Shown here one piece after another: positions 1 through 64,000 of a stretch of 64,000 bases of DNA. The notes below the pieces were generated by a model. It was given only the letters and a program-made list of their open reading frames with translations. It was not told the DNA's origin and did no database searches. How positions within the stretch are numbered: position 1 is the first letter of the stretch; each line of letters opens with the position of its first letter. A program made the translations under genes and the position numbers. Origin of the DNA: Streptomyces sp. A2-16 (GTDB lineage Bacteria > Actinomycetota > Actinomycetes > Streptomycetales > Streptomycetaceae); NCBI RefSeq assembly GCF_018128905.1, contig NZ_CP063808.1:5952001-6016000 (forward strand), read 5' to 3'.

Positions 1-1
1 G

Positions 2-709
2 CTGGTCGAGCGGCTGCGCGGCGAGGTGGGACACCTGCTGCACTGCGGCACCGTGTGGCGCCACGGTCCCAGCCACAAGCTGCCGATCTCCGAGGCCACC
101 GGCACCCCGCCCGTCGGCGAGTACGGCATCCAGAAGGACCGGATCGCCCGGATGCTGAAGGAGGAGACCGCGTCCGGGGGCCTGGTGACCACGTCCCTGC
201 ACCCCGGGCACATCGTCGGCCCCGGCTGGCACCCGATCGGTCCGCTGGGGAACCTCGACCCGGCGGTCTGGTACACGCTCTCGGCCGGTCAGCCGCTGCG
301 GGTTCCGGGTCTCGGTGTCGAGCTGATGCACCATGTGCACGCCGACGATGTCGCCCAGGCCTTCGAGCGGGCGGTCGAGGAGCGGGACGCGGCGGCGGGC
401 GAGGACTTCACCGTCGTCGCCCCCACCGCGCTGAACGTGCGCGGGTACGCCCACATCGCCGCCGGCTGGTTCGGCCGGACCGCGACGCTGGAGACGGTGA
501 CCTGGGACCGGTTCCGCCAGGACACGGCCCCGGAGCACGCCGAGGCGAGCTGGGAGCACCTCTACCGCAGCCAGTGCCTCAGCATCGACAAGGCCAGGAC
601 CCTGCTCGGTTACGCCCCGCGCTACGAACCGGAGGACGCCGTACTGGAATCCGTCCGCCGGCTGATCGAGCGCGACGAGCTGAAGGTGGCCGCGCCCCTG
701 GTCCACTGA
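2..709 (+). CDS. NAD-dependent epimerase/dehydratase-type reductase, 5' end cut by window
   Basis: The reading frame is open from the left edge, so only the last 235 residues are visible and the Rossmann GxxGxxG nucleotide loop lies outside. The visible part carries a Y-G-I-Q-K stretch, which fits the YxxxK catalytic pair of extended short-chain dehydrogenases. It is followed by a substrate-domain pattern with HVHADDVAQAFERAV, typical of NAD-dependent epimerase/dehydratase proteins. A GTG at 26 could be read as a start but sits inside the domain. Substrate is unknown. The gene converges on the RpiB-family gene at 729-1178 with a 19-nt gap. Confidence 0.8.
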   Translation: MVERLRGEVGHLLHCGTVWRHGPSHKLPISEATGTPPVGEYGIQKDRIARMLKEETASGGLVTTSLHPGHIVGPGWHPIGPLGNLDPAVWYTLSAGQPLRVPGLGVELMHHVHADDVAQAFERAVEERDAAAGEDFTVVAPTALNVRGYAHIAAGWFGRTATLETVTWDRFRQDTAPEHAEASWEHLYRSQCLSIDKARTLLGYAPRYEPEDAVLESVRRLIERDELKVAAPLVH

Positions 710-728
710 CAGGACGGGACGCGGGCCG

Positions 729-1178
729 CTAGCCCCGGCCGGCGTCCAGGCTTCGCACGTGGGCCACGTTGGCCAGGTCCTCGGCGTCCTCGCTCGCCTC
801 CGCGGTGAACCAGGCGTCGAGGATCTCCCTGAGGAGGGGCCCGGAGGTGAGGCGGAGGCTGAGGGCCAGGACATTGGCGTCGTTCCAGCGGCGGGCGCCG
901 TCCGCGGTGCCCGCGTCCGTGCACAGCGCGGCCCGTACGCCGGGGACCTTGTTCGCGGCGATGGAGGCGCCGGTGCCGGTCCAGCAGCACACGATCGCCT
1001 GGTCGGCCGTCCCCTCGGCCACCTCACGGGCCGCGGCCTGCGAACAGACGGCCCATCGCGGGTCGGCGCCGGGGCTCAGGGCGCCGTACGCGACGACCTC
1101 GTGGCCACGTGTGCGCAACTCGTCGACGAGGGTGCGCGCCACTGGTTCGTCCATGTCCGAGGAGACGGAGATCCGCAT
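729..1178 (-). CDS. RpiB/LacAB-family sugar-phosphate isomerase
   Basis: This 149-residue protein matches the size and fold pattern of ribose-5-phosphate isomerase B / galactose-6-phosphate isomerase subunits. It has an N-terminal strand and nucleotide-like fold (RISVSSD). A CCWTGTG segment at residues 64-70 corresponds to the family's C-x-G-T-G phosphate/substrate loop, followed by NKVPGVRAALCTD and a WNDANVLALS region. The first active-site motif (usually DHAG) is replaced by DMDE, so the substrate may not be ribose 5-phosphate. ATG at 1178 is one base from the stop of the NUDIX gene, making it the last gene of a ROK-NUDIX-RpiB operon. Confidence 0.8.
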   Translation of the reverse strand: MRISVSSDMDEPVARTLVDELRTRGHEVVAYGALSPGADPRWAVCSQAAAREVAEGTADQAIVCCWTGTGASIAANKVPGVRAALCTDAGTADGARRWNDANVLALSLRLTSGPLLREILDAWFTAEASEDAEDLANVAHVRSLDAGRG

Positions 1179-1179
1179 G

Positions 1180-1902
1180 TCACGAGCCTACTCGGCGGCC
1201 CGCCCACCGGACGACGGGTTCCAGGTAGGCCACGTGCGGACCGGCGAGGTCCGGCAGTTCGGCGGGTGAGCCGACGAGCGCGATCCGGTCGAACTCCGGG
1301 ACGCGCCCCAGGGCCGTGTCGGCGGCGACCAGCGTCCTGAAGCGTTCCCGCAGGAGGTCGGCGGGGAGCGGCGGCGCCAGGTAGTGGACGCCGACCTGTC
1401 CGTCCTCGCCGTGGGTGACCAGACAGCGGGTGAGCTCGGCGGCCGGGAGGTCGACGCCCGTCTCCTCGGCCAGCTCCAGTGCCGCGTGGCGGCGCAGCGC
1501 GTGCTCGTCGAGCGGCTCGTCGCCGACGGGTGGCTCCACGGATCCGCCGGGGAACTGCCAGCGGCCGGGCGCGGCGGTGGCCGACGACATACGGCCCACC
1601 AGGACGCGTCCGTCCTCGGCCGGCTGCACCACGCTGACGAACAGGGACCGCTGCACGGTGGCGCCCGGGACGCGGCGCAGGGCGAAGTAGCGGTAGGTGA
1701 CCCGGGACCAGGAGACGAGCAGGGTGTCCGGGGTCTCGCGGGACAGTCCGGCGCAGACCGCCACCGGGCCGTCGAACAGGGCCGGATTGGCCAGGACCGC
1801 CTTGTCCCACTCACGGTCCATGGCCGTCCGCGCCACGGCCGGGAGCACCGGGGGCGCCACCTCGACCAGGCGCAGCCCCTCGGCGACCAGGAGTTCAGCC
1901 AC
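1180..1902 (-). CDS. NUDIX hydrolase-like protein with degenerate Nudix box
   Basis: The 240-residue protein carries a NUDIX-type core. FPGGSVEPP begins the box and LELAEETGV ends it, compared with the canonical G-x5-E-x7-REUxEExGU. The arginine of REU is leucine and the spacer between the halves is longer than usual, so hydrolysis of a nucleoside diphosphate-X substrate is likely by fold but not assured. The first ~85 residues precede the NUDIX fold. GTG at 1902 overlaps the ROK gene's stop by 8 nt, indicating translational coupling. The RpiB-like gene follows after 1 nt. A role in the same carbohydrate or nucleotide-sugar pathway is inference from operon structure only. Confidence 0.72.
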   Translation of the reverse strand: MAELLVAEGLRLVEVAPPVLPAVARTAMDREWDKAVLANPALFDGPVAVCAGLSRETPDTLLVSWSRVTYRYFALRRVPGATVQRSLFVSVVQPAEDGRVLVGRMSSATAAPGRWQFPGGSVEPPVGDEPLDEHALRRHAALELAEETGVDLPAAELTRCLVTHGEDGQVGVHYLAPPLPADLLRERFRTLVAADTALGRVPEFDRIALVGSPAELPDLAGPHVAYLEPVVRWAGRRVGS

Positions 1903-3139
1903 GGGTCAGTGCCCCCAGCGGGTCGTCCAGCACCGGCTGCCACGCCAACTCGGCCGCCCCGACGAGGCTGTTGTGGTCCAGGGTGCAGGCCAGGATGGGA
2001 ACACCGCCGCTCTGTCCCCACAGGCTGCGCTGGGCGACGACGGCACGCAGCCGCTCCGGATCGGCGTCCAGGAGGGTGCGGTGGAGGCCGCCGAGAATGA
2101 TCCGGTCCGGGTTGAGGATGTTGACCAGACCGGCGAGGCCCAGGCCCAGGCGGTCGATCAGCGACTCGGCCGCCGTACGGACGGCGGGGTCGTCATAGTG
2201 GTCGCGGACGAGGTCGTCGGCCTGCCGGAGCAGGGACTGCTCGGGGCCCGGGTCGAGTCCCGCCGCCGTGAGCAGGGCCAGCGGGTCGGCCTCGACGTCG
2301 AGGCAGCCCCGGCTGCCGCAGTGGCAGGGGCGGCCCTCGGGGTTCACGGTGAGGTGGCCGACTTCCAGGGCCAGGCCCGAACTGCCCGTGTGCAGACGCC
2401 CGTCGAGCACCAGCGCGCCGCCCACGCCCCGGTGTCCGGTCGCCACGCACAGCAGGTCCCGGGCGCCGCGGCCCGCGCCGTGCCGGTGCTCGGCGAGCGC
2501 GGCGAGGTTGACGTCGTTGCCCGCGAAGGCCGGTCCGGCGATGCCGGCGGCCCGCACGCACTCGTCGAAGATCCGGCGGACGGGGGCGCCCGCGGGCCAG
2601 GCGAGGTGCAGGGGGTTGAGGGCGAGGCCGTCGGGTTCGGCGACCGCGGACGGCACGGCCAGTCCGGCGCCCACGCAGCGTCTGCCGGTCGTGCGCAGCA
2701 GGTCGGCGCCCGCCTCCACGACGGACCCGAGGACCTTCGCCGGGTCGGCGTCGACGGTCTCGCAGCCGGGGGCGGTGGCGACGATACGGCCGCCCAGACC
2801 GACCAGGGCGGCGCGGAAACCGTCGGCGTGCACCTGGGCGGCGAGCACGACCGGGCCGTCCTCGGCAACCGCGAGGCGGTGCGAGGGCCTGCCCTGCGAA
2901 CCGGTGGCCGCGGTGGGCCGGGCGTCGACCCGGATCAGTCCGAGCGCCTCCAGCTCGGCCGCGACCGCGCCGGCCGTCGCCCGGGTCACCCCCAGCTCGG
3001 CGGTGAGCACGGCCCGGGTGGGCGCCCGCCCGGTGTGCACGAGCTCCAACGCGGGCCCGAGCGCACCGCGCCCCCGGTCCAGCCGCGCCCTCGAGGTCGT
3101 CCCTTCCCCCGCCGGCCGGGGGTCCGCCTTGCCGCTCAT
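1895..3139 (-). CDS. ROK-family transcriptional regulator
   Basis: A 414-residue protein with an N-terminal MarR-type winged helix (about residues 25-75) and a ROK sugar-binding domain (95-405). The ROK zinc site is visible as H262 and C272-x-C274-x4-C279 in GHLTVNPEGRPCHCGSRGCL. The GND at 207-209 corresponds to the conserved N-D near the sugar site. The kinase phosphate loop (DxGGT) is not present around residues 100-118, so it should sense a sugar or sugar phosphate rather than phosphorylate it. It heads the operon with the NUDIX and RpiB-like genes and probably controls it. GGGAGA lies upstream of the ATG. The NagC/XylR-type class is clear; the ligand is unknown. Confidence 0.88.
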   Translation of the reverse strand: MSGKADPRPAGEGTTSRARLDRGRGALGPALELVHTGRAPTRAVLTAELGVTRATAGAVAAELEALGLIRVDARPTAATGSQGRPSHRLAVAEDGPVVLAAQVHADGFRAALVGLGGRIVATAPGCETVDADPAKVLGSVVEAGADLLRTTGRRCVGAGLAVPSAVAEPDGLALNPLHLAWPAGAPVRRIFDECVRAAGIAGPAFAGNDVNLAALAEHRHGAGRGARDLLCVATGHRGVGGALVLDGRLHTGSSGLALEVGHLTVNPEGRPCHCGSRGCLDVEADPLALLTAAGLDPGPEQSLLRQADDLVRDHYDDPAVRTAAESLIDRLGLGLAGLVNILNPDRIILGGLHRTLLDADPERLRAVVAQRSLWGQSGGVPILACTLDHNSLVGAAELAWQPVLDDPLGALTRG

Positions 3140-3176
3140 GAGGGCGAGTCTCCCATGATCCGTTCGTGCCGACGGC

Positions 3177-3827
3177 CTACAGGCCGCTGACCCGCAGCGT
3201 GATGTTGAGGCGCCCGGTCAGCCCCAACTCGGGCGGCGCGGTGCCCGGATGCACCCGGGGCACCCCGTGGTGGGCGAGCCGCGACGGGCCGCCGAACACG
3301 AACAGGTCGCCGCTGCGCAGCTCGACGTCCGTGTAGGGCCTGGTCCGGGTCTCGGGGTTGCCGAAGCGGAAGACACAGGTGTCGCCGAGGCTCAAGGAGA
3401 CCACGGGCGCGTCCGACTTCTCGTCGCTGTCGCGGTGCATGCCCATGCGGGCGTCGCCGTCGTAGAAGTTGATCAGTGCGATGTCGTATCCGCGGACGTC
3501 GGCGCCCAGGGCGTCCCGGACCGCCCGCCGGCCCAGCTCGCCCAGCCAGGGCGGGAAGGGCTTCACCGGTGACCCGTCGCCGTCGGCGACCGTGCGGGCG
3601 TAGGCGTACGGGTACCAGTGCCAGCCCAGGCAGACCTGCCGGGCGGTCATGGTGCCGCCGCCCGGGGTGCGCACCGTGCGCAGTCCGGCGGGCGGACGCG
3701 CCCACTCCCGGCAGGCCTCCAGGAGCTCGCGCTGCCGTGCCGGGACCAGCCAGTCGGGCACATGCACCGCACCGGGCGCGACCTGCGCGCGGGGCCGGGG
3801 GAACAGCTCGGCTTCCATGCCCTCCAT
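3177..3827 (-). CDS. AlkB-type 2-oxoglutarate/Fe(II) dioxygenase
   Basis: This 216-residue protein has all hallmarks of AlkB-family alkylated nucleic-acid demethylases. NFY at 120-122 sits before the metal motif H131-R-D133. A distal histidine lies in RLAHHGV (H186/H187), and R206-LN-208...R212 matches the RxNxTxR 2-oxoglutarate-binding signature. Length agrees with bacterial AlkB (about 216). It would remove 1-methyladenine or 3-methylcytosine lesions oxidatively in the cytoplasm. A second in-frame ATG at 3818 could be the true start. It stands alone, divergent from the rRNA methyltransferase gene. No adaptive-response (Ada) gene is adjacent. Confidence 0.88.
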   Translation of the reverse strand: MEGMEAELFPRPRAQVAPGAVHVPDWLVPARQRELLEACREWARPPAGLRTVRTPGGGTMTARQVCLGWHWYPYAYARTVADGDGSPVKPFPPWLGELGRRAVRDALGADVRGYDIALINFYDGDARMGMHRDSDEKSDAPVVSLSLGDTCVFRFGNPETRTRPYTDVELRSGDLFVFGGPSRLAHHGVPRVHPGTAPPELGLTGRLNITLRVSGL

Positions 3828-3874
3828 CCTGCCCGAGCCGGTCTGAGCTGCGACTCCGATAGCCTTGACGCACG

Positions 3875-5029
3875 ATGGACGACCGTATGACGACCCCCTG
3901 GGGCGAGCTCGCGCTCACCCGTTTCCCCGAGGACCCGCGTGACCGGCTGCGCGCCTGGGACGCCTCCGACGAGTATCTGCTGAGGCATCTGGCGGACGAG
4001 CGGGTGGCCCTGTCCGGCACGGTCGTGGTGGTCGGGGACCGCTGGGGCGCCCTGGTCACCGCGCTGGCCGCGCACCGGCCGGTGCAGATCACCGACTCCT
4101 TCCTCAGCCAGGAGGCGACCCGGGCCAACCTCGGGCGCGCCGACGTCGAGCCCGGCACCGTCCGGCTGCTCACCACGCAGGACCCGCCGCCCGGCCGCAT
4201 CGACGTCCTGCTGGTGCGGGTGCCGAAGAGCCTGGCCCTGCTGGAGGACCAGTTGCTGCGGCTGGCGCCCGCGGTGCACGAGAGCACGGTCGTGGTCGGC
4301 ACCGGAATGGTGAAGGAGATCCACACCTCGACGCTCCGGTTGTTCGAACGGATCCTCGGGCCGACCCGCACCTCGCTGGCCGAGAAGAAGGCCCGGCTCA
4401 TCCACTGCACCCCGGAGCCGACGCTCGAACGGCCCGCCAACCCCTGGCCGTACGGCTACACGCTTCCCGAGGGCATCGGTGCCGCCTCCGGCCGGACCGT
4501 CCTCAACCACGCGGGCGTCTTCTGCGCGGACCGCCTCGACATCGGCACCCGGTTCTTCCTCCAGCACCTCCCGGACGGCCGCGGCTCCCGGCGGGTCGTG
4601 GACCTGGGCTGCGGCAACGGAGTCGTCGGCACGGCCGTGGCCCTCGCCGACCCCGAGGCCGAGGTGCTGTTCGTGGACGAGTCCTTCCAGGCCGTCGCCT
4701 CGGCCGAGGGGACGTACAAGGCCAACGGGGTGCCGGGGCACGCGGAGTTCCGGGTCGGGGACGGTCTGGCGGGGGTCCCGGCGGGCAGCGTCGACCTCGT
4801 CCTCAACAACCCGCCGTTCCACTCCCACCAGGCCACGACGGACACGACGGCCTGGCGGATGTTCACCGATGCGCGCAGGGCGCTGCGGCCCGGCGGTGAG
4901 CTGTGGGTGGTCGGGAACCGCCACCTCGGGTACCACGTGAAGCTGCGGAAGCTGTTCGGCAACAGCCAACTGGTCGCCAGCGACCCGAAGTTCGTGGTGC
5001 TGAAAGCGGTGAAGAGATCGAGTGACTGA
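3875..5029 (+). CDS. RlmG/RsmC-type class I rRNA methyltransferase
   Basis: A 384-residue two-domain methyltransferase. Residues 1-200 form the inactive N-terminal methyltransferase-like domain seen in RlmG/RsmC. Residues 215-384 hold the active domain with the SAM loop VVDLGCGNGV at 241-250 and the N2-guanine-specific NNPPFH motif at 311-316. By family it would methylate N2 of a guanine in ribosomal RNA (RlmG acts on G1835 of E. coli 23S rRNA); the exact site here is not shown by sequence. ATG at 3887 (MTTPWGEL) is an alternative start, as no clear ribosome site precedes 3875. The stop overlaps the next methyltransferase gene by 8 nt. Confidence 0.85.
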   Translation: MDDRMTTPWGELALTRFPEDPRDRLRAWDASDEYLLRHLADERVALSGTVVVVGDRWGALVTALAAHRPVQITDSFLSQEATRANLGRADVEPGTVRLLTTQDPPPGRIDVLLVRVPKSLALLEDQLLRLAPAVHESTVVVGTGMVKEIHTSTLRLFERILGPTRTSLAEKKARLIHCTPEPTLERPANPWPYGYTLPEGIGAASGRTVLNHAGVFCADRLDIGTRFFLQHLPDGRGSRRVVDLGCGNGVVGTAVALADPEAEVLFVDESFQAVASAEGTYKANGVPGHAEFRVGDGLAGVPAGSVDLVLNNPPFHSHQATTDTTAWRMFTDARRALRPGGELWVVGNRHLGYHVKLRKLFGNSQLVASDPKFVVLKAVKRSSD

Positions 5030-5783
5030 TTCCTCGGCGCGCGACTTCTACGACTCGCTGGCTCCGGACTACCACCGGATCTTCGCGGACTGGGACGCGA
5101 GCATGGCCCATCAGGCGGCGGCTCTGGGAGCCCTCCTGGGGCCGGGCCCGCACCGGGTCCTCGACTGCGCGTGCGGGATCGGGACCCAGGCGATCGGCCT
5201 GGCCCTGGCGGGGCACCGGGTCGTGGGCAGCGACCTCAGTCCCGTGGCCGCCGCTCGCGCCGCGGTGGAGGCATCGGCCCGCGGCGCCCTGCTGCCGACG
5301 GCCGCCGCGGACATGCGGCGGCTGCCGTTCGCGCCGGGTGTCTTCGACGTGGTGGTCTGCGCCGACAACTCGGTGGCGCATCTGCTGACGGCCCCGGATG
5401 TCGGGGCCGCGCTCGCGGGCATGCGGCGGGTGCTGCGGGACGACGGCCTGCTGCTGCTCACGCTCCGGGACTACGACGAGATCCGCCGGACCAGACCCGG
5501 CGCATCGCCCCCGCAGGTCTCCGGGACCTCCGACGACCGGGTGGTCACCTTCCAGCTGTGGCACTGGCACGAGGACGGTGAGCGCTACGACGTGGAGCAC
5601 TTCCAGCTCGTGCCAGGCGACGGGGACGGTTGGGCCGTCCGCGTGCGCCGTACGACCTCCTGGGCGCTGACCCGTTCGCAGTTGACGGAGTTCGTGACCG
5701 CGGCCGGTTTCACCGGCGTGCGGTGGCACGATCCGGCCGCCGGCGGCTTCTACCAGCCCGTTCTCACGGCCCGAGCAGCCTGA
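5022..5783 (+). CDS. Class I SAM-dependent methyltransferase
   Basis: A 253-residue small-molecule-type methyltransferase. SAM motif I reads VLDCACGIGTQAIGLA (about 47-62), an acidic strand end follows at GSDLS, and the post-I region DVVVCADNSVAHL resembles methyltransferase family 11/25 members. The GTG start at 5022 lies inside the rRNA methyltransferase gene, so the two are translationally coupled. The gene ends 20 nt inside the convergent aldolase gene. The substrate is unknown; the pattern is common in Streptomyces and resembles glycine/sarcosine-type N-methyltransferases only loosely. Confidence 0.82.
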   Translation: MTDSSARDFYDSLAPDYHRIFADWDASMAHQAAALGALLGPGPHRVLDCACGIGTQAIGLALAGHRVVGSDLSPVAAARAAVEASARGALLPTAAADMRRLPFAPGVFDVVVCADNSVAHLLTAPDVGAALAGMRRVLRDDGLLLLTLRDYDEIRRTRPGASPPQVSGTSDDRVVTFQLWHWHEDGERYDVEHFQLVPGDGDGWAVRVRRTTSWALTRSQLTEFVTAAGFTGVRWHDPAAGGFYQPVLTARAA

Positions 5784-6615
5784 TGATCCGCCGGGCGGCC
5801 TCGACCATCGCGTCCCGCCCCGCGCTCAGGTACTTGCGGGAGTCCACCGCCTCGGGGTGAGCCGCCAGGAACTCCCGGATCGCGCCCGTCATGGCGACGT
5901 TGAGCGCGGTGCCGACGTTGACCTTGGCGATGCCGCCCGCGACCGCCGCGGTGAGTTCGTCGTCGCGGACTCCGGAGGAGCCGTGCAGGACGAGGGGCAC
6001 CTCCAGCACGGCGGAGAGGTGCTTGAGGAGGTCGTGGTCGAGGGTGGCGGTGCGTTCGGTCATCGCGTGGGCGCTGCCGATGGCCACGGCGAGGGCGTCC
6101 ACGCCGGAGTCGGTGACGAAGGCGCGGGCCTCGACGGGGTCGGTGCGGGCGCCGGGGGCGTGGGCGTCCAGCGGGGGCCGGCCCTGCTTGCCGCCCACCT
6201 CACCCAACTCCGCCTCGATCCACAGTCCTTGGGAGTGCGCCCAGTCTGCGGCGGCCCGGGTCGCGGCGAGGTTCTCGGCGTAGGGCAGGTGGGCCGCGTC
6301 GTACATCACGGAGCCGAAGCCGGCGTCGGCCGCCTGGCGGAGCAGGTCGTCGCTCTGGACGTGGTCGAGGTGCAACGCGACGGGTACGGCGGCGTGTTCG
6401 GCCGCGGTGACGGCGGCGCGGGAGAGCGGGTGGAGGCGGCCGTGGCGGAACTTGACGGCGTTCTCGCTGACTTGGAGTACGACGGGCGAGTCGAGGGACT
6501 CGGCGGCGGCGATGACGGCCTCGACGTGTTCCAGGGTGATGATGTTGAAGGCGGCGACCGCGGAGCGGGTGGTGGCGGCGCGGGTGACGAGCTCGCCGGT
6601 GGTGACCAGGGGCAC
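5764..6615 (-). CDS. Class II (zinc) fructose/tagatose-bisphosphate aldolase family protein
   Basis: A 283-residue class II aldolase. AAFNIITLEHVEA near the N terminus, the zinc and catalytic region LHLDHVQSD, the glutamate-containing AELGEVGG and the phosphate-binding VLHGSSGV are all family motifs, closest in style to GatY/KbaY/FbaA. It would cleave a ketose bisphosphate to dihydroxyacetone phosphate and an aldehyde. GTG at 6615 is preceded by AGGAG and lies 8 nt after the stop of the SIS isomerase gene. A much longer frame reading upstream to 7566 is an antisense-frame artefact. The 3' end overlaps the convergent methyltransferase gene by 20 nt. Confidence 0.88.
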   Translation of the reverse strand: MPLVTTGELVTRAATTRSAVAAFNIITLEHVEAVIAAAESLDSPVVLQVSENAVKFRHGRLHPLSRAAVTAAEHAAVPVALHLDHVQSDDLLRQAADAGFGSVMYDAAHLPYAENLAATRAAADWAHSQGLWIEAELGEVGGKQGRPPLDAHAPGARTDPVEARAFVTDSGVDALAVAIGSAHAMTERTATLDHDLLKHLSAVLEVPLVLHGSSGVRDDELTAAVAGGIAKVNVGTALNVAMTGAIREFLAAHPEAVDSRKYLSAGRDAMVEAARRIIRLLGP

Positions 6616-6623
6616 GACGTCTC

Positions 6624-7508
6624 CTAGGGGCGGTCGAGGATCACCGAACGGGTGAGGTGGCGGGGCTGGTCCGGGTCGAGGCCGCGGGCGGCGGCGACGG
6701 CGACCGCGAGGCGCTGCACGCGGACCAGTTCGGCCAGGGGGTCCAGGGCGCCCGGCACCCACAGTCCGCCGGTCTCCCGCACCTGTTCGGCCAGCCCTTC
6801 GGGGGCTTCGCCGAGCATCCAGGTGGCGGTGCCGTGGGTGGTGATGCTGATCGGACCGTGCCGGTACTCCATCGCGGGGTAGGCCTCGGTCCAGGCGAGG
6901 GACGCCTCGCGCATCTTCAGCCCGGCCTCGTTGGCCAGCCCCACGGTCCATCCCCGGCCGAGGAAGGTGAACTGCGTGCACGCGACGAGGCCGTCGGGCA
7001 GGGGCGTCGAGAGCGCGGTGCGGGCGTCGGCGACGACGGCGTCGGTGTGCAGGCCCAGGTGGGCGCGGAGCAGGGTGAGGGCGGTGGTCGCGAACCTCGT
7101 CTGGACGACGGAGCGTTCGTCGGCGAAGTCGAGGACGACGACCTCGTCGGCGGCGGTCATGACGGGGGTGGCGGGGTCCGCGGTGAGGGCCGTGGTGCGG
7201 GTGCCGCCCTTCAACCGGCCCAGCAGGTCCAGGACTTCGGTCGTCGTGCCGGAGCGGGTGAGGGCGACGACCCGGTCGTAGGAGCGGCCGCGGGGGAACT
7301 CCGAGGCGGCGAAGGCGTCCGTCTCTCCCTGGCCCGCGCCTTCGCGCAGCGCCGCCACCGCCTGTGCCATGAAGTACGAGGTGCCGCAGCCGACGATCGC
7401 GACCCGTTCCCCGGCCGCGGGGAGCGCGTCGGAGTGGTGCGCGGCCGCCGCGGCCGCACGGGTCCAGCACTCGGGCTGACTGGTCAGCTCGTCCTCGACA
7501 TGGGTCAT
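6624..7508 (-). CDS. SIS-domain sugar-phosphate isomerase/deaminase (AgaS/GlmS-like)
   Basis: A 294-residue double-SIS protein. VGCGTSYFMAQAV (about 37-49) and TRSGTTTEVLD (about 84-94) are the phosphosugar-binding signatures of the first SIS domain. EYRHGPISI in the second half matches the family's EFRHGP motif near the catalytic site of GlmS/AgaS-type enzymes. It lacks the glutamine amidotransferase domain of GlmS, so it probably isomerises or deaminates an amino-sugar phosphate. ATG at 7508 was chosen over GTG at 7514 because GGAGG lies 7 nt upstream of the ATG. It pairs with the aldolase gene in an Aga-like amino-sugar catabolic operon opposite a DeoR regulator. Confidence 0.85.
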   Translation of the reverse strand: MTHVEDELTSQPECWTRAAAAAAHHSDALPAAGERVAIVGCGTSYFMAQAVAALREGAGQGETDAFAASEFPRGRSYDRVVALTRSGTTTEVLDLLGRLKGGTRTTALTADPATPVMTAADEVVVLDFADERSVVQTRFATTALTLLRAHLGLHTDAVVADARTALSTPLPDGLVACTQFTFLGRGWTVGLANEAGLKMREASLAWTEAYPAMEYRHGPISITTHGTATWMLGEAPEGLAEQVRETGGLWVPGALDPLAELVRVQRLAVAVAAARGLDPDQPRHLTRSVILDRP

Positions 7509-7540
7509 GGGCACACCTCCGTCGTTTTGATTTTTCCTGC

Positions 7541-7574
7541 AAGATACAGCGCACTTTCAAGCACAATCAAGCAT
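7541..7574 (-). promoter_or_regulatory. Promoter of SIS/aldolase operon with direct-repeat operator
   Basis: Read leftward, TTGATT (7570-7565) and TATCTT (7546-7541) are separated by 18 bp and make a plausible -35/-10 pair for the SIS gene. The -35 lies inside a direct repeat on the plus strand, TTTCAAGCAC then AATCAAGCAT (7555-7574), a 10-bp period that would place repeats on one helix face. This is a good candidate site for the divergent DeoR regulator at 7632. Confidence 0.55.
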
Positions 7575-7631
7575 TCGCGCACAGGTGCGGTGCGCTAGGG
7601 TCACCGGGAGGCGGAGGAGCGGAGGGTGCGG

Positions 7632-8411
7632 ATGTCCCGGGACGCCCGTTGGAAGGCGCTGCTGGAGCTGCTGGTCGATCGGGGCCGGCTGGACGTCGAG
7701 GAAGCGGCCGTCGAGCTGGAGGTCTCGGCCGCGACGATCCGCCGCGACCTCGACCAGCTGGCCGAACAGCAGATGCTGGTGCGCACCCGGGGCGGCGCCG
7801 TCGTGCACGGGGTGTCGTACGAGCTGCCGCTGCGGTACAAGACGGCCCGCCACGCCTCCGAGAAGCAGCGCATCGCCAAGGCGGTCGGGGAGCTGATCGC
7901 GCCCGGCGAGGCCGTGGGCCTGACCGGTGGCACGACCACCACCGAGGTGGCGCGGGCGCTCGCCGTGCGCGGGGACCTCTCCAGCGGCTCGCCCGCGCTG
8001 ACGATCGTCACCAACGCGCTCAACATCGCCAATGAGCTGGCCGTACGCCCTCAGTTCAAGATCGTGCTGACGGGCGGGGTCGCGCGTCCCCAGTCGTACG
8101 AGCTGGTCGGGCCGCTCGCGGACGGGGTGCTCGGTCAGATCACTCTCGACGTGGCGGTGCTCGGTGTCGTCGCCTTCGACGCCACGCACGGTGCCGCCGC
8201 CCACGACGAGGCGGAGGCGGCGATCAACCGACTGCTGTGCGAGCGGGCCGAGCGGGTGGTCGTGGCCGCCGATTCCAGCAAGCTCGGGCAGCGGGCGTTC
8301 GCCCGGATCTGCGGTGCCGAGAGGGTCGGCACGCTGGTCACGGACTCGGCGGCGGCGCCGGAGACGGTCCGGCGGTTCGAGGAGGCGGGGGTACGCGTCC
8401 TCACCGTCTGA
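7632..8411 (+). CDS. DeoR/GlpR-family transcriptional regulator
   Basis: A 259-residue regulator with an N-terminal DeoR helix-turn-helix (about residues 8-58, including VSAATIRRDLDQLAEQ). It has a C-terminal sugar-phosphate sensor domain with the ligand motif GLTGGTTTTEVA and a VVAADSSKLG segment. Such proteins repress sugar-phosphate catabolic operons and release DNA on binding a phosphorylated intermediate. ATG at 7632 is preferred over GTG at 7626 since GGAGG ends 6 nt before it. It is divergent from the SIS-isomerase/aldolase operon, which is its likely target along with itself. Confidence 0.88.
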   Translation: MSRDARWKALLELLVDRGRLDVEEAAVELEVSAATIRRDLDQLAEQQMLVRTRGGAVVHGVSYELPLRYKTARHASEKQRIAKAVGELIAPGEAVGLTGGTTTTEVARALAVRGDLSSGSPALTIVTNALNIANELAVRPQFKIVLTGGVARPQSYELVGPLADGVLGQITLDVAVLGVVAFDATHGAAAHDEAEAAINRLLCERAERVVVAADSSKLGQRAFARICGAERVGTLVTDSAAAPETVRRFEEAGVRVLTV

Positions 8412-8569
8412 GGGCCCGCACCGCACGAGGGGAGGGCCGCGCCGGTGGGCCGAACCGGAGGCGGCAGCACGGGGGGCCGAGCCGGGGGCCGCACGAGAGG
8501 CCGAACGGGACGGCCGTTCCCCTGACACCCGTGGCCGATCCTGCTTAGGCTGATCGGCAGGAGGCTGCG

Positions 8570-10390
8570 ATGAGCGGAGCACCTGGGAACGGCACGGCAT
8601 ACCTGCCGATCGCCGAGCACGGCCTGATCGGCGACCTGCGCAGTGTGGCACTGGTCGGGACCGACGGCACGATCGACTGGTACTGCTGCCCGTCCTTCGA
8701 CGCGCCGAGCGTTTTCGCGTCGATCCTGGACGCGGAGCGCGGCGGCCGCTTCGAACTGGCGGCGGCGGTGCCAGCCAGGACCAAGCAGTTCTACTTCCCC
8801 GACACCAACGTCCTGATCACCCGGTTCTACACCGAGGACGGCGTGGGCGAGGTCCAGGACTTCATGCCGGTCGACGGCGACACGGTGGAGATCGAGCGGC
8901 ACCGGCTGATCCGTCGGGTGCTGTGCGTGCGCGGCTCGATCCCGTTCCGCACGCGGGTCGCCCCGCGCTTCGACTACGGGGCCCAGCCGCACACCCTGCG
9001 CATGGTCGGGGACGTCGCGGTGTTCGAGTCCCCGAAGCTGTCCCTCGGGCTGACCGCGACGGTGACACTGGAGACCGAAGGCCCGGACGTACGGGCCGAC
9101 TTCAAGCTCTCCGAGGGCGAGTCGGCGGTGTTCGCGCTGGACCAGGTCGGCGGCGAGGTAACCCCGCGCCGGTGCGCGCGCACCGAGGCGGAGGAGCAGT
9201 TCAACAGCACGGTCGCCTACTGGCGGCACTGGCTCTCGGCCTCCAAGTACCGGGGCCGCTGGCGGGAGATGGTGCACCGCTCCGCCCTCACCCTGAAGCT
9301 GCTCACCTACGCGCCCACCGGCGCCATCGTGGCCGCCCCGACCACGAGCCTGCCCGAACAGCTCGGCGGCGAGCGCAACTGGGACTACCGGTACGTGTGG
9401 GTGCGCGACGCGGCCTTCTGTGTGTATGCGCTGCTGCGGCTCGGCTTCACCAGCGAGGCCGAGCAGTTCATGGACTTCCTGATCCGACATGTCAGCCCGG
9501 AGGGACACGGCCCCTCGGGCCCGCTCCAGATCATGTACGGCATCGACGGGCGCACCGATCTGACGGAGCGTGAACTCCTCCATCTGGAAGGGCATCGGAG
9601 CTCCGCGCCGGTCCGGGTCGGCAACGCGGCCGCCGACCAGCTCCAACTCGACATCTACGGCGCCCTGATCGACTCGATCTACCTCTACGACAAGTGGGCC
9701 AAACCGATCTCCAGCGGTCAGTGGGACGACGTGTGCACGCTGGTGGAGTGGGTGTGCGCGCACTGGGACCAGCCCGACGAGGGCATCTGGGAGACCCGCG
9801 GCGGCCGCAAGAACTTCCTGTACTCGCGGTTGATGTGCTGGGTGGCGATCGAGCGGGCGATCCGGATGGCGAACCGGCGCGGGCTGCCCGCCGACCTCAA
9901 CCGCTGGCGGGAGTGCCGCGACACCATCTACCGCCGGATCATGCGGCGCGGCTGGTCGGAGAGCCGGCAGGCGTTCGTGCAGCACGAGGACGGCGACGTG
10001 CTGGACGCGGCCGTGCTGATGATGCCGCTGACGAAGTTCATCGCGCCGACGGACCCCAAGTGGCTCTCCACGCTGGACGCGTTGACCGAGGAACTGGTGT
10101 CGGACTCCCTGGTCTACCGTTACGACCCGATGGCGAGCCCGGACGGACTGCGCGGCGACGAGGGCACCTTCTCGATCTGCTCGTTCTGGTACGTCGAGGC
10201 CATGGTGCACGCCGGGCGGATCGAGGAGGCACGTCTGGCCTTCGAGAAGATGCTCACCTACGCCAACCATCTGGGCCTGTACGCCGAGGAGATCAGCAAC
10301 ACCGGCGAGCAACAGGGCAACTTCCCGCAGGCGTTCACCCATCTCGCCCTGATCAGCGCGGCGTTCAACCTGGACCGGGCCCTGGGCTGA
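8570..10390 (+). CDS. Glycoside hydrolase family 15 protein (glucoamylase/trehalase-like)
   Basis: A 606-residue cytoplasmic GH15-type protein (no signal peptide). An N-terminal beta domain (about 1-240, containing GTDGTIDWYCCPSFDAPSVF) precedes the (alpha/alpha)6 barrel. Barrel motifs include TSLPEQLGGERNWDYRYVWVRDA, DEGIWETRGG with a candidate catalytic acid, and ISNTGEQQGNFPQAFTH with the likely catalytic base glutamate. Length matches the actinobacterial GH15 group, in which several members act on trehalose or alpha-glucans; the substrate cannot be decided here. AGGAGG precedes ATG 8570. It stands between the DeoR gene and the PhzF gene without obvious operon partners. Confidence 0.9.
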   Translation: MSGAPGNGTAYLPIAEHGLIGDLRSVALVGTDGTIDWYCCPSFDAPSVFASILDAERGGRFELAAAVPARTKQFYFPDTNVLITRFYTEDGVGEVQDFMPVDGDTVEIERHRLIRRVLCVRGSIPFRTRVAPRFDYGAQPHTLRMVGDVAVFESPKLSLGLTATVTLETEGPDVRADFKLSEGESAVFALDQVGGEVTPRRCARTEAEEQFNSTVAYWRHWLSASKYRGRWREMVHRSALTLKLLTYAPTGAIVAAPTTSLPEQLGGERNWDYRYVWVRDAAFCVYALLRLGFTSEAEQFMDFLIRHVSPEGHGPSGPLQIMYGIDGRTDLTERELLHLEGHRSSAPVRVGNAAADQLQLDIYGALIDSIYLYDKWAKPISSGQWDDVCTLVEWVCAHWDQPDEGIWETRGGRKNFLYSRLMCWVAIERAIRMANRRGLPADLNRWRECRDTIYRRIMRRGWSESRQAFVQHEDGDVLDAAVLMMPLTKFIAPTDPKWLSTLDALTEELVSDSLVYRYDPMASPDGLRGDEGTFSICSFWYVEAMVHAGRIEEARLAFEKMLTYANHLGLYAEEISNTGEQQGNFPQAFTHLALISAAFNLDRALG

Positions 10391-10487
10391 GGAGCGGGCC
10401 CGGTCCTCCTGGGGCCGGGAATGCGCCGGTCCACCCGACGGCCGGGAACGCGGAATAGCCGCAGGCAGATCTCCTGTTGTCGCCGTC

Positions 10488-11363
10488 ATGACGACGAACG
10501 CGCCGCGACCCGAGGTCCTGCGATACACCGCCTTCTCCAGCACCCCCGAGGGCGGCAACCCCGCCGGTGTCGTACTGGACGCCAGTGTCCTGGACGACGG
10601 CGACATGCTGGCCATCGCCGCCGAGCTCGGATACTCGGAGTCCGCCTTCCTGACCGCGCCGCCCGAGGGCCTCGACGGGCCGGAGGGACGGGCGTTCACC
10701 ATCCGGTACTTCAGCCCCAAGGCAGAGGTGCCGTTCTGCGGGCACGCCACCGTCGCGACCGCGGTGGCGCTGGCCGAGCGGATCGGCCCGGGGGAGCTGG
10801 TGTTCGCCACCCCTGCCGGGACGGTGCCGGTGACGGTCACCGAGGAGGGCGGGACGGTCAGGGCCACGCTGACCAGCGTCGCTCCCCATGTCGAGGAGAT
10901 CTCCGACGCCGACCTCGCGGAGGCGCTCGCCGCGCTCGACTGGCCGGCCACGGATCTCGACCCGGCGTTCCCGCCCCGGATCGCCTTCGCCGGTGCCCGC
11001 CATCTCGTCCTGGCGGCGGCGACTCGCGCGCGCCTCGCGGACCTGGCGTACGACTTCGCGCGCCTCGAAGCGCTGATGCACCGGCTGGACCTGACCACCG
11101 TCCAGCTGGTGTGGCGGGAGTCGGACACCGTATTCCATGTCCGTGACCCCTTCCCCGTCGGCGGTGTCGTCGAGGACCCGGCGACCGGTGCCGCGGCCGC
11201 CGCATTCGGTGCCTACGCGCGCGAGCTCGGCCTGGTCCCCGAGGACGCCGTCCTCACCCTGCACCAGGGCGAGGACCTGGGCCGTCCCGGCGAGCTCACG
11301 GTGACCCTGCGGCCGGGCGACCCCCGGGTCCGGGTCGGCGGCGCGGGGACGCGCATCGGCTGA
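10488..11363 (+). CDS. PhzF-family isomerase
   Basis: A 291-residue protein of the PhzF/DapF-like epimerase fold. The N-terminal half has the FSSTPEGGNPAGVV strand-loop and a glutamate in YSESAF matching PhzF's catalytic E45 region. YFSPKAEVPFCGHATVATAVAL is the family signature. The second half has EDPATGAAAAAFGAYAREL, the second pseudo-repeat motif. The family includes trans-2,3-dihydro-3-hydroxyanthranilate isomerase, but no other phenazine genes are here, so a general isomerase/epimerase role is safer. No strong ribosome site is visible before the ATG. It converges on the secreted copper-region gene with a 161-nt gap. Confidence 0.87.
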   Translation: MTTNAPRPEVLRYTAFSSTPEGGNPAGVVLDASVLDDGDMLAIAAELGYSESAFLTAPPEGLDGPEGRAFTIRYFSPKAEVPFCGHATVATAVALAERIGPGELVFATPAGTVPVTVTEEGGTVRATLTSVAPHVEEISDADLAEALAALDWPATDLDPAFPPRIAFAGARHLVLAAATRARLADLAYDFARLEALMHRLDLTTVQLVWRESDTVFHVRDPFPVGGVVEDPATGAAAAAFGAYARELGLVPEDAVLTLHQGEDLGRPGELTVTLRPGDPRVRVGGAGTRIG

Positions 11364-11524
11364 GGCGGCGAGGACGGCTTGACGGCGCCGCGCCGGTCGA
11401 GCGATCCGGGCACCACCGGCGTGCGACGCGCGACCGGCGCCCGACCCGGGGACGGGGGCCCTGTGCCCCGGCAGCCCGGTCCGGTGCGGCGGACGTCCCA
11501 GGGACGCCGGGCAAGACTCCCGAC

Positions 11525-12484
11525 TCAGTGGCCGTGCTCGCCCGCGGTCTCGTGGGGAGCCTCCGGGGAGGATTCCCCGGGGGCCTGCTCGGCGGTCGCC
11601 GCTCCACCCGCCCGGACCGTGAACGCGGCGGTGTGCACCTTGCCCTCGTGCTTGAAGTCGAGGAAGAGCCGGTAGCTGCCGCCGCTGGGCGCCGTGGCCG
11701 TGAAGGAGATGTCCGGGCCGGGCTCGGTCGAGCCGTCGCCGGGTTCGCCGCCCGGGTGGACGTGGAGGTAGGCGAGGTCACCGGAGCGCAGGGCGACCAG
11801 GTGGCCGTAGGCGCCGAGGTAGGGCTCCAGGTCGGTGACCGGCCTGCCGCCCCGGGACACCGTCAGTTTCAGCTCGCGGGCGGCCCCGGGGCGCAGCGCT
11901 CCGCCGAGCTTCACCTCGTAGCCGTCGGTGGTGACGAGGGTGTTCGGCGCCGGGAGGTTCTGCGGAGCGTAGGTGCCCGACACGGCCAGATCCGCGCCGA
12001 GGGTGAGGTTCTCGGCGCCCTTCTTCTCCGGGGTGAAGTCGGCGAAGACCCGGTAGCCGCCCGCTCGGGGCAGGGACACGGGGATGCTCCAGGTGCCGTC
12101 GGCGGCCCGGGTGGGGTGCAGATGACGGTAGGTGTTCAGATCGCGCGAGGCGACGATGAGGTGGAGTTCCTTGTCGTGCTCGCGGCGGAACGCGGTGACC
12201 GCGCGGCCGTCGTCGCCGCGGATGGCGAAGCGGAGGTCGGCGGTGCGTCCGGCCGTGAGTCGAGGGGTGCGCAGGTCCAGGGTGTAGCCGCCCTCGGAGA
12301 TCTGGAGCCCGCCGGCCGGTGGTGATCCATGGGCCGGGGTGGTGGTCTCGTCCGTGTGCGCGTCATGGCGTGCGGGCGCCTTCTCGTCGACGACGGGGCC
12401 GATGCCCTGGCCCACGCCGTAGGCGGTGCCGAACGTCGCGGCGAGGGCGGCGGCGAATGCGGTGATCTTCAGACCCGTGTGCAT
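11525..12484 (-). CDS. Secreted/anchored His-rich protein of the copper locus
   Basis: A 319-residue protein with an N-terminal hydrophobic segment (about residues 5-25) that acts as signal peptide or anchor. A His/Asp-rich linker (ARHDAHTDETTTPAHG) leads into two beta-rich repeats. Each repeat holds a histidine cluster: LHLIVASRDLNTYRHLHP and GHLVALRSGDLAYLHVHP. The C terminus ends in HETAGEHGH. This histidine pattern recurs in actinobacterial membrane or secreted proteins near copper genes and suggests extracytoplasmic metal binding; no enzyme motif is seen. ATG at 12484 was chosen because GGAGG lies 8 nt upstream. It is divergent from copA and its promoter contains a CsoR-like box, so copper induction is likely. 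Confidence 0.8.
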   Translation of the reverse strand: MHTGLKITAFAAALAATFGTAYGVGQGIGPVVDEKAPARHDAHTDETTTPAHGSPPAGGLQISEGGYTLDLRTPRLTAGRTADLRFAIRGDDGRAVTAFRREHDKELHLIVASRDLNTYRHLHPTRAADGTWSIPVSLPRAGGYRVFADFTPEKKGAENLTLGADLAVSGTYAPQNLPAPNTLVTTDGYEVKLGGALRPGAARELKLTVSRGGRPVTDLEPYLGAYGHLVALRSGDLAYLHVHPGGEPGDGSTEPGPDISFTATAPSGGSYRLFLDFKHEGKVHTAAFTVRAGGAATAEQAPGESSPEAPHETAGEHGH

Positions 12485-12520
12485 GGTCGGCACCTCCGAT
12501 AGGGGTTCTCAATGCACCTC

Positions 12521-12548
12521 ACCATACCCCTGGGGGGTATGAAGTCAA
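12521..12548 (-). promoter_or_regulatory. Leftward promoter with CsoR-like box 1
   Basis: Read leftward, TTGACT (12548-12543) and TATGGT (12526-12521) are 16 bp apart. Between them and touching the -10 lies ATACCCCTGGGGGGTAT (12524-12540), a near-perfect inverted repeat of the ATACCC...GGGTAT type bound by the copper-sensing repressor CsoR in streptomycetes. Repression by apo-CsoR and release by Cu(I) would be expected. No csoR gene is in the window. Confidence 0.75.
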
Positions 12549-12561
12549 CCCGTTGAGCAAC

Positions 12562-12590
12562 TTGCCTCGGATACCCACCCGGGGTATACA
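12562..12590 (+). promoter_or_regulatory. copA promoter with CsoR-like box 2
   Basis: TTGCCT (12562-12567), a 17-bp spacer and TATACA (12585-12590) form the rightward promoter. ATACCCACCCGGGGTAT (12571-12587) fills the spacer and overlaps the -10, the classic geometry for repression. Confidence 0.75.
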
Positions 12591-12606
12591 TGAGACGCAA
12601 GCCACC

Positions 12607-12623
12607 ATACCCCCACCCGGTAC
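12607..12623 (+). promoter_or_regulatory. CsoR-like box 3 in copA leader
   Basis: ATACCCCCACCCGGTAC (12607-12623) is an imperfect third copy of the ATACCC...GGGTAT inverted repeat, located about 15 bp upstream of the copA start and downstream of the -10. It may add cooperativity or act as a roadblock. Confidence 0.55.
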
Positions 12624-12638
12624 CCATGAGGAGCGGCG

Positions 12639-14882
12639 ATGACCACCACCGCGGCAGCCGAGACCGAACTCGCCATCGGCGGCATGACCTGCGCCTCGTG
12701 CGCGGCGCGCATCGAGAAGAAGCTCAACCGCATGGACGGGGTCACCGCCACCGTCAACTACGCCACCGAGAAGGCCAAGGTCACGTTTGACGCCGGGGTG
12801 TCGGTCCAGGATCTGATAGCGACCGTCGAGAGGACCGGCTACACGGCCCGGGAGCCGGCACCACCGGAGCCCGCCGCCTCCGGCAGCGAGGAACCCGACG
12901 AACTGCGTTCCCTGCGCGAGCGGTTGGTGACCGCCGTGGTGCTGTCGGTCCCCGTCGTCGCGATGGCGATGATCCCGGCGCTGCAGTTCGAGTACTGGCA
13001 GTGGCTGTCCCTGACGCTGGCGGCGCCCGTGGTGACGTACGCCGGATGGCCCTTCCACAAGGCGGCCTTCACCAACGCCCGGCACGGCGCGGCCACCATG
13101 GACACGCTGATCTCGGTCGGTACGGCGGCCGCCTTCGGCTGGTCGCTGTGGGCCCTGTTCCTCGGGACCGCGGGCACGCCGGGCATGAAGCACCCCTTCG
13201 AGCTGACGATCGCCCGCGGGGACGGCACCGGGAACCTGTACCTGGAGGCCGCGGCCGGGGTCACCGCGTTCATCCTGGCAGGGCGGTACTTCGAGGCCCG
13301 CTCCAAGCGCAGGGCCGGCGCGGCCCTCAAGGCGCTGCTGGAGCTGGGCGCGAAGGACGTCACCGTGCTGCACGCGGACGGCCGTGAACAGACCGTGCCG
13401 GTGGCGGAGTTGACGGTGGGCGACCGCTTCCTCGTCCGTCCCGGGGAGAAGATCGCCACCGACGGGACCGTGATCGAGGGCTCCTCCGCCGTGGACGCCT
13501 CGATGCTCACCGGTGAGTCCGTGCCGGTGGAGGTCACCCCCGGCGACACGGTCACCGGCGCCACCCTCAACGCGGGCGGACGGCTCGTCGTCGAGGCGAC
13601 CCGGGTGGGTTCCGACACCCAGCTCGCGCGGATGGCCAAGCTGGTCGAGGACGCCCAGAACGGCAAGGCGGCCGCGCAGCGGCTCGCGGACCGGATCTCC
13701 GCGGTGTTCGTGCCGGTGGTGATCGCGCTCGCCCTCGGCACCCTCGGCTTCTGGCTCGGCAACGGCGCCGGCTCGGCCGCCGCGTTCACCGCCGCCGTGG
13801 CCGTGCTGATCATCGCCTGCCCGTGCGCACTGGGCCTCGCCACGCCGACCGCGCTGCTGGTCGGGACGGGGCGCGGCGCACAGCTCGGCATCCTCATCAA
13901 GGGGCCCGAGGTCCTGGAGTCCACACGGCGCGTCGACACCGTCGTCCTGGACAAGACCGGCACCGTCACCACCGGCCGGATGACCCTGCTGGCCGTGCAC
14001 ACCGCCTACGGCACCGACGAGGCCGAGGTCCTGCGACTGGCGGGGGCTCTGGAGCACGCGTCGGAGCACCCGGTGGCCCGCGCGGTCGCCGACGGAGCGC
14101 TGCAGAAGCTGGGTTCACTGCCCGCCCCGGAGGACTTCGCGAACGTGCCGGGGCTCGGAGTGCAGGGAGTCGTCGACGGTCACGCGGTCCTCGTCGGACG
14201 TGAGCGGTTGCTCCAGGAGTGGGCGATCGAGCTGCCCGAGGAGCTTCGGCTCATGAAGACCACGGCGGAGTCGGCGGGCCGTACGGTGATCGCGGTCGCC
14301 TGGGACGGCGAGGCACGGGCCGTCCTGGAGGTCGCCGACGCGGTCAAGGACACCAGCCGTGAGGCGATCGCCCGCCTGCGCGCGCTCGGCCTCACCCCGA
14401 TCCTGCTGACCGGTGACAACCGGGCCGTGGCCGAGTCCGTGGCCCGCGAGGTCGGCATCGACCCCGAGCAGGTGATCGCCGAGGTGCTGCCCGAGGACAA
14501 GGTCGACGTCGTCAAGCGGCTCCAGGCGCAGGGCCGTTCGGTCGCGATGGTCGGCGACGGTGTCAACGACGCGGCCGCACTCGCCCAGGCCGATCTGGGA
14601 CTGGCGATGGGCACCGGCACCGACGCGGCGATCGAGGCGGGCGACCTGACCCTCGTCCGGGGCGACCTGCGGGCCGCGGCGGACGCCATCCGCCTGGCCC
14701 GCCGCACCCTGGGGACGATCCGGTCCAACCTCTTCTGGGCCTTCGCCTACAACGTGGCCGCACTGCCGCTCGCGGCGGCCGGACTGCTCAACCCGATGCT
14801 GGCGGGCGCGGCCATGGCGTTCTCGTCGGTGTTCGTGGTCGGCAACTCGCTGCGGCTGCGGTCCTTCACGGCGACCCGCTGA
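12639..14882 (+). CDS. copA: Copper-translocating P1B-type ATPase
   Basis: A 747-residue heavy-metal P-type ATPase. One N-terminal HMA domain (about 8-72) carries the Cu(I)-binding MTCASC. The membrane domain includes the transport motif CPC at 394-396. The phosphorylation motif DKTGT starts at D438, the HP motif is in SEHPVA, and the hinge GDGVND lies in the P-domain. CPC with a CxxC HMA domain indicates Cu(I)/Ag(I) export (P1B-1). Length is typical of CopA. GAGGAG lies just upstream of the ATG. Three CsoR-like boxes precede it, supporting copper-responsive expression together with the divergent His-rich protein. Confidence 0.95.
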
Positions 14883-15510
14883 CACCTCCGGCATCGCCCC
14901 GCGTCCCGGGCACGCTCCTGAACATGCCGCCGAGTCGGACCTGCACCGCGGTCAGCGCCAGCGCCAGCGGCCCGGGGACCAGGAAGGCCAGCGGCACCAG
15001 CATCCAGGCGCACAGTGCCGCCGTGGCCACGGCGAGCAGTACCAGGGCGCTCCCGCCGACGTCCGCCACGGCGTCCCGGGCAGCCCTCCGCAGGGCGCCC
15101 GGCCAGTCGGTGAGCGACTCGGGGCGGGCGCAGGCCCGCAGGCCCACCACGAGGGCGGCCGCGCCGATGCCGGCGGCCACCACCGCGAACAGCGGTGCCC
15201 CCGGCAGCCCGGCCCGGGCCAGCGCCAGGTCCGCCAGGAACAGCAGCGCACCGGCCAGGGCGGCGGCGCCCGCCACCAGGTCACCGGCCCTGAGCCGGCG
15301 CCGCAGGACCGCGAAGTACCGTCCCGCGGTGGCGGGTTGCCCCTCCCCCGCACCCCGCAGCACCGCGCACGCGGTCGACAGCGCGGCCGGGAAGGTCACC
15401 ACGGGCAGGCCGGCCACAGTCGTCGCCAGGCCGACGCCGAGCATGTCGGCGAACAGGGTCATGCGGGGGCCGAAGACCTCACCGGGCTCACGTGCGCGCA
15501 TGTCGCTCAT
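14866..15510 (-). CDS. DUF624 (YesL-like) membrane protein
   Basis: A 214-residue protein with about five to six hydrophobic helices. The first stretch [28 protein letters not shown] has the pattern of YesL/DUF624 proteins, which accompany sugar ABC transporters. ATG 15510 overlaps the upstream permease stop as ATGA, so it is the last gene of the seven-gene sugar operon. Its 3' end overlaps the copA 3' end by 17 nt convergently. Function is unknown; an accessory role in uptake is inferred from context. Confidence 0.78.
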
Positions 15511-16367
15511 CCCTTGAGTCCCGAACTGGCCATGCCCTCCACCAGGAACCGCTGGAAGGCCAGGAAGAACAGCACGATCGGCAGCAGCGCGATCACCGAC
15601 ATCGCGAACATCGGGCCGAACGCCGACTGGCTGGAGGCGTCCACGAACGAGCGCAGGGCGAGCATGAGCGTGAACTTGTCCGGGTCGAAGAGGTAGATGA
15701 GCTGGGTGAAGAAGTCGTTCCACGTCCAGATGAAGGTGAAGATCGCCGTGGTGATCAGCGCGGGCCGGGTCAGGGGCAGCACGATCCGGAAAAAGCTGCG
15801 GAAGGGCCCGCAGCCGTCGATACGGGCCGCCTCCTCCAGCTCGCGCGGCAGACCGCGCATGAACTGCACGATGAGAAAGACGAAGAACGCCTCCGTGGCG
15901 AGGAACTTGGGCAGGATCAGCGGCCAGTAGGTGTTCACCAGGCCGAGCTGGTTGAAGATGATGTACTGCGGGATCAGGATCGCGTGGTGCGGCAGCATGA
16001 TCGTGGCGATCATGAACGCGAACATCGGGCCGCGGAAGCGGAAGCGGAGCCGGGCGAAGGCGTAGGCGGCGAGCGAGCAGCTGATGACGTTGCCGAGGAC
16101 CGCGCCGCCCGCGATCAGCAGGGAGTTGGACAGCAGCCGCCAGACCGAGACCTCGTTGACGCCCTCGAAGGCGGTCTCGTAGTTGGACCACTCCAGGTGG
16201 CCGGGCAGGAGGTCGAGGCTCGCGATGACCTCGTCTGCGGGCTTGAGCGAGGTGGCAAGGAGCCAGGCCAGCGGGTAGAGCATCACCATCAGGGCGGCCA
16301 GGCAGCCGAGGTGCAGGGCCACTCGTCCCCAACGAACGGGTTTGCGGGCAAGGGCAGTTGTGGTCAT
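15507..16367 (-). CDS. Sugar ABC transporter permease, MalG/UgpE type
   Basis: A 286-residue inner-membrane permease with six predicted helices. The cytoplasmic EAA loop reads ELEEAARIDGCGPFRSFFRIVLP, which docks a cytoplasmic ATPase. Family members take up oligosaccharides with a partner permease and a lipoprotein. ATG 16367 overlaps the first permease's stop (ATGA). No ATPase gene is present here; streptomycetes commonly share one MsiK-type ATPase among sugar importers. Confidence 0.93.
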   Translation of the reverse strand: MTTTALARKPVRWGRVALHLGCLAALMVMLYPLAWLLATSLKPADEVIASLDLLPGHLEWSNYETAFEGVNEVSVWRLLSNSLLIAGGAVLGNVISCSLAAYAFARLRFRFRGPMFAFMIATIMLPHHAILIPQYIIFNQLGLVNTYWPLILPKFLATEAFFVFLIVQFMRGLPRELEEAARIDGCGPFRSFFRIVLPLTRPALITTAIFTFIWTWNDFFTQLIYLFDPDKFTLMLALRSFVDASSQSAFGPMFAMSVIALLPIVLFFLAFQRFLVEGMASSGLKG

Positions 16368-17302
16368 CGGTCCCCCTCGGACGCGTAGAAGACCCAGGAA
16401 CGCGAGGTGCGGAACAGCACCGCCGTGACGACACCGATGACCAGGAGCAGCACCCACGCCATGGCGGAGGCGTAGCCCATGTGGGAGGCGACGAAGCCGC
16501 GGTCGTAGAGGTACATGGTGTAGACGAGGGTGGAGTCGGCGGGGCCGCCCTTGCCTGCGCTCACCGCGAAGGCGGGGGTGAAGACCTGGAAGGCCTGGAT
16601 GGTCTGCAGGACCAGGTTGAAGAAGAGCACCGGGGACAGCATGGGCACGGTCACGGACAGGAACTGCCGCCACCGGCCCGCCCCGTCCACCGCGGCCGCC
16701 TCGTACAGCTCGGCCGGGATCTGCTGGAGCCCGGCGAGGAAGATGACCATCGGCGCCCCGAACTGCCACACCGTCAGCAGCGCGACGGCCAGCAGCGCCC
16801 AGCCGGGCTTGTTGACCCAGCCGCCGGTGCCGAACAGGTTGTCCACGGTGCCGCCGTCGTTGAAGACGGCCCGCCAGACGAGGGCGATCGACATGGAGGC
16901 GCCGAGCAGCGAGGGGGCGTAGAACGCGGAACGGTAGAAGGCCTTGCCGCGCTTCATGGACTTCAGGGCGAGGGCCACGACCAGGGCGAGCGCCAGCTGC
17001 AGGGGCACGGCTATGACGACGTACGTCACCGTCGTGACGACCGAGCGCCAGTACCGCGGGTCCTCGGTGAACATCTGCGTGTAGTTGCGCAGTCCCACCC
17101 AGTGGGGCGGGTCGAAGAGGTTGTAGTCGGTGAAGGACAGGTACAGCGAGACGGCCATCGGCAGCAGGGTGAGGACGCTCGCTCCGAGGACCCACGGGGA
17201 GAGGAACACCCAGGCGGCGCCCTCGCGTTCACGCCGGGGACGGCGCTTCGGGGTGGCGGCGCCGGCCCCCTTCGTCGCCGTCGGGATCGCGGTGGTGGTC
17301 AT
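16364..17302 (-). CDS. Sugar ABC transporter permease, MalF/UgpA type
   Basis: A 312-residue membrane permease. A basic N terminus (residues 1-28) precedes six helices. The EAA loop is ELYEAAAVDGAGRWRQFLSVTVP. The frequent companion motif LYLSFTDYNLFDPPHWVGLRNY is present in the first periplasmic region. ATG 17302 overlaps the binding-protein stop (ATGA), giving strict translational coupling along the operon. It forms the heteromeric channel with the next gene's product. Confidence 0.93.
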   Translation of the reverse strand: MTTTAIPTATKGAGAATPKRRPRREREGAAWVFLSPWVLGASVLTLLPMAVSLYLSFTDYNLFDPPHWVGLRNYTQMFTEDPRYWRSVVTTVTYVVIAVPLQLALALVVALALKSMKRGKAFYRSAFYAPSLLGASMSIALVWRAVFNDGGTVDNLFGTGGWVNKPGWALLAVALLTVWQFGAPMVIFLAGLQQIPAELYEAAAVDGAGRWRQFLSVTVPMLSPVLFFNLVLQTIQAFQVFTPAFAVSAGKGGPADSTLVYTMYLYDRGFVASHMGYASAMAWVLLLVIGVVTAVLFRTSRSWVFYASEGDR

Positions 17303-18582
17303 GACCTCAGCTCCACCTTCGCCTCGGTGACGTAGTTCTCGGCGGCCTCGCGGGGCGACATGCGCTCGTAGGAGACCTGGTCGTAGTCGCGCTGGAAGGT
17401 GCTCTGGAGGGCGTTGTCACCGGAGGGCGGGGCCTGCGGCGGATCCTTCAACCTGCCTTCGAGGGAGGCCTGGTAGTCGGCGACCGTCCTGTCGAAGTCC
17501 TTGAGGAGCGGTGCGGTCTCCTTGCGGATGGTCTCGTTGACGGGGATGCCGCGGGTGGCGCCCAGGATCCTCGCCGCGTCGTCGTCGTTGAGGAGGAAGT
17601 CGACGAGCCGGGCGGCCTCCTCTGCGTGGCCCGTGTGGGCGGAGACGCCGAGGAACATCGAAGGCTTGAAGTACTGGCCGGGAGTGCCGTCAGGGCCGGA
17701 CGGCATGGGCGCCAGGGCGATCCCGGTCGGGACGATGGCGAGGTAACCGCTCGACGGGGCGTCCCAGTTGGTGTCGGAGACGGCCTTGCCGCGGCCCAGC
17801 GGGGTGTTCTCCACGGAGCCGTCGAGCTGGGTGGTCTGCTCGGCCGGGGAGACGACGCCCTCGCGCCTCAACTCGTCGGTGAACGTCCACCACTTGGTGA
17901 GGTCGGCGGCGGTGAAGCCCAGGCCGCCGCTCTTGGTGTAGAGGGCCTTGCCCCGGCCGCGCAGCCAGACCTCGAAGGCGTCCTCGCTCTGCCCGGGGTC
18001 GGTGGCACCGGGCTTGCCGGTCCTCTTCTTCAACTCCCGCACGGAGTCGGCCCATCGGGACCAGGTCCAGCCCGCGCGAGGGAGCGGCACCCCGGAGCCC
18101 CGCCAGGCCTTGACGTCGTAGACGACGGTCTCGGTACCCCGGCCCTGCGGGATCGCGTACTGGCCGCCGTCCACGCGGCCGGTGGCGAGCAGCCCGGGGT
18201 CGATCTCGGAGGTGCGCAGGACGGCCTTCTGCTTCGCCAGGTCGAGCAGGACGCCACCGGAGGCGTACTGGTCGATCTGGCGGTAGTCGAGCTGCATCAC
18301 GTCGGGTGCGTCGCCGCCCGAGGCCTGGACGGCGAGCTTCTGCTTGTAGGCGTCGTATCCCGAGAACGACGTCTGCACGGATATGTTCGGGTGCTGTTTC
18401 TCGAACAGGGCGACGGCCTGCTCGGTGCGCTCCGCACGGTCGGGGTTGCCCCACCACGTGTAGCGGAGCACGACCTTGCCGCCGCCGACCGATTCCCCGG
18501 ATCCCCCGCAACCGGCCGCCAGCGCGCAGAGCGCTAGTGCGACGGCCGAAGCGCAGAACCCCTTTGTCCTGTGTCCGGGCAT
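17299..18582 (-). CDS. Extracellular sugar-binding lipoprotein of ABC importer
   Basis: A 427-residue type 1 carbohydrate-binding protein. The signal peptide ends in a lipobox LAAGC (lipidated cysteine at about 25). The mature start KVVLRYTWWGNPDRAERTEQAVALFEKQ and the GGDAPDVMQLDYRQIDQYA hinge region are typical of family 1 solute-binding proteins. It would capture a sugar or oligosaccharide for the two downstream permeases; the ligand is unknown. ATG at 18582 follows GAGG by about 10 nt. There is a 71-nt gap to the upstream cupin gene, the largest gap in the operon. Confidence 0.92.
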   Translation of the reverse strand: MPGHRTKGFCASAVALALCALAAGCGGSGESVGGGKVVLRYTWWGNPDRAERTEQAVALFEKQHPNISVQTSFSGYDAYKQKLAVQASGGDAPDVMQLDYRQIDQYASGGVLLDLAKQKAVLRTSEIDPGLLATGRVDGGQYAIPQGRGTETVVYDVKAWRGSGVPLPRAGWTWSRWADSVRELKKRTGKPGATDPGQSEDAFEVWLRGRGKALYTKSGGLGFTAADLTKWWTFTDELRREGVVSPAEQTTQLDGSVENTPLGRGKAVSDTNWDAPSSGYLAIVPTGIALAPMPSGPDGTPGQYFKPSMFLGVSAHTGHAEEAARLVDFLLNDDDAARILGATRGIPVNETIRKETAPLLKDFDRTVADYQASLEGRLKDPPQAPPSGDNALQSTFQRDYDQVSYERMSPREAAENYVTEAKVELRS

Positions 18583-18653
18583 GCCGAGGTCACCTCATCC
18601 CTTCCTCGGACTTTCTACGGCCCCCCTCGGAACTCCCCCCGGGACGAACCGTG

Positions 18654-19439
18654 TTACTCGCCGCGGTACGGCAGTGTCGTCCCCGGAAGGTTGTACTCGT
18701 CGCGTCTGCCGCACATCCCGAAGCCGCCGAGGCGGGTCGGGGCGGCCTCGTGCGCCGTCGCCTCCTTGAGATACGCCGGCTCTCCGGTGGCGAGGGCGTC
18801 GAGCTGGGTGCCGGTGCGCTCGGCGGTGGCCAGTGCTCCGGCCCGCCACAGTTCGCGCCAGTGCGGCACCTTGTCCCGCACCAGGCGGGCGGCGGCGCGC
18901 TGGAACTCCAGGTACGGAACGTTGTCGCCGTCGGTCAGGGCTTCGCGCAGCGCGAGGTAGCCCTCGACGGCGAGGTCCCTGCGGCGTCGGGCGGCGGTGG
19001 CCGTCTCCGGTCCCGTGCCGGACGGGAGCCGGGCCGCCGCCGCGTACCGCTCGGGGTCGGCGAGCACCTCCGGCGGGAAGGTGAAGACGGCGTCCCCGGC
19101 CTCGGGCAGGCCGCTGTTCTGCATCAGCACCGTGATGCGCAGGTCACCGCCCTGGACCATGCGGTGCACGGTGCCCGGCGTGAACCAGGCGATCGAGCCG
19201 GGCTCCAGGGGGATCTCGCGGTAGCCGTCGGGGCTCAGGGTCTGGACGGCACCCCGGCCGCCGGTGACGACGTAGGCCTCGGTGCACACCAGGTGCAGAT
19301 GCGGGCTGCCGCCGCAGACGCCGTCGGCGGCCTCCCAGTCGTAGGCGCTCAGGTGCGAGAGGCCGACGGCGCCGGGCAGCGGGTGCGGCAGCAGCGGCTG
19401 GACCGGGTCCGGCTCGACCTGCCCGGGTCCGCCGCTCAC
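18654..19439 (-). CDS. Cupin-domain protein
   Basis: A 261-residue protein with an N-terminal cupin. HLHLVCTEAYVVTGGRGAV carries the first-motif histidines and glutamate, and PGSIAWFTPGTVHRMV has the second-motif histidine, so a metal-dependent sugar isomerase/epimerase or binding role is possible. The C-terminal ~110 residues are helical with no known motif. GTG at 19439 overlaps the PmoA-like stop as GTGA; GTG at 19442 is an alternative. It lies between a PmoA-like gene and the binding protein in the sugar operon. Confidence 0.75.
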   Translation of the reverse strand: MSGGPGQVEPDPVQPLLPHPLPGAVGLSHLSAYDWEAADGVCGGSPHLHLVCTEAYVVTGGRGAVQTLSPDGYREIPLEPGSIAWFTPGTVHRMVQGGDLRITVLMQNSGLPEAGDAVFTFPPEVLADPERYAAAARLPSGTGPETATAARRRRDLAVEGYLALREALTDGDNVPYLEFQRAAARLVRDKVPHWRELWRAGALATAERTGTQLDALATGEPAYLKEATAHEAAPTRLGGFGMCGRRDEYNLPGTTLPYRGE

Positions 19440-20362
19440 CACGGCAGCCCCTTCAGGTGCTCACCCACCCGTTCGGAATCCCAGGCGCCGTCGGCGACCA
19501 CCAGCCGGTAGCGGTACTCGAAGGACTCCCCCGGCGGCAGCTCGAACTCCTCGAAGAACGCCCAGGAGAACGCGACCGTCGGGAAGGGCTCGGAGCGCAC
19601 GAACCAGTGCGACTCGTGGATCGCGGACCGCGCGTCGAGGTTCTCGGGGGCGTGCGCGAAGACGAGTGTGGAGTGGGCGTCCACGTCGTCGTGCTCGGTG
19701 GTGAAGGCGAGCCAGGGGCTCTGGCTGCCCATCAGTTTGTCCGCGTCGCCGTCGGTGTCCGGGGCGAAGACCGCGCCGCCGGTGAAGTCACGGGGGCCGC
19801 GCCACTGGAGTCCGGTGTAGCCGGCCATCTCACGGCCCGCGGTGGTGGGGGAACCGAAGGCGAGGGGCTCGTCGCGGGTGTTGGTGAGGCGGATCGACCA
19901 GTCCAGGGCCCAGGAGCCGGCTTCCTCGTCGACCGAGTGGACGGTGATGCCGCGGACCTCGCGCGCCCATTCGGTGCCGCCGTTCTCCACCCAGGTGAGC
20001 TCCTCGGTGAAGGTGAGGCGGTCGTCCTCGACCGTCAGCTGCGGGAAGCCGTCGTGCCGCATCGAGCCGACGCGCTCGGGCAGGGGCAGATACCCCTGCC
20101 CGTGGACGTAGCAGTTGCCGCCCCAGAAGTTCTGCCCCGACAGATGACTCGCCGTCATCTGCAGGCCCTTGTGCCAGCGGTGGTCGTTGGGCCGGTAGCC
20201 GGTCACCGTGCGGCCGCCGAGGGTGCGCACCGGGTGGGCGTAGGGCTTCTTGGCCTCGAAGGCGTCGGGGTCGGGGCGGTAGACGTAGCGGAGGATCTCC
20301 GTGCCGTTCGCCGCCTCGACGGCGATGTGCTCGCCGTGGACGTGGCTGACGCGGATGCTCAT
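19436..20362 (-). CDS. PmoA-like family protein (DUF6807)
   Basis: A 308-residue soluble beta-rich protein. RPNDHRWHKGLQMTASHLSGQNFWGGNCYV is the family's conserved histidine-rich block. The match to 'methane oxygenase PmoA' naming is historical and not evidence of methane chemistry. Such proteins are found in actinobacterial sugar clusters next to Gfo/Idh oxidoreductases, and a carbohydrate-active role is suspected. ATG 20362 overlaps the oxidoreductase stop (ATGA) and its own stop overlaps the cupin start, so it is embedded in the operon. Confidence 0.8.
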   Translation of the reverse strand: MSIRVSHVHGEHIAVEAANGTEILRYVYRPDPDAFEAKKPYAHPVRTLGGRTVTGYRPNDHRWHKGLQMTASHLSGQNFWGGNCYVHGQGYLPLPERVGSMRHDGFPQLTVEDDRLTFTEELTWVENGGTEWAREVRGITVHSVDEEAGSWALDWSIRLTNTRDEPLAFGSPTTAGREMAGYTGLQWRGPRDFTGGAVFAPDTDGDADKLMGSQSPWLAFTTEHDDVDAHSTLVFAHAPENLDARSAIHESHWFVRSEPFPTVAFSWAFFEEFELPPGESFEYRYRLVVADGAWDSERVGEHLKGLPW

Positions 20363-21471
20363 GCGCGCTCCTTGGGGGCCCAGTGGGGGTGGTCGCCGTG
20401 CATGGCCGGGTAGAACGGGTCGCCGGGGGCGATGTCGCCCGCGTGCACGGGCCGGCCCGTGAACGCCGACTTGTAGAGCGCGGCGGCGAACTCGAGGGTG
20501 GCACGCGCGTCCGCACCGCTGCCGGGCGGCCTGACACCGTTGTCGTACGCGTCGAGGAGCGCGCCGAGCTGGGCCGCGTGGGAGCTGGGCACGTCGGTGG
20601 CGGGGCTGCGCCAGGCGTCGGCGCGGTCGGCGGCCACGTGGGGGGCGGGGGTGTAGGTCCAGTCGACGTTGCGATGGCCGTAGAGGTGGGTGAGTTCGAC
20701 GGTCGCGTCGGCGCAGTCGATGCGGATGCGGCTCACCTCGTCGGGTGAGAGCACGCTGTTGACGACGGTGGCGAGGGCGCCGTTCTCGAACCGGACGAGG
20801 GCCGTGGAGACGTCCTCGCTCTCGGTGTCGTGGACCAGCCGGGCCGCCATGGCGCGGATCTCCGCCCAGGGGCCGAGCAGGTGCAGGAGGAGGTCGTACT
20901 GGTGGATGCCGTGGCCCATGGTCGGCCCGCCGCCCTCACTGGCCCAGGTCCCGCGCCAGGGTACGGCGTAGTAGGCGGCGTCCCGGTACCAGGTGGTCTG
21001 GCAGTGCGCGACCCGGGGAGCGCCGAGCTCGCCGCTCGTGAGGAGTTCGCGCGCGTGGACGGCGCCGGAGCCGTAGCGGTGCTGGAAGACGACGCTTGCG
21101 TAGGCACCGGAGGCCTCCTCGGCCGCCGCGATGTCGTCGTACTCGGCGAGGGACAGCGTCAGCGGCTTCTCGCACAGCACCCAGGCACCGGCCTTGAGGG
21201 CGGCCACCGTCTGCTCCCGGTGCAGCGACGGCGGGGTGCCGATGAGCACCAGATCGGGGCGTACGGCGTCCAGCATCGCGTCGACCGAGGTGTACCCGGC
21301 GACCTCACCGCCCGCGAGTTCCCGGAAGGCGTCGAGTCTGCCCTGGTCCACGTCGACGGCGGCCACCAGTTCCGTGCGCTCGGCGTGGGCCCTGAGCGCG
21401 GACAGATGGCTGCCGCTGACGATGGCGCCGGTGCCGACCACGGCTACGCGGCGGCGGGCTGGACGGGGCAT
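20359..21471 (-). CDS. Gfo/Idh/MocA-family sugar oxidoreductase
   Basis: A 370-residue NAD(P)-dependent dehydrogenase. The N-terminal Rossmann fold begins VAVVGTGAIVSGSHLSAL with the GxGxxx-type loop. CEKPLTLSLAEYDDI is the EKP catalytic-lysine motif (about 100-104). GGGPTMGHGIHQYDLLLHLLGPW carries the family's H-x-x-D region. It would oxidise or reduce a sugar or cyclitol carried in by the downstream transporter. ATG 21471 has GAGGAGG upstream; an in-frame extension to 21735 is rejected because it lacks coding character. It is the first gene of the operon. Confidence 0.9.
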   Translation of the reverse strand: MPRPARRRVAVVGTGAIVSGSHLSALRAHAERTELVAAVDVDQGRLDAFRELAGGEVAGYTSVDAMLDAVRPDLVLIGTPPSLHREQTVAALKAGAWVLCEKPLTLSLAEYDDIAAAEEASGAYASVVFQHRYGSGAVHARELLTSGELGAPRVAHCQTTWYRDAAYYAVPWRGTWASEGGGPTMGHGIHQYDLLLHLLGPWAEIRAMAARLVHDTESEDVSTALVRFENGALATVVNSVLSPDEVSRIRIDCADATVELTHLYGHRNVDWTYTPAPHVAADRADAWRSPATDVPSSHAAQLGALLDAYDNGVRPPGSGADARATLEFAAALYKSAFTGRPVHAGDIAPGDPFYPAMHGDHPHWAPKERA

Positions 21472-21512
21472 ACGGTCCTCCTCGGGCGTCCGGCAGGGGG
21501 ACGCTGACGTGC

Positions 21513-21569
21513 GGGGAAAGCGCTTGCTCCCCGGGGAAGACCCTAGATCCCCGGGGATTGTCCTAACAA
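21513..21569 (-). promoter_or_regulatory. Promoter and LacI-type operator of the seven-gene sugar operon
   Basis: Read leftward, TTGTTA (21569-21564), an 18-bp spacer and TAGGGT (21545-21540) form a possible promoter. Just downstream, GAAAGCGCTTGC (21516-21527) matches the LacI/GalR-family palindrome GAAAGCGCTTTC at 11 of 12 positions, placed near the expected +1. Flanking CCCCGGGG palindromes occur in the spacer. Confidence 0.55.
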
Positions 21570-21694
21570 GACCCCGGGCGGTGATATCGGTGACCACGCC
21601 ACGCACACCGTTCGTCCACCTGGCCGACTCGGGCGATTCCGGCGCCCTCGCCCCGCACCCGCCGTCCGCGCGCGAGGCCGGCGGGCGCCCCCGC

Positions 21695-22312
21695 TCAGAG
21701 CACGGCGAGCAGGTCGTCGAGCGGGGCGGGCACACGGTCGGGGTCGAGGGCCTCGACGAGGACGCGGCCGTAGTGGATCTTGCGCCCCTTCTTCGTGCCG
21801 AGGAAGCGGCGCAGCTGCTGCTCGGCGGTGCGATCCCGCTGGGCGGGCTGGGACAGGAAGGTCTGCAGGGGCCGCAGGTCTCCCTCCTCGCGCACGAGCT
21901 CCCGCACCCGTGTCACACCGAGCGCGCGGATGAGCTCGTCCTCCAGGTCCGCAGCGCAGACGAAGTAGCCGTCCGGTGCCGCGCCGGCCCGCTCCCAGCC
22001 GCGGGCGTAGAAGGGGCGTTCCCGCTCGTCGCAGAGTCCCGTCAGGCGCAGGCCGAGGCCCGAGGGGCCGAGAAGTCCGGCGAAGCGGCCCACGCTCATC
22101 GCCCCGCCCATCGCGAGGACGCAGAGCCCCTCGGCGGCCAGGTCCCGGCCCCGGCTCGCGGCCAGCGCCTCCACCGCCGCCACGTCGCTCGGCCCTTCGA
22201 GCAGGACGACGGTCCGGACGGACAGCTCTGCGGCCAGTGCGCGTGCGGGCTCGCCCGGGCCACCGGCCGCCCACGCCGTGACCGCGTCCCGGAACTCCCC
22301 CATGTCAGCCAT
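21695..22312 (-). CDS. Solitary TOPRIM-domain protein (OLD-nuclease-like C-terminal type)
   Basis: A 205-residue protein with a TOPRIM pattern. VLLEGPSDVAAVEALA supplies the conserved glutamate and SD, and AMGGAMSVGRFAGLL is followed by GLCDERE as the second acidic motif. FFLGTKKGRKIHYGRVL near the C terminus is basic. In OLD-family enzymes this domain follows an ABC ATPase; no ATPase is fused or adjacent, as in many Streptomyces homologues. A nucleotidyl transferase/hydrolase role is predicted by fold only. ATG at 22312 or 22303 may be the start. The region upstream is a duplicated segment that repeats part of this gene's 5' end. Confidence 0.7.
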   Translation of the reverse strand: MADMGEFRDAVTAWAAGGPGEPARALAAELSVRTVVLLEGPSDVAAVEALAASRGRDLAAEGLCVLAMGGAMSVGRFAGLLGPSGLGLRLTGLCDERERPFYARGWERAGAAPDGYFVCAADLEDELIRALGVTRVRELVREEGDLRPLQTFLSQPAQRDRTAEQQLRRFLGTKKGRKIHYGRVLVEALDPDRVPAPLDDLLAVL

Positions 22313-22600
22313 GGCACGAGTCTGTGCCCTCACCGGCCCCGGCACCAGGCAATTTCCGCCCGCCGTACGCATCGGACCGTGTCCTGGTGCGTCACCCGGA
22401 TCTCGGGCCGGCCGCGCGGAACCTGCGCTGCTTCACGAGCCGCACCTGCGTTCCTTGGACGGTCGCCGTGACCGAGTCCCTGAACCCCCATGTCGGCCCT
22501 GGCACGACTCGGTGTCCTTCCCCGCCGCGCACCCCGAACTCACCGGACCGTCTCCTGGTGCGTCACGCGGATCTTGGACTGGCCGTGCGGGAGTTCCTCC
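22275..22600. repeat. Imperfect tandem duplication scar
   Basis: Two blocks about 170-190 bp apart resemble each other. Copy A (22275-22425) spans the TOPRIM gene start and a decayed copy of the methyltransferase 3' end. Copy B (22465-22600) spans a decayed copy of the TOPRIM start and the real methyltransferase 3' end. Matching anchors are GCCGTGACCG at 22275 and 22465, ATGGCACGA versus CTGGCACGA, and TCCTGGTGCGTCAC at 22381 and 22552. In copy A the minus strand still encodes EIRVTHQDTVR, compared with KIRVTHQETVR at the true C terminus. The 227 nt between the TOPRIM and methyltransferase genes hold no other gene. Confidence 0.7.
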
Positions 22601-23325
22601 CAGTCGTCCATGAAGCGGGCGCGCAGGCCGTGCTTCTCGGCCAGGGCCACGAGGGTTCCGACGCGGTAGTAGAAGTCCTCCCGGAGCACGTGGTGTTCCT
22701 CGCCCTCGGTGCGGTCGAAGGTGAAGTCGAACCAGCCGCCCGGGGCGAGCACCCGGCCGACGTGGGCCAGGCACTCCTCGATCACCGGCAGCGGCGAGTG
22801 CGAGAAGACGCTGTGCGCGTGGACGACGTCGAAGTGGGCGTCCGGCAGGAAGTGCAAGGTCAGGTCGCGGACCGGGGTCAGGGTCGGCAGCCGCTTCTGG
22901 AGGTCCATCGCCACCAGGGTGTCCTGCGCGGCGAAGAGGATGTCCGGCGAGATGTCGATCCCGTAGTAGTGGCCCGGCTCCAGATGGCGGATGAAGCGCC
23001 ATCCGCCGCGCAGGTTGCCGCAGCCGATCTCCAGCATGCGGTGCCCGGGACGCAGACCGTGGCCGAGCAGGTAGTCGAACTGCATCGCCCCGAGCGCCAG
23101 CCAGCGCTCCCGGTTGCGGCTGCCGACGGCCGCGTCCGGGTCGGCGCGGGTGTCGGAGCGCATCACGGCTCGGTAGTAGGAGATGTGGTCCGGGTGCCGG
23201 TGGCGCAGCCACAGGTCGCGGGCGGCGCGGGCCACGTGCCGGGGCACGCGGTCGGGGTGGCGCAGTGCGTAGCCGACGCGGTGGCCGAGGGCGGCACGGT
23301 TCGCGGTGAGGTTCCTGGCGGGCAT
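22540..23325 (-). CDS. Class I SAM-dependent methyltransferase
   Basis: A 261-residue protein. The SAM-binding motif reads MLEIGCGNLRGGWRFI (about 93-108), the acidic strand end is in YYGIDIS, and FDVVHAHSVFSHSPL is the post-I region seen in methyltransferase family 11/12 members. The basic N-terminal ~55 residues (NRAALGHRVGYALRHPDRVPRH) resemble those of glycan or exopolysaccharide methyltransferases. ATG 23325 has an AGG-rich upstream; frames running further upstream to 24561 are antisense shadows. Its final ~15 codons are duplicated upstream of the TOPRIM gene. Substrate unknown. Confidence 0.82.
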   Translation of the reverse strand: MPARNLTANRAALGHRVGYALRHPDRVPRHVARAARDLWLRHRHPDHISYYRAVMRSDTRADPDAAVGSRNRERWLALGAMQFDYLLGHGLRPGHRMLEIGCGNLRGGWRFIRHLEPGHYYGIDISPDILFAAQDTLVAMDLQKRLPTLTPVRDLTLHFLPDAHFDVVHAHSVFSHSPLPVIEECLAHVGRVLAPGGWFDFTFDRTEGEEHHVLREDFYYRVGTLVALAEKHGLRARFMDDWEELPHGQSKIRVTHQETVR

Positions 23326-23384
23326 CCTGGGCCTTTCGGAGGGGGTCGGTGTGCTGCCAAGCCTCGGTGCGGCGACCGGGTGTC

Positions 23385-23446
23385 CCGATCGGCCGGCAGG
23401 CTCTCGCCCGGGGGAGGTTCGGGCGAGGGCCATGTCAGCCGATCGG
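23385..23446. promoter_or_regulatory. Divergent intergenic region with inverted repeats
   Basis: Between the leftward methyltransferase and the rightward kinase gene, CTCGCCCG (23403-23410) and CGGGCGAG (23420-23427) form an 8-bp inverted repeat. It is bracketed by two copies of the palindrome CCGATCGG (23385-23392 and 23439-23446). It is a candidate binding region for the response regulator encoded downstream. No convincing -35/-10 pair was identified. Confidence 0.35.
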
Positions 23447-23484
23447 TTGATGCGGTGCCGCGTCCGGCACGCTAGACACGGAGC

Positions 23485-24687
23485 ATGGACCACACCGATC
23501 CGGACGAGCGCTGGCTGGGCGCGGTCGTGCACGGCGCGTTCTTCCTGCTCCTCGCCTCGTCGTTCGCCCGCTTCCTGAGCCGCGACCAGGGCGGGGCGCG
23601 CACCGGCTGGGTGGTGGCGCTGTTCGCCTTCTTCTGTCTGCTGTACGTCCTCGGACACCTGCTGGCGCCGCCGCCGCGCCCGGGGCTGCCGCCCACCCGG
23701 CGTCATCTGGTGTGGCTGGGCTCGGCCACCGCCGTCTGGGTCGTCCTGCTCGTGCTCGCGCCGAGCGCCACCTGGTGCGTGATGCCCCTGCTCTTCGCGG
23801 GACTGCACGCACTGCCGCCGAGGATCGCGGTGCCGGCGGCTGCCGTGCTCACCGCGCTGGTCGTGCTCTCGGAGATACGGGTGGCCGACGGACCGCTCAA
23901 CCCGAACATGGTCGTGGCCCCGCCGGCCGTCGCCGCGGTCGCCACCGCCGTACTCGTCCATCTGCAACGGCAGGGCGCCCGGCAGCGGGTGCTGATCGAG
24001 GACCTGGTGCGCACCCGGCACGAACTGGCCGCCACCGAGCGGCGGGCCGGGGTGCTGGCGGAGCGGCAGCGGCTGTCCGCGGAGATCCACGACACCCTCG
24101 CGCAGGGCCTGTCCAGCCAGCGGATGCTGCTCCAGGCCGCCGAGCGGGTGTGGGGGGCCGATCAGGGCGCGGCGCGGGAACATGTCCGGGCGGCGGCGGA
24201 GATCACCTCGCGCAGCCTCGCCGAGGCCCGGCGTTTCGTGCACGACCTGGCGCCCGCCGACCTCGCGGAGCGGTCCCTCGCCGAGGCCCTCGGCGAGCTC
24301 GCCCGGCGGGAGAGCGGTCCGGGGCTGGCCGTGGAGTTCCGGCTGGACGGGGAGCCGGGGCCGCTGCCGGAGCGGGTCGCGGCGGCGCTGCTGCGCATCG
24401 CCCAGGGCGCCCTGGCCAACGTGCGGGAGCACGCGGCGGCGACCCGGGCCGCGCTCACGCTGACATGGCTGGACGACCAGGTCTCGCTGGACGTCGCCGA
24501 CAACGGGCGGGGATTCGAGGGGGCCGGGACCCCGGGGGCCGAGGGGTCGACGCGGGGGCACGGCCTGCCCGCCATGCGGATCCGGGCCCGCCAGGCCGGC
24601 GGCGCGCTCACCGTGGAGTCCACGCCGGGAGAGGGCACCGTGGTGTCGGCCGCCGTTCCGCTCGTCGTCAAGGAGCCCGCCCTGTGA
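23485..24687 (+). CDS. Two-component sensor histidine kinase, NarL-partner (HisKA_3) type
   Basis: A 400-residue membrane kinase. Four to five hydrophobic helices span residues 12-160, with little extracellular sequence, so it probably senses a membrane or intramembrane signal. The dimerisation/phosphoacceptor region RQRLSAEIHDTLAQGLSS places the phosphorylated histidine at H202. The ATPase domain has DNGRGF and a GHGLPAMRIRA lid. It pairs with the response regulator that begins within its stop codon (GTGA overlap). The signal is unknown. Confidence 0.92.
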   Translation: MDHTDPDERWLGAVVHGAFFLLLASSFARFLSRDQGGARTGWVVALFAFFCLLYVLGHLLAPPPRPGLPPTRRHLVWLGSATAVWVVLLVLAPSATWCVMPLLFAGLHALPPRIAVPAAAVLTALVVLSEIRVADGPLNPNMVVAPPAVAAVATAVLVHLQRQGARQRVLIEDLVRTRHELAATERRAGVLAERQRLSAEIHDTLAQGLSSQRMLLQAAERVWGADQGAAREHVRAAAEITSRSLAEARRFVHDLAPADLAERSLAEALGELARRESGPGLAVEFRLDGEPGPLPERVAAALLRIAQGALANVREHAAATRAALTLTWLDDQVSLDVADNGRGFEGAGTPGAEGSTRGHGLPAMRIRARQAGGALTVESTPGEGTVVSAAVPLVVKEPAL

Positions 24688-25331
24688 GTACGGTGCCGTC
24701 GGCCTCCCCCGTCCGGCTGCTGCTCTGCGACGACCATGCCGTCGTCCGCGCCGGGCTGCGGGCCCTGCTCTCCAGCGCGGACGGCATCGACGTGGTCGGG
24801 GAGGCCGCGACCGGTGAGGAGGCGCTCGCCATGGCGGCCCACCTCGACCCCGACGTCGTCCTGATGGATCTGCAACTCGACGGGGGCATGGACGGGGTGA
24901 CGGCCACCCGGCGGCTGACCGGCCGAGGCGACGGGGGCCCGCGCGTGCTGGTGCTCACCATGTTCGACACCGACGCCGACATCACCCGCGCCATCGAGGC
25001 GGGCGCCACCGGTTATCTCCTCAAGGCGGAACAGCCGGAGGAGTTGTTCTCGGCCATCCGTGACGCGGCGTCGGGCCGCGGGACGCTGTCCGCCCCGGTG
25101 GCCGACCGGCTGCTGACCCGGCTGCGCAGCCCGCGCCCCGCCCTGTCCGCCCGCGAGCACGAGATCCTCGCCCAACTCGCCCGTGGCCTCGGCAATCGGG
25201 AGATCGCCCGGGCCCTGTTCATCAGCGAGGCGACGGTCAAGACCCATCTGGGAAGGATCTACGGCAAGTTGGGCGTCGAGACCCGGGCGGGCGCGGTCGC
25301 CGTCGCCAAGGAACGGCGGCTGTTGCCGTGA
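24684..25331 (+). CDS. NarL/FixJ-family response regulator
   Basis: A 215-residue regulator. The receiver domain has the acidic pocket CDDH (D16, D17), phosphoacceptor D62 in VVLMDLQL and the conserved lysine in YLLKAEQ. A LuxR-type helix-turn-helix (about 148-210) contains LSAREHEILAQLARGLGNRE and ISEATVKTHLGRIYGKLG. GTG 24684 overlaps the kinase stop. The stretch before this start in the same frame is an antisense-like shadow. Targets are unknown; the neighbouring CelD-like/DegT-like pair is a candidate. Confidence 0.93.
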   Translation: MSTVPSASPVRLLLCDDHAVVRAGLRALLSSADGIDVVGEAATGEEALAMAAHLDPDVVLMDLQLDGGMDGVTATRRLTGRGDGGPRVLVLTMFDTDADITRAIEAGATGYLLKAEQPEELFSAIRDAASGRGTLSAPVADRLLTRLRSPRPALSAREHEILAQLARGLGNREIARALFISEATVKTHLGRIYGKLGVETRAGAVAVAKERRLLP

Positions 25332-25517
25332 CCGGCTGCGGGAACCGGGGACGGGATCCGAGGCCGGGAACCGAGGGCGTCCGATCCGCACTCTTCCGTT
25401 ACGGCAGACACCCTTGACAGCATGCGTACTGTTTGGCGACGTTTGATCCTTGCCGACACTTCGATCGGCGGGACGCGGACGCCGCGTCGTGGGGGGAATT
25501 GGGGGGAACGATCGCCC

Positions 25518-26660
25518 ATGCGATCCAAGAGCAGTGACACGGACATAACGATCCACAGACCCGAAGAGCTCGCCGCCTCGCTCCGCACGGCCTGGCACCG
25601 GGCGATGGACGAGTCGCCCGACTACGCCAACCCGTTCCTGGCGCCGGAGTTCGCGGCCGGGATCGGCAGACACCGCGCCGGCGCCGCCCGGGTGGCGGTC
25701 CTGCACCAGCGCGGCGAGGCCGTGGGCTTCCTCCCGTACGAACGCGGTCCCTTCGGCGTCGGCCGGGCCATCGGCCTCGGACTGTCCGACTGCCAGGGCC
25801 TCGTGCACCGCCCCGGCGTCACCTGGGACACCCGGGCGCTGCTGAAGGCCTGCCGGCTCTCGGTGTTCGAGTTCGACCACCTCGTCGAGGAGCAGAAGCC
25901 CTTCGCCCCGTACGTCACGGGGACGTTCCCCTCCCCGGTGATCGATCTGAAGGTCGGCAGCGACAGTTACCCGGAGTGGCTGCGCGGGGCGTACCCGGGG
26001 CTGGCCAAGACGACCCTCAAGAAGGAGCGCCGGCTCACGCGTGACCTGGGGGAGATGCGGTTCGTGTTCGACGAGCGCGACCCGGGGCCGCTGCGCACGC
26101 TGATGCAGTGGAAGTCCGCCCAGTACCGCAGGACGGGCCGGATGGACCGGTTCGCGCGGCCCTGGATCGTGCAGCTGGTGGAGGACCTCTTCCAGATCCG
26201 CGAGGAGCACTTCACCGGCCTCCTGTCGGTGCTGTACGCCGGTGACCGGCCGGTGGCAGCCCACTTCGGGCCGACCTCCCGCACGGTCTTCGCCCCGTGG
26301 TTCACCGCGTACGACCCCGAACTGCGCTACTACTCCCCCGGCCTGATCATGCATCTGCGGATGGCCGAGGCGGCGGGCCGGCGCGGGGCGCGGCTGATGG
26401 ACATGGGGCGCGGCGACAAGGAGTGGAAGGACTGGCTCAAGACCCGTGAGCTGCGTGTGGCGGAAGGATTCGCCACCCGCCCCCATCCGGTCGCCACGGC
26501 GCACCGCCTGTGGCGCCGGCCGGTGCGGGGGCTGCGCAACACGGTCAACGCCCACCCGGCTCTGCGCGAGCCCGCCGACCGCCTCCTGAAGACCGTCGGC
26601 ACGCTGCGCACCTCCAGTCACCGCTCGGACTCCGACAGCGCGGGACCGCTGGCGAGCTGA
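25518..26660 (+). CDS. CelD/BcsL-like GNAT-fold acetyltransferase
   Basis: A 380-residue protein matching the GNAT_6 (CelD-type) pattern. The N-terminal half has NPFLAPEFAAGIGRHR and VGFLPYERGPFGVG. The C-terminal half contains MQWKSAQYRRTGRMDRF, RPVAAHFGPTSRTVFAPWFTAYDPELRYYSPGLIMHLRM and MDMGRGDKEWKDWLK, the last typical of the family's catalytic core. Homologues transfer acyl or aminoacyl groups to polysaccharides or peptidoglycan-like acceptors. No signal peptide or helix is seen. ATG 25518 is used because the frame upstream is poor, and GGGGGGAA lies ahead. Just downstream is a DegT-like PLP protein; the two likely act together. Confidence 0.8.
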   Translation: MRSKSSDTDITIHRPEELAASLRTAWHRAMDESPDYANPFLAPEFAAGIGRHRAGAARVAVLHQRGEAVGFLPYERGPFGVGRAIGLGLSDCQGLVHRPGVTWDTRALLKACRLSVFEFDHLVEEQKPFAPYVTGTFPSPVIDLKVGSDSYPEWLRGAYPGLAKTTLKKERRLTRDLGEMRFVFDERDPGPLRTLMQWKSAQYRRTGRMDRFARPWIVQLVEDLFQIREEHFTGLLSVLYAGDRPVAAHFGPTSRTVFAPWFTAYDPELRYYSPGLIMHLRMAEAAGRRGARLMDMGRGDKEWKDWLKTRELRVAEGFATRPHPVATAHRLWRRPVRGLRNTVNAHPALREPADRLLKTVGTLRTSSHRSDSDSAGPLAS

Positions 26661-26747
26661 CGAGCCCGCCGACCCGTTTCCACAGGGGGCGCGCCCGTGC
26701 GCCCTTGTCCCTGGCCGTTTTCCGGCCCGTCGACACAAGGGGTGCCG

Positions 26748-27977
26748 ATGCCGTACGGCTCGCGGCTGGCCGCGACGATGACCCGGCGACTTGGACGCGA
26801 GTGCGTCTACACGCCCTCGGCCCGACTGGCCCTGTACCTGGCGCTCAGGCGCTGGTGCCGGCCGGGCGCGCGGGTGCTCATGTCACCGGTGAACGACGAC
26901 GTGATCCTGTTCGTGGTCCTCGCGGCCGGTCTGCGCCCCGTGCAGGCGCCCGTGTCCGTGTGGGACGGCAACATCGACCCGGCCGCGGTGCCGGAGTCCA
27001 CCTGGCGGAACGTGGACGCGGTCCTGACCACCAATCTGTACGGCGTGCCCGACCGGGTTCTCGAACTGCAGCGGCGTTGCGCACAGTTGGGCATCCCGTT
27101 GTTCGAGGACGCGGCGCACGCGATCGGCAGCCATGTGGACGGGCAGCCGGTGGGGACCTTCGGCAAGGCGGCGGCGTTCAGCCTGTCCAAGCATGTGGCG
27201 GGGATGGCGGGCGGCTTCCTCGCCGTCGAGGACGCGCGCACCCGCCGCGAGCTGGAGCTGCTGCGGGACGATCTGCTGACCCCCGGCCGGCTGCGCGAGG
27301 ACCTGACCACGACCCTGCGTCCGCTGGCCCGGTCCGCCGTCCGCTCGCTCCACCTGGTCCGCCCGGTGTGGCGGACGATGGAGCGCCTCGGGCTGATGGA
27401 GCGCGACGCGTTCCGGATGGCCCTGCACGCGCCGCGGCTCGCCGCCTCGGGCCGCGAGGCGCCGAGCCTGACCGCGTACGAGCGGTGGGTCCGCGTCGAT
27501 CTGCACGGCTACCGCTCCCGGCACGGCTCGCTGGTCTGCGGCCAGCTGGCGCTGCGGCTGGCCCGGCTCGACGAGGACCTCACCCGGCGCCGGGCCGGGG
27601 TCGCCCTGCTGGCGGGCACACCGTGGGCCTCACCGGCCCTGCGCGACCGTACGGCGCACGACGGTCCCCTCCCCCTCTTCCGGGTGCCGCTCCTCGTCGA
27701 GGACCGCGATGCCCTGGTTCAGCGGCTGGTGCGGCACGACGTGGTCTGCGGCTACATCTACGACCCCCCGCTGGACGACTACGCGGGCGCGGAGTTCGTC
27801 GAGCCCTCCCCCGACCCGGCCCCCGCCCGCTGGTTCGCCGCGCACACGCTCCCCGCCGATCCGCTCCTGGCCCGCCGGATCGTGGCCGCGTTCACCAAGG
27901 AACGCGTGGCCGACGCGCACCCCTCGCTGCTGCGGCCGGTCCCGGACGCCACACCGCCCCGGCTGCTGGGGCAGTGA
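26748..27977 (+). CDS. DegT/DnrJ/EryC1/StrS-like PLP-dependent protein, divergent member
   Basis: A 409-residue protein with the sugar aminotransferase fold. FEDAAHAIGSHVDGQPVG places the PLP-contacting aspartate at D121. AAAFSLSKHVAGMAGGF places the Schiff-base lysine at K148. The usual FSFHPTKN motif is changed to FSLSKH, so it is a distant member. Members convert keto-sugars to amino-sugars, but no nucleotide-sugar genes are adjacent. ATG 26748 has AAGGGG upstream; 87 nt separate it from the CelD-like gene on the same strand. Both may modify a cell-surface glycan, which is inference from pairing. Confidence 0.78.
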   Translation: MPYGSRLAATMTRRLGRECVYTPSARLALYLALRRWCRPGARVLMSPVNDDVILFVVLAAGLRPVQAPVSVWDGNIDPAAVPESTWRNVDAVLTTNLYGVPDRVLELQRRCAQLGIPLFEDAAHAIGSHVDGQPVGTFGKAAAFSLSKHVAGMAGGFLAVEDARTRRELELLRDDLLTPGRLREDLTTTLRPLARSAVRSLHLVRPVWRTMERLGLMERDAFRMALHAPRLAASGREAPSLTAYERWVRVDLHGYRSRHGSLVCGQLALRLARLDEDLTRRRAGVALLAGTPWASPALRDRTAHDGPLPLFRVPLLVEDRDALVQRLVRHDVVCGYIYDPPLDDYAGAEFVEPSPDPAPARWFAAHTLPADPLLARRIVAAFTKERVADAHPSLLRPVPDATPPRLLGQ

Positions 27978-28053
27978 GCTCCGCCACCCCGACGATCGAT
28001 CAAAACATCAGGGGGTTAGCATATGAGCGCCGCCTAGCTCGAAAGAGAATTCT

Positions 28054-29505
28054 GTGACTGTCAAGGACGACTCGTTCACCGACTGGAAGAACCGCGAGGA
28101 GATCGCGGAATCGATGATCCCGATGATCGGGAGGCTGCACCGGGAGCGCGACGTAACGATTCTTCTGCACAGCCGTTCCCTCGTGAACAAGTCGGTGGTC
28201 AGCATCCTGAAGACCCACCGGTTCGCCCGGCAGATCGCCGGTGAGGAGCTCTCCGTCACCGACACCCTGCCCTTCGTCCAGGCCCTCACCACGCTGGACC
28301 TCGGCCCCGCGCAGATCGACATCGGCCGGCTGGCCGAGATCTACAAGACCGACGACCGCGGTCTGTCGGTGGCCGAGTTCACCGCGGAGGCCGTGGCCGG
28401 AGCGACGGGCGGCAACAAGATCGACCGCCGTGAGCCGCGGGACGTCGTCCTCTACGGCTTCGGCCGCATCGGCCGCCTGGTGGCCCGGCTGCTGATCGAG
28501 AAGGCGGGCTCCGGCAACGGACTGCGGCTGCGCGCGATCGTCGTCCGGGGCGGCGGCGGGCGGGCCTCCGAGGATCTCGTCAAGCGGGCCTCGCTGCTGC
28601 GCCGGGACTCCATCCACGGCCAGTTCCAGGGCACGATCACCGTCGACGAGGCCGAGGGCGCGATCGTCGCCAACGGCAACACCATCAAGGTGATCTACGC
28701 GAACGACCCCTCCGAGGTCGACTACACGGCGTACGGCATCAAGAACGCCATCCTCATCGACAACACCGGCAAGTGGCGCGACCGCGAGGGCCTCTCGCAG
28801 CACCTGCGCCCCGGCATCGACAAGGTCGTGCTGACCGCGCCGGGCAAGGGCGACGTCCCCAACATCGTGCACGGCGTCAACCACGACACCATCAAGCCGG
28901 ACGAGCAGATCCTGTCCTGCGCGTCCTGCACCACGAACGCGATCGTGCCGCCCCTGAAGGCGATGGCCGACGAGTACGGCGTGCTGCGCGGCCACGTGGA
29001 GACGGTCCACTCCTTCACCAACGACCAGAACCTGCTGGACAACTACCACAAGGCCGACCGCCGGGGCCGCTCCGCGCCGCTCAACATGGTGATCACGGAG
29101 ACGGGCGCCGCCTCCGCCGTCGCCAAGGCGCTGCCCGACCTCAAGGCCCCCATCACCGGCAGCTCGATCCGGGTGCCGGTGCCGGACGTCTCCATCGCGA
29201 TCCTGAGCCTGCGCCTGGGCCGTGAGACCACCCGCGAGGAGGTCCTGGAGTACCTGCGTGACGTCTCCCTGACCTCCCCGCTCAAGCGCCAGATCGACTT
29301 CACGACGGCTCCGGACGCGGTCTCCATGGACTTCGTCGGCTCCCGCCACGCCTCGATCATCGACGCAGGCGCCACCAAGGTCGACGGCGACAACGCGATC
29401 CTCTACCTCTGGTACGACAACGAGTTCGGCTACTCGTGCCAGGTGGTGCGGGTCGTGCAGCACGTGACCGGGGTGGAGTACCCGACGTACCCGGCGGCGG
29501 TCTGA
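28054..29505 (+). CDS. gap2: Glyceraldehyde-3-phosphate dehydrogenase, long (about 480 aa) form
   Basis: A 483-residue GAPDH with an N-terminal extension of about 125 residues ahead of the NAD-binding strand VVLYGFGRIGRLVARLL. Catalytic C292 lies in SCASCTTNA, and GYSCQVVRVVQHV closes the catalytic domain. This long type co-exists with the glycolytic ~335-residue enzyme in many actinobacteria and may favour the gluconeogenic direction. The extension has no recognised domain. GTG 28054 follows GAAAGAG. It is followed by a short GC hairpin (29530-29547) and converges on the DinB-like gene. Confidence 0.92.
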   Translation: MTVKDDSFTDWKNREEIAESMIPMIGRLHRERDVTILLHSRSLVNKSVVSILKTHRFARQIAGEELSVTDTLPFVQALTTLDLGPAQIDIGRLAEIYKTDDRGLSVAEFTAEAVAGATGGNKIDRREPRDVVLYGFGRIGRLVARLLIEKAGSGNGLRLRAIVVRGGGGRASEDLVKRASLLRRDSIHGQFQGTITVDEAEGAIVANGNTIKVIYANDPSEVDYTAYGIKNAILIDNTGKWRDREGLSQHLRPGIDKVVLTAPGKGDVPNIVHGVNHDTIKPDEQILSCASCTTNAIVPPLKAMADEYGVLRGHVETVHSFTNDQNLLDNYHKADRRGRSAPLNMVITETGAASAVAKALPDLKAPITGSSIRVPVPDVSIAILSLRLGRETTREEVLEYLRDVSLTSPLKRQIDFTTAPDAVSMDFVGSRHASIIDAGATKVDGDNAILYLWYDNEFGYSCQVVRVVQHVTGVEYPTYPAAV

Positions 29506-29529
29506 TCCCGCGCCCGGCCTGATCCCGCC

Positions 29530-29547
29530 GCCCGGCCACGGCCGGGC
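29530..29547 (+). terminator. Candidate hairpin terminator after GAPDH
   Basis: GCCCGGC and GCCGGGC form a 7-bp stem with a 4-nt loop 25 nt after the gap2 stop, between convergent genes. There is no U-tract, which is usual for streptomycete terminators. Confidence 0.4.
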
Positions 29548-29554
29548 CGGCCGG

Positions 29555-30175
29555 TCAGGGCCGGCGTTCCCGGTACAGGTCGCGCAGCAGGGCGATCTCG
29601 GCGCCGTGGTGCAGGACTTCCTGGTTGACCCACCACACGACGTCCAGGAACGGTTCCTCCGGGTCGCTGCCGTGCGGATAGGTGCAGTGGCCGACGGTGT
29701 CGAGGTCGGTGTCGTCGGTGTTCCGCAGGGCCGTGCGCCAGGCCTGTGCGGACGCGTCGAAGGCGGCGATCGCGTCGGCGGCGGTGCCGCTGACGCGGTA
29801 GTCGTCGCGGGTGAGGGCGTGGGTGCCCGCCGTGTGGTCGGCGCGCAGGAGCAGCATCTCGCTGAGGTGGCTCAGGCGCCACGCGAGGGTCGTGAACGGC
29901 GGCGGGACGGGGTGCGGGTGGGGCGCCGCGTCCCGGCCCCAGTCGCCGGTGCCGGCCAGGAACGTGGCCCGCGCGCCCGGCCCCTCCGAACGCCGCCGCA
30001 CCGACCAGCAGTCCGGCACCGGCTCCCACAGGTACTCGTCGTCGGTCATCGGGCCGACCGGGGTCCGCGAGCCGTCGCCGCTGTCCATGACCGGCCCGGC
30101 GAGGCGACCGGCCAGGCGCTCGCAGGACCAGTCGAACTGGTCGAGCAGCGGCGTGATTCGAGGTCCTGCGGTCAT
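29555..30175 (-). CDS. DinB-superfamily protein
   Basis: A 206-residue four-helix protein of the DinB/mycothiol-dependent type. Family pattern: LLDQFDWSCERLAGRL at the N terminus, WRLSHLSEMLLLRADH with a candidate metal histidine, and WVNQEVLHHGAEIALLRDLYR with the C-terminal histidine pair. Such proteins bind a divalent metal and may use mycothiol or bacillithiol. ATG 30175 was chosen for GGGGAG upstream. It stands alone between convergent gap2 and the ThDP operon on the same strand. Confidence 0.78.
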   Translation of the reverse strand: MTAGPRITPLLDQFDWSCERLAGRLAGPVMDSGDGSRTPVGPMTDDEYLWEPVPDCWSVRRRSEGPGARATFLAGTGDWGRDAAPHPHPVPPPFTTLAWRLSHLSEMLLLRADHTAGTHALTRDDYRVSGTAADAIAAFDASAQAWRTALRNTDDTDLDTVGHCTYPHGSDPEEPFLDVVWWVNQEVLHHGAEIALLRDLYRERRP

Positions 30176-30250
30176 CGGTGCTCCCCTGGGTCGTCCGACC
30201 CGCCAGGCTGGCACGGCGAGACCGGGTCTCGCTTCTCCTTTTCCCGGGGC

Positions 30251-31891
30251 CTAGTGGCCCCGGAACGCCTCCTCCAGCCACCACGCCCCGCGGTCGCGCA
30301 CCACCTTCGCGTCGATCAGCAGGGGCGCCGACCGCGGCCCGGCGACCCAGTCCTCGACGGCCTTGAGATCCGTCCGGGTCCGCACGGTCACCGCCTCGAA
30401 GCCGTAGCCGCGGGCCACGGCCGCGATGTCGGTCGGCGGGAACTCGACCGTGTCGAGCGGGTGTCCGTCGGGACCGAAGTGGTGCACCTCCGCGCCGTAG
30501 GCGTCGTCGTTGTACACGACGACCACCATGGGCAGCCCCAGCCGCCGTACGGTGTCGAGGTCGGCGGCGCCCATCAGCGCGCCGCCGTCGCCGAGCGCGG
30601 CCACCGGCAGCCGGTCCGGGCGGGCCAGGGCGGCGCCGATCGTGGTGGCCAGGCCCAGGCCGATCGACTGGTAGGCCTGGGTGAAGCAGAAGCCGTCCTG
30701 GTCGGGCACCGACAGGAACATGCTCGGGTGGCCCATGAAGTTGCCGGAGTCGACGCCGACGACCCGCTCGGCGGGCAGGATGTCGTCGAGCGCGATGCTC
30801 AGCGTGACGGGGTCGATCCGGTCGCGAGTGCTCGTGTCCTCGTAGGGCACGTCACGCCAGCGCCCCCGGGTGGCGAGGGCTTCGGCGATCTCGGGGGTGC
30901 GCAGGCCCTCCCGCCTCCCGCCGAAGGCCTCCAGCGCCTGCCGCGCGGTGAGTTCGACATCGCCGGTGACGCCGAGGTGCAGCTCCCGGTGTGCGCCGAG
31001 CGCCGACGGGTCGTCGTCGACCTGCACCACGCTCGTGTCGGCGCCGACCAGCGTTCCGTGCCGCATGGTCCACATGTTCAGGGCGCAGCCCCAGCCGACG
31101 ATCACGTCGGCGCCGCCGATGAGTTCGGCCGCCACCGGGGTGGCGAAGCCTCCGGACACGTCGAGGGACCAGGGGTTGTCGTGGAAGAGCCCACGGGCCA
31201 CCGCCGAGGTCGCCGGCAGCGCGCCGCAGCGCTCGGCGAGTGCTTCGAGGGCGTCCCGGGCGGCGGGTGAGCGGGCTCCGCGACCGGCCACGAAGACGGG
31301 CCGCCGAGCCTGCTCCAACACCCTTACCAGGGCTGCCACTTCGGATCCGGTCGGCACGACCGCCGGTCGCCGCGGGGGTGGCGACGCCTGCGCGAGGGCA
31401 CCGTCGGGGACGTCCGACTCCTGGACGTCCAAGGGGAGGTTGAGGACGACCGTGCACCGCTCGTGCAGGGCGCGCCGCACCGCCTCACAGGACTGTCCTA
31501 CGGCGTCCTCGGCCGAGGTGATCCGCATCGGCACCGCGCCCACGGCTCGGGCGAGGGCCTCCTGGTCGACGTAGAAGTTGGAGGTCGGCCGGGTCACCTC
31601 GGCGGCGAGCACGAGGAGCGGTGTCCGGCTCTTGGCGGCCTCGGTGATTCCCGTCATCGCGTTGGTGAGGCCGGGCCCCTGGTGGACGCTGACGGCGGCC
31701 ACCGTGCCGCGCACGCGCGCGTAGGCGTCGGCCATCGTCGCGGCGCCGCCCTCGTGGCGGGCGGCGACGAACCGGGCCCCGGCGGCGACCAGGGCGTTGG
31801 TCAGGTGGAAGTTGCCGGATCCGACGACCCCGAAGACCTGCTCGATCCCGGCCGCGTGCAGGGCCCGCCCGACGGCTTCCGCGACCTTCAC
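30251..31891 (-). CDS. Thiamine diphosphate-dependent enzyme, acetolactate-synthase-like
   Basis: A 546-residue three-domain ThDP enzyme. The N-terminal PYR domain has the activating glutamate in ARHEGGAATMADAYARV. The middle domain has GRGARSPAARDALEALAE. The C-terminal PP domain carries the Mg/ThDP motif ALGDGGALMGAADLDTV...NDDAYG. It resembles acetolactate synthase, benzoylformate decarboxylase and related 2-keto acid enzymes; the substrate is not determined. GTG 31891 overlaps the cyclase-family stop (GTGA). The partner suggests degradation of a cyclic or aromatic amide or lactone through a 2-keto acid. Confidence 0.88.
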   Translation of the reverse strand: MKVAEAVGRALHAAGIEQVFGVVGSGNFHLTNALVAAGARFVAARHEGGAATMADAYARVRGTVAAVSVHQGPGLTNAMTGITEAAKSRTPLLVLAAEVTRPTSNFYVDQEALARAVGAVPMRITSAEDAVGQSCEAVRRALHERCTVVLNLPLDVQESDVPDGALAQASPPPRRPAVVPTGSEVAALVRVLEQARRPVFVAGRGARSPAARDALEALAERCGALPATSAVARGLFHDNPWSLDVSGGFATPVAAELIGGADVIVGWGCALNMWTMRHGTLVGADTSVVQVDDDPSALGAHRELHLGVTGDVELTARQALEAFGGRREGLRTPEIAEALATRGRWRDVPYEDTSTRDRIDPVTLSIALDDILPAERVVGVDSGNFMGHPSMFLSVPDQDGFCFTQAYQSIGLGLATTIGAALARPDRLPVAALGDGGALMGAADLDTVRRLGLPMVVVVYNDDAYGAEVHHFGPDGHPLDTVEFPPTDIAAVARGYGFEAVTVRTRTDLKAVEDWVAGPRSAPLLIDAKVVRDRGAWWLEEAFRGH

Positions 31892-32676
31892 GACCGCTCC
31901 ACCAGCGCCAGCACGCGCGCGGGCGAGCCGGAGCCCGCGACGATGGGCAACGGTCCCGCGATCACGACCGCGCCGGTCGCGGGCAGTTCGGCCAGGTTCC
32001 GCAACTGGGTGAGGCCGTACTTGTCGCTGCCCATCAGACAGGAGTGGCAGGGGAAGGCCGGCTCGAAGGAGTGTCCGCGTCCGGCGTCCGTGCCGACCGT
32101 CTCGACGCCGAGGCCGATCACGGGTGACTCCTCGGCCACCCAGCGGGCGCACTCCGGGGAGAGGCCCGGGGTGTGCGGGCCGTTCTCGTCGGCGTTCAGG
32201 AAGGCCTCCTGGGAGTGCGAGCGGGCGTCCCAGCCGGTGCGCAGGAGCAGCCAACCGCCCTCCGGAAGTGGTCCGTTGTGCTCCTCCCAGGCCTTGACGT
32301 GCGCCACCTCCACCAGGAAGTCGGGGTCCTTGGCCGTCTCGGCGGTGAAGTCCAGCACGGCGGCGGGGGCGATCAGACGGTGCGCCGGCACGGAGGCCAC
32401 GTCGGCGAGGTCCTTCCCGGTCACCCAGTGGTTCGGGGCGTCGAAGTGGGTGCCGGTGTGCTCTCCGCTGCGGAAGTTGTTCCAGTACCAGGCCGGTCCG
32501 CGGTCGTCGTACCGGCTGATCTCCTCCAGCTCGAAGACCGCCGTCTGACCGAACTGCGGCGGCAGTTGGATCACCGGGGTCGCCGACGAGAGCGGCGAGG
32601 TGAGGTCGACGACCTCGATCGAACCTTCGCGCAGTGCCGACACCAGTGCGGTGAGGACGGACGGCTGCTCGTGCAT
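31888..32676 (-). CDS. Cyclase-family (KynB-like) metal hydrolase
   Basis: A 262-residue cyclase-family protein. The signature HTGTHFDAPNH at 73-83 supplies metal ligands H73, H77 and D79, as in bacterial kynurenine formamidase and isatin hydrolase. GWLLLRTGWDAR and SPVIGLGVETVGTDAG are other family blocks. It would hydrolyse an amide, lactam or similar bond. It is the first gene of a two-gene operon with the ThDP enzyme. No tryptophan-pathway genes are next to it, so kynurenine formamidase is only one possibility. Confidence 0.85.
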   Translation of the reverse strand: MHEQPSVLTALVSALREGSIEVVDLTSPLSSATPVIQLPPQFGQTAVFELEEISRYDDRGPAWYWNNFRSGEHTGTHFDAPNHWVTGKDLADVASVPAHRLIAPAAVLDFTAETAKDPDFLVEVAHVKAWEEHNGPLPEGGWLLLRTGWDARSHSQEAFLNADENGPHTPGLSPECARWVAEESPVIGLGVETVGTDAGRGHSFEPAFPCHSCLMGSDKYGLTQLRNLAELPATGAVVIAGPLPIVAGSGSPARVLALVERS

Positions 32677-32740
32677 GAGGGCCTCCTGAAACGCTCCGGG
32701 GCTGCCAGCATGTCACCGACCATCCATGTGAGGGGGCGCT

Positions 32741-33280
32741 GTGATCGGCAGACGTACGGGAACGGTGGTGGTGGCCGGTGTCCTGGGTCTGGCGGGCTGT
32801 GGTGTCGACGGCGGGGGCGGAGGAGACGGCGAGGCGAAGGGGCGGACCTCGGCGGCCGGCACACCGGCCGACCGGTCGCCGTCCGTCACGCCGTCGCCCT
32901 CGCCCTCGGCCTCGGTGGGTCCCTCTGCCGTGCCCGTCACCGGTCCCGATCAGAAGCCGGCGACCATGACGGTGACCGGGGGGTTCGCCGGTGTGCACCG
33001 GACCGTGATCCTGCGGGGCGACGGAACCGCCTACACCAGCGAGAAGGGGGAGCCCGTGGTGCGTTCCGTCGGCGCGGACCGGTTCAGGGAACTGCGCACT
33101 CTGCTGGGCGCCCCCGCCCTCGCCGAAGTCCCGTCGTTCACGAGGGACATGAGTGCGAGGGACCTGTTCCAGTACACGCTCACCTTCGGCGGTCGCACGG
33201 TCGTCACGGACCGCTCGGGCGACGAACCGGCCCTGGACCGGCTGATCGCCGCCCTGAGCGAGCTGCTGCCGCAGAACTAG
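32741..33280 (+). CDS. Lipoprotein of unknown function
   Basis: A 179-residue exported lipoprotein. The signal peptide ends with GLAGC (lipidated C20), followed by a Gly/Pro/Ser-rich linker to about residue 70. A ~105-residue globular domain follows (MTVTGGFAGVHRTVILRGDGT... to RLIAALSELLPQN). The domain resembles the small actinobacterial proteins that measure a 'YTLTFGGRTVVTD' strand pair; no function is known. GTG 32741 follows GAGGGGG. Its TAG stop shares the CTAG palindrome with the stop of the convergent aminotransferase gene. Confidence 0.8.
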   Translation: MIGRRTGTVVVAGVLGLAGCGVDGGGGGDGEAKGRTSAAGTPADRSPSVTPSPSPSASVGPSAVPVTGPDQKPATMTVTGGFAGVHRTVILRGDGTAYTSEKGEPVVRSVGADRFRELRTLLGAPALAEVPSFTRDMSARDLFQYTLTFGGRTVVTDRSGDEPALDRLIAALSELLPQN

Positions 33281-34506
33281 GGGCGGGCCACCGCCCTGGC
33301 CCACTCGCCGAGGACGGGGACGCATTCCTCGGCGAAGTGCTCGTAGTCCGCGGCCGTGTTGTAGACGTGCGCGGACAGGCGCAGGTAGCCGATGCCGTCG
33401 AAGCTGGTGAAGGCGGCCTCGACGGCGAGTTCCCGGGCCACGCGGTCACGCAGCGCATCGGCCTCCAGGCGGGTGCGGCCAAGACCGTCGGGCAGCCGGA
33501 CCAGGCGCATGCCGGGCACGGGCATGCCGACGTCGACGGCGCTGTCGACACCCGTGAGGCCGGCGAATGCGGCGCCGATCACCTGGGCGCCGTAGTCGGC
33601 CAGCCGGTCCATGTAGCGGCGGGCGGCGGGCCAGCCCCAGGTGTCGGCGACGAAGGCGAGGGCGGTCGGGGCGGCCAGATACGAGGTGGCGTCCAGCGTG
33701 CCCTGCTGGTCGAAGCGGTCGGGGAAGGGGTCGTGTGCGCCCCAGGAGTCGATGAGGGGGTGCAGCGCGTCGCGCAGGGGGCCGCGGGCGACCAGCGCGG
33801 CCGCACCTCGGGGCGCGCAGCCCCATTTGTGCAGGTTGCCGGTCCAGAAGTCGTACGTCGCCCCCGCGAGCGGCGACTCGACGAGGCCCGGTGCGTGCGC
33901 GCCGTCCACGAGCACCGGGATGCCGCGGCGCCGGGCCTCCGCGCCGATCCGCTCCACCGGCAGCCCGCGTGCCGTCGCCGAGGTGATCTGGTCCACGACC
34001 ACGAGGTCGGTGTCCGCGCTCAGCGAGGCCACGACGGCCTCGCACGCCTCGTCCTCACCGGCGCCCAACGGGACGTGGGCTGTACGGACCCGCCCGCCCC
34101 AGCGGCGGGCCAGGCGTTCGGCGCCCATGGTGACGGCGCCGTAGCCGTGGTCGGTGACGACGATCTCGCCGCCGCGGCGCCGGGTGAGGGCCGCGTGGAC
34201 CACGCTCGCTCCGGCGCTCGCGTTGGGCACCAGGGCGAGATCGCCCGGGTCGACGTGGAGGAAGGCGGCGAGTTCGAGACGGGCGGCGGCGATCCGCCCG
34301 GGCAGGGCGGGGAACCAGACCACCGGCGAGCGCTCCATCTCGGCACGCAGGGCCTGCTGCCGCGCCTGCGCCACCAGGGGCACCGCCCCGAACGACCCGT
34401 GGTTCAGGTGCCGCTGGGCGGGGTCCAGCGACCACGCCCGGGCGGCGGGCCGCCCGTCGGCCAGCAGCAGCGGGGCCGGCGCCACGGCCACCTCGGTCTC
34501 GCTCAC
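33277..34506 (-). CDS. Class V aminotransferase-fold PLP enzyme (isopenicillin-N-epimerase-like)
   Basis: A 409-residue fold-type I PLP enzyme. HLNHGSFGAVP is the N-terminal signature of the isopenicillin N epimerase/cysteine-desulfurase-like group. VLVDGAHAPG carries the PLP aspartate and histidine, and DFWTGNLHKWGCAPRG carries the Schiff-base lysine. It may act as an epimerase, desulfurase or lyase; no beta-lactam genes are near. GTG 34506 follows GGGGAG. It lies 52 nt downstream of a strong hairpin that follows the 65-residue double-glycine peptide gene on the same strand. A functional link to the peptide is possible but unproven. Confidence 0.86.
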   Translation of the reverse strand: MSETEVAVAPAPLLLADGRPAARAWSLDPAQRHLNHGSFGAVPLVAQARQQALRAEMERSPVVWFPALPGRIAAARLELAAFLHVDPGDLALVPNASAGASVVHAALTRRRGGEIVVTDHGYGAVTMGAERLARRWGGRVRTAHVPLGAGEDEACEAVVASLSADTDLVVVDQITSATARGLPVERIGAEARRRGIPVLVDGAHAPGLVESPLAGATYDFWTGNLHKWGCAPRGAAALVARGPLRDALHPLIDSWGAHDPFPDRFDQQGTLDATSYLAAPTALAFVADTWGWPAARRYMDRLADYGAQVIGAAFAGLTGVDSAVDVGMPVPGMRLVRLPDGLGRTRLEADALRDRVARELAVEAAFTSFDGIGYLRLSAHVYNTAADYEHFAEECVPVLGEWARAVARP

Positions 34507-34557
34507 GGAACTCCCCTCGTCGGAACTGTCCTGGACGTTCGCCCTCCAGAGGAAACA

Positions 34558-34593
34558 CCACGGGCCCCGGATCAGTGGATCCGGGGCCCGTGG
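34558..34593 (-). terminator. Strong hairpin between peptide gene and aminotransferase gene
   Basis: A perfect 16-bp stem (34558-34573 with 34578-34593) and 4-nt loop begins 17 nt after the peptide stop on the minus strand and is followed by TGTTTCC. It should terminate or attenuate transcription, allowing high peptide mRNA and low read-through into the aminotransferase gene. Confidence 0.8.
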
Positions 34594-34609
34594 GGCGTGC
34601 TGTGCCGGT

Positions 34610-34807
34610 TCAGCCGAGGACGACGTCGGCGCTCGCGTGCGCGGAGACGCCCTTGGCCGAGACGAACGCGTCGAGGTCGGCGCAGACGGCGAGCGGCCCG
34701 GCCTCGACGTGGAGACCGGAGGCGGCCGCGACGGCCACGCCACCGGAGATGCTGTCGAGGTCCGCGTCGTGGATCTCGATGGTTTCGAAGCGGGGGGCGG
34801 AGTTCAT
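34610..34807 (-). CDS. Small double-glycine-leader peptide, candidate RiPP precursor
   Basis: A 65-residue peptide. Residues 1-23 are acidic and end in DADLDSISGG, close to the ELxxVxGG-type double-glycine leaders removed by C39 peptidases. The remaining 42 residues are rich in Ala, Val, Gly and His, with a single Cys (C42) and four Ser. Codon use has strong third-position G/C bias, so the frame is coding. ATG 34807 is preceded by AAAGGAAA; the in-frame GTG at 34840 is less likely. A strong hairpin follows. No modifying enzyme other than the nearby class V PLP enzyme, and no peptidase-transporter, is in view, so it could also be a small structural or toxin-like peptide. Confidence 0.7.
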   Translation of the reverse strand: MNSAPRFETIEIHDADLDSISGGVAVAAASGLHVEAGPLAVCADLDAFVSAKGVSAHASADVVLG

Positions 34808-34964
34808 GACGCGCGTTTCCTTTCGCGGAAGCAATGCCAAGGACGGCTCCCGGATCGAAGCATGCCCAGAGCATCACTGCCAGTCGCCCCGAGCGGGCCT
34901 GCGCGGTGGGCTTCACCGGCGTCGCAACCCGCTCACCGAACACGGCTGTTCCTTCACAGACTTC

Positions 34965-35061
34965 GCCGTCGCACCGACACGCAAAAGGCGTGCGACGGCA
35001 CAACCACGGCCGCGTTTCACCTCCGCCTCGCCCCAGCGGTGAACGGTGTGCAGGTTCACCG
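34965..35061. promoter_or_regulatory. Two inverted repeats upstream of the peptide gene
   Basis: The 366-nt gap 34808-35173 holds no credible gene. It contains GCCGTCGCAC/GTGCGACGGC (34965-34974 and 34990-34999, 15-nt loop) and CGGTGAAC/GTTCACCG (35037-35044 and 35054-35061, 9-nt spacer). The second has operator-like geometry. They may control the leftward peptide gene or the rightward LacI gene. Confidence 0.45.
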
Positions 35062-35106
35062 GATTTTCGATGACGACGTGTCGGCAGGCGTCGCCCTCGC
35101 CATTCG

Positions 35107-35137
35107 AAAAACGTTTCACGTTCCGCGAGGGTAGACT
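35107..35137 (+). promoter_or_regulatory. LacI-type operator and promoter of the LacI gene
   Basis: AAAAACGTTTCACG (35107-35120) matches the sites at 40151-40164 and 40254-40267. TAGACT (35132-35137) is a good -10 just downstream. Autoregulation by the LacI protein encoded at 35174 is expected. Confidence 0.65.
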
Positions 35138-35173
35138 TGCGTCGCCTGGTCGTACGGCCGCAACAGCGAGGGG

Positions 35174-36199
35174 GTGGAGGCCATTTCGGTTCGCCCCGCC
35201 CGTATCCAGGACGTCGCGGCCGCCGCCGGGGTCTCGGTCTCCACGGTGTCGAACGTCCTGAACCGGCCCGAGCGGGTCAACGCCCGCACCGCCGAGCGGG
35301 TCCGCGACGCGGTCGCCGCGCTCGACTACGTCCCGCACCCGGGAGCCGCCGGTCTGCGCACCGGCCACTCCTCGTCGATCGGTCTCGTGCTCCCGGACGT
35401 GGCCAACTCGTTCTACTCGCGCATCGCGCGCGGCGCCGCCGACGCCGCGTACGAACACGGCTACTCCCTCGTCCTGTGCGACAGCGGTGACGCGCCCGAG
35501 CGGGAGCAGGGCTACTTCACCATGCTGGTCGAACAGCGGGCCGTCGGCGCGGTGGTGGTCCCGCTCAGCGCCGACCCCACCCGGCTGTCGCGGCTGCGCG
35601 AGCGCGGTATCCCGCTCGTGCTGGCGGACCGCGCGATGCCCGCCCAGGAGGGCTGTTCGGTCTCCGTCGACGACATCGCCGGTGGCCGCATCGCCGTGCA
35701 GCACCTCCTGGACAGCGGAGCTCGCGACATCCTCGTCGTCAACGGCGAGCGCACCATCCGCCAGTGCGCCGACCGCTACCAGGGTGCCCGCCAGGCCGTG
35801 CGCACCCGGCGCGAGGCCCGCCTCGGCCAGGTCGTCGCCGACGGGATGACGGTGGCCCGGGGCAGCGAGATCGGCCGCACCCTCGACGAAATGCCGGACG
35901 GAGTGTTCTGCACCAACGACTTCCTCGCGGCGGGGCTGTGCCGGGCGCTGGGCGAGCGCGGCGTGAAGATCCCGGAGGACGTGCAGGTCGTCGGCTACGG
36001 CGACCTGGACATCGCGAGCTTCGTCGGCACGACCCTGACGACGGTCCGCCAGCCGGTGGAGGAGCTCGGCAGGGCGGCCGTCGAGATGCTCCTCGACGAG
36101 GTGGAGGCCCGCCCGGAACACGCTCACGAGGCAAGAGTGTTCGCGCCGGGGCTGGTTCTGCGGGACTCCACGCGGGCTTCCTCAGACGCGCCTTTCTAG
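35174..36199 (+). CDS. LacI-family transcriptional regulator of the AACGTTT regulon
   Basis: A 341-residue LacI regulator. The N-terminal helix-turn-helix and hinge (about 7-60) read RIQDVAAAAGVSVSTVSNVLNRPERV. The periplasmic-binding-protein-like sensor follows, with SSSIGLVLPDVANSFYSRIARGAADAA and FCTNDFLAAGLCRALGERGV. GTG 35174 is the only start ahead of the helix-turn-helix; its ribosome site is GAGGGG and rather close. It is convergent with the GH106-like gene (18-nt overlap). Matching operators upstream of itself, the GH106-like gene and the MFS gene indicate a local regulon. Confidence 0.9.
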   Translation: MEAISVRPARIQDVAAAAGVSVSTVSNVLNRPERVNARTAERVRDAVAALDYVPHPGAAGLRTGHSSSIGLVLPDVANSFYSRIARGAADAAYEHGYSLVLCDSGDAPEREQGYFTMLVEQRAVGAVVVPLSADPTRLSRLRERGIPLVLADRAMPAQEGCSVSVDDIAGGRIAVQHLLDSGARDILVVNGERTIRQCADRYQGARQAVRTRREARLGQVVADGMTVARGSEIGRTLDEMPDGVFCTNDFLAAGLCRALGERGVKIPEDVQVVGYGDLDIASFVGTTLTTVRQPVEELGRAAVEMLLDEVEARPEHAHEARVFAPGLVLRDSTRASSDAPF

Positions 36200-39100
36200 C
36201 CGCACCGGCCCCAGCAGCCCGGACGGAAGCTGGGAGGGGAACGCCCACGCGGTCGGTGTGGCCTCGGCGAGATACGGGGCCAGTGTGTTGTGGACGGTCA
36301 CCTCGAGCCGGACGGTACGCCCGGCGCTCCCGCGGAGTTCGAAGCGGTACGGCGCACAGAACGCCTCCCCGACGGGCTCCCCGTCGACGCACACCGCCAC
36401 GCTGCCGCGCACCCGCCCCAGGTCCAGTACCGGGTCCGGTCCGGCCGGCACCTCCAGCGTCCGCGCATAGGTCACGCCTCCGCTCCAGCCTCCCAGTCCC
36501 AGCTCGCCCCACTCCCCCAGCGGCAAGGGTGCCGCGACCGTGCGCACCCGCACCGGTCCACGCCAGGCGGAACCGCCGCGCAGACAGGCAGTGGGGGCGG
36601 TGACGACTTCGCACTCCGTTGCGTCGGCGCAGGGTTGATCCAGCGTCAGTTCTGCTCCTTCCAGCGGCATTTCAGCGCCGTCGCCGATCCGCACCCGGGC
36701 GGGAAGCTCCAACGGAAGATCCAGCGATACGGTCCCCGCCGGCACGGTGAACCGGAAGCGCTGCTCGGCCTCCCGGACGTCATCGGTGGACCGCAGCGGC
36801 AGTGCGGCGGAACCGAGCACCGGGGCTCCGGCCAGCCACTCGGCCCCGGGCAGGGGATGCGGCCGTACCGCCGCAGCGCAGTGCTGCAACTCCCCCCAGC
36901 GGCCCTCGTGTTCGACGGTGAGCCCGCTCCACTGCCCGGTCCGTGCCTCCCAGCCCGGGCCACTGACCAGGGCGGTGGTGCCCGACACCAGGTCGACGAA
37001 CACCGCGTCCCGGGCGTCGACGCTGTCGGCCACCACGTCCAGGACGTGATCACCGGCGCTCAGCGTCAGTTCGTGCCGGAAGAACATCGGTACCGCGCCC
37101 CAGTCGGACTCGTAGTACTCCACCTTCTCCTGCCGCGCCACGACGGCTCCGTCGAGCAGGACGGTCACGCCCACCGCGGCGCCCACGACGAGGACCGCCG
37201 CCGCACCCCGGTCCGGGGTGCCGATCCGGCCGCGGAAGGTCACGCCGCCGTCCGGTCGTACACCGTCGGGCAGGCGCATGAACAGCGGCCGCGGCGCGAA
37301 CCCGCCCGGGCGGGACAGGCAGAACCAGCTGCCCAGCGGGGTGTCGGCGGCGCCCGAGATGGTCTGCGGCCGGTCCTGGGCGTCGGACAGCTCGTACTCC
37401 AGCACGTTGCGGGCCCGTTCGACCTCCACCCGGGCGGACGCCAGATATCCCCCGCCCGTCTCCAGCCGACTGCCGTTCCACCACAGGCGTTTGACCGCGG
37501 CCGCGCCGACGTGCAGGTCGGCGGGCCCGCGGTGGCCGGTCTCCACGACGGTCCTGACCCGGGCCACGGTCCCGCGCACGGGCACCGGGACCCGCACGAA
37601 CTCCTCCGGAACCAGGCCCTTGTTGCCGAGCAGCCCGTCGGGGTCCGGGATGCCCCGACTCGACGAGTACAGCGAGAGACCCCAGTCATCGGGGGCCAAC
37701 TCCTGCCGCCCGGAGAGGACTTGCTCGACCGCGGCACGGTCCAGGGGAGCCGGGGCCTGCGCGGAGGGGACGGGTGGCAGTACGCGGACGCGGTTGCCGT
37801 AGGTCGCCCGCGCCTGCCCCCAGGAGCCTTCGCTCTCGGTCCACCCCATGGTCCAGATCTGCGGTTCGGCGACGGACGCTCCGGCGGGCAGGGCCAGGTC
37901 GCCCCAGGTGTTGTCCATGGTGGGAGCGAGGCGGCCCTCCCAGCCGCTCGACAGATCGGTCACCTCCGTCGCTCCCGTCGGCTCCAGGGGCGGCGGGGGC
38001 ACGGCGTCCGCCGCAGGGCCTTCGCGCCATACGACGAGGGCGGCGGGGGCGCCTTCCAGGGGCACCTCGATGGTGGAGACGCCGTCAGCGACCGTGACGC
38101 GGCCCGGGCGGCGGCTGCCGGTCGCCGGGTTCCAGATCTCGGCCTCGGCGACCGGGCCCCGCACGGTGACGGTCGAAGTGCGGGCGTAGCGGGCGGGGTC
38201 GATCTCGTGACGGCCCCGCGGCGGATGCGTCCGGGCGTCCGGGAACGCCCCGGTGACCAGCGCGACCGCCTCGTCGCCCTTCCTCCTGACGAGCAGCGGT
38301 ACCTCCCCCGTGGCGTAGCCGGAGGCGTCGGCGACCGCTGCCGCACCGGCTTCGGCGTCGGCCACCCGTTCCAGGCGCGGGTGGTCGAGCAGCGCGGCCA
38401 CGACGGAGTCGTCCCCGGACAGGCCCGCGGCGTGTTCCGGCGGTCGGCCCACGACCACGACCCGTCCACCGGCGTCGAGGAGTTCGGCCAGTCGGCGGGC
38501 CGTCTCGTGCTCCAGGACGCTCGCCGAGGGCAGCAGGACCGCCGTGTACGCGAGGTCCCGGATGCGCAGGGTGCCGTCGCCGGCCTTGGCGCCCTGGACC
38601 GAGGCGTCGTCGATGACGTCGAAGGACACGCGACGGCGGTCGAGGGCGCCGACGGCGGGTTCGAGCCAGTTGTTGGTTCCGCACAGCTCCAGGTAGTGGC
38701 GCTGGGTCTCGTCCACGTCGGCGTGCGCCTCGCCGAGGCGGCCGTCGCCGAAGTGCTGGACGGGGGCGTCGAGGGGGATCAGGGACTGCATCGTCGCGGT
38801 GGGGTGCAGGACCGCCACGTCGGCGCTGTAGGTGCCCCAGGACAGGATCGAGCAGATCCGGGCGACGGCCCGGGAGAACGCCGGGTACTGCCGCCAGTAG
38901 GGCTGGCGCCAGTCGGTGGACGGGGGCGCCCACTCGAACCAGCCGCCCGCGGTGCCGAAATAGCTGGCGTGCGGGTTGTAGAGGTTGGCGCCGCTGCGCA
39001 GGAACGGCAGCAGCCAGTCGTAGGTCTCCTCCAGGGTGCCGCCCCAGCCGGAGGAGTGGAACGACTCGATCCAGACACGCTCGTGGCCGTGGAGGTGGGC

Positions 39101-40108
39101 CATGGAGGAGTGCACCTTGGCGTCGCCGTGGTGGTCGCTGCCTGCGGCGCTGTACCAGCGGTGGGTGCGGAAGTAGTCCGTGTAGAGCTGCGTCGACTGG
39201 GCCGGGAACCCGGAGCGGGCCGGGTGGCTCTGGTCGCAGCCCAGGAGCAGGCCGCGCTCCTCGTGCCAGGCGGCGAGCGGGCGGAAGAGGGCCTCTTCGG
39301 TGAGTTCCGCTCGGACGGCGTAGTAGTCGGCGCGGATCTTGCGGTCCCGCGAGGTGTCTCCCGTGAAGAGGGCCGGGAGGTGGTCGAGGAGATCGTAGCC
39401 GCGCCGGGTCCGGAACTCCTCGGGGAAGCGGCCGGTCCAGGAGTTGGTGGCGGGCAGCTCGTCCTGGAAGCCGCCGGCGATGACGTTGCCCAGGTACTCG
39501 GGCACGCGACGGTCGTACTCGTGGTGGATGGCGTCGAACAGGAGACCGACGGACTCGGGGTTCAGGTAGTCGAAGGCCGTGGGGACGGCGGTGACCAGGC
39601 GTACCTCGGCGCCGTCGGGGGCCTCGATCGCCGGGCCGGCGACCGGGAGGCGGACGCCCGTTCGGTCGTACGCGCCCAGCAGTGTTTCCGTGCCCTTGAG
39701 CGCGACGGTGCCGCCGGAGACGACAGCCCGGCGCGAGCGCAGGGCGCGGCCCGCCGATCCGGGGTGCCGGCGGGTGATGCCGCCCTGGACGTTGGCGCCG
39801 GAGAAGCCGATCTGGTCGTAGAACCACAGGCGCGTGCCCAGGTCCCCGGCGAGCTCGCAGGCGTCCTCGAAGCGGGCCCACCACTCCTCGCCGAACCACA
39901 CCGGGTCGTCGGTACGGGCGCCGAAGGTCGGGCCCGCCGGGGCCAGGTTGATCACCACGAGGTTGTGGACGCCACCGTCCGCGAACCGGCGCAGTTGCCA
40001 GGCCAGACGGTCCCGGGTGACTTTCGCGCCGGACCACCACCACAGCGGGGTGGGGCCGAAGTCGCGGGGCGGGTTGTCGAACAGCTGTCGCAGGGCTGGA
40101 GAGATCAC
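36182..40108 (-). CDS. Large glycoside hydrolase, GH106 alpha-L-rhamnosidase-like
   Basis: A 1308-residue protein. The N-terminal catalytic region starts with PTPLWWWSGAKVTRDRLAWQ and FADGGVHNLVVINLAP, followed by TRLWFYDQIGFSGAN, the pattern of GH106 alpha-L-rhamnosidases. A long middle region with HERVWIESFHSSGWGGTLEE is consistent with the barrel. The C-terminal half has beta-sandwich/galactose-binding-like modules and ends VRLEVTVHNTLAPYLAEATPTAWAFPSQ, a typical GH106 closing block. No signal peptide is present, so it may act on imported oligosaccharides. GTG 40108 follows AAGGA by 7 nt. An AACGTTT operator lies about 45 bp upstream. Rhamnosidase activity is a family-level inference. Confidence 0.8.
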   Translation of the reverse strand: MISPALRQLFDNPPRDFGPTPLWWWSGAKVTRDRLAWQLRRFADGGVHNLVVINLAPAGPTFGARTDDPVWFGEEWWARFEDACELAGDLGTRLWFYDQIGFSGANVQGGITRRHPGSAGRALRSRRAVVSGGTVALKGTETLLGAYDRTGVRLPVAGPAIEAPDGAEVRLVTAVPTAFDYLNPESVGLLFDAIHHEYDRRVPEYLGNVIAGGFQDELPATNSWTGRFPEEFRTRRGYDLLDHLPALFTGDTSRDRKIRADYYAVRAELTEEALFRPLAAWHEERGLLLGCDQSHPARSGFPAQSTQLYTDYFRTHRWYSAAGSDHHGDAKVHSSMAHLHGHERVWIESFHSSGWGGTLEETYDWLLPFLRSGANLYNPHASYFGTAGGWFEWAPPSTDWRQPYWRQYPAFSRAVARICSILSWGTYSADVAVLHPTATMQSLIPLDAPVQHFGDGRLGEAHADVDETQRHYLELCGTNNWLEPAVGALDRRRVSFDVIDDASVQGAKAGDGTLRIRDLAYTAVLLPSASVLEHETARRLAELLDAGGRVVVVGRPPEHAAGLSGDDSVVAALLDHPRLERVADAEAGAAAVADASGYATGEVPLLVRRKGDEAVALVTGAFPDARTHPPRGRHEIDPARYARTSTVTVRGPVAEAEIWNPATGSRRPGRVTVADGVSTIEVPLEGAPAALVVWREGPAADAVPPPPLEPTGATEVTDLSSGWEGRLAPTMDNTWGDLALPAGASVAEPQIWTMGWTESEGSWGQARATYGNRVRVLPPVPSAQAPAPLDRAAVEQVLSGRQELAPDDWGLSLYSSSRGIPDPDGLLGNKGLVPEEFVRVPVPVRGTVARVRTVVETGHRGPADLHVGAAAVKRLWWNGSRLETGGGYLASARVEVERARNVLEYELSDAQDRPQTISGAADTPLGSWFCLSRPGGFAPRPLFMRLPDGVRPDGGVTFRGRIGTPDRGAAAVLVVGAAVGVTVLLDGAVVARQEKVEYYESDWGAVPMFFRHELTLSAGDHVLDVVADSVDARDAVFVDLVSGTTALVSGPGWEARTGQWSGLTVEHEGRWGELQHCAAAVRPHPLPGAEWLAGAPVLGSAALPLRSTDDVREAEQRFRFTVPAGTVSLDLPLELPARVRIGDGAEMPLEGAELTLDQPCADATECEVVTAPTACLRGGSAWRGPVRVRTVAAPLPLGEWGELGLGGWSGGVTYARTLEVPAGPDPVLDLGRVRGSVAVCVDGEPVGEAFCAPYRFELRGSAGRTVRLEVTVHNTLAPYLAEATPTAWAFPSQLPSGLLGPVRLERRV

Positions 40109-40150
40109 GGATGGGTCCTTCCGAGTACGGCCCGGACACTCTCACGGATC

Positions 40151-40164
40151 AAAAACGTTTTACG
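40151..40164 (-). promoter_or_regulatory. LacI-type operator upstream of the GH106-like gene
   Basis: AAAAACGTTTTACG differs by one base from the site before the LacI gene (35107-35120). It lies 43 bp upstream of the GH106-like start, in the divergent region shared with the MFS gene. Confidence 0.65.
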
Positions 40165-40248
40165 TCAGCCTCACCGTAGGACAGTCCCAGGGCACCCACC
40201 AGAGCTGCGGGGCCGTCAGGTCGGTTCCACGGATGGCCGCATGACGTC

Positions 40249-40277
40249 TTGTTGGAACGTTTTTACGCTCCTATAGT
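40249..40277 (+). promoter_or_regulatory. MFS/isomerase promoter with embedded LacI-type operator
   Basis: TTGTTG (40249-40254), a 17-bp spacer and TATAGT (40272-40277) form a convincing promoter. GGAACGTTTTTACG (40254-40267) fills the spacer and carries the same AACGTTT core as the other two sites, so LacI binding would block RNA polymerase directly. Confidence 0.7.
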
Positions 40278-40348
40278 CGCTGGACATCGGCCGAGAACAG
40301 CGACGTCCCCCTCCGCTCGGACCCACTCTCCCCAGACGGAGCCGCATC

Positions 40349-41644
40349 ATGGCCCGAACCTCGCCTGCCCCGAACCAGCCGGAACCGCCCATCGAGAAGC
40401 GCCTGTGGAAGGTCGCGACCCTCTCCGGCATGGCGTCCTACCTCGATGCCGCGCTCATCGTGAGCATCGGCGTCAACCTGGCCATCTACCGCGACGCCTA
40501 CGACATGGGCGTCTGGATGGCCGGTGCGATCAGCGCGATCGTCACCATCTGCATCGCCGTCGGCTCCCTGGTCGGCGGACGGCTCGCCGACGTGTTCGGG
40601 CGACGCCGCCTCTACAACCTGGACATCCTCTGCTACGCCCTCGGGGCGGTCGTCATCACCCTGGCGCCCGACGACATCACCCTTCTGGTGGGTGTCCTGC
40701 TCGCCGGTCTCGCGGCCGGCGCCGACCTGCCGACCTCCCTGGCCGTGGTCTCGGACGCCTCCCCCGACCACGCGCGGGGACGGCTCATCGCGTTCACGCA
40801 GGTCATGTGGATGCTGGGCATCATCGTCGTGGTCTTCGTCGGCTTCGCGCTGTCGGACACCGGCATGATCGGCGCTCGTCTCATCACCGGCCATCTGGCG
40901 GTCGCCGCGCTGGTCACCTGGCATCTGCGGTCCCGGCTGGAACTGGCCACCGGACCGGATCCGGCACAGGACGAGGTCCCGGCGCGCAAGCCGGCCGAGC
41001 AGGGGGTCGCGCTCAAGAACGTCTGGACCCGTGCCGCCCTGGTGCCCATGCTCGCCACCTTCGCCTTCTACGTCACCTGGGGCCTGGGCGCCAACACCAT
41101 GGGCCAGTTCACGACGTATCTGCTGGTCACGGTCAGCGGTGCCTCGCAGAGCGTGGCCACCGGCATCAACCTGGCCTGTCTCCCGATCGGTCTGCTGCTG
41201 ACGCTCGCCTTCGTCCGGATCGCCGACGGCCCGCGCCGCGACCGGATGTTCTACGTCGCCACGCTCGTGCAGATCGCGGCTTTCGCGATCGGCACGCTGA
41301 CCCTGGGTGCCATCGTCGGCTTCCTCGTCTTCTACGTCCTCTACCAGCTGTCGTATCCCTTCGCGGGCGAGGCGAACTACAAGGTGTGGTCGCAGCTGAC
41401 CCTGCCCGCGGACACCCGGGGCACCACGCAGGGGATCACCTACGCCGTCTCCCGCGGGGTCTTCGCGGGCGTCGCGTTCGTGACGCCCGCGCTCCTCGAC
41501 CGGAGCCCCAGCCTGCTGCTCTGGGTGATCACCGGATGCATGGCGCTGTCGGCCCTCGCGGGTCTGTACATCGTGCGCGTCCTCATTCCGCGCGCGTCCC
41601 CGGTCGCCGCCGCACCGGCGGACGTCAAGGTCGCGCGGGCCTGA
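40349..41644 (+). CDS. MFS sugar-type transporter
   Basis: A 431-residue major facilitator with about twelve helices. GGRLADVFGRRRLYNLD is the loop 2-3 signature of the sugar porter/metabolite-H+ symporter groups. RGRLIAFTQVMWMLG follows helix 4. A cytoplasmic central loop covers about 200-225, and the C terminus is cytoplasmic. It probably imports the glycoside or monosaccharide used by the neighbouring enzymes. ATG 40349 follows CGGAG. Under the AACGTTT operator, 25 nt before the isomerase-family gene. Confidence 0.88.
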   Translation: MARTSPAPNQPEPPIEKRLWKVATLSGMASYLDAALIVSIGVNLAIYRDAYDMGVWMAGAISAIVTICIAVGSLVGGRLADVFGRRRLYNLDILCYALGAVVITLAPDDITLLVGVLLAGLAAGADLPTSLAVVSDASPDHARGRLIAFTQVMWMLGIIVVVFVGFALSDTGMIGARLITGHLAVAALVTWHLRSRLELATGPDPAQDEVPARKPAEQGVALKNVWTRAALVPMLATFAFYVTWGLGANTMGQFTTYLLVTVSGASQSVATGINLACLPIGLLLTLAFVRIADGPRRDRMFYVATLVQIAAFAIGTLTLGAIVGFLVFYVLYQLSYPFAGEANYKVWSQLTLPADTRGTTQGITYAVSRGVFAGVAFVTPALLDRSPSLLLWVITGCMALSALAGLYIVRVLIPRASPVAAAPADVKVARA

Positions 41645-41669
41645 ACCGAACCCCGAAGGAGCGCCGACC

Positions 41670-43142
41670 ATGGCGACGACCGAATCCACCACGACCCGTG
41701 CCGGTGAACGGGAAGCCGCCCTGGGCGAGTTGCTCCCGCCCGTGCCCCGCCGCCGGCCGCGGATCGGACTGGTCTCCGGCGGGCTCGGCACCTACTGGCC
41801 GCAGTTCCCGGGACTGCTGCCCCAGTTGAAGGAGTCGGCCGCCTATGTCGCCGAGCGGCTTGGCCGGTTGGACGCGGAGGTGACGGACGCCGGGTTCGTC
41901 TCCGACGCCCAGGAGGGCGCGGCCGCCGCCGAGCGGCTGCGCCGGGCCGACTGCGATCTGATCGTGCTGTTCCTGACGACCTATCTGACCTCGTCGATGG
42001 TGCTGCCGATCGCGCAGCGCACCCACACCCCGGTGCTGGTCGTCGACCTCCAGCCGTCCGAGCGCATGGACCACGCCTCCTTCGACACCGGCGACTGGCT
42101 GGCGTACTGCTCGCAGTGCTCCGTGCCGGAGGTCGGCAACGTCTTCCGCCGGGCCGGCATCCCCTTCCGGTCGGTGTCGGGCTGGCTGCGACAGGAGTCG
42201 GCGTGGCGGCGCGTGGAGCGGTGGGTGCGGGCCGCACACGTCCGGGCCGCGCTCCGGCATGCCCGGCACGGACTGATGGGGCACGTGTACCCCGGCATGC
42301 TCGACGTGCAGACCGATCCGACGCTGCTGTCGGCGACGTTCGGCTCGCATGTCGAGGTGCTGGAGTTCGACGATCTGCGGCACCGGGTGGAGAAGGTGAC
42401 CGGTGCGGAGACCCGGGAGCGGGTGGAGCTCGCCCGGGAGATCTTCACCGTCGACGAGAGTGTGGTGGACGAGGACTTCGCGTGGGGGGCGACCGTGTCG
42501 GTGGCCCTCGACCGGCTGGTGGAGGACTTCGGGCTCGACACCCTCGCCTACTACCACCGGGGCCTCGACGGGGAGCAGCACGAGCGGCTCGGCGCCGGCA
42601 TGATCCTGGGCGCCTCGCTGCTCACGGCCCGCGGGGTGCCCTCGGCCGGCGAGTACGAACTGCGCACCAGTCTCGCCCAGTTGGCCTCGCAGAGTGTCGG
42701 TGCCGGGGGCTCCTTCACGGAGATCCAGGCGCTGAACTTCAAGGACGGGGTGGTGGAGATGGGCCACGACGGGCCCGCCCACCTCGCGCTCAGCGCCCGG
42801 GATCCGCTGCTGCGGGGGCTGGGCGTGTACCACGGCAAGCGTGGCTGGGGCGTCAGCGTGGAGTTCGATGTACGGCAGGGGCCCGTCACCCTGCTCGGCC
42901 TGGGTCAGGACGCCGACGGCAGCCTGTCGTTCATCACATCGGAGGGCACGGTCGTCCCGGGGCCGCTGCTGGAGATCGGCAACACGACCAGCCGGGTCGA
43001 CTTCGGCCGGGATCCCGGCGAGTGGGTCGACGCGTGGAGCGCCACCGGGGTCGGGCATCACTGGTCGCTGGCGGTGGGGCATCACGGCGCCGATTTCGGG
43101 GCGGCGGCGAGTCTGCTGGGGATCGACCACCGGGAGGTCTAG
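41670..43142 (+). CDS. L-fucose/L-arabinose isomerase-family protein
   Basis: A 490-residue protein of the FucI/AraA-like fold. IGLVSGGLGTYWPQFPGLLPQL begins the N-terminal Rossmann-like domain. DLIVLFLTTYLTSSMVLPIAQ and LMGHVYPGMLDVQTDPTLL are middle-domain blocks. The C-terminal half has GAGMILGASLLTARGVPSAGEYELRT with the likely metal glutamate. Ketol isomerisation of an L-sugar is expected, but several family members have other substrates. GAAGGAG precedes ATG 41670. Co-transcribed with the MFS gene. No kinase or aldolase follows, so the downstream steps are elsewhere. Confidence 0.82.
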   Translation: MATTESTTTRAGEREAALGELLPPVPRRRPRIGLVSGGLGTYWPQFPGLLPQLKESAAYVAERLGRLDAEVTDAGFVSDAQEGAAAAERLRRADCDLIVLFLTTYLTSSMVLPIAQRTHTPVLVVDLQPSERMDHASFDTGDWLAYCSQCSVPEVGNVFRRAGIPFRSVSGWLRQESAWRRVERWVRAAHVRAALRHARHGLMGHVYPGMLDVQTDPTLLSATFGSHVEVLEFDDLRHRVEKVTGAETRERVELAREIFTVDESVVDEDFAWGATVSVALDRLVEDFGLDTLAYYHRGLDGEQHERLGAGMILGASLLTARGVPSAGEYELRTSLAQLASQSVGAGGSFTEIQALNFKDGVVEMGHDGPAHLALSARDPLLRGLGVYHGKRGWGVSVEFDVRQGPVTLLGLGQDADGSLSFITSEGTVVPGPLLEIGNTTSRVDFGRDPGEWVDAWSATGVGHHWSLAVGHHGADFGAAASLLGIDHREV

Positions 43143-43172
43143 CGGGGGTCCGGCGGGGCGGTCCGGCCGCGG

Positions 43173-43928
43173 TCAGGGGGCCTGTGCCGCCCGCACCCGC
43201 GCCAGGACGTCCCGGATCATCTCCGCGCTGATCATGAAGTGTTCCCTCGCGATCTCCTCGGCGTGCTCCGGCTCACCCGCCGCGACGGCCTCGTAGAGCG
43301 CGGTGTGCCCGTGACCGGCCCTTTCATGGTGGGACCGCTCGCCCCTGCCCCAGGGCTCGACCGGGAAGCCCAGGCTGATGCGGGTCAGCAGGTCCCGGCT
43401 GAGCTGGGCGATCTGAGGATTGTGGGTGGCCTCGCAGATCGCCCGGTGGAACGCGCTGTCGGCGGCCTGCTCCTCGCGGGGCGTGCTCGCGGAAAGGTGC
43501 GCGGACAGAGCCTCGCGCATCGGCTCCAGGTCCTCGGGCCTGCGGCGCCGGGCCGCCGTCGCGGCCACCATGCCCTCCACCAGTCCGCGCAGGTCGAAGA
43601 GCTGCTCGAACTCCTCCCAGCGGGGCAGCAGCGTACGGCGGACCGCGGCGCCGGTGGACTCGGTCCAGCTGTCGCGGACGAACGCTCCGCCGTTGCGGCC
43701 CCGGCGGCTCTCCACGACCCCCAGGGCCTGGAGGCGGGCCACGGCCTCGCGCACGGTGGGGCGGCTGACGCGCAGCAGTCCGGTCAGGTCGCGTTCGGCG
43801 GGCAGCCGTTCGCCGGGCAGGAAGTCGCCGACGGCGATGGCGGTGAGCAGCCGGTCGGTCACCTCGTCGACCGCCGAGGCGACCTTGACCGGGCGCAGCG
43901 AGGCCGTCGGGCCGTCGCCGAGGAGCAC
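43173..43928 (-). CDS. FadR-subfamily GntR transcriptional regulator
   Basis: A 251-residue regulator. The N-terminal winged helix (about 20-88) reads LPAERDLTGLLRVSRPTVREAVARLQALGVVESRRGRNGG. The C-terminal FCD helical bundle (about 100-240) has metal/ligand positions in FDLRGLVEGM, FHRAICEATHNP and a final HFMISAEMI. FCD-GntR proteins sense small acids, amino acids or peptides. GTG 43928 is the first in-frame start; a slightly longer protein cannot be excluded. It is divergent from the iminopeptidase/Dpp operon, its probable target. Confidence 0.88.
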   Translation of the reverse strand: MLLGDGPTASLRPVKVASAVDEVTDRLLTAIAVGDFLPGERLPAERDLTGLLRVSRPTVREAVARLQALGVVESRRGRNGGAFVRDSWTESTGAAVRRTLLPRWEEFEQLFDLRGLVEGMVAATAARRRRPEDLEPMREALSAHLSASTPREEQAADSAFHRAICEATHNPQIAQLSRDLLTRISLGFPVEPWGRGERSHHERAGHGHTALYEAVAAGEPEHAEEIAREHFMISAEMIRDVLARVRAAQAP

Positions 43929-44057
43929 ACGGTCGAGGACGCGCGAGAACTCGTCACCGGGTTCGGGTGCGGATGTCAGTTGTCCTCCTGCGAGTCGCCG
44001 TTTCTGTAAACGAACACGGGCTGTGTGAACCCGTCGTTACGTCTTTCCCTGCCCCAG

Positions 44058-44097
44058 CTAAAAGGTCTTGTGGACTGACCTTTTAGCGCCCCAGTAT
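44058..44097 (+). promoter_or_regulatory. Operator and promoter of the iminopeptidase-Dpp operon
   Basis: CTAAAAGGTC (44058-44067) and GACCTTTTAG (44077-44086) form a perfect 10-bp inverted repeat around a 9-bp spacer. TTGTGG in the spacer (44068-44073) and CAGTAT (44092-44097), 18 bp apart, can serve as -35/-10. A repressor bound here would cover the -35. The divergent GntR regulator is the likely ligand-responsive binder. Confidence 0.65.
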
Positions 44098-44170
44098 CTC
44101 ATCCATCCGTCACACCCAACTATTTTCAGACAGCGGTCGGCTGGTTTGCGACCGGTCTGGGAGGCTCCCC

Positions 44171-45067
44171 GTGGCGATCCCCGAACCGAACCACACCGGA
44201 ACCGTCGACTTCGACGGCCATTCCACCTGGTACCGGATCACGGGCGAACCGGGCAGGACACCCCTGGTGGTCCTGCACGGCGGGCCCGGCGCCGGTCACC
44301 ACTACACGCTCAGCATCGCGGGCATCTCCCGGCAGGGCCGTCCCGTGATCCACTACGACCAGCTCGGCACCGGGTCCTCCACCCATCTGCCCGGCAAGGG
44401 CGCCGACTTCTGGACCGTCCAGCTCTTCCTCGACGAACTGGACAACCTGCTCAAGGAGTTGGGCATCGCCGACGGTTACCACATCCTCGGCCAGTCCTGG
44501 GGCGGCATGCTCGCCGCCGAGCACGCGGTACGGCGCCCCGCCGGGCTGCGCGGACTGGTCATCGCCAACTCCCCCGCCTCCATGGGGCTGTGGCTGGAGG
44601 CGGCCGCCGAGCTGCGCGCCGGGCTCCCGCAGGAGGTCCAGCACACCCTGCACGCCCACGAGGCGGCCGGGACCACGGACCACCCCGACTACCGGGCGGC
44701 CGAACAGGTCTTCAACGAACGACATGTGTGCCGCCTGACACCCAACCCGCCCGAGGTGCAGGCCACCTGGGACAACATCGCGGCCGATCCGACCGTGTAC
44801 CACACGATGAACGGCCCGAACGAGTTCCATGTCGTCGGCACCCTCAAGGACTGGTCCGTCATCGACCGGCTGCACCTGATCGAGGTGCCGACCCTGCTGG
44901 TGTCCGGGCGCTTCGACGAGGCGACTCCCGAGACCGTCCGCCCCTTCGCCGACCACATCCCCGATGTGCGCTGGCACATGTTCGAGCACTCGAGCCACAT
45001 GCCGCACGTCGAGGAGGAGGACCTCTACCTCCGGATCGTCGGCGAGTTCCTCGACTCCACCGACTGA
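44171..45067 (+). CDS. pip: Proline iminopeptidase-family alpha/beta hydrolase
   Basis: A 298-residue cytoplasmic peptidase of family S33. The oxyanion motif HGGPGAGHH (about 36), nucleophile elbow GQSWGG (Ser about 112), acid in SGRFDEATP and histidine in HSSHMPHVEE form the expected catalytic triad. It removes N-terminal proline or similar residues from short peptides. GTG 44171 follows GGGAGG. It is the first gene of an operon with a complete oligopeptide importer, implying uptake and trimming of a specific peptide. Confidence 0.9.
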   Translation: MAIPEPNHTGTVDFDGHSTWYRITGEPGRTPLVVLHGGPGAGHHYTLSIAGISRQGRPVIHYDQLGTGSSTHLPGKGADFWTVQLFLDELDNLLKELGIADGYHILGQSWGGMLAAEHAVRRPAGLRGLVIANSPASMGLWLEAAAELRAGLPQEVQHTLHAHEAAGTTDHPDYRAAEQVFNERHVCRLTPNPPEVQATWDNIAADPTVYHTMNGPNEFHVVGTLKDWSVIDRLHLIEVPTLLVSGRFDEATPETVRPFADHIPDVRWHMFEHSSHMPHVEEEDLYLRIVGEFLDSTD

Positions 45068-45084
45068 TACGGGAGTTGTCCGCC

Positions 45085-46806
45085 ATGTCCCGCACCACGA
45101 GACGGGGTGCGCTCGCCGCCGCCACCGTCGCCCTCACCCTCACCGTCGCCGCCTGTTCGTCCTCCTCCGACTCGGGTTCCTCCTCCGCCCCGAGCTCGTC
45201 CGGCTCCGGTTCCTCCGCCTTCCAGGCCCAGCACCGGGGAGGCACGCTCAAGCTCGTCGCCCACGCGGCCGCGGGCAGCTTCGACCCGCAGGTCAACTAC
45301 ACCCTCCAGTACTGGCAGTTGTTCCAGTCGATGTACGACGGGCTGCTCGCCTTCAAGAAGGTGGACGGCCAGGAGTCCTTCACCGTCGTCCCGGACCTGG
45401 CGACCGCCATGCCGAAGGTGACCAACGGCGGCAAGACGTACACCTTCACGCTCCGCAAGGGCATCACCTTCTCCAACGGCAAGCCGCTGACCACGGACGA
45501 CGTGGTGGCGTCCTTCCAGCGCATCTTCAAGGTCTCCAGCCCCACCGCGGGCACCTTCTACAACGGCATCGTCGGCGCCGACGCCTGTCTGAAGACGCCG
45601 GCCACGTGCACCCTCGCCAAGGGTGTGACCGGTGACCCGAAGACCGACACGGTCACCGTCAACCTGACGGCCCCGGACCCCGAGTTCGAGTACAAGCTGG
45701 CCGTCCCGCACGCCGTCGTCGTACCGAAGGACTCACCGACGAAGGACGCCGGGACCAAGCCGCTGCCGTCGACCGGCCCCTACACGGCGGCCTCGTACGA
45801 CCCCAACCGGGCACTGAAGCTGGTGCGCAACCCGCACTTCAAGGAGTGGTCGCGGGAGGCGGAGCCGCAGGGCTACCCGGATGTGATCGACTACACCTTC
45901 GGGCAGACGGTCGAGTCCGAGGTCACCGCCGTGGAGAACGGGCAGGCGGACTGGATGTTCGACGCCCCGCCCGCCGACCGGCTGGGCGAGATCGGCACCA
46001 AGTACGCCTCCCAGGCGCATGTGAACCCGCTGACGGCGTTCTGGTACGCGACGCTCAACGTCAACATGGCTCCTTTCAACAACAAGCTGGCGCGGCAGGC
46101 GATCAACTGGGCCGTCGACCGGTCCGCCGTGGTACGGCTGTACGGCGGCACCAACCTCGCCTCTCCCGCCTGCACGATCCTGCCGCCCGGCTTCCCCGGC
46201 CACGTCGACTCCTGCGACTACACCAAGGGCGGCGGTACGACCTGGAAGGCGGCGGACCTCGCCAAGGCCAAGGCGCTGGTCAAGCAGTCCGGTACGGCCG
46301 GCCAGGAGGTCGGGATCGTCACGCAGGACGACGACGTCAACAAGTCGATCGGGCAGTACCTGCAGAGCCTGCTCACCCAGCTCGGCTACAAGGCGACGCT
46401 CAAGCCGCTGTCGGGGAACATCCAGTTCACCTACATCCAGAACACCAAGAACAAGGTGCAGCTGGCCCTGACGTCCTGGTACCAGGACTATCCCGCGGCC
46501 TCCGACTTCCTCAACGTGCTGCTTTCCTGCGCGAGTTACCACCCCGGCAGCGACTCCAGCATCAACATCTCCGGGTTCTGCGACAAGGGGATCGACGCCA
46601 GGATGCAGGCGGCGATCAAGACCTCGGAGACCGACCAGGCGGGCGCGGACAAGCAGTGGGCCGCCATCGACCAGCAGATCATGGGCGAGTCCCCGGTCGT
46701 CCCGCTGATCAACCCGAAGATGATCGACTTCACGTCGACGCGGGTCGGCAACTACCGGTTCAGCAAGCAGTTCTACATGCTGGTCGGGCAGCTGTGGGTG
46801 AAGTGA
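45085..46806 (+). CDS. Oligopeptide-binding lipoprotein of ABC importer (family 5)
   Basis: A 573-residue family 5 solute-binding protein. The signal peptide ends LTVAAC with lipidated C24, followed by a long serine-rich linker. GGTLKLVAHAAAGSFDPQVNYTLQYWQLF, the LTTDDVVASFQRI block and FNNKLARQAINWAVDRSAVV are family signatures (DppA/OppA). ATG 45085 follows GGGAG. The extra frame upstream to 44068 is a shadow of the iminopeptidase gene. It overlaps the next permease as GTGA. Confidence 0.93.
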   Translation: MSRTTRRGALAAATVALTLTVAACSSSSDSGSSSAPSSSGSGSSAFQAQHRGGTLKLVAHAAAGSFDPQVNYTLQYWQLFQSMYDGLLAFKKVDGQESFTVVPDLATAMPKVTNGGKTYTFTLRKGITFSNGKPLTTDDVVASFQRIFKVSSPTAGTFYNGIVGADACLKTPATCTLAKGVTGDPKTDTVTVNLTAPDPEFEYKLAVPHAVVVPKDSPTKDAGTKPLPSTGPYTAASYDPNRALKLVRNPHFKEWSREAEPQGYPDVIDYTFGQTVESEVTAVENGQADWMFDAPPADRLGEIGTKYASQAHVNPLTAFWYATLNVNMAPFNNKLARQAINWAVDRSAVVRLYGGTNLASPACTILPPGFPGHVDSCDYTKGGGTTWKAADLAKAKALVKQSGTAGQEVGIVTQDDDVNKSIGQYLQSLLTQLGYKATLKPLSGNIQFTYIQNTKNKVQLALTSWYQDYPAASDFLNVLLSCASYHPGSDSSINISGFCDKGIDARMQAAIKTSETDQAGADKQWAAIDQQIMGESPVVPLINPKMIDFTSTRVGNYRFSKQFYMLVGQLWVK

Positions 46807-47819
46807 CCCTCGCCCCGTCGGCAGGGGCCCGGCGCTCGCCGGGCCCCTGGCGGACCGCCGCCGGTGACCTGCTGCGCAACAAGTCGGCCCTGACCGCGGC
46901 AGCGGTCCTGCTCCTCGTCGTCCTGGCGAGCCTGTGCGCCCCGCTGTACGCGGACCACATCGCCCACAGCGACCCGTTCCAGTCCCATGTCTCCGGCACC
47001 ACGGTCGTGGACGGAAGGACGGTGCCGGTGCTCACCCCGAGCAGCACCGGCCTCGGCCTCGGGGTCACCCCGATCGGCCCGACCTGGGACCCCGCCCACT
47101 ACTTCCTCGGCGCCGACAACCAGGGACGCGATGTCATGGCGCGGCTGCTGTACGGCGGCCGTACGAGCCTGTTCATCGGGGTCACGGCGGCACTGCTCAC
47201 GTGCGTCCTCGGTACGGCCGTGGGGGTCGTCGCCGGGTACGCGGGCGGAGTCGTGGACGCCGTCATCTCCCGGATCCTGGACGTCGTCTGGGCGTTCCCG
47301 GTGTATCTGCTGGCCATCTGCCTGTCGGTGGTGCTGCTCACCGACGGCCTCCGACTCGGACCCGTCACCGTCGACGCGGGAAGTCTCTGGCTGCCCGTCA
47401 CCATCATCGCGGCGATCTATGTCCCGTACATCGCACGGCCGTTGCGCGGTCAGGTGCTGGTGCTGCGGAACAAGGAGTACATCCAGGCGGCCGTGGGCTC
47501 GGGCGCACCCACCTCGCGGATCCTGCGCCGGGAGGTCCTCCCCAACGTGGTGCCGACGGCGATCGTGTTCGTCCCGCTGATGACCGCGCTCGCGATGCTC
47601 ACCGAGTCCGCGCTGTCCTTCCTGTCCGTCGGCGTCCAGCCCCCCGACGCCAGTTGGGGCACGATCATCGAGGACGGCCTGGGGCTCCTCTACACCCGGC
47701 CCGCCGTGACGATCGCGCCCGGCCTGCTGATCGCGCTGACGACGGCCGCGCTCAACGTCCTCGGCGACGGGGTGCGGGACGCGCTCGACCCGGGCGCCCG
47801 GCTGCGCGGAGGGGTGTGA
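46803..47819 (+). CDS. Dpp/Opp-type ABC permease, DppC-like
   Basis: A 338-residue permease. After the first helix (residues 30-49) there is a long extracytoplasmic insertion (about 50-98), as in DppC/OppC. Five more helices follow, with the FLGADNQGRDVMARLLYGGRTSL entry block and the EAA loop EYIQAAVGSGAPTSRILRREVLPN. GTG 46803 overlaps the binding-protein stop. Here DppC precedes DppB, the reverse of the usual order. Confidence 0.92.
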   Translation: MTLAPSAGARRSPGPWRTAAGDLLRNKSALTAAAVLLLVVLASLCAPLYADHIAHSDPFQSHVSGTTVVDGRTVPVLTPSSTGLGLGVTPIGPTWDPAHYFLGADNQGRDVMARLLYGGRTSLFIGVTAALLTCVLGTAVGVVAGYAGGVVDAVISRILDVVWAFPVYLLAICLSVVLLTDGLRLGPVTVDAGSLWLPVTIIAAIYVPYIARPLRGQVLVLRNKEYIQAAVGSGAPTSRILRREVLPNVVPTAIVFVPLMTALAMLTESALSFLSVGVQPPDASWGTIIEDGLGLLYTRPAVTIAPGLLIALTTAALNVLGDGVRDALDPGARLRGGV

Positions 47820-47821
47820 GC

Positions 47822-48790
47822 ATGCTCGCCTTCGCCCTCAAGCGCTTCGGCTCTGCCCTGCTGGTGATGTTCGCGATCAGTGTGCTGGTGTTCCTGATCT
47901 TCTTCGCCACCCCGGGCGTCGATCCGGCGGCCCGGATCGCCGGCCGCAACGCCGACCCGGCCACGCTCGCCCAGGTGCGGCACTCCTTCGGCCTGGACCG
48001 ACCGATGCCCGTCCGCTATCTGCTGATGATGCGTCACCTGCTGATCGACCAGGACCTGGAGTCGTTCGTCAACCGCGGCTCGCGGGTCATCCCGCAGATC
48101 GTCCAGGCGACCCCGGTGACCCTGTCCCTGGTCGTCGGCGCGGCCCTGATCTGGATGACGGCGGGCATCCTCATGGGCACGGCCGCGGCGACCCTGCGCG
48201 GCAGGGCCGCCGATCCCCTGATCATGCTGGTCGGCGTGGTCGGCGTCTCCCTCCCGGCCTACTGGCTCGGCGAGGTCGTCAACCTCCTCACCCAGAAGCA
48301 GCTGCACGACTCGCTCTTCTCCTGGGTGCCCCCGCCCGGCTACGTCGGCCTCGGCCAGGACCCCGGCCAGTGGGCGCTGCACCTGCTCTTCCCCTGGCTG
48401 ACCCTGGCCCTCCTGTACGCCGGGATCTACGCCCGGCTGCTGCGCGGGGAGGTCGTCACCGCGCTGAACGAGGACTACGTCCGTACGGCCCGCGCCAAGG
48501 GCCTGTCCGAACGGCAGATCCTGCTCCGCCACGCCCTGCGCTGCTCGCTGATCCCGATCGTGTCGCTGTTCGGCCTGGACTTCGGGGCGCTGGTGGGCGG
48601 GTCCGCACTCCTCACCGAGGTGGTCTTCGGCCTGCCCGGCATCGGCAAGCTCACCTTCGACGCCCTCCAGAACCTCGACCTGCCCGTGATCATGGGGACC
48701 GTCCTGTACGCGGCCTTCTTCGTGGTCCTCGCCAACGCCCTGGTGGACATCCTGTACGCGCGACTCGATCCGAGGGCCCGTCATGCCTGA
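47822..48790 (+). CDS. Dpp/Opp-type ABC permease, DppB-like
   Basis: A 322-residue permease with six helices. The N terminus KRFGSALLVMFAISVLVFLIFF and the LRHSFGLDRPMPVRYL-like region (here QVRHSFGLDRPMPVRYL) are DppB signatures. The EAA loop is EDYVRTARAKGLSERQILLRHALR. ATG 47822 is preferred over GTG 47816 because GGAGGGG lies 7 nt upstream. The stop overlaps the first ATPase gene by 8 nt. Confidence 0.92.
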   Translation: MLAFALKRFGSALLVMFAISVLVFLIFFATPGVDPAARIAGRNADPATLAQVRHSFGLDRPMPVRYLLMMRHLLIDQDLESFVNRGSRVIPQIVQATPVTLSLVVGAALIWMTAGILMGTAAATLRGRAADPLIMLVGVVGVSLPAYWLGEVVNLLTQKQLHDSLFSWVPPPGYVGLGQDPGQWALHLLFPWLTLALLYAGIYARLLRGEVVTALNEDYVRTARAKGLSERQILLRHALRCSLIPIVSLFGLDFGALVGGSALLTEVVFGLPGIGKLTFDALQNLDLPVIMGTVLYAAFFVVLANALVDILYARLDPRARHA

Positions 48791-49811
48791 ACCCCTGCTG
48801 GACGTACGCGACCTGAGTGTGCGCTTCCGCACCCGCCGGGGAACCGTCACCGCGGTCGACCAGGTCTCCTTCTCCGTCGCGCCCGGTGAAGTCCTGGGCG
48901 TGGTGGGCGAGTCGGGCTCCGGCAAGAGCGTGTCGATGCTGGCCGTCCTGCGGTTGCTCACCAACCCGAACGTGCTCGTGTCGGGCGAGGTCCTCTTCCG
49001 CGGACGTGACCTGCTCACCCTTCCCGACAAGGAGATGCGCGCGGTGCGCGGCCGGGAGATCGCGATGGTCTTCCAGGACCCGATGACCGCGCTGACCCCC
49101 GTCTACACCGTCGGCCGGCAGATCGTCGAGGCGATCCGGGCGCACGAACAGGTCTCCCGCGCTCAGGCGTGGGCCCGGGCGGTCCGGCTGCTCTCGGACG
49201 TCGGCATCCCCGACGCGGCCTCGCGGGCGCGCGCCTACCCGCACGAGTTCTCCGGCGGGATGCGCCAGCGCGTGGTCATCGCGATGGCGCTGGCCTGCAG
49301 CCCTTCGCTGCTGATCGCCGACGAGCCGACGACCGCGCTCGACGTGACCGTGCAGGCACAGATCCTCGATCTGATGCGGGAGCTCAACGCACAGGGCTCC
49401 GCGATGGTGCTGATCACCCACGACATGGGCGTGGTCAGCCGGATCGCGGACCGGGTCCTCGTCATGTACGGCGGCCGGGCGGCCGAGCAGGGCCCGCGGC
49501 GGGCGGTGTTCCACGGCCCGCGGCACCCGTACACCTGGGGTCTGCTCGACTCGGTGCCCCGGGTGAGCGGGGCCCGGCTGCGGCGGCTGTCCACCATCGC
49601 CGGCACGCCCGTCTCACCGGGCGCGGTCCCGGAGGGCTGCGCGTTCGCCCCGCGCTGCCGGCTGCGGCACGAGCGGTGCGAGGAGCGGCCGGCGCTGACC
49701 GCGGGCGGCGGTGACACCGCGCATCTGGACGCCTGCTGGCTGCCCGCCGAGGACCGCGCGGGACTGCGGCTGAGGGCGGACGAGGACGTGAACGGAGAGG
49801 TGGCGTCATGA
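48783..49811 (+). CDS. Oligopeptide ABC transporter ATPase, DppD-like
   Basis: A 342-residue ATPase. Walker A GESGSGKSVS (about 42-51), signature FSGGMRQRVVIAMAL, Walker B LLIADEPTTALDV and the H-loop ITHDMG are all intact. The C-terminal oligopeptide/dipeptide extension has the CAFAPRC...C cysteine cluster that in this family can hold an iron-sulfur site. It energises the DppBC channel with the next ATPase; the stop overlaps that gene as ATGA. Confidence 0.94.
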   Translation: MPEPLLDVRDLSVRFRTRRGTVTAVDQVSFSVAPGEVLGVVGESGSGKSVSMLAVLRLLTNPNVLVSGEVLFRGRDLLTLPDKEMRAVRGREIAMVFQDPMTALTPVYTVGRQIVEAIRAHEQVSRAQAWARAVRLLSDVGIPDAASRARAYPHEFSGGMRQRVVIAMALACSPSLLIADEPTTALDVTVQAQILDLMRELNAQGSAMVLITHDMGVVSRIADRVLVMYGGRAAEQGPRRAVFHGPRHPYTWGLLDSVPRVSGARLRRLSTIAGTPVSPGAVPEGCAFAPRCRLRHERCEERPALTAGGGDTAHLDACWLPAEDRAGLRLRADEDVNGEVAS

Positions 49812-50830
49812 CGGCACAGGAGATCGCGACGGTGGACGAGGCTCTGCCTCCCGGCGGCGAGGTCCTGCTGCGGGCCACGGACGTCACCAAGCACTACCCC
49901 GTCCGCGGCAGACGCCAGGTGCTGCGTGCCGTCGACGGGGTCTCTCTGGAGGTGCGCGGCGGCGAGACCCTCGGCGTCGTCGGGGAGTCCGGTTGCGGCA
50001 AGTCCACGCTGGGCCGCTGCCTGGTCCGGCTCACCGAACTCACCGGTGGGCGCGTCGAGTTCGACGGGCGGGACATCTCGACGCTGTCCCGGCGGCGGCT
50101 GCGGCCGGTGCGGCCGGGCATGCAGCTGGTCTTCCAGGACCCGCACGCCTCGCTCAACCCCCGCCGTCGCGCCGGGGACATCGTGGCCGAACCGCTGCTG
50201 GTGCACCGGTACGGCGACGCAGCCGCGGTCCGCCGGCGGGTCGCCGAGCTCTTCGACGTCGTGGGGCTTGCGGCGGCTCATCTGGACCGCTATCCGCACG
50301 AGTTCTCCGGCGGCCAGCGTCAACGCATAGGAATCGCAAGGGCCTTGGCCACGCAGCCGAAGCTCATCGTGGCCGACGAGCCGGTCTCGGCGCTCGACGT
50401 GTCGATCCAGGCGCAGGTGCTCAATCTGTTCGCGGACCTTCAGGACGAGTTCGGCCTGACCTATGTCTTCATCGCGCACGATCTCGGTGTGGTCCGTCAT
50501 GTGTCGGACCGGATCGCTGTCATGTATCTCGGTGAGATCGTCGAACTCGCCGGGACGGAGGAACTGTTCGCCCACCCGGCCCATCCGTACACGCAGGCCC
50601 TGCTGTCGGCGGTGCCGGACATCGACGACGGACAGCTCACGGACGACGGACCACCCCGGGAGCGCATCGTCCTGACCGGGGAGGTGCCCAGTGCGGCGGA
50701 CCGGCCGACGGGCTGTCCGTTCCGCACTCGCTGCCCCTACGTCCAGGAGCTGTGCGCGGTGGAACGTCCACGACTCACGGCGACGGCTTCCGGCCACCAG
50801 GTGGCCTGCCACTACCCGCTGGGTGACTGA
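49808..50830 (+). CDS. Oligopeptide ABC transporter ATPase, DppF-like
   Basis: A 340-residue ATPase. Walker [13 protein letters not shown] (about 58-69), signature [15 protein letters not shown], Walker [14 protein letters not shown] and H-loop IAHDLG are intact. The C-terminal extension has the [14 protein letters not shown] cysteine pattern. Last gene of the six-gene peptide operon (iminopeptidase, binding protein, two permeases, two ATPases). Confidence 0.94.
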
Positions 50831-50893
50831 GGGAACGAGGTCGGGTCCGGGGTCTGCAGCCCCCGAACCGGTCATCCGGTCACCCGGCCCTCA

Positions 50894-50955
50894 AAGGTCC
50901 TCAGGCCCTCAGGTCTTCAGGTCCTCAGGTCCTCAGGTCCTCAGGTCCTCAGGCT
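50894..50955. repeat. 8-bp tandem repeat array
   Basis: Seven near-identical copies of CAGGTCCT (50894-50949) plus a partial copy run into the stop codon of the leftward AhpD-like gene. Four consecutive copies (50918-50949) are perfect. The rest of the convergent gap 50831-50893 shows nothing else. Confidence 0.9.
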
Positions 50956-51425
50956 CAGCCGAACTGGCCGACCACGTAGTCGCCGGCCGGCTGCTGGGTC
51001 ATGACGTTCAGCCGGTTGAAGGCGTTGATGACGGCGATCAGGGAGACCAGGGCGAGGAGCTGCTCCTCGTCGTAGTGCTTGGCGGCGTTCTCCCACACCT
51101 CGTCCGAGACACCGCTCCCGTCGGCGAGACGGGTGCCGTGCTCCGCCAGCTCCAGGGCGGCGCGCTCGGCCTCGGTGAAGACCTTGGCCTCACGCCACGC
51201 GGCGACCATGTGGAGGCGCTGCGCGGTCTCGCCCGCGGCGGCCGCCTCCTTGGTGTGCATGTCGAGGCAGAATCCGCAGCCGTTGATCTGGCTCGCGCGG
51301 ATCTTCACCAACTCCTGGGTTGTCAGCGGCAGTCCCGAGTCCGTGACCACCTTGCCCGCCATGGCGAAGTGCTTGAGCAGCTTGCCGGCCAGCGGGCTGG
51401 TGAAGACGTTGAGTCGGGCTTCCAT
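50955..51425 (-). CDS. AhpD-like carboxymuconolactone decarboxylase-family protein
   Basis: A 156-residue helical protein. The redox motif C50-G-F-C53-x3-H57 with E38 upstream matches AhpD-type alkylhydroperoxidases, which relay electrons to peroxiredoxin. It lacks the residues of true carboxymuconolactone decarboxylase. ATG 51425 follows AAGGAG; a longer start at 51461 is not supported. The 3' end abuts an 8-bp tandem repeat. No peroxiredoxin gene is adjacent. Confidence 0.87.
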   Translation of the reverse strand: MEARLNVFTSPLAGKLLKHFAMAGKVVTDSGLPLTTQELVKIRASQINGCGFCLDMHTKEAAAAGETAQRLHMVAAWREAKVFTEAERAALELAEHGTRLADGSGVSDEVWENAAKHYDEEQLLALVSLIAVINAFNRLNVMTQQPAGDYVVGQFG

Positions 51426-51515
51426 GGTGTGCTCCTTCTGCCGTTGTCGATGGCTACACACCTATGACTGAATGGCCCGGCGGATTGTGACACCCACGGA
51501 TGTGACCTGCGTCTC

Positions 51516-52217
51516 CTAGCCTCCGTAGGCCTGCTTCCAGCGGTTCCGGTGACGGGCGTCCCCTTGGCCGCGGCCGTTCACCTCGCGGAGCGACAGCAGG
51601 GAGGCGCCGTTGTTCCACAGGCCGAGGTGGTCGCGGTGCACGGCCAAAATGTCGTGCTCCAGGGCGAACTTCTCGGAGGGGCCGGTGAAGCGTGAGGTCG
51701 TCACGAACACGGCCACGTCGGCACGGAAGTGCACCCGGGCGCCCAACAGATCGCGCAGCTCGCGGTTGGGAACGGCCCTGCTCGGTGCGTAGCGCTTGCA
51801 CTGGACGACCATCGTGCGCCCGTCCGGCAGCCGCCCGAGGACATCGGCGCCGTTGTCGCCCGCGCCGCCCACCCGGCGGACCTCCGTGCAGCCGTCCCGG
51901 CGGCACAGCCCCGCGACCAGTTCCTCGAACTGGGTGCCCGTCATCGCGTCCACCTCGGCGAGGGTCCGGCGGCCAGCGGCCACCGCCTCCTCCTGGCGCC
52001 AACGACGGTCACGGCCGCGCAGCGACCGGTCCGTCCGCCACAGCCGCCATCCGGCCCCCGCGGCCGCGGCAACCACCAGGCCGGCCGTCAGATACGGCCA
52101 CACGCTCGCCCGGAAGATGACCAGGAGGACCAGCGCCACCGCGCCGCCTCCCGCGCCCCACTTGATCCGCAGCGCTCGCCGTCCGCGAGCGGACCCACCC
52201 CTTCGACGCCTGGCCAC
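51516..52217 (-). CDS. Membrane-anchored Mrr-like restriction endonuclease-fold protein
   Basis: A 233-residue protein. A very basic N terminus (ARRRRGGSARGRRALRIK) precedes two membrane helices at about 22-38 and 42-58. A restriction_endonuc_2/Mrr domain covers about 85-215. GADVLG supplies the catalytic aspartate and VVQCKRY the Q-x-K, together the D...(E/Q)xK site. TGTQFEELVAGLCRRDGC is the family's N-terminal helix. Probably cleaves or binds DNA at the membrane. GTG 52217 was chosen for GGGGAGG, which is part of a nine-G run. No methyltransferase partner is nearby. Confidence 0.8.
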   Translation of the reverse strand: MARRRRGGSARGRRALRIKWGAGGGAVALVLLVIFRASVWPYLTAGLVVAAAAGAGWRLWRTDRSLRGRDRRWRQEEAVAAGRRTLAEVDAMTGTQFEELVAGLCRRDGCTEVRRVGGAGDNGADVLGRLPDGRTMVVQCKRYAPSRAVPNRELRDLLGARVHFRADVAVFVTTSRFTGPSEKFALEHDILAVHRDHLGLWNNGASLLSLREVNGRGQGDARHRNRWKQAYGG

Positions 52218-52225
52218 GGCGACCT

Positions 52226-52234
52226 CCCCCCCCC
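52226..52234 (-). repeat. G9 homopolymer joined to the Mrr-like gene's ribosome site
   Basis: Nine consecutive G (minus strand) run directly into AGG, so the tract forms part of the Shine-Dalgarno 5-6 nt before GTG 52217. Length change here would alter the site's surroundings, but not the frame. Confidence 0.6.
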
Positions 52235-52320
52235 TTGCGCTCCCTCCCAGGAGTCTGAGCAGCTGGAGGAGGTGTGAGAAGGGCGCGAGTCGGCCATGTC
52301 CGGCCGGGCCGCCGTAGGAG

Positions 52321-52360
52321 CCGGCCGGCCGCGGCGCCTCAAGGCACCGCGGCCGGCCGG
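52321..52360 (-). terminator. Hairpin terminator of the GH5 gene
   Basis: A perfect 14-bp stem (52321-52334 with 52347-52360), extended by an inner 4-bp stem, starts 9 nt after the GH5 stop on the minus strand. No U-tract. It is the clearest terminator in this part of the window. Confidence 0.8.
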
Positions 52361-52369
52361 GGATCGGGT

Positions 52370-53428
52370 TCAGCCCTTGACGGGCCTGCCGCGGCCCCAG
52401 GCCCAGGCGAGGCGGTCGGCGCCGGACTGGTTGGTGGTCTCCAGCCACGGGCGGTTCGCCGGGCCGACGAGCTTCTGCACCGAGTAGATGTCGTCGGTGC
52501 GCAGGCCGGGCCAGTACACCGAGCCCATCTTCAGCTCGCGGAAGGTGTCGGTGACGGCCTGGATGAAGTTGACGAAGTTGTCGTCCGGGGTCTTCACGTT
52601 GTAGTTCAGGCCGGTCGTCATCGGTGCGCCGAACTCGTCGGCCACGGTCCGGTTGGCGCAGTCGCCGATGCGGACCTTCAGGTCGGCCACCCACTCGTCG
52701 TAGGTGGCGTACGACTTCCAGAAGCCGTAGTGGTGCAGCGACAGGTAGGTGCCCTTCAGACGCGGGTCGGCGCACACCGTCGTGACGTGGTCGTTGTAGC
52801 CGGCGCCGCTGACGAAGACGCGGTTGCGCGGCACGGACTTGTAGGTGTCCAGCCACTTCGCGGCGATGTCGGCCCACTGGGCGTCCGTGTAGCCGTGCGG
52901 CTCGTTCATCGGCTCGAAGTAGACCCGGGAGTTGCCCTTGTAGGCCTTGACGACGGTGTTCCACATCGGCCAGTAGGTGGCCTCGTCGTCGATGAAGCCG
53001 TCCCTGCGGTCGCCCGTGCCCTCCCAGTAGGACACGATGACCTTGAAGCCCTGGGCCGTCGCGGCGTCTATGACACCCCGGTACGACTTCCAGTAGGAGC
53101 CGTTGACGGTGTACGGGTTGATCGGCAGCCGGACGGTGTTGGCGCCGAGGTTCGCGCGGAACGCCGAGATGATGCGGCTCGCCTTGGTGTACGTCTGGGC
53201 GTAGGTGTCGGAGGTCGACAGGCCCGAGAGCTGGAGTTCGTCGTCAGCGAAGTTGTCGCGTGGGTCGGCCCAGTTCACGCCCTTGAACTGGGTCGTGTCG
53301 GTGGTCGGCGCGGCGGCGGAGGCGGGGCTGCCGGTGAGGGTGGCGCCGCTGATCGCGGCGACCGCGACGGCGACGAGCGAGGCACGCAGCCTCGGGGCGC
53401 GACGGGAGCTGACGGGGGTCTTGCGCAT
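52370..53428 (-). CDS. Secreted glycoside hydrolase family 5 enzyme
   Basis: A 352-residue secreted enzyme. The Sec signal peptide (1 to about 38) ends GSPASA. The GH5 barrel includes ANTVRLPINPYTVNG, the acid/base motif FEPMNEPHG and a nucleophile candidate in TVADEFGAP, with HHYGFWKSY between them. No carbohydrate-binding module is attached. The subfamily (cellulase, galactanase, mannanase or other) cannot be fixed from motifs. ATG 53428 is followed upstream by a perfect 16-bp palindrome shared with the divergent LacI gene, implying substrate induction. Confidence 0.88.
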   Translation of the reverse strand: MRKTPVSSRRAPRLRASLVAVAVAAISGATLTGSPASAAAPTTDTTQFKGVNWADPRDNFADDELQLSGLSTSDTYAQTYTKASRIISAFRANLGANTVRLPINPYTVNGSYWKSYRGVIDAATAQGFKVIVSYWEGTGDRRDGFIDDEATYWPMWNTVVKAYKGNSRVYFEPMNEPHGYTDAQWADIAAKWLDTYKSVPRNRVFVSGAGYNDHVTTVCADPRLKGTYLSLHHYGFWKSYATYDEWVADLKVRIGDCANRTVADEFGAPMTTGLNYNVKTPDDNFVNFIQAVTDTFRELKMGSVYWPGLRTDDIYSVQKLVGPANRPWLETTNQSGADRLAWAWGRGRPVKG

Positions 53429-53454
53429 CGACCGAACCCTTTCGGAATGACAGC

Positions 53455-53470
53455 ATGTTTACGTAAACAT
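53455..53470. promoter_or_regulatory. LacI-type operator, perfect 16-bp palindrome
   Basis: ATGTTTACGTAAACAT lies 27 bp upstream of the GH5 start and about 107 bp upstream of the LacI-gene start. It is the best candidate site for the LacI protein at 53577, and its core differs from the AACGTTT sites at 35-40 kb. Confidence 0.75.
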
Positions 53471-53576
53471 GACGGCGCCGGAATCGTGGCATCCGCCTGG
53501 GCGACCGTCAAGGTTTCCCACACGTAACATCCGGTGCGACACACAACACGTTCGTGTGCGGATGGAGGAGGCAGCA

Positions 53577-54644
53577 GTGGTGGAGCGGGGAGGGTCCGGT
53601 GTCCCCGGCGGACGGCGCAAGCAGCGCGTGTCCATGGCCGATGTCGCCAAGCTCGCGGGTGTCTCCTCGCAGACGGTCTCGCGGGTCTCCAACGGGCAAC
53701 CCGGCGTGATCAGCTCGACGCGCGAGCAGGTCCTGGCGGCGATGCGGGAACTGGGATACCGGCCCAACAGCGCGGCGCGTGCCCTGCGGTACGGCCAGTT
53801 CAACACGATCGGGGTGATCCTGTTCAGCCTGTCCTCGACCGGCAACAGCCGCACAGTGGAGGCGATCGCCACGCACGCGGCGGCCGAGGGGTACGCGATC
53901 ACCCTGATCCCCATCGACGTCCCGACACAGGACAACGTCCTGGGTGCCTTCACCCGCATGGGCGAGCTGGCCGTCGACGCGGTGATCGTCATCATGGAGA
54001 TCCACCTCCTCGACACCGGGACGGTGCAGCTGCCGCCGGGAGTGCACGTCGTCGTGGTGGACTCCGACGCCGGCGACCGCTACAGCGTGGTCGACACGGA
54101 TCAGGCGGACGGCGCGCGCAGGGCCGTACGGCATCTGCTCGACCTGGGCCATCGGACCGTACGGCATGTGGCGGGCCCGCAGGCGTCCTACGCGGGGCAA
54201 CGGCGGGCCCAGGCCTGGCGTGCCGTGCTCGAGGAGGCCGGCCGGCCGGTGCCGTCCGCGCTGTACGGGGACTGGTCGGCCAAGGCCGGTTACGAGGCAG
54301 GGCTGGTGCTCGCGGAACAGCCGGACCTCACGGCGGTGTTCGCCGCCAACGACCAGATGGCCCTGGGGCTGTTGCGGGCGTTCCACGAGCGGGGGCTGTC
54401 CGTGCCGCACGACGTCAGCGTGGTCGGTTTCGACGACATCCCCGACGCGGCGTTCTTCGTGCCGCCGCTCACCACCGTCCACCAGGACTTCGCGGAGGTG
54501 GGGCACCGCTGTGTGCAGAAGGTGCTGCAGCAGATCCGCGCGGGCGGCGGCGGCCTGCCCGGAACCGACCTGGTGCCGACCAGCCTGGTGGTGAGGGGGA
54601 GCACGGCGCCACCACGTCAGGCCCCTCCCGCCTCGCGAGGTTGA
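53577..54644 (+). CDS. LacI-family transcriptional regulator of the GH5 gene
   Basis: A 355-residue LacI regulator. The helix-turn-helix and hinge (about 18-70) read SMADVAKLAGVSSQTVSRVSNGQPGV. The sensor domain includes YGQFNTIGVILFSLSSTGNSRTVEAIA and VFAANDQMALGLLRAFHERGL. GTG 53577 is favoured by GGAGGAG 6 nt upstream; ATG 53562 is the alternative. It probably represses the divergent GH5 gene via the palindrome at 53455-53470. The MFS gene follows 33 nt downstream. Confidence 0.9.
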   Translation: MVERGGSGVPGGRRKQRVSMADVAKLAGVSSQTVSRVSNGQPGVISSTREQVLAAMRELGYRPNSAARALRYGQFNTIGVILFSLSSTGNSRTVEAIATHAAAEGYAITLIPIDVPTQDNVLGAFTRMGELAVDAVIVIMEIHLLDTGTVQLPPGVHVVVVDSDAGDRYSVVDTDQADGARRAVRHLLDLGHRTVRHVAGPQASYAGQRRAQAWRAVLEEAGRPVPSALYGDWSAKAGYEAGLVLAEQPDLTAVFAANDQMALGLLRAFHERGLSVPHDVSVVGFDDIPDAAFFVPPLTTVHQDFAEVGHRCVQKVLQQIRAGGGGLPGTDLVPTSLVVRGSTAPPRQAPPASRG

Positions 54645-54677
54645 CCTTGCCCCAAGGGCAGCCCGCAGGCTCGGTGC

Positions 54678-55937
54678 ATGACGCGAGAAAAACGGCTGCT
54701 GGTCGACGTGCGACCGCTGCGGGTGGGGGCGTTCCGGCGGTTGTGGGCGGCGGGGATCGTGACCGCACTCGGGGCTCAACTCACCGCCGTCGTCGTGCCG
54801 TTGCAGATCTACGAGTTCTCCGGTTCGTCGGCGTGCGTGGGCCTGGCCGGGCTGGTGGGTCTCGCCCCGATGGCCGCGGCGGCGCTGTGGGGTGGAGCGC
54901 TCGCCGACGTACGCGACCGGCGGAGGCTGCTGCTGACGACCACCGTCGGCATCGGTGTGACGTCGTCGCTGCTGTGGGCGCAGGCATGGGCGAATCTGCG
55001 GTCGGTCGGTGTGCTGCTCGTGCTGGTGGGCGTCCAGCAGGCCCTGTTCGGCGCCAACTCCACGGTGAGCAGGGCCGTCACACCGCGCCTGGTACCGCCC
55101 GAGCTGGTGCCGGCCGCCAACGCGCTCCAGTCGGTGGTCCTCCTGTCTGCCGGGATCGCCGGACCACTGGTGGCCGCCGGTCTGCTGCCGGTCGCCGGGA
55201 GCGGCACGCTGTACCTGGCGGATGCTCTCGCCGTCTGCGCGACGGTGTGGGCGGTGTGGCGGCTGCCTGCCCTTCCACCGCTCGGCGGACGTGAGCGAGG
55301 CCAGGGCCCGCTTCCACGCCGGATCATGGACGGCGTACGGTTCGTGACGCGACGTCAGCTTCTGCTCGCGGTGTATCTCTCCGACTTCGCCGCCCTGTCC
55401 CTCGGTCTGCCCACGGCACTCTTCCCGCAGCTGGCGGCGGAGACCTTCCGCCCTTCGGACATCGGTGTGCTGTACGCCGCCGTCTCGGCCGGAGGCGTGT
55501 TGGCGGGCTTGTTCTCCGGGGCCTTCACCCGCGTCCGGCGCCACGGTGTCGCCGTGGCGGTGTCGGTCGGCGTGTGGGGGCTGGCCCTCGCGGGGTTCGG
55601 ACTGGCCCGCTCACTGGTCACCGCCGTGGCCTGGCTGCTCCTGGCCGGGGGCGCGCTCCTCGCGCTGGGTGTCTTCCGGAAGACGGTGCTGCAGACCGCC
55701 GTCCCCGACGGGATGCGCGGCCGGCTCCAGGGCATCGACACCGTGGTGGCGGTCGGCGGGCCACGCCTGGGCGACCTCCTGCACGGCACGGTCGAAGCCG
55801 CTCTCGGTGTCACCTGGACCGTCACGGGCGGCGGAGTCCTGACCGTCGGGGCGGCGCTCGCCCTTCTCCTGCTCTTTCCCGTGCTCCGGCACCATCGGGC
55901 CCCGTCCGGGAGGGAACAGGAGACGCTCGGCGCGTGA
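54678..55937 (+). CDS. MFS transporter, EntS/MFS_3-like exporter
   Basis: A 419-residue major facilitator with ten to twelve helices. FRRLWAAGIVTALGAQLTAVVVPLQIYE at the N terminus and WGGALADVRDRRRLLL (loop 2-3) are typical of the enterobactin-exporter-like MFS_3 group. AVTPRLVPPELVPAANALQSVV follows. Probably exports a small molecule. ATG 54678; it may be co-transcribed with the LacI gene. Its 3' end is opposed by a P450 remnant frame. Confidence 0.85.
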   Translation: MTREKRLLVDVRPLRVGAFRRLWAAGIVTALGAQLTAVVVPLQIYEFSGSSACVGLAGLVGLAPMAAAALWGGALADVRDRRRLLLTTTVGIGVTSSLLWAQAWANLRSVGVLLVLVGVQQALFGANSTVSRAVTPRLVPPELVPAANALQSVVLLSAGIAGPLVAAGLLPVAGSGTLYLADALAVCATVWAVWRLPALPPLGGRERGQGPLPRRIMDGVRFVTRRQLLLAVYLSDFAALSLGLPTALFPQLAAETFRPSDIGVLYAAVSAGGVLAGLFSGAFTRVRRHGVAVAVSVGVWGLALAGFGLARSLVTAVAWLLLAGGALLALGVFRKTVLQTAVPDGMRGRLQGIDTVVAVGGPRLGDLLHGTVEAALGVTWTVTGGGVLTVGAALALLLLFPVLRHHRAPSGREQETLGA

Positions 55938-56376
55938 ACCTCACTTCAGGGCCAGTGGCAGCTCGCACAGGCCGCTCCAGGAAATTGGAGTAGACCGGTC
56001 GGGCGGGACCGGTCTGTTCCAGGGTCTGGACCCGGTCCAGCAAGCCTTCCAGCACGGCTCCGATCTCGGCGCGGGCCAGGTAAACGCCGAGGCAGAAGTG
56101 CGGGCCGTGGGCGAAGGTGCGGTGCTGGTCGGGGGTGTGGTCCAGGCGGAGCCGGCCGGGGTCCCCGAAGACCTGATCGTCGTGGTTGGCGGAGGCGTTC
56201 CGCACGGTCACGATGTCTCCCGCGCGGATCGGCCGGCCGGCGATCTCGGTGTCCGCCGTGGCCGTGCGGCCCGAGTGCAGCGCGGGGGTCGTCCAGCGCA
56301 GGATCTCCTCCACGGCGGTGTCGACACCCGCGTCGCCCCGCTTGAGCGCCTGCCACTGGTCGGGGTGCCCGAGGGC
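55935..56376 (-). pseudogene. Cytochrome P450 remnant (C-terminal third only)
   Basis: About 147 residues of a P450 remain: the ExxR motif in VEEILRW, the meander-side IRAGDIVTVRNASANHDDQVFGDP block and the heme loop FAHGPHFCLG with its cysteine ligand, then the L-helix. The first ~250 residues, including the I-helix oxygen site, are absent; sequence upstream of about 56376 reads as non-P450. The frame also runs past the natural C terminus and would continue to 55822, inside the MFS gene. Non-functional relic; a functional P450 is about 400 residues. Confidence 0.75.
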
Positions 56377-56742
56377 GGTTCGGGTGCGGTGCTGACGGGG
56401 TACGGGACGCGGGCGCGGGAGCGCCGAGCGCCCGAACCCTCCCACCGGGGCACCGATGTGCAGGCGTCCGGCGCGCGTGTGCCGATGGAGGCGGCGGCCG
56501 AGAAGTACCTCCGCGCCCATCGCGAAAGCCCCGCGGTGACGATCTGGGCGGACGTGGACGCCGTCGGGGGTGGAGGCGGGGGCGCCCGGTGAGGTCCGGG
56601 CACCGCACGCCGGCCACCGCGCGCCCTCCTCGCGAGAAGCGGGCGGGCCAGCTCGGGATCCGGGCTGCCGAAGACGGCCTCGCCCGAGGCCGGCTCCGCG
56701 TCGGGGTCCGTCCGCGGGCGATCGAGCCGCTGTCGGGACTGG
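56377..56742. other. Non-coding stretch between P450 remnant and icmF
   Basis: This 366-nt stretch shows no supported gene, clear promoter or repeat. The open frames here lack family motifs and are probably decayed sequence from the P450 locus. Confidence 0.5.
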
Positions 56743-59700
56743 TCAGACGTTACGGCGGTACTGGCCGCCGACCTCGAAGAAGGCCTCGGTGATCTGCTGG
56801 AGGGAGCAGACCCGGGTGGCCTCCATGAGCACCGCGAACACGTTGTCGCCGCGTACCGCCGCGTCCTTGAGGGCGTCCAGAGCGGCCCGGGCCTCCTCGT
56901 GGTGGCGGGTGTGGAAGTCCTGGACGCGTTCCAGCTGGGACTGCTTCTCCTCCTCGGTGGCGCGGGCGAGTTCGACGACGCCGGGCTCGGCGGTGTCGGC
57001 GTGCGGGTTGCGGAAGGTGTTGACGCCGATCAGGGGCAGAGTGCCGTCGTGCTTGCGCTGCTCGTAGAGCATCGACTCGTCCTGGATACGGCCGCGCTGG
57101 TAGCCGGTCTCCATCGCGCCGAGCACGCCACCGCGTTCGCTGATCCGCTCGAACTCCTGAAGGACGGCCTCCTCGACCAGGTCGGTGAGTTCGTCGATGA
57201 TGAACGACCCCTGCAGCGGGTTCTCGTTCATCGCCAGGCCCCACTCCCGGTTGATGATCAGCTGGATGGCCAGCGCCCGGCGCACGGACTCCTCGGTGGG
57301 GGTGGTGACGGCCTCGTCGTAGGCGTTGGTGTGCAGGCTGTTGCAGTTGTCGTAGATGGCGATGAGCGCCTGGAGGGTGGTGCGGATGTCGTTGAAGTCC
57401 ATCTCCTGGGCGTGCAGGGAGCGTCCGGAGGTCTGGACGTGGTACTTCAGCTTCTGGCTGCGCTCGCCGGCGCCGTACTTCTCCTTCATCGCCACGGCCC
57501 AGATGCGGCGGGCGACGCGGCCGAGGACCGAGTACTCGGGGTCCATGCCGTTGGAGAAGAAGAACGACAGGTTCGGCGCGAAGTCGTCGACGCTCATGCC
57601 GCGGGCGAGGTAGGCCTCGACGTAGGTGAAGCCGTTGGCGAGGGTGAAGGCGAGCTGGCTGATGGGGTTCGCGCCGGCCTCGGCGATGTGATAGCCGGAG
57701 ATGGACACCGAGTAGAAGTTGCGGACCTGGTGCGCGATGAACCACTCCTGGATGTCGGCCATCATCCGCAGGGAGAACTCGGTGGAGAACAGGCAGGTGT
57801 TCTGGCCCTGGTCCTCCTTGAGGATGTCGGCCTGCACGGTGCCGCGCACGTTCGCCAGCGCGTGTGCGCGCAGCCCGGCGGCCTCCTCGGGCGAGGGGTC
57901 GCGGCCCTCCTGGTCGCGGAACCGCTCGATCTGCTGGTCGATCGCGGTGTTGAGGAAGAACGCCAGGACGGCCGGTGCCGGGCCGTTGATCGTCATGGAG
58001 ACGGAGGTCGTGGGCGCCACCAGGTCGAAGCCGTCGTAGAGGGCCTTCATGTCCTCCAGGGTGGCCACCGAGACGCCGGAGGTGCCGACCTTGCCGTAGA
58101 TGTCGGGGCGCTCGTCGGGGTCGCGGCCGTACAGGGTCACCGAGTCGAACGCGGTGGACAGTCGGGTCGCCGGCTGGCCCTCCGACAGGAGCTTGAAGCG
58201 GCGGTTGGTGCGGAACGGGTCGCCCTCGCCTGCGAACATCCGCGCCGGGTCCTCGCCGTCGCGCTTGAAGGGGAACACACCGGCTGTGAACGGGAAGTGG
58301 CCGGGCAGGTTCTCGTTCCGCCAGAACCGTACGAGTTCGCCGTGGTCTGTGAAGCGCGGCAGGGCGACGCGGGGGATCTTGTTGCCCGACAGGGACTCAC
58401 GGGTCAGCTTGGTACGGATCTCGCGGTCGCGGACCTTCACGACCTGCTCGTCGCCGGAGTAGGAGGCGATCACGGAGGGCCAGTTCTCGATCTGCCGGAC
58501 GAGGTCGTGCGGCAGGCGCGTGCGAGCGTCGTCGAGGAGCGCCTGCACGTTCGCGGGGTCGGAACCGGCCTCGGCGAGCTCGGCCCCGACCAGTTCGAGA
58601 CGCTGCACCCGCCGGGCCTCCTCGGCCAGCCGCTCGGTGTCGGCGTGGTAGCCGCGCACGGTCTCGGTGATCTCCGCGAGGTAGCGCACCCGGGGAGGGG
58701 GGACCACCTGGCGGATGCCGGAGGAATGACGGACGTCCACCGGGGCCAGTGCCCCCTCGGACAGCGACAGCCCCTTCTCCGCCAGGGCGCCCTTCAGGTG
58801 CTGGTAGAGCGCGGTGACGCCGTCGTCGTTGAAGGTGGCCGCGGAGGTGCCGTACACCGGCATGTCCTCGGGCCGCTGTCCGAACGCCTCGCGGTTGCGG
58901 ACCAGTTGGCGGCCGACATCGCGCAGGGCGTCCTTGGCACCGCGCCGCTCGAACTTGTTGATCGCGACCACGTCGGCGAAGTCGAGCATGTCGATCTTCT
59001 CCAGCTGGGAGGCCGCGCCGAACTCCGGCGTCATCACATAGAGGGAGGCGTCGACGAACGGCACGATCGCCGCGTCGCCCTGGCCGATGCCCGGCGTCTC
59101 CACGACCACCAGGTCGAATCCGGCCGCCTTCACCACGTCGATCACCTCGGAGAGGTGCTCGGGCAGCTCACGGCTGCCGCGGGTGGCCAGGCTGCGGAAG
59201 AACACCCGCTCGCCGTCGAGGGAGTTCATCCGGATCCGGTCGCCGAGCAGTGCCCCGCCGCCCCGCCGACGGGTCGGGTCGACCGCGATCACGGCGATGC
59301 GCAGGGCGTCCCGCTGGTCGACCCGGAACCGGCGCACCAGCTCGTCGGTCAGCGACGACTTGCCCGAGCCGCCGGTGCCGGTGATGCCGAGCACCGGCAC
59401 GTGCCGCGCGGCCGCCGCGCCCCGCAGCTCCCGCTGGAACTCCGGGGGCAGCTTTCCGAGTTCGGCACCGGTGAGGGCGCGGGCGATCGCGAACCGGTCA
59501 CCGGCCAGGACCGCGTCGAGGTCGGCCGGCTTGCCGTCCCACAGGTCGAAGTCGCAGTCCTTGACGACCGTGTTCACCATCCCCGCGAGGCCCAGCCGCT
59601 GACCGTCCTCCGGCGAGAAGATCGTCACCCCGCTCTCGCGCAGCCGGGCGATCTCCTCCGGCACGATGACACCGCCGCCACCGCCGACCACCCGGATGTG

Positions 59701-59973
59701 CTCCGCGCCCTGCTTGCGGAGCGAGGCCATCAGGTACTCGAAGTACTCGACGTGTCCGCCCTGGTACGAGGAGACCGCCACGCCGTGCGCGTCCTCCTCC
59801 AGTGCCGCGTCCACGACCTCCCGCACGGACCGGTTGTGGCCCAGGTGGATGACCTCGGCGCCCTGCGACTGGAAGATCCGCCGCATGATGTTGATCGAGG
59901 CGTCGTGCCCGTCGAACAGCGCCGATGCGGTGACCAGGCGTACGGGGTGGACGGGGCGATGCAGATCGCTCAT
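56743..59973 (-). CDS. icmF: Fused isobutyryl-CoA mutase IcmF (B12 domain, G-protein chaperone, mutase)
   Basis: A 1076-residue single-chain acyl-CoA mutase. The N-terminal cobalamin-binding domain (about 10-140) has FDGHDASINIMRRIF and a VSSYQGGHVEYF block. The MeaB-like GTPase domain (about 165-400) has Walker A GTGGSGKSS, VDPTRRRGGGALLGDR and the N-K-x-x base motif in AINKFE. The substrate-binding mutase domain fills about 510-1076. The order and length are those of IcmF, which interconverts isobutyryl-CoA and n-butyryl-CoA with adenosylcobalamin. ATG 59973 follows GGAAGG; the in-frame start at 59994 is weaker. A palindromic operator candidate lies 49 bp upstream. Confidence 0.95.
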   Translation of the reverse strand: MSDLHRPVHPVRLVTASALFDGHDASINIMRRIFQSQGAEVIHLGHNRSVREVVDAALEEDAHGVAVSSYQGGHVEYFEYLMASLRKQGAEHIRVVGGGGGVIVPEEIARLRESGVTIFSPEDGQRLGLAGMVNTVVKDCDFDLWDGKPADLDAVLAGDRFAIARALTGAELGKLPPEFQRELRGAAAARHVPVLGITGTGGSGKSSLTDELVRRFRVDQRDALRIAVIAVDPTRRRGGGALLGDRIRMNSLDGERVFFRSLATRGSRELPEHLSEVIDVVKAAGFDLVVVETPGIGQGDAAIVPFVDASLYVMTPEFGAASQLEKIDMLDFADVVAINKFERRGAKDALRDVGRQLVRNREAFGQRPEDMPVYGTSAATFNDDGVTALYQHLKGALAEKGLSLSEGALAPVDVRHSSGIRQVVPPPRVRYLAEITETVRGYHADTERLAEEARRVQRLELVGAELAEAGSDPANVQALLDDARTRLPHDLVRQIENWPSVIASYSGDEQVVKVRDREIRTKLTRESLSGNKIPRVALPRFTDHGELVRFWRNENLPGHFPFTAGVFPFKRDGEDPARMFAGEGDPFRTNRRFKLLSEGQPATRLSTAFDSVTLYGRDPDERPDIYGKVGTSGVSVATLEDMKALYDGFDLVAPTTSVSMTINGPAPAVLAFFLNTAIDQQIERFRDQEGRDPSPEEAAGLRAHALANVRGTVQADILKEDQGQNTCLFSTEFSLRMMADIQEWFIAHQVRNFYSVSISGYHIAEAGANPISQLAFTLANGFTYVEAYLARGMSVDDFAPNLSFFFSNGMDPEYSVLGRVARRIWAVAMKEKYGAGERSQKLKYHVQTSGRSLHAQEMDFNDIRTTLQALIAIYDNCNSLHTNAYDEAVTTPTEESVRRALAIQLIINREWGLAMNENPLQGSFIIDELTDLVEEAVLQEFERISERGGVLGAMETGYQRGRIQDESMLYEQRKHDGTLPLIGVNTFRNPHADTAEPGVVELARATEEEKQSQLERVQDFHTRHHEEARAALDALKDAAVRGDNVFAVLMEATRVCSLQQITEAFFEVGGQYRRNV

Positions 59974-60021
59974 GGCTGAGCCTTCCCAGGACACGTCGAA
60001 GAACGCGGGCTGAGAAAATAG

Positions 60022-60033
60022 TAGGACGTCCTA
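60022..60033 (-). promoter_or_regulatory. Palindromic operator candidate upstream of icmF
   Basis: TAGGACGTCCTA is a perfect 12-bp palindrome 49 bp upstream of the icmF start, in an unusually AT-rich stretch (AAAATAGT...AGTAAATT) that may hold the promoter. A TetR-type regulator of acyl-CoA metabolism would suit it; none is encoded nearby. Confidence 0.5.
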
Positions 60034-60052
60034 GTAAATTCTTGGAGACCGG

Positions 60053-60328
60053 GTGAGCAGAAGCACAGCGGAACGCCCGAACGGCGCAGCGGCGCATGCC
60101 CACGCCGGGCCGGCCACGGGTGCGCGTCAGCCCGGCGGGGCCGGTGGCGGCAGGGGTGAGGGAGCGGGCACCCGGACGGGGTGGAGGACGGGGAGAGCCG
60201 GGCGGCTCTCCGGGCCGCAGCCCGAGGAGCTCAAGGCAGCCGAAGTGGTCAAGGAGATCGAGGAGGTCGAGGAGGTCGAGGAGGTCGAGACGATCTCCGC
60301 CCGGGCCGCCGGCTCCTCGCCGTCCTGA
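60053..60328 (+). CDS. Doubtful small ORF with Glu-Val repeats
   Basis: A 91-residue frame from GTG 60053 with a Gly/Arg-rich first half and a KEIEEVEEVEEVETI tail created by a 9-bp GAGGAGGTC repeat (60257-60289). No ribosome site stands out and no family is recognised. It overlaps a minus-strand frame that looks slightly better, so at most one of the two is real. Confidence 0.2.
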   Translation: MSRSTAERPNGAAAHAHAGPATGARQPGGAGGGRGEGAGTRTGWRTGRAGRLSGPQPEELKAAEVVKEIEEVEEVEEVETISARAAGSSPS

Positions 60329-60465
60329 CGGCCCTGCGAGGCGGGGGCGCGGACCGTGGCCGCCCTGACGTGACCCACGGTGCACGTGAGCACCAGTCCG
60401 CTGACGAGCATGGGGACGAACAGCACGCTGAGCACGCGCGCGTCACGGTGGTCCTGTGTCACTTC
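60127..60465 (-). CDS. Possible small membrane protein of unknown function
   Basis: A 112-residue frame from GTG 60465. The first 35 codons have strong third-position G/C bias and encode one hydrophobic helix (RVLSVLFVPMLVSGLVLTC). The tail has an STSSTSSTSS repeat from the 9-bp repeat noted on the other strand and is proline-rich at the end. An AT-rich stretch at 60540-60560, upstream on this strand, could supply a promoter. The ribosome site is weak. No family recognised. Confidence 0.4.
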   Translation of the reverse strand, partial: EVTQDHRDARVLSVLFVPMLVSGLVLTCTVGHVRAATVRAPASQGRQDGEEPAARAEIVSTSSTSSTSSISLTTSAALSSSGCGPESRPALPVLHPVRVPAPSPLPPPAPPG

Positions 60466-60655
60466 TGTTCCCGGGTGGTCCGTCCGGCACGAGTACTGCC
60501 CCCATGACCTCACTGTCACAGGCGTCGCACCGGCAGAGAAGCTTGATACTTAAAGCTGTTCCAGTCCTGTACAGATGCTTCACAGGACCACCGGCGCGCC
60601 GGACCGCGCGGCCCCTCGGCGCGCGAACTCACGTCATGGCACGCGGTGGCGGCCT

Positions 60656-61570
60656 TCACGGCTTCGCGCCCGATCCGTCGTGGAGCAGGGGCACTTCGCG
60701 GGTCCCGGTCAGCCGGCCGCGCAGTTGCGCCGCGTCCTGGCCGGGCGGCAGGCCGTAGGCGCGACGGTACTCACGGCTGAACTGGGTGGCACTGACGTAC
60801 CCGACCTCCCGGGCGACCTGAGCCGCCGTCACGTCGTTGGTGAACAGCAGCCGTCGGGCCTGCTGGAGCCGCAGATGCTTCTGGAACCGAAGGGGGCTCA
60901 TGCCGGTGGCGGCCTTGAAGTGGCGGTGCAGGGTGGCCGGGCTCATGCGGGCGACCTCGGCGATCTCGTCGATGCCGAGCGGCTCGGTGCAGTGGTCGCG
61001 GATCCAGCGCGCGGTCGTACGGATCCGGGAGGCGGCGGAGTCGGCCAGCGACCAGTGACGCAGTACCGGGCCGAGCGGACTGCGCAGGAGCCGGTAGAGG
61101 ATCTCGGCCTCGATGCGGGGGCCGAGGGGGCCGATGTCCTCAGGGGTGCCGAGCAGGTGGACCCAGCGGGTGACCGCGTCGACGAGTTCCGGAGCCATCG
61201 GTGCGGTGACCGCCGCGGCGGTGGCCGTCGGCGCGGCCGGCCCGTCCTCCGCCAGCTCCAGCTGGAGGGCGGCGAGCGCCTGGGTGTCGAGCCGCATGAC
61301 AGCGGCACGGTAGGGCACCTTCTCGAAGGCCGCGGTGACGGGCAGGTCGAGGGTGAAGAAGGCCATCTCGCCGGGCGGGGTGATCCAGCTGCGCTCCCCC
61401 ACGACGGTCCGCTTGGCGCCGTCGGCGACGAAGCAGATCATCGGCTCGTACGTCACCTCCATCGGCTCGACGAGCTCGTCGAGCGCGACCAGCGACAGCT
61501 TGGGCACGGCGGTCTCCGACCACGGCCCCGGGCAGTGCCGCTCGATGGCACGGGCCAGCCGGTCCAGCAT
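60656..61570 (-). CDS. AraC-family transcriptional regulator (AraC_N cupin type)
   Basis: A 304-residue regulator. The N-terminal AraC_N sensor (about 15-150) has ELVEPMEVTYEPMICFVADGAKRTVVG. The C-terminal pair of helix-turn-helix motifs (about 195-295) reads IDEIAEVARMSPATLHRHFKAATGMSPLRFQKHLRLQQAR and VTAAQVAREVGYVSATQFSREYRRAYG. ATG 61570. It is divergent from the aldo/keto reductase gene, a common actinobacterial pairing in which the reductase is the target. Confidence 0.9.
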   Translation of the reverse strand: MLDRLARAIERHCPGPWSETAVPKLSLVALDELVEPMEVTYEPMICFVADGAKRTVVGERSWITPPGEMAFFTLDLPVTAAFEKVPYRAAVMRLDTQALAALQLELAEDGPAAPTATAAAVTAPMAPELVDAVTRWVHLLGTPEDIGPLGPRIEAEILYRLLRSPLGPVLRHWSLADSAASRIRTTARWIRDHCTEPLGIDEIAEVARMSPATLHRHFKAATGMSPLRFQKHLRLQQARRLLFTNDVTAAQVAREVGYVSATQFSREYRRAYGLPPGQDAAQLRGRLTGTREVPLLHDGSGAKP

Positions 61571-61662
61571 GAGAGCACCCTTCGCCAGGAAGTCCTCGCT
61601 TGAGAGGATCAGGCAATCCTATGCGACTGTCGCCCCATGACGCCCCGGCGCCGGATTCCTAG

Positions 61663-62676
<1,014 letters not shown>

Positions 62677-62863
62677 GGGCGGCCCGTGCCGGGTGCGGGA
62701 CACCCGGCGCGGCATGCTCCCCGGTCGGGTGCGGTGACGGAACCACCTCGACGGCGGTGCGGTCCCTGGCACGGGCCGCGGAGATCGCCGACCGGTCCGA
62801 CCGCCGGCCACCTGGTCCGCCCTCGGTCCGCTCCACCCCCAGCTCGACCGAATCTCCGCCCTG

Positions 62864-62917
62864 TTGACTCCCGGTCAAGCGATCTTGAACCTTGATCTCT
62901 ACGATTGAGAGCTCAAG
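62864..62917 (+). promoter_or_regulatory. Two TTGA-type inverted repeats upstream of the MMPL gene
   Basis: The 357-nt gap 62677-63033 holds no gene. It contains TTGAC-N5-GTCAA (62864-62878) and CTTGATCTCT-N7-AGAGCTCAAG (62891-62917, 9 of 10 arms matching). TTGAxx/xxTCAA repeats are typical of MarR-family operators, and MarR regulators often control MMPL pumps. No MarR gene is in the window. Confidence 0.5.
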
Positions 62918-63033
62918 ACAACCATTCCGGCCGGTCCGACGGGGGGAGTGCCCTGGGGGACGGCCGGGGGTCGCCGATGCCAGGGACCGCTCCCCGGGCT
63001 GCGGTGATCTTCCTGCCCAGGAGGACCTTCCGC

Positions 63034-64000
63034 ATGTTCCGAAGTATTGGCAACGCTGTCGTCCGGCATCCCGTCTGGACGATCGTTGCGTGGTTGATCG
63101 CCGCGGTGGCGATCGTGGCCACCGCCCCGAGCCTGCCCTCCAACAGTGACGAGAGCAGTTTCCTCCCCAAGAGTTACGAGTCCATCAAAGCGGCACAGGT
63201 CCAGGAGAAGGCGTTCCCCAGCGCCTTCACCCCGTCCGCGATCGCGCTGTACCAGCGCACCGACGGCGGCAAGCTGACCGCCGCCGACAAGAAGGACGTC
63301 GCCCGGATCACCTCCGAGCTGGGCAAGAAGAAGATCGACCAGGTGCAGAAGGTCGTCACCGGCCAGTCGTCCACGGACGGCAAGTACGCCCTGACCCTGG
63401 TCCAGATGGACAGCAAGAAGGCCGGCCAGCCCGAACAGGCCGATGCCGCCAAGGTGGTGCGCGACGACGTCAAACGACTCGCCAAGGGCACGAACCTCGA
63501 GGTCAAGCTCGGCGGCTCGGCCGCCCAGGCCCTCGACCAGCAGGACTCGTCCAAGCGCGGTGAGGCGCTGATCGGCATCGGCACCTTCGTCATCATCCTG
63601 GTGACCCTGCTGATCATCTTCCGCGCGCCGATCCTGGCCTTCCTGCCCCTGATCACGATCGGGTTGGTGTCGGCGATCGCCAACGGGCTGATCGCGTACG
63701 CCACGAAGCTGTTCGACCTCCAGGCCAACAGCTCCATCTCGTCGATCCTGATCGTGGTGCTCTTCGGCGTGGGCACCGACTACTTCCTGTTCCTGATGTT
63801 CCGTTACCGCGAACGCCTGCGCCTCGGTGACGAACCGAAGCAGGCGATGATCAACGCGGTCGACCGGGTGGGCGAGGCCATCGCCTCCGCCGCCGGCGCG
63901 GTCATCATCGCCTTCCTCGCGCTGGTCCTGTCGACGCTGGGCTTCCTCAAGCAGATGGGGCCGGCGCTCGCGATCGCGGTGACCGTCACCCTGATCGCGG
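63034..64000 (+). CDS. MMPL/RND-family transporter, 3' end cut by window
   Basis: The first 322 residues are visible. One N-terminal helix (WTIVAWLIAAVAIVATAP, about 15-32) is followed by a ~150-residue extracytoplasmic domain (FLPKSYESIKAAQVQEKAFPSA onward). Helices 2-5 follow (IGIGTFVIILVTLLIIF and later), with the central GTDYFLFLMFRYRERL proton-relay region typical of MMPL proteins. It would export lipids or hydrophobic compounds. GGAGG sits 8-12 nt before ATG 63034. Two inverted repeats precede it. Confidence 0.92.
   Translation, partial: MFRSIGNAVVRHPVWTIVAWLIAAVAIVATAPSLPSNSDESSFLPKSYESIKAAQVQEKAFPSAFTPSAIALYQRTDGGKLTAADKKDVARITSELGKKKIDQVQKVVTGQSSTDGKYALTLVQMDSKKAGQPEQADAAKVVRDDVKRLAKGTNLEVKLGGSAAQALDQQDSSKRGEALIGIGTFVIILVTLLIIFRAPILAFLPLITIGLVSAIANGLIAYATKLFDLQANSSISSILIVVLFGVGTDYFLFLMFRYRERLRLGDEPKQAMINAVDRVGEAIASAAGAVIIAFLALVLSTLGFLKQMGPALAIAVTVTLIA

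Follow-up and report, generated by a model that had tools for sequence, protein, structure and literature searches.

Results

In the present study, a compact cluster of four genes was analysed in the window, the whole 64,000-nt stretch of DNA under examination. First, a LacI-family regulator of 341 aa (35174..36199, forward strand; PF00356 and PF13377 over cut-off) is the presumed repressor of the module. Second, a GH106-like alpha-L-rhamnosidase of 1308 aa is encoded on the reverse strand (36182..40108). Third, an MFS transporter of 431 aa (40349..41644, forward strand), presumably an importer of rhamnosides (or L-rhamnose), matched PF07690 with 87 bits and PF00083 with 58 bits; no NCBIfam model reached its cut-off with this protein. 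Fourth, a predicted AraA/FucI-fold aldose-ketose isomerase of 490 aa (41670..43142, forward strand) begins 25 bp after the MFS gene.

The motif AACGTTT gave five strand matches in the window compared with 0.72 expected, a number reached in 0 of 100 shuffles, and the matches were confined to three places. Two of these, putative operator 1 (35109..35116), 5' of lacI, and putative operator 2 (40153..40160), between the divergent GH106 and MFS genes, have the palindrome AAACGTTT. Putative operator 3 (40256..40262) lies within the 17-bp spacer between a -35-like TTGTTG (40249..40254, forward strand) and a -10-like TATAGT (40272..40277, forward strand) of the MFS-isomerase promoter. The three promoter sites of the preliminary description (35107-35120, 40151-40164 and 40254-40267), including the placement of the last inside a promoter, were located as described and are conserved across Streptomyces loci that carry the same four genes. 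Phylogenetic footprinting, using named loci and the window only, covered the window and 52 Streptomyces loci (L057-L108), 53 in total, all from one genus, so that the counts are not independent. At least one AACGTT was observed in the 300 bp before the MFS gene in 52 of the 53 loci and at least two in 50, compared with 5.7% and 0.08% of shuffled stretches, respectively; in the sole exception (L065), the MFS call is apparently broken and the sites lie further upstream. In the 200 bp before LacI, counted over 48 loci, at least one AACGTT was present in 41 (4.1% of shuffled stretches). The -35 region TTGTTGnAACGTT was kept at the MFS promoter in 52 of the 53 loci, followed in 49 of these 52 by TATATT (38 loci) or TATAGT (11 loci) at 17-bp spacing, and a LacI match with 77-96% identity (a few partial) was found in 47 of the 52 loci L057-L108. 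Within Streptomyces, the LacI gene is thus found with conserved palindromic operators before both itself and its putative targets, and the AACGTTT sites together with the LacI, GH106-like, MFS and isomerase genes form a real local regulon. AACGTTT operators were not seen in most of the non-Streptomyces loci.

A genome-wide scan, proposed in the preliminary description and carried out with the exact 8-mer AAACGTTT only, found eight places in 9.8 Mb, two of them in the window, and the reversed pattern occurred at two places. The six other places were rejected as regulon members because of their differing flanks (6/6) and neighbours (5/6); in a Pfam scan of the neighbours at five of the six, none was recognisable as sugar catabolism, and one place had no match at all. 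Similarly, the Opp-type ABC genes at 44171-50830 and the TPP enzyme and cyclase genes at 30251-32676 were rejected as parts of the module, since their gene families occur in only 7 to 9 sources, some of which are the same genome twice. Gene calls and gene families of the loci were obtained with a simple predictor and BLAST clusters, so errors may affect start codons and broken genes, and at least three pairs of loci represent the same contig (L037/L057, L038/L064 and L040/L108).

The claim of a very large cytoplasmic GH106-like hydrolase was supported by a match to part of the PF17132 profile (53.1 bits against a cut-off of 29) and by inspection by eye, which revealed no signal peptide. A phmmer search aligned the protein with 5mwk/5mqm, structures of BT_0986 (sections of PMC6828813). 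Residues D216, E217 and E348 were invariant in 66 of 66 rows, duplicates included (the 101-row set also contains duplicates), and E348 aligns with the catalytic base E593 of BT_0986. The catalytic acid E461 of BT_0986 is not kept and aligns with P219; according to the same sections of PMC6828813, this position is also departed from in Ram106B, active members of GH106. The Ram106B proteins further resemble the window protein in the Asp-Glu pair at the position of BT_0986 Asp458-Ser459 (here D216-E217), in the catalytic base Glu and in the absence of a signal peptide, but they differ in size (about 116-121 kDa, compared with 1308 aa) and in adjoining ABC transporters instead of an MFS protein. 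The AlphaFold model of residues 1-1200 (pLDDT 36) was too low in confidence for use.

The predicted structure of the 490-aa protein matched AraA 4r1o in Foldseek (E 5.8e-22, TM 0.73), and VIA gave Z 26.2 for AraA (rmsd 3.2, 419 aligned residues) and a best Z of 20.0 for FucI. Residues E328, E351, H366 and H464 align with the AraA metal/catalytic residues E306, E333, H350 and H450, and all four are kept; pLDDT falls below 50 across 350-400, the stretch of the model holding E351 and H366. Judged from this model, the protein is an AraA/FucI-fold aldose-ketose isomerase with the AraA metal/catalytic residues. However, its identity to E. coli AraA and to FucI is only about 18%, and a quick tree placed it apart from the AraA clade; the long branches of this tree leave the positions of the f12 members and FucI unsure (the short or doubtful paralogues L021, L022, L023 and L026 were left out). 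Alignment A1 comprised the window and 29 of the 80 named loci, with L120, L125 and L126 left out. The L-rhamnose isomerase models TIGR01748 (RhaA) and TIGR02635 (RhaI) gave no match for the window isomerase (E up to 0.001) or for a stand-alone relative (E up to 1e-8). The best NCBIfam model was that of sulfoquinovose isomerase (SftI/SqvD; NF048012), but the window isomerase, with 42.2 bits, is far under its cut-off of 700 (68 bits for the stand-alone relative), and no sulfoglycolysis genes were recognised among the neighbours in a general scan.

The genomic contexts of the isomerase family are those of rhamnose catabolism. In other actinobacteria, the family stands alongside RhaI, RhaEW, RhaB, RhaM and a RhaS-type ABC importer, and all five of the distant relatives (46-81% identity) whose context was examined adjoin RhaI, RhaB, RhaEW and RhaM; of the 13 matches in the phylum other than the genome's own, those in G348 and G525 lie at contig ends and were left out of this survey. 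In another actinobacterial class (that of G390), a relative only about 30% identical to the window isomerase adjoins RhaB and RhaD in all 13 genomes having it (8 genera; completeness 96-99%). An NCBIfam scan of one such operon placed RhaB over the cut-off of TIGR02627 (547 against 528) and RhaD over that of NF002963 (325 against 170) but not over that of TIGR02624 (325 against 401). RhaA was found in none of these 13 genomes, the positive control being matched in three known genomes, and RhaI was found over cut-off in none, with 34-bit partial matches in two. Three relatives of family f12 share 46-51% identity with the stand-alone type; on their short stretches (6-12 kb), no RhaB or RhaD was found beyond a kinase match of 72-79 bits, and a RhaA-like match under the cut-off was present in three of four f12 genomes.

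In the organism's own genome, a core rha locus with RhaI, RhaEW and RhaB lies 2.24 Mb from the module, and the 20-kb stretch around it contains no AACGTT. The preliminary description had stated that kinase and aldolase are absent; this holds locally, but RhaB and RhaEW are present at the core rha locus, so the idea that the local absence marks an unusual pathway was rejected. RhaI was present in all 20 genomes of the streptomycete family carrying the isomerase (the comparison set lacking the isomerase was 20 of 74 genomes without a match), and it lay within the same sequence stretch as the isomerase in 16 of the 80 named loci. L-rhamnose isomerisation in these 20 genomes can therefore proceed without this isomerase.

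Discussion

Thus, the guess of a shared regulon has been turned into a footprint-supported promoter with predicted operators, and the local regulon very likely serves rhamnosides. The link among the GH106-like, MFS and isomerase proteins made in the preliminary description survives as a LacI-linked unit tied to rhamnosides, with the points on kinase and aldolase, precedent and isomerase substrate corrected. The uptake of an intact rhamnosyl oligosaccharide followed by intracellular cleavage, previously considered unusual, has precedents: an intracellular location has been proposed for Ram106B rhamnosidases that lack a signal peptide, one of them adjoining ABC transporters (sections of PMC6828813), and rhamnosidases with importers are described in actinobacterial RhaR regulons (sections of PMC3870299). 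As described in the same sections of PMC3870299, the LacI-type RhaR regulon of Actinomycetales resembles the present system in having a LacI-family protein that controls both the uptake of rhamnosides and the rhamnosidases, and in the core pathway of RhaI, RhaB and RhaEW. In contrast, the window regulator is local and would cover GH106, MFS and isomerase, and no AACGTT is present in the 20-kb stretch around the core rha locus.

Herein, we propose a LacI-repressed accessory rhamnoside module, in which LacI binding, the inducer, the direction of transport and the substrates of the GH106-like, MFS and isomerase proteins are, we infer, as follows. An inducer, probably L-rhamnose or a rhamnoside, would release LacI from the three AACGTTT operators, and the MFS protein would then import a small rhamnoside, from which the GH106-like enzyme would release L-rhamnose in the cytoplasm. 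The AraA/FucI-fold isomerase would convert L-rhamnose to L-rhamnulose, and RhaB and RhaEW, from the separate core rha locus, would finish the pathway. Taken as a whole, including the action of the isomerase on L-rhamnose, this is an explanation towards which we lean slightly.

The substrate of the isomerase is the point at which another reading competes best. The presence of RhaI in every family genome with the isomerase might mean that the latter acts on another aldose or deoxy-sugar co-occurring with rhamnose in the imported glycosides, e.g. a 6-deoxyhexose that is modified or of another configuration, and is hence kept beside RhaI, the stand-alone relatives being different or broader in specificity. 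The nearest named model, that for sulfoquinovose (a 6-substituted deoxyhexose), points the same way despite its distance from the cut-off, as do the f12 relatives, which were not seen in RhaB/RhaD operons. However, the isomerase in the Streptomyces module travels with LacI, GH106 and MFS only, without a dedicated kinase or aldolase. Moreover, the 13 genomes of the other class have RhaB and RhaD and neither RhaA nor over-cut-off RhaI, so some protein should make L-rhamnulose, and it is the isomerase that adjoins RhaB/RhaD. We consider another aldose a less probable substrate, although one to be taken seriously.

A second alternative concerns the transporter. In Streptomyces loci the MFS protein accompanies GH106, and elsewhere ABC importers take its place; in one rha operon (L170), however, a 32% identical MFS protein lies between RhaB and RhaM, with no ABC importer match found there, consistent with import of free L-rhamnose, as predicted for RhaY. 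The window protein might do the same, or export a product, with the GH106 substrate entering otherwise. Against this, a CUT1 or Opp-type importer accompanies the GH106 and isomerase pair in other loci, and entry of the substrate into the cell is to be expected for a GH106-like enzyme in which no signal peptide is visible. We regard this alternative as rather unlikely. That the locus has recruited an isomerase for L-arabinose or L-fucose, in keeping with the fold and residues shared with AraA, is highly improbable, given the low identity to E. coli AraA and FucI, the position outside the AraA clade of the quick tree and the rhamnose genes as its recognised neighbours.

The earlier assignment to the FucI/AraA family therefore stands for fold and residues, but its contexts favour L-rhamnose over L-fucose and L-arabinose as the substrate. 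RhaA and RhaI are TIM barrels. Judging by gene neighbourhoods, the 13 genomes of the other class seem to rely on this isomerase family alone for L-rhamnose isomerisation, with RhaB and RhaD next to it, and in Streptomyces and other actinobacteria the family would supply a second isomerase in addition to RhaI. We give about even chances to the hypothesis that it constitutes a third class of L-rhamnose isomerases, evolved separately and having an AraA/FucI fold, which would be the sole one in those 13 genomes and a second, rhamnoside-induced isozyme in soil actinomycetes, with its own LacI regulator in the present case. Two types, RhaA and RhaI, are named in sections of PMC3870299; in those sections and in titles and abstract openings of the open-access papers searched no third type was found, and the part of PMC11489063 consulted held nothing on the isomerase's family. 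If the hypothesis is true, it would close a gap in the rhamnose catabolism of genomes in which RhaB and RhaD lack a known isomerase as partner, would provide a function for an otherwise unassigned AraA/FucI-like family, and would offer a new scaffold for rare-sugar isomerases.

The AACGTTT regulon in Streptomyces

Within Streptomyces, the AACGTTT regulon holds up as genuine, and its module, which very likely serves the use of rhamnosides, represents a new variation on the rhamnoside regulons already known. In the window, AACGTTT occurs more often than chance gives, at just the three places noted in the preliminary description (35109-35116 before lacI, 40153-40160 between the GH106 and MFS genes, and 40256-40262), and the third site indeed lies inside the 17-bp spacer from TTGTTG to TATAGT. 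An exact scan for the 8-mer AAACGTTT revealed 8 places in the 9.8-Mb genome, two of them within the window, which spans 5.95-6.02 Mb. In a footprinting set of the window and 52 Streptomyces loci holding isomerase relatives (L057-L108; n = 53), AACGTT was observed within 300 bp before MFS at least once in 52/53 and at least twice in 50/53, TTGTTGnAACGTT of the MFS promoter was present in 52/53, and AACGTT was observed within 200 bp before LacI in 41/48; because these loci are related, this conservation represents footprinting within one genus, and the counts are not independent. Shuffled pre-MFS stretches contained two sites in 0.08%. The site is absent from most non-Streptomyces loci, and a LacI-like palindrome lies close to rha genes at three of the loci outside this genus (L111, L119, and L130). 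In Streptomyces sp. NBC_01016 (L136:8443-21422), LacI and isomerase diverge about two AACGTT sites, in a variant of the regulon that also holds GH78, an Opp-type importer preceded by another site, and a GH106 fragment at the stretch edge.

The window genome carries RhaI, RhaEW, and RhaB at 3.747-3.752 Mb, adjoining an ABC importer, a GH78 enzyme, and three genes presumed to be LutABC-like. Neither AACGTT nor a called gene of the module's LacI family was found in the 20-kb stretch around this core rha locus (L149:1-20000, genome positions 3738000-3757999). RhaI is also carried by 13 of 20 genomes of the same genus in which the isomerase is lacking.

Gene content of the module

Scanning the 490-aa isomerase against named genomes gave 263 related stretches, and the best 80 were retained, the closest relatives among these being from Streptomyces. 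Within these best 80 of 263, the GH106, MFS, and LacI families occurred together at 45 loci, GH106 and MFS at 5 further loci, and all three plus a RhaS-like binding protein at one more. Judged by family, 76 of the 80 hold one or more genes of rhamnose or rhamnosidase type, one holds MFS and LacI only, and three hold none of the listed families within the fetched stretches; RhaI, RhaEW, and RhaB lay within those stretches at 16, 17, and 16 loci, respectively. Partner RhaI and RhaEW scored above the cut-offs of TIGR02635 and TIGR02632, RhaB (414 bits vs. 528) and RhaS (327 bits vs. 342) scored under theirs, and RhaM was identified by PF05336. At 46-81% identity to the isomerase, five distant relatives had their surroundings retrieved, and each of the five lies in a rha operon that encodes RhaI, RhaB, RhaEW, and RhaM. 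Downstream of the module (43173-50830) are a GntR/FCD regulator, an alpha/beta hydrolase, and an Opp-type ABC operon with SBP_bac_5, which were seen adjoining it in close relatives only.

The GH106-like protein exceeds the Pfam cut-off, with a match spanning part of the profile, and is alignable to BT_0986, a GH106 enzyme of known structure (5mqm/5mwk), with E348 on the catalytic base E593 and D216-E217 at the position of Asp458-Ser459. The latter pair corresponds to the Asp-Glu pair described for the Ram106B rhamnosidases (PMC6828813). In contrast to BT_0986, whose acid E461 aligns with P219, the protein has a proline here; the Ram106B enzymes likewise have no match at E461 (PMC6828813). D216, E217, and E348 are invariant in 66/66 rows, a few of them duplicates. 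No signal peptide was visible at the N-terminus on inspection by eye. In some other loci, the same GH106 family adjoins a CUT1 or Opp-type importer, sometimes with a GH78 rhamnosidase.

Substrate of the isomerase

The isomerase showed no Pfam match and weak NCBIfam matches only (SftI, 42 bits; AraA, 26 bits). Its AlphaFold model (pLDDT 74, pTM 0.80, weak over 350-400), together with Foldseek and VIA, predicts an AraA/FucI fold. Identical residues align at the metal/catalytic positions of AraA. In a quick tree, the isomerase and the relatives described below are separate from AraA.

Gene context makes L-rhamnose isomerase the best-supported reading of this protein, which we hold with moderate confidence. 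In a phylum search, 14/396 genomes (window genome included) matched at E <= 1e-60. In two of these, G390 and G247, RhaB, but not RhaI, adjoins a 30% identical relative; the G390 operon comprises an AraC-family regulator, RhaB (TIGR02627, 547 bits, above cut-off), isomerase, RhaD (NF002963, 325 bits, above cut-off; TIGR02624, under), and a partial GH78-like sequence. Such relatives occur in 13 of 197 genomes searched in the class of G390 (96-99% complete, 1.4-3.7 Mb), and RhaB and RhaD adjoin them in 13/13, ordered RhaB-isomerase-RhaD or RhaB-RhaD-isomerase. RhaA was found in 0/13 and RhaI above cut-off in 0/13, with 34-bit fragments in 2/13. This arrangement resembles that of rhaBAD, with an AraA-fold protein where rhaBAD has RhaA. 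In G247 (L174:10397-11865), RhaB lies beside the relative and RhaD in two overlapping pieces, which would be a frameshift or draft-sequence error.

Several observations stand against an L-rhamnose isomerase. First, RhaI coexists with the isomerase in Streptomyces and other actinobacteria, being present in 20/20 family genomes with the isomerase. Second, no RhaB or RhaD was seen adjoining three relatives of family f12 within stretches of 6-12 kb, although these share 46-51% identity with the stand-alone type. Third, a more distant f12 pair adjoins a RhaA-like gene (L177:267-9129 in G464: LacI-like, TIM-barrel isomerase-like, SDR, MR_MLE enolase-like, two tandem isomerase-family genes, and RhaA-like), possibly an oxidative deoxy-sugar operon. 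Given these f12 contexts, members of the broader family may differ in substrate. If L-rhamnose isomerase is confirmed for the module, the type of isomerase would be its point of interest.
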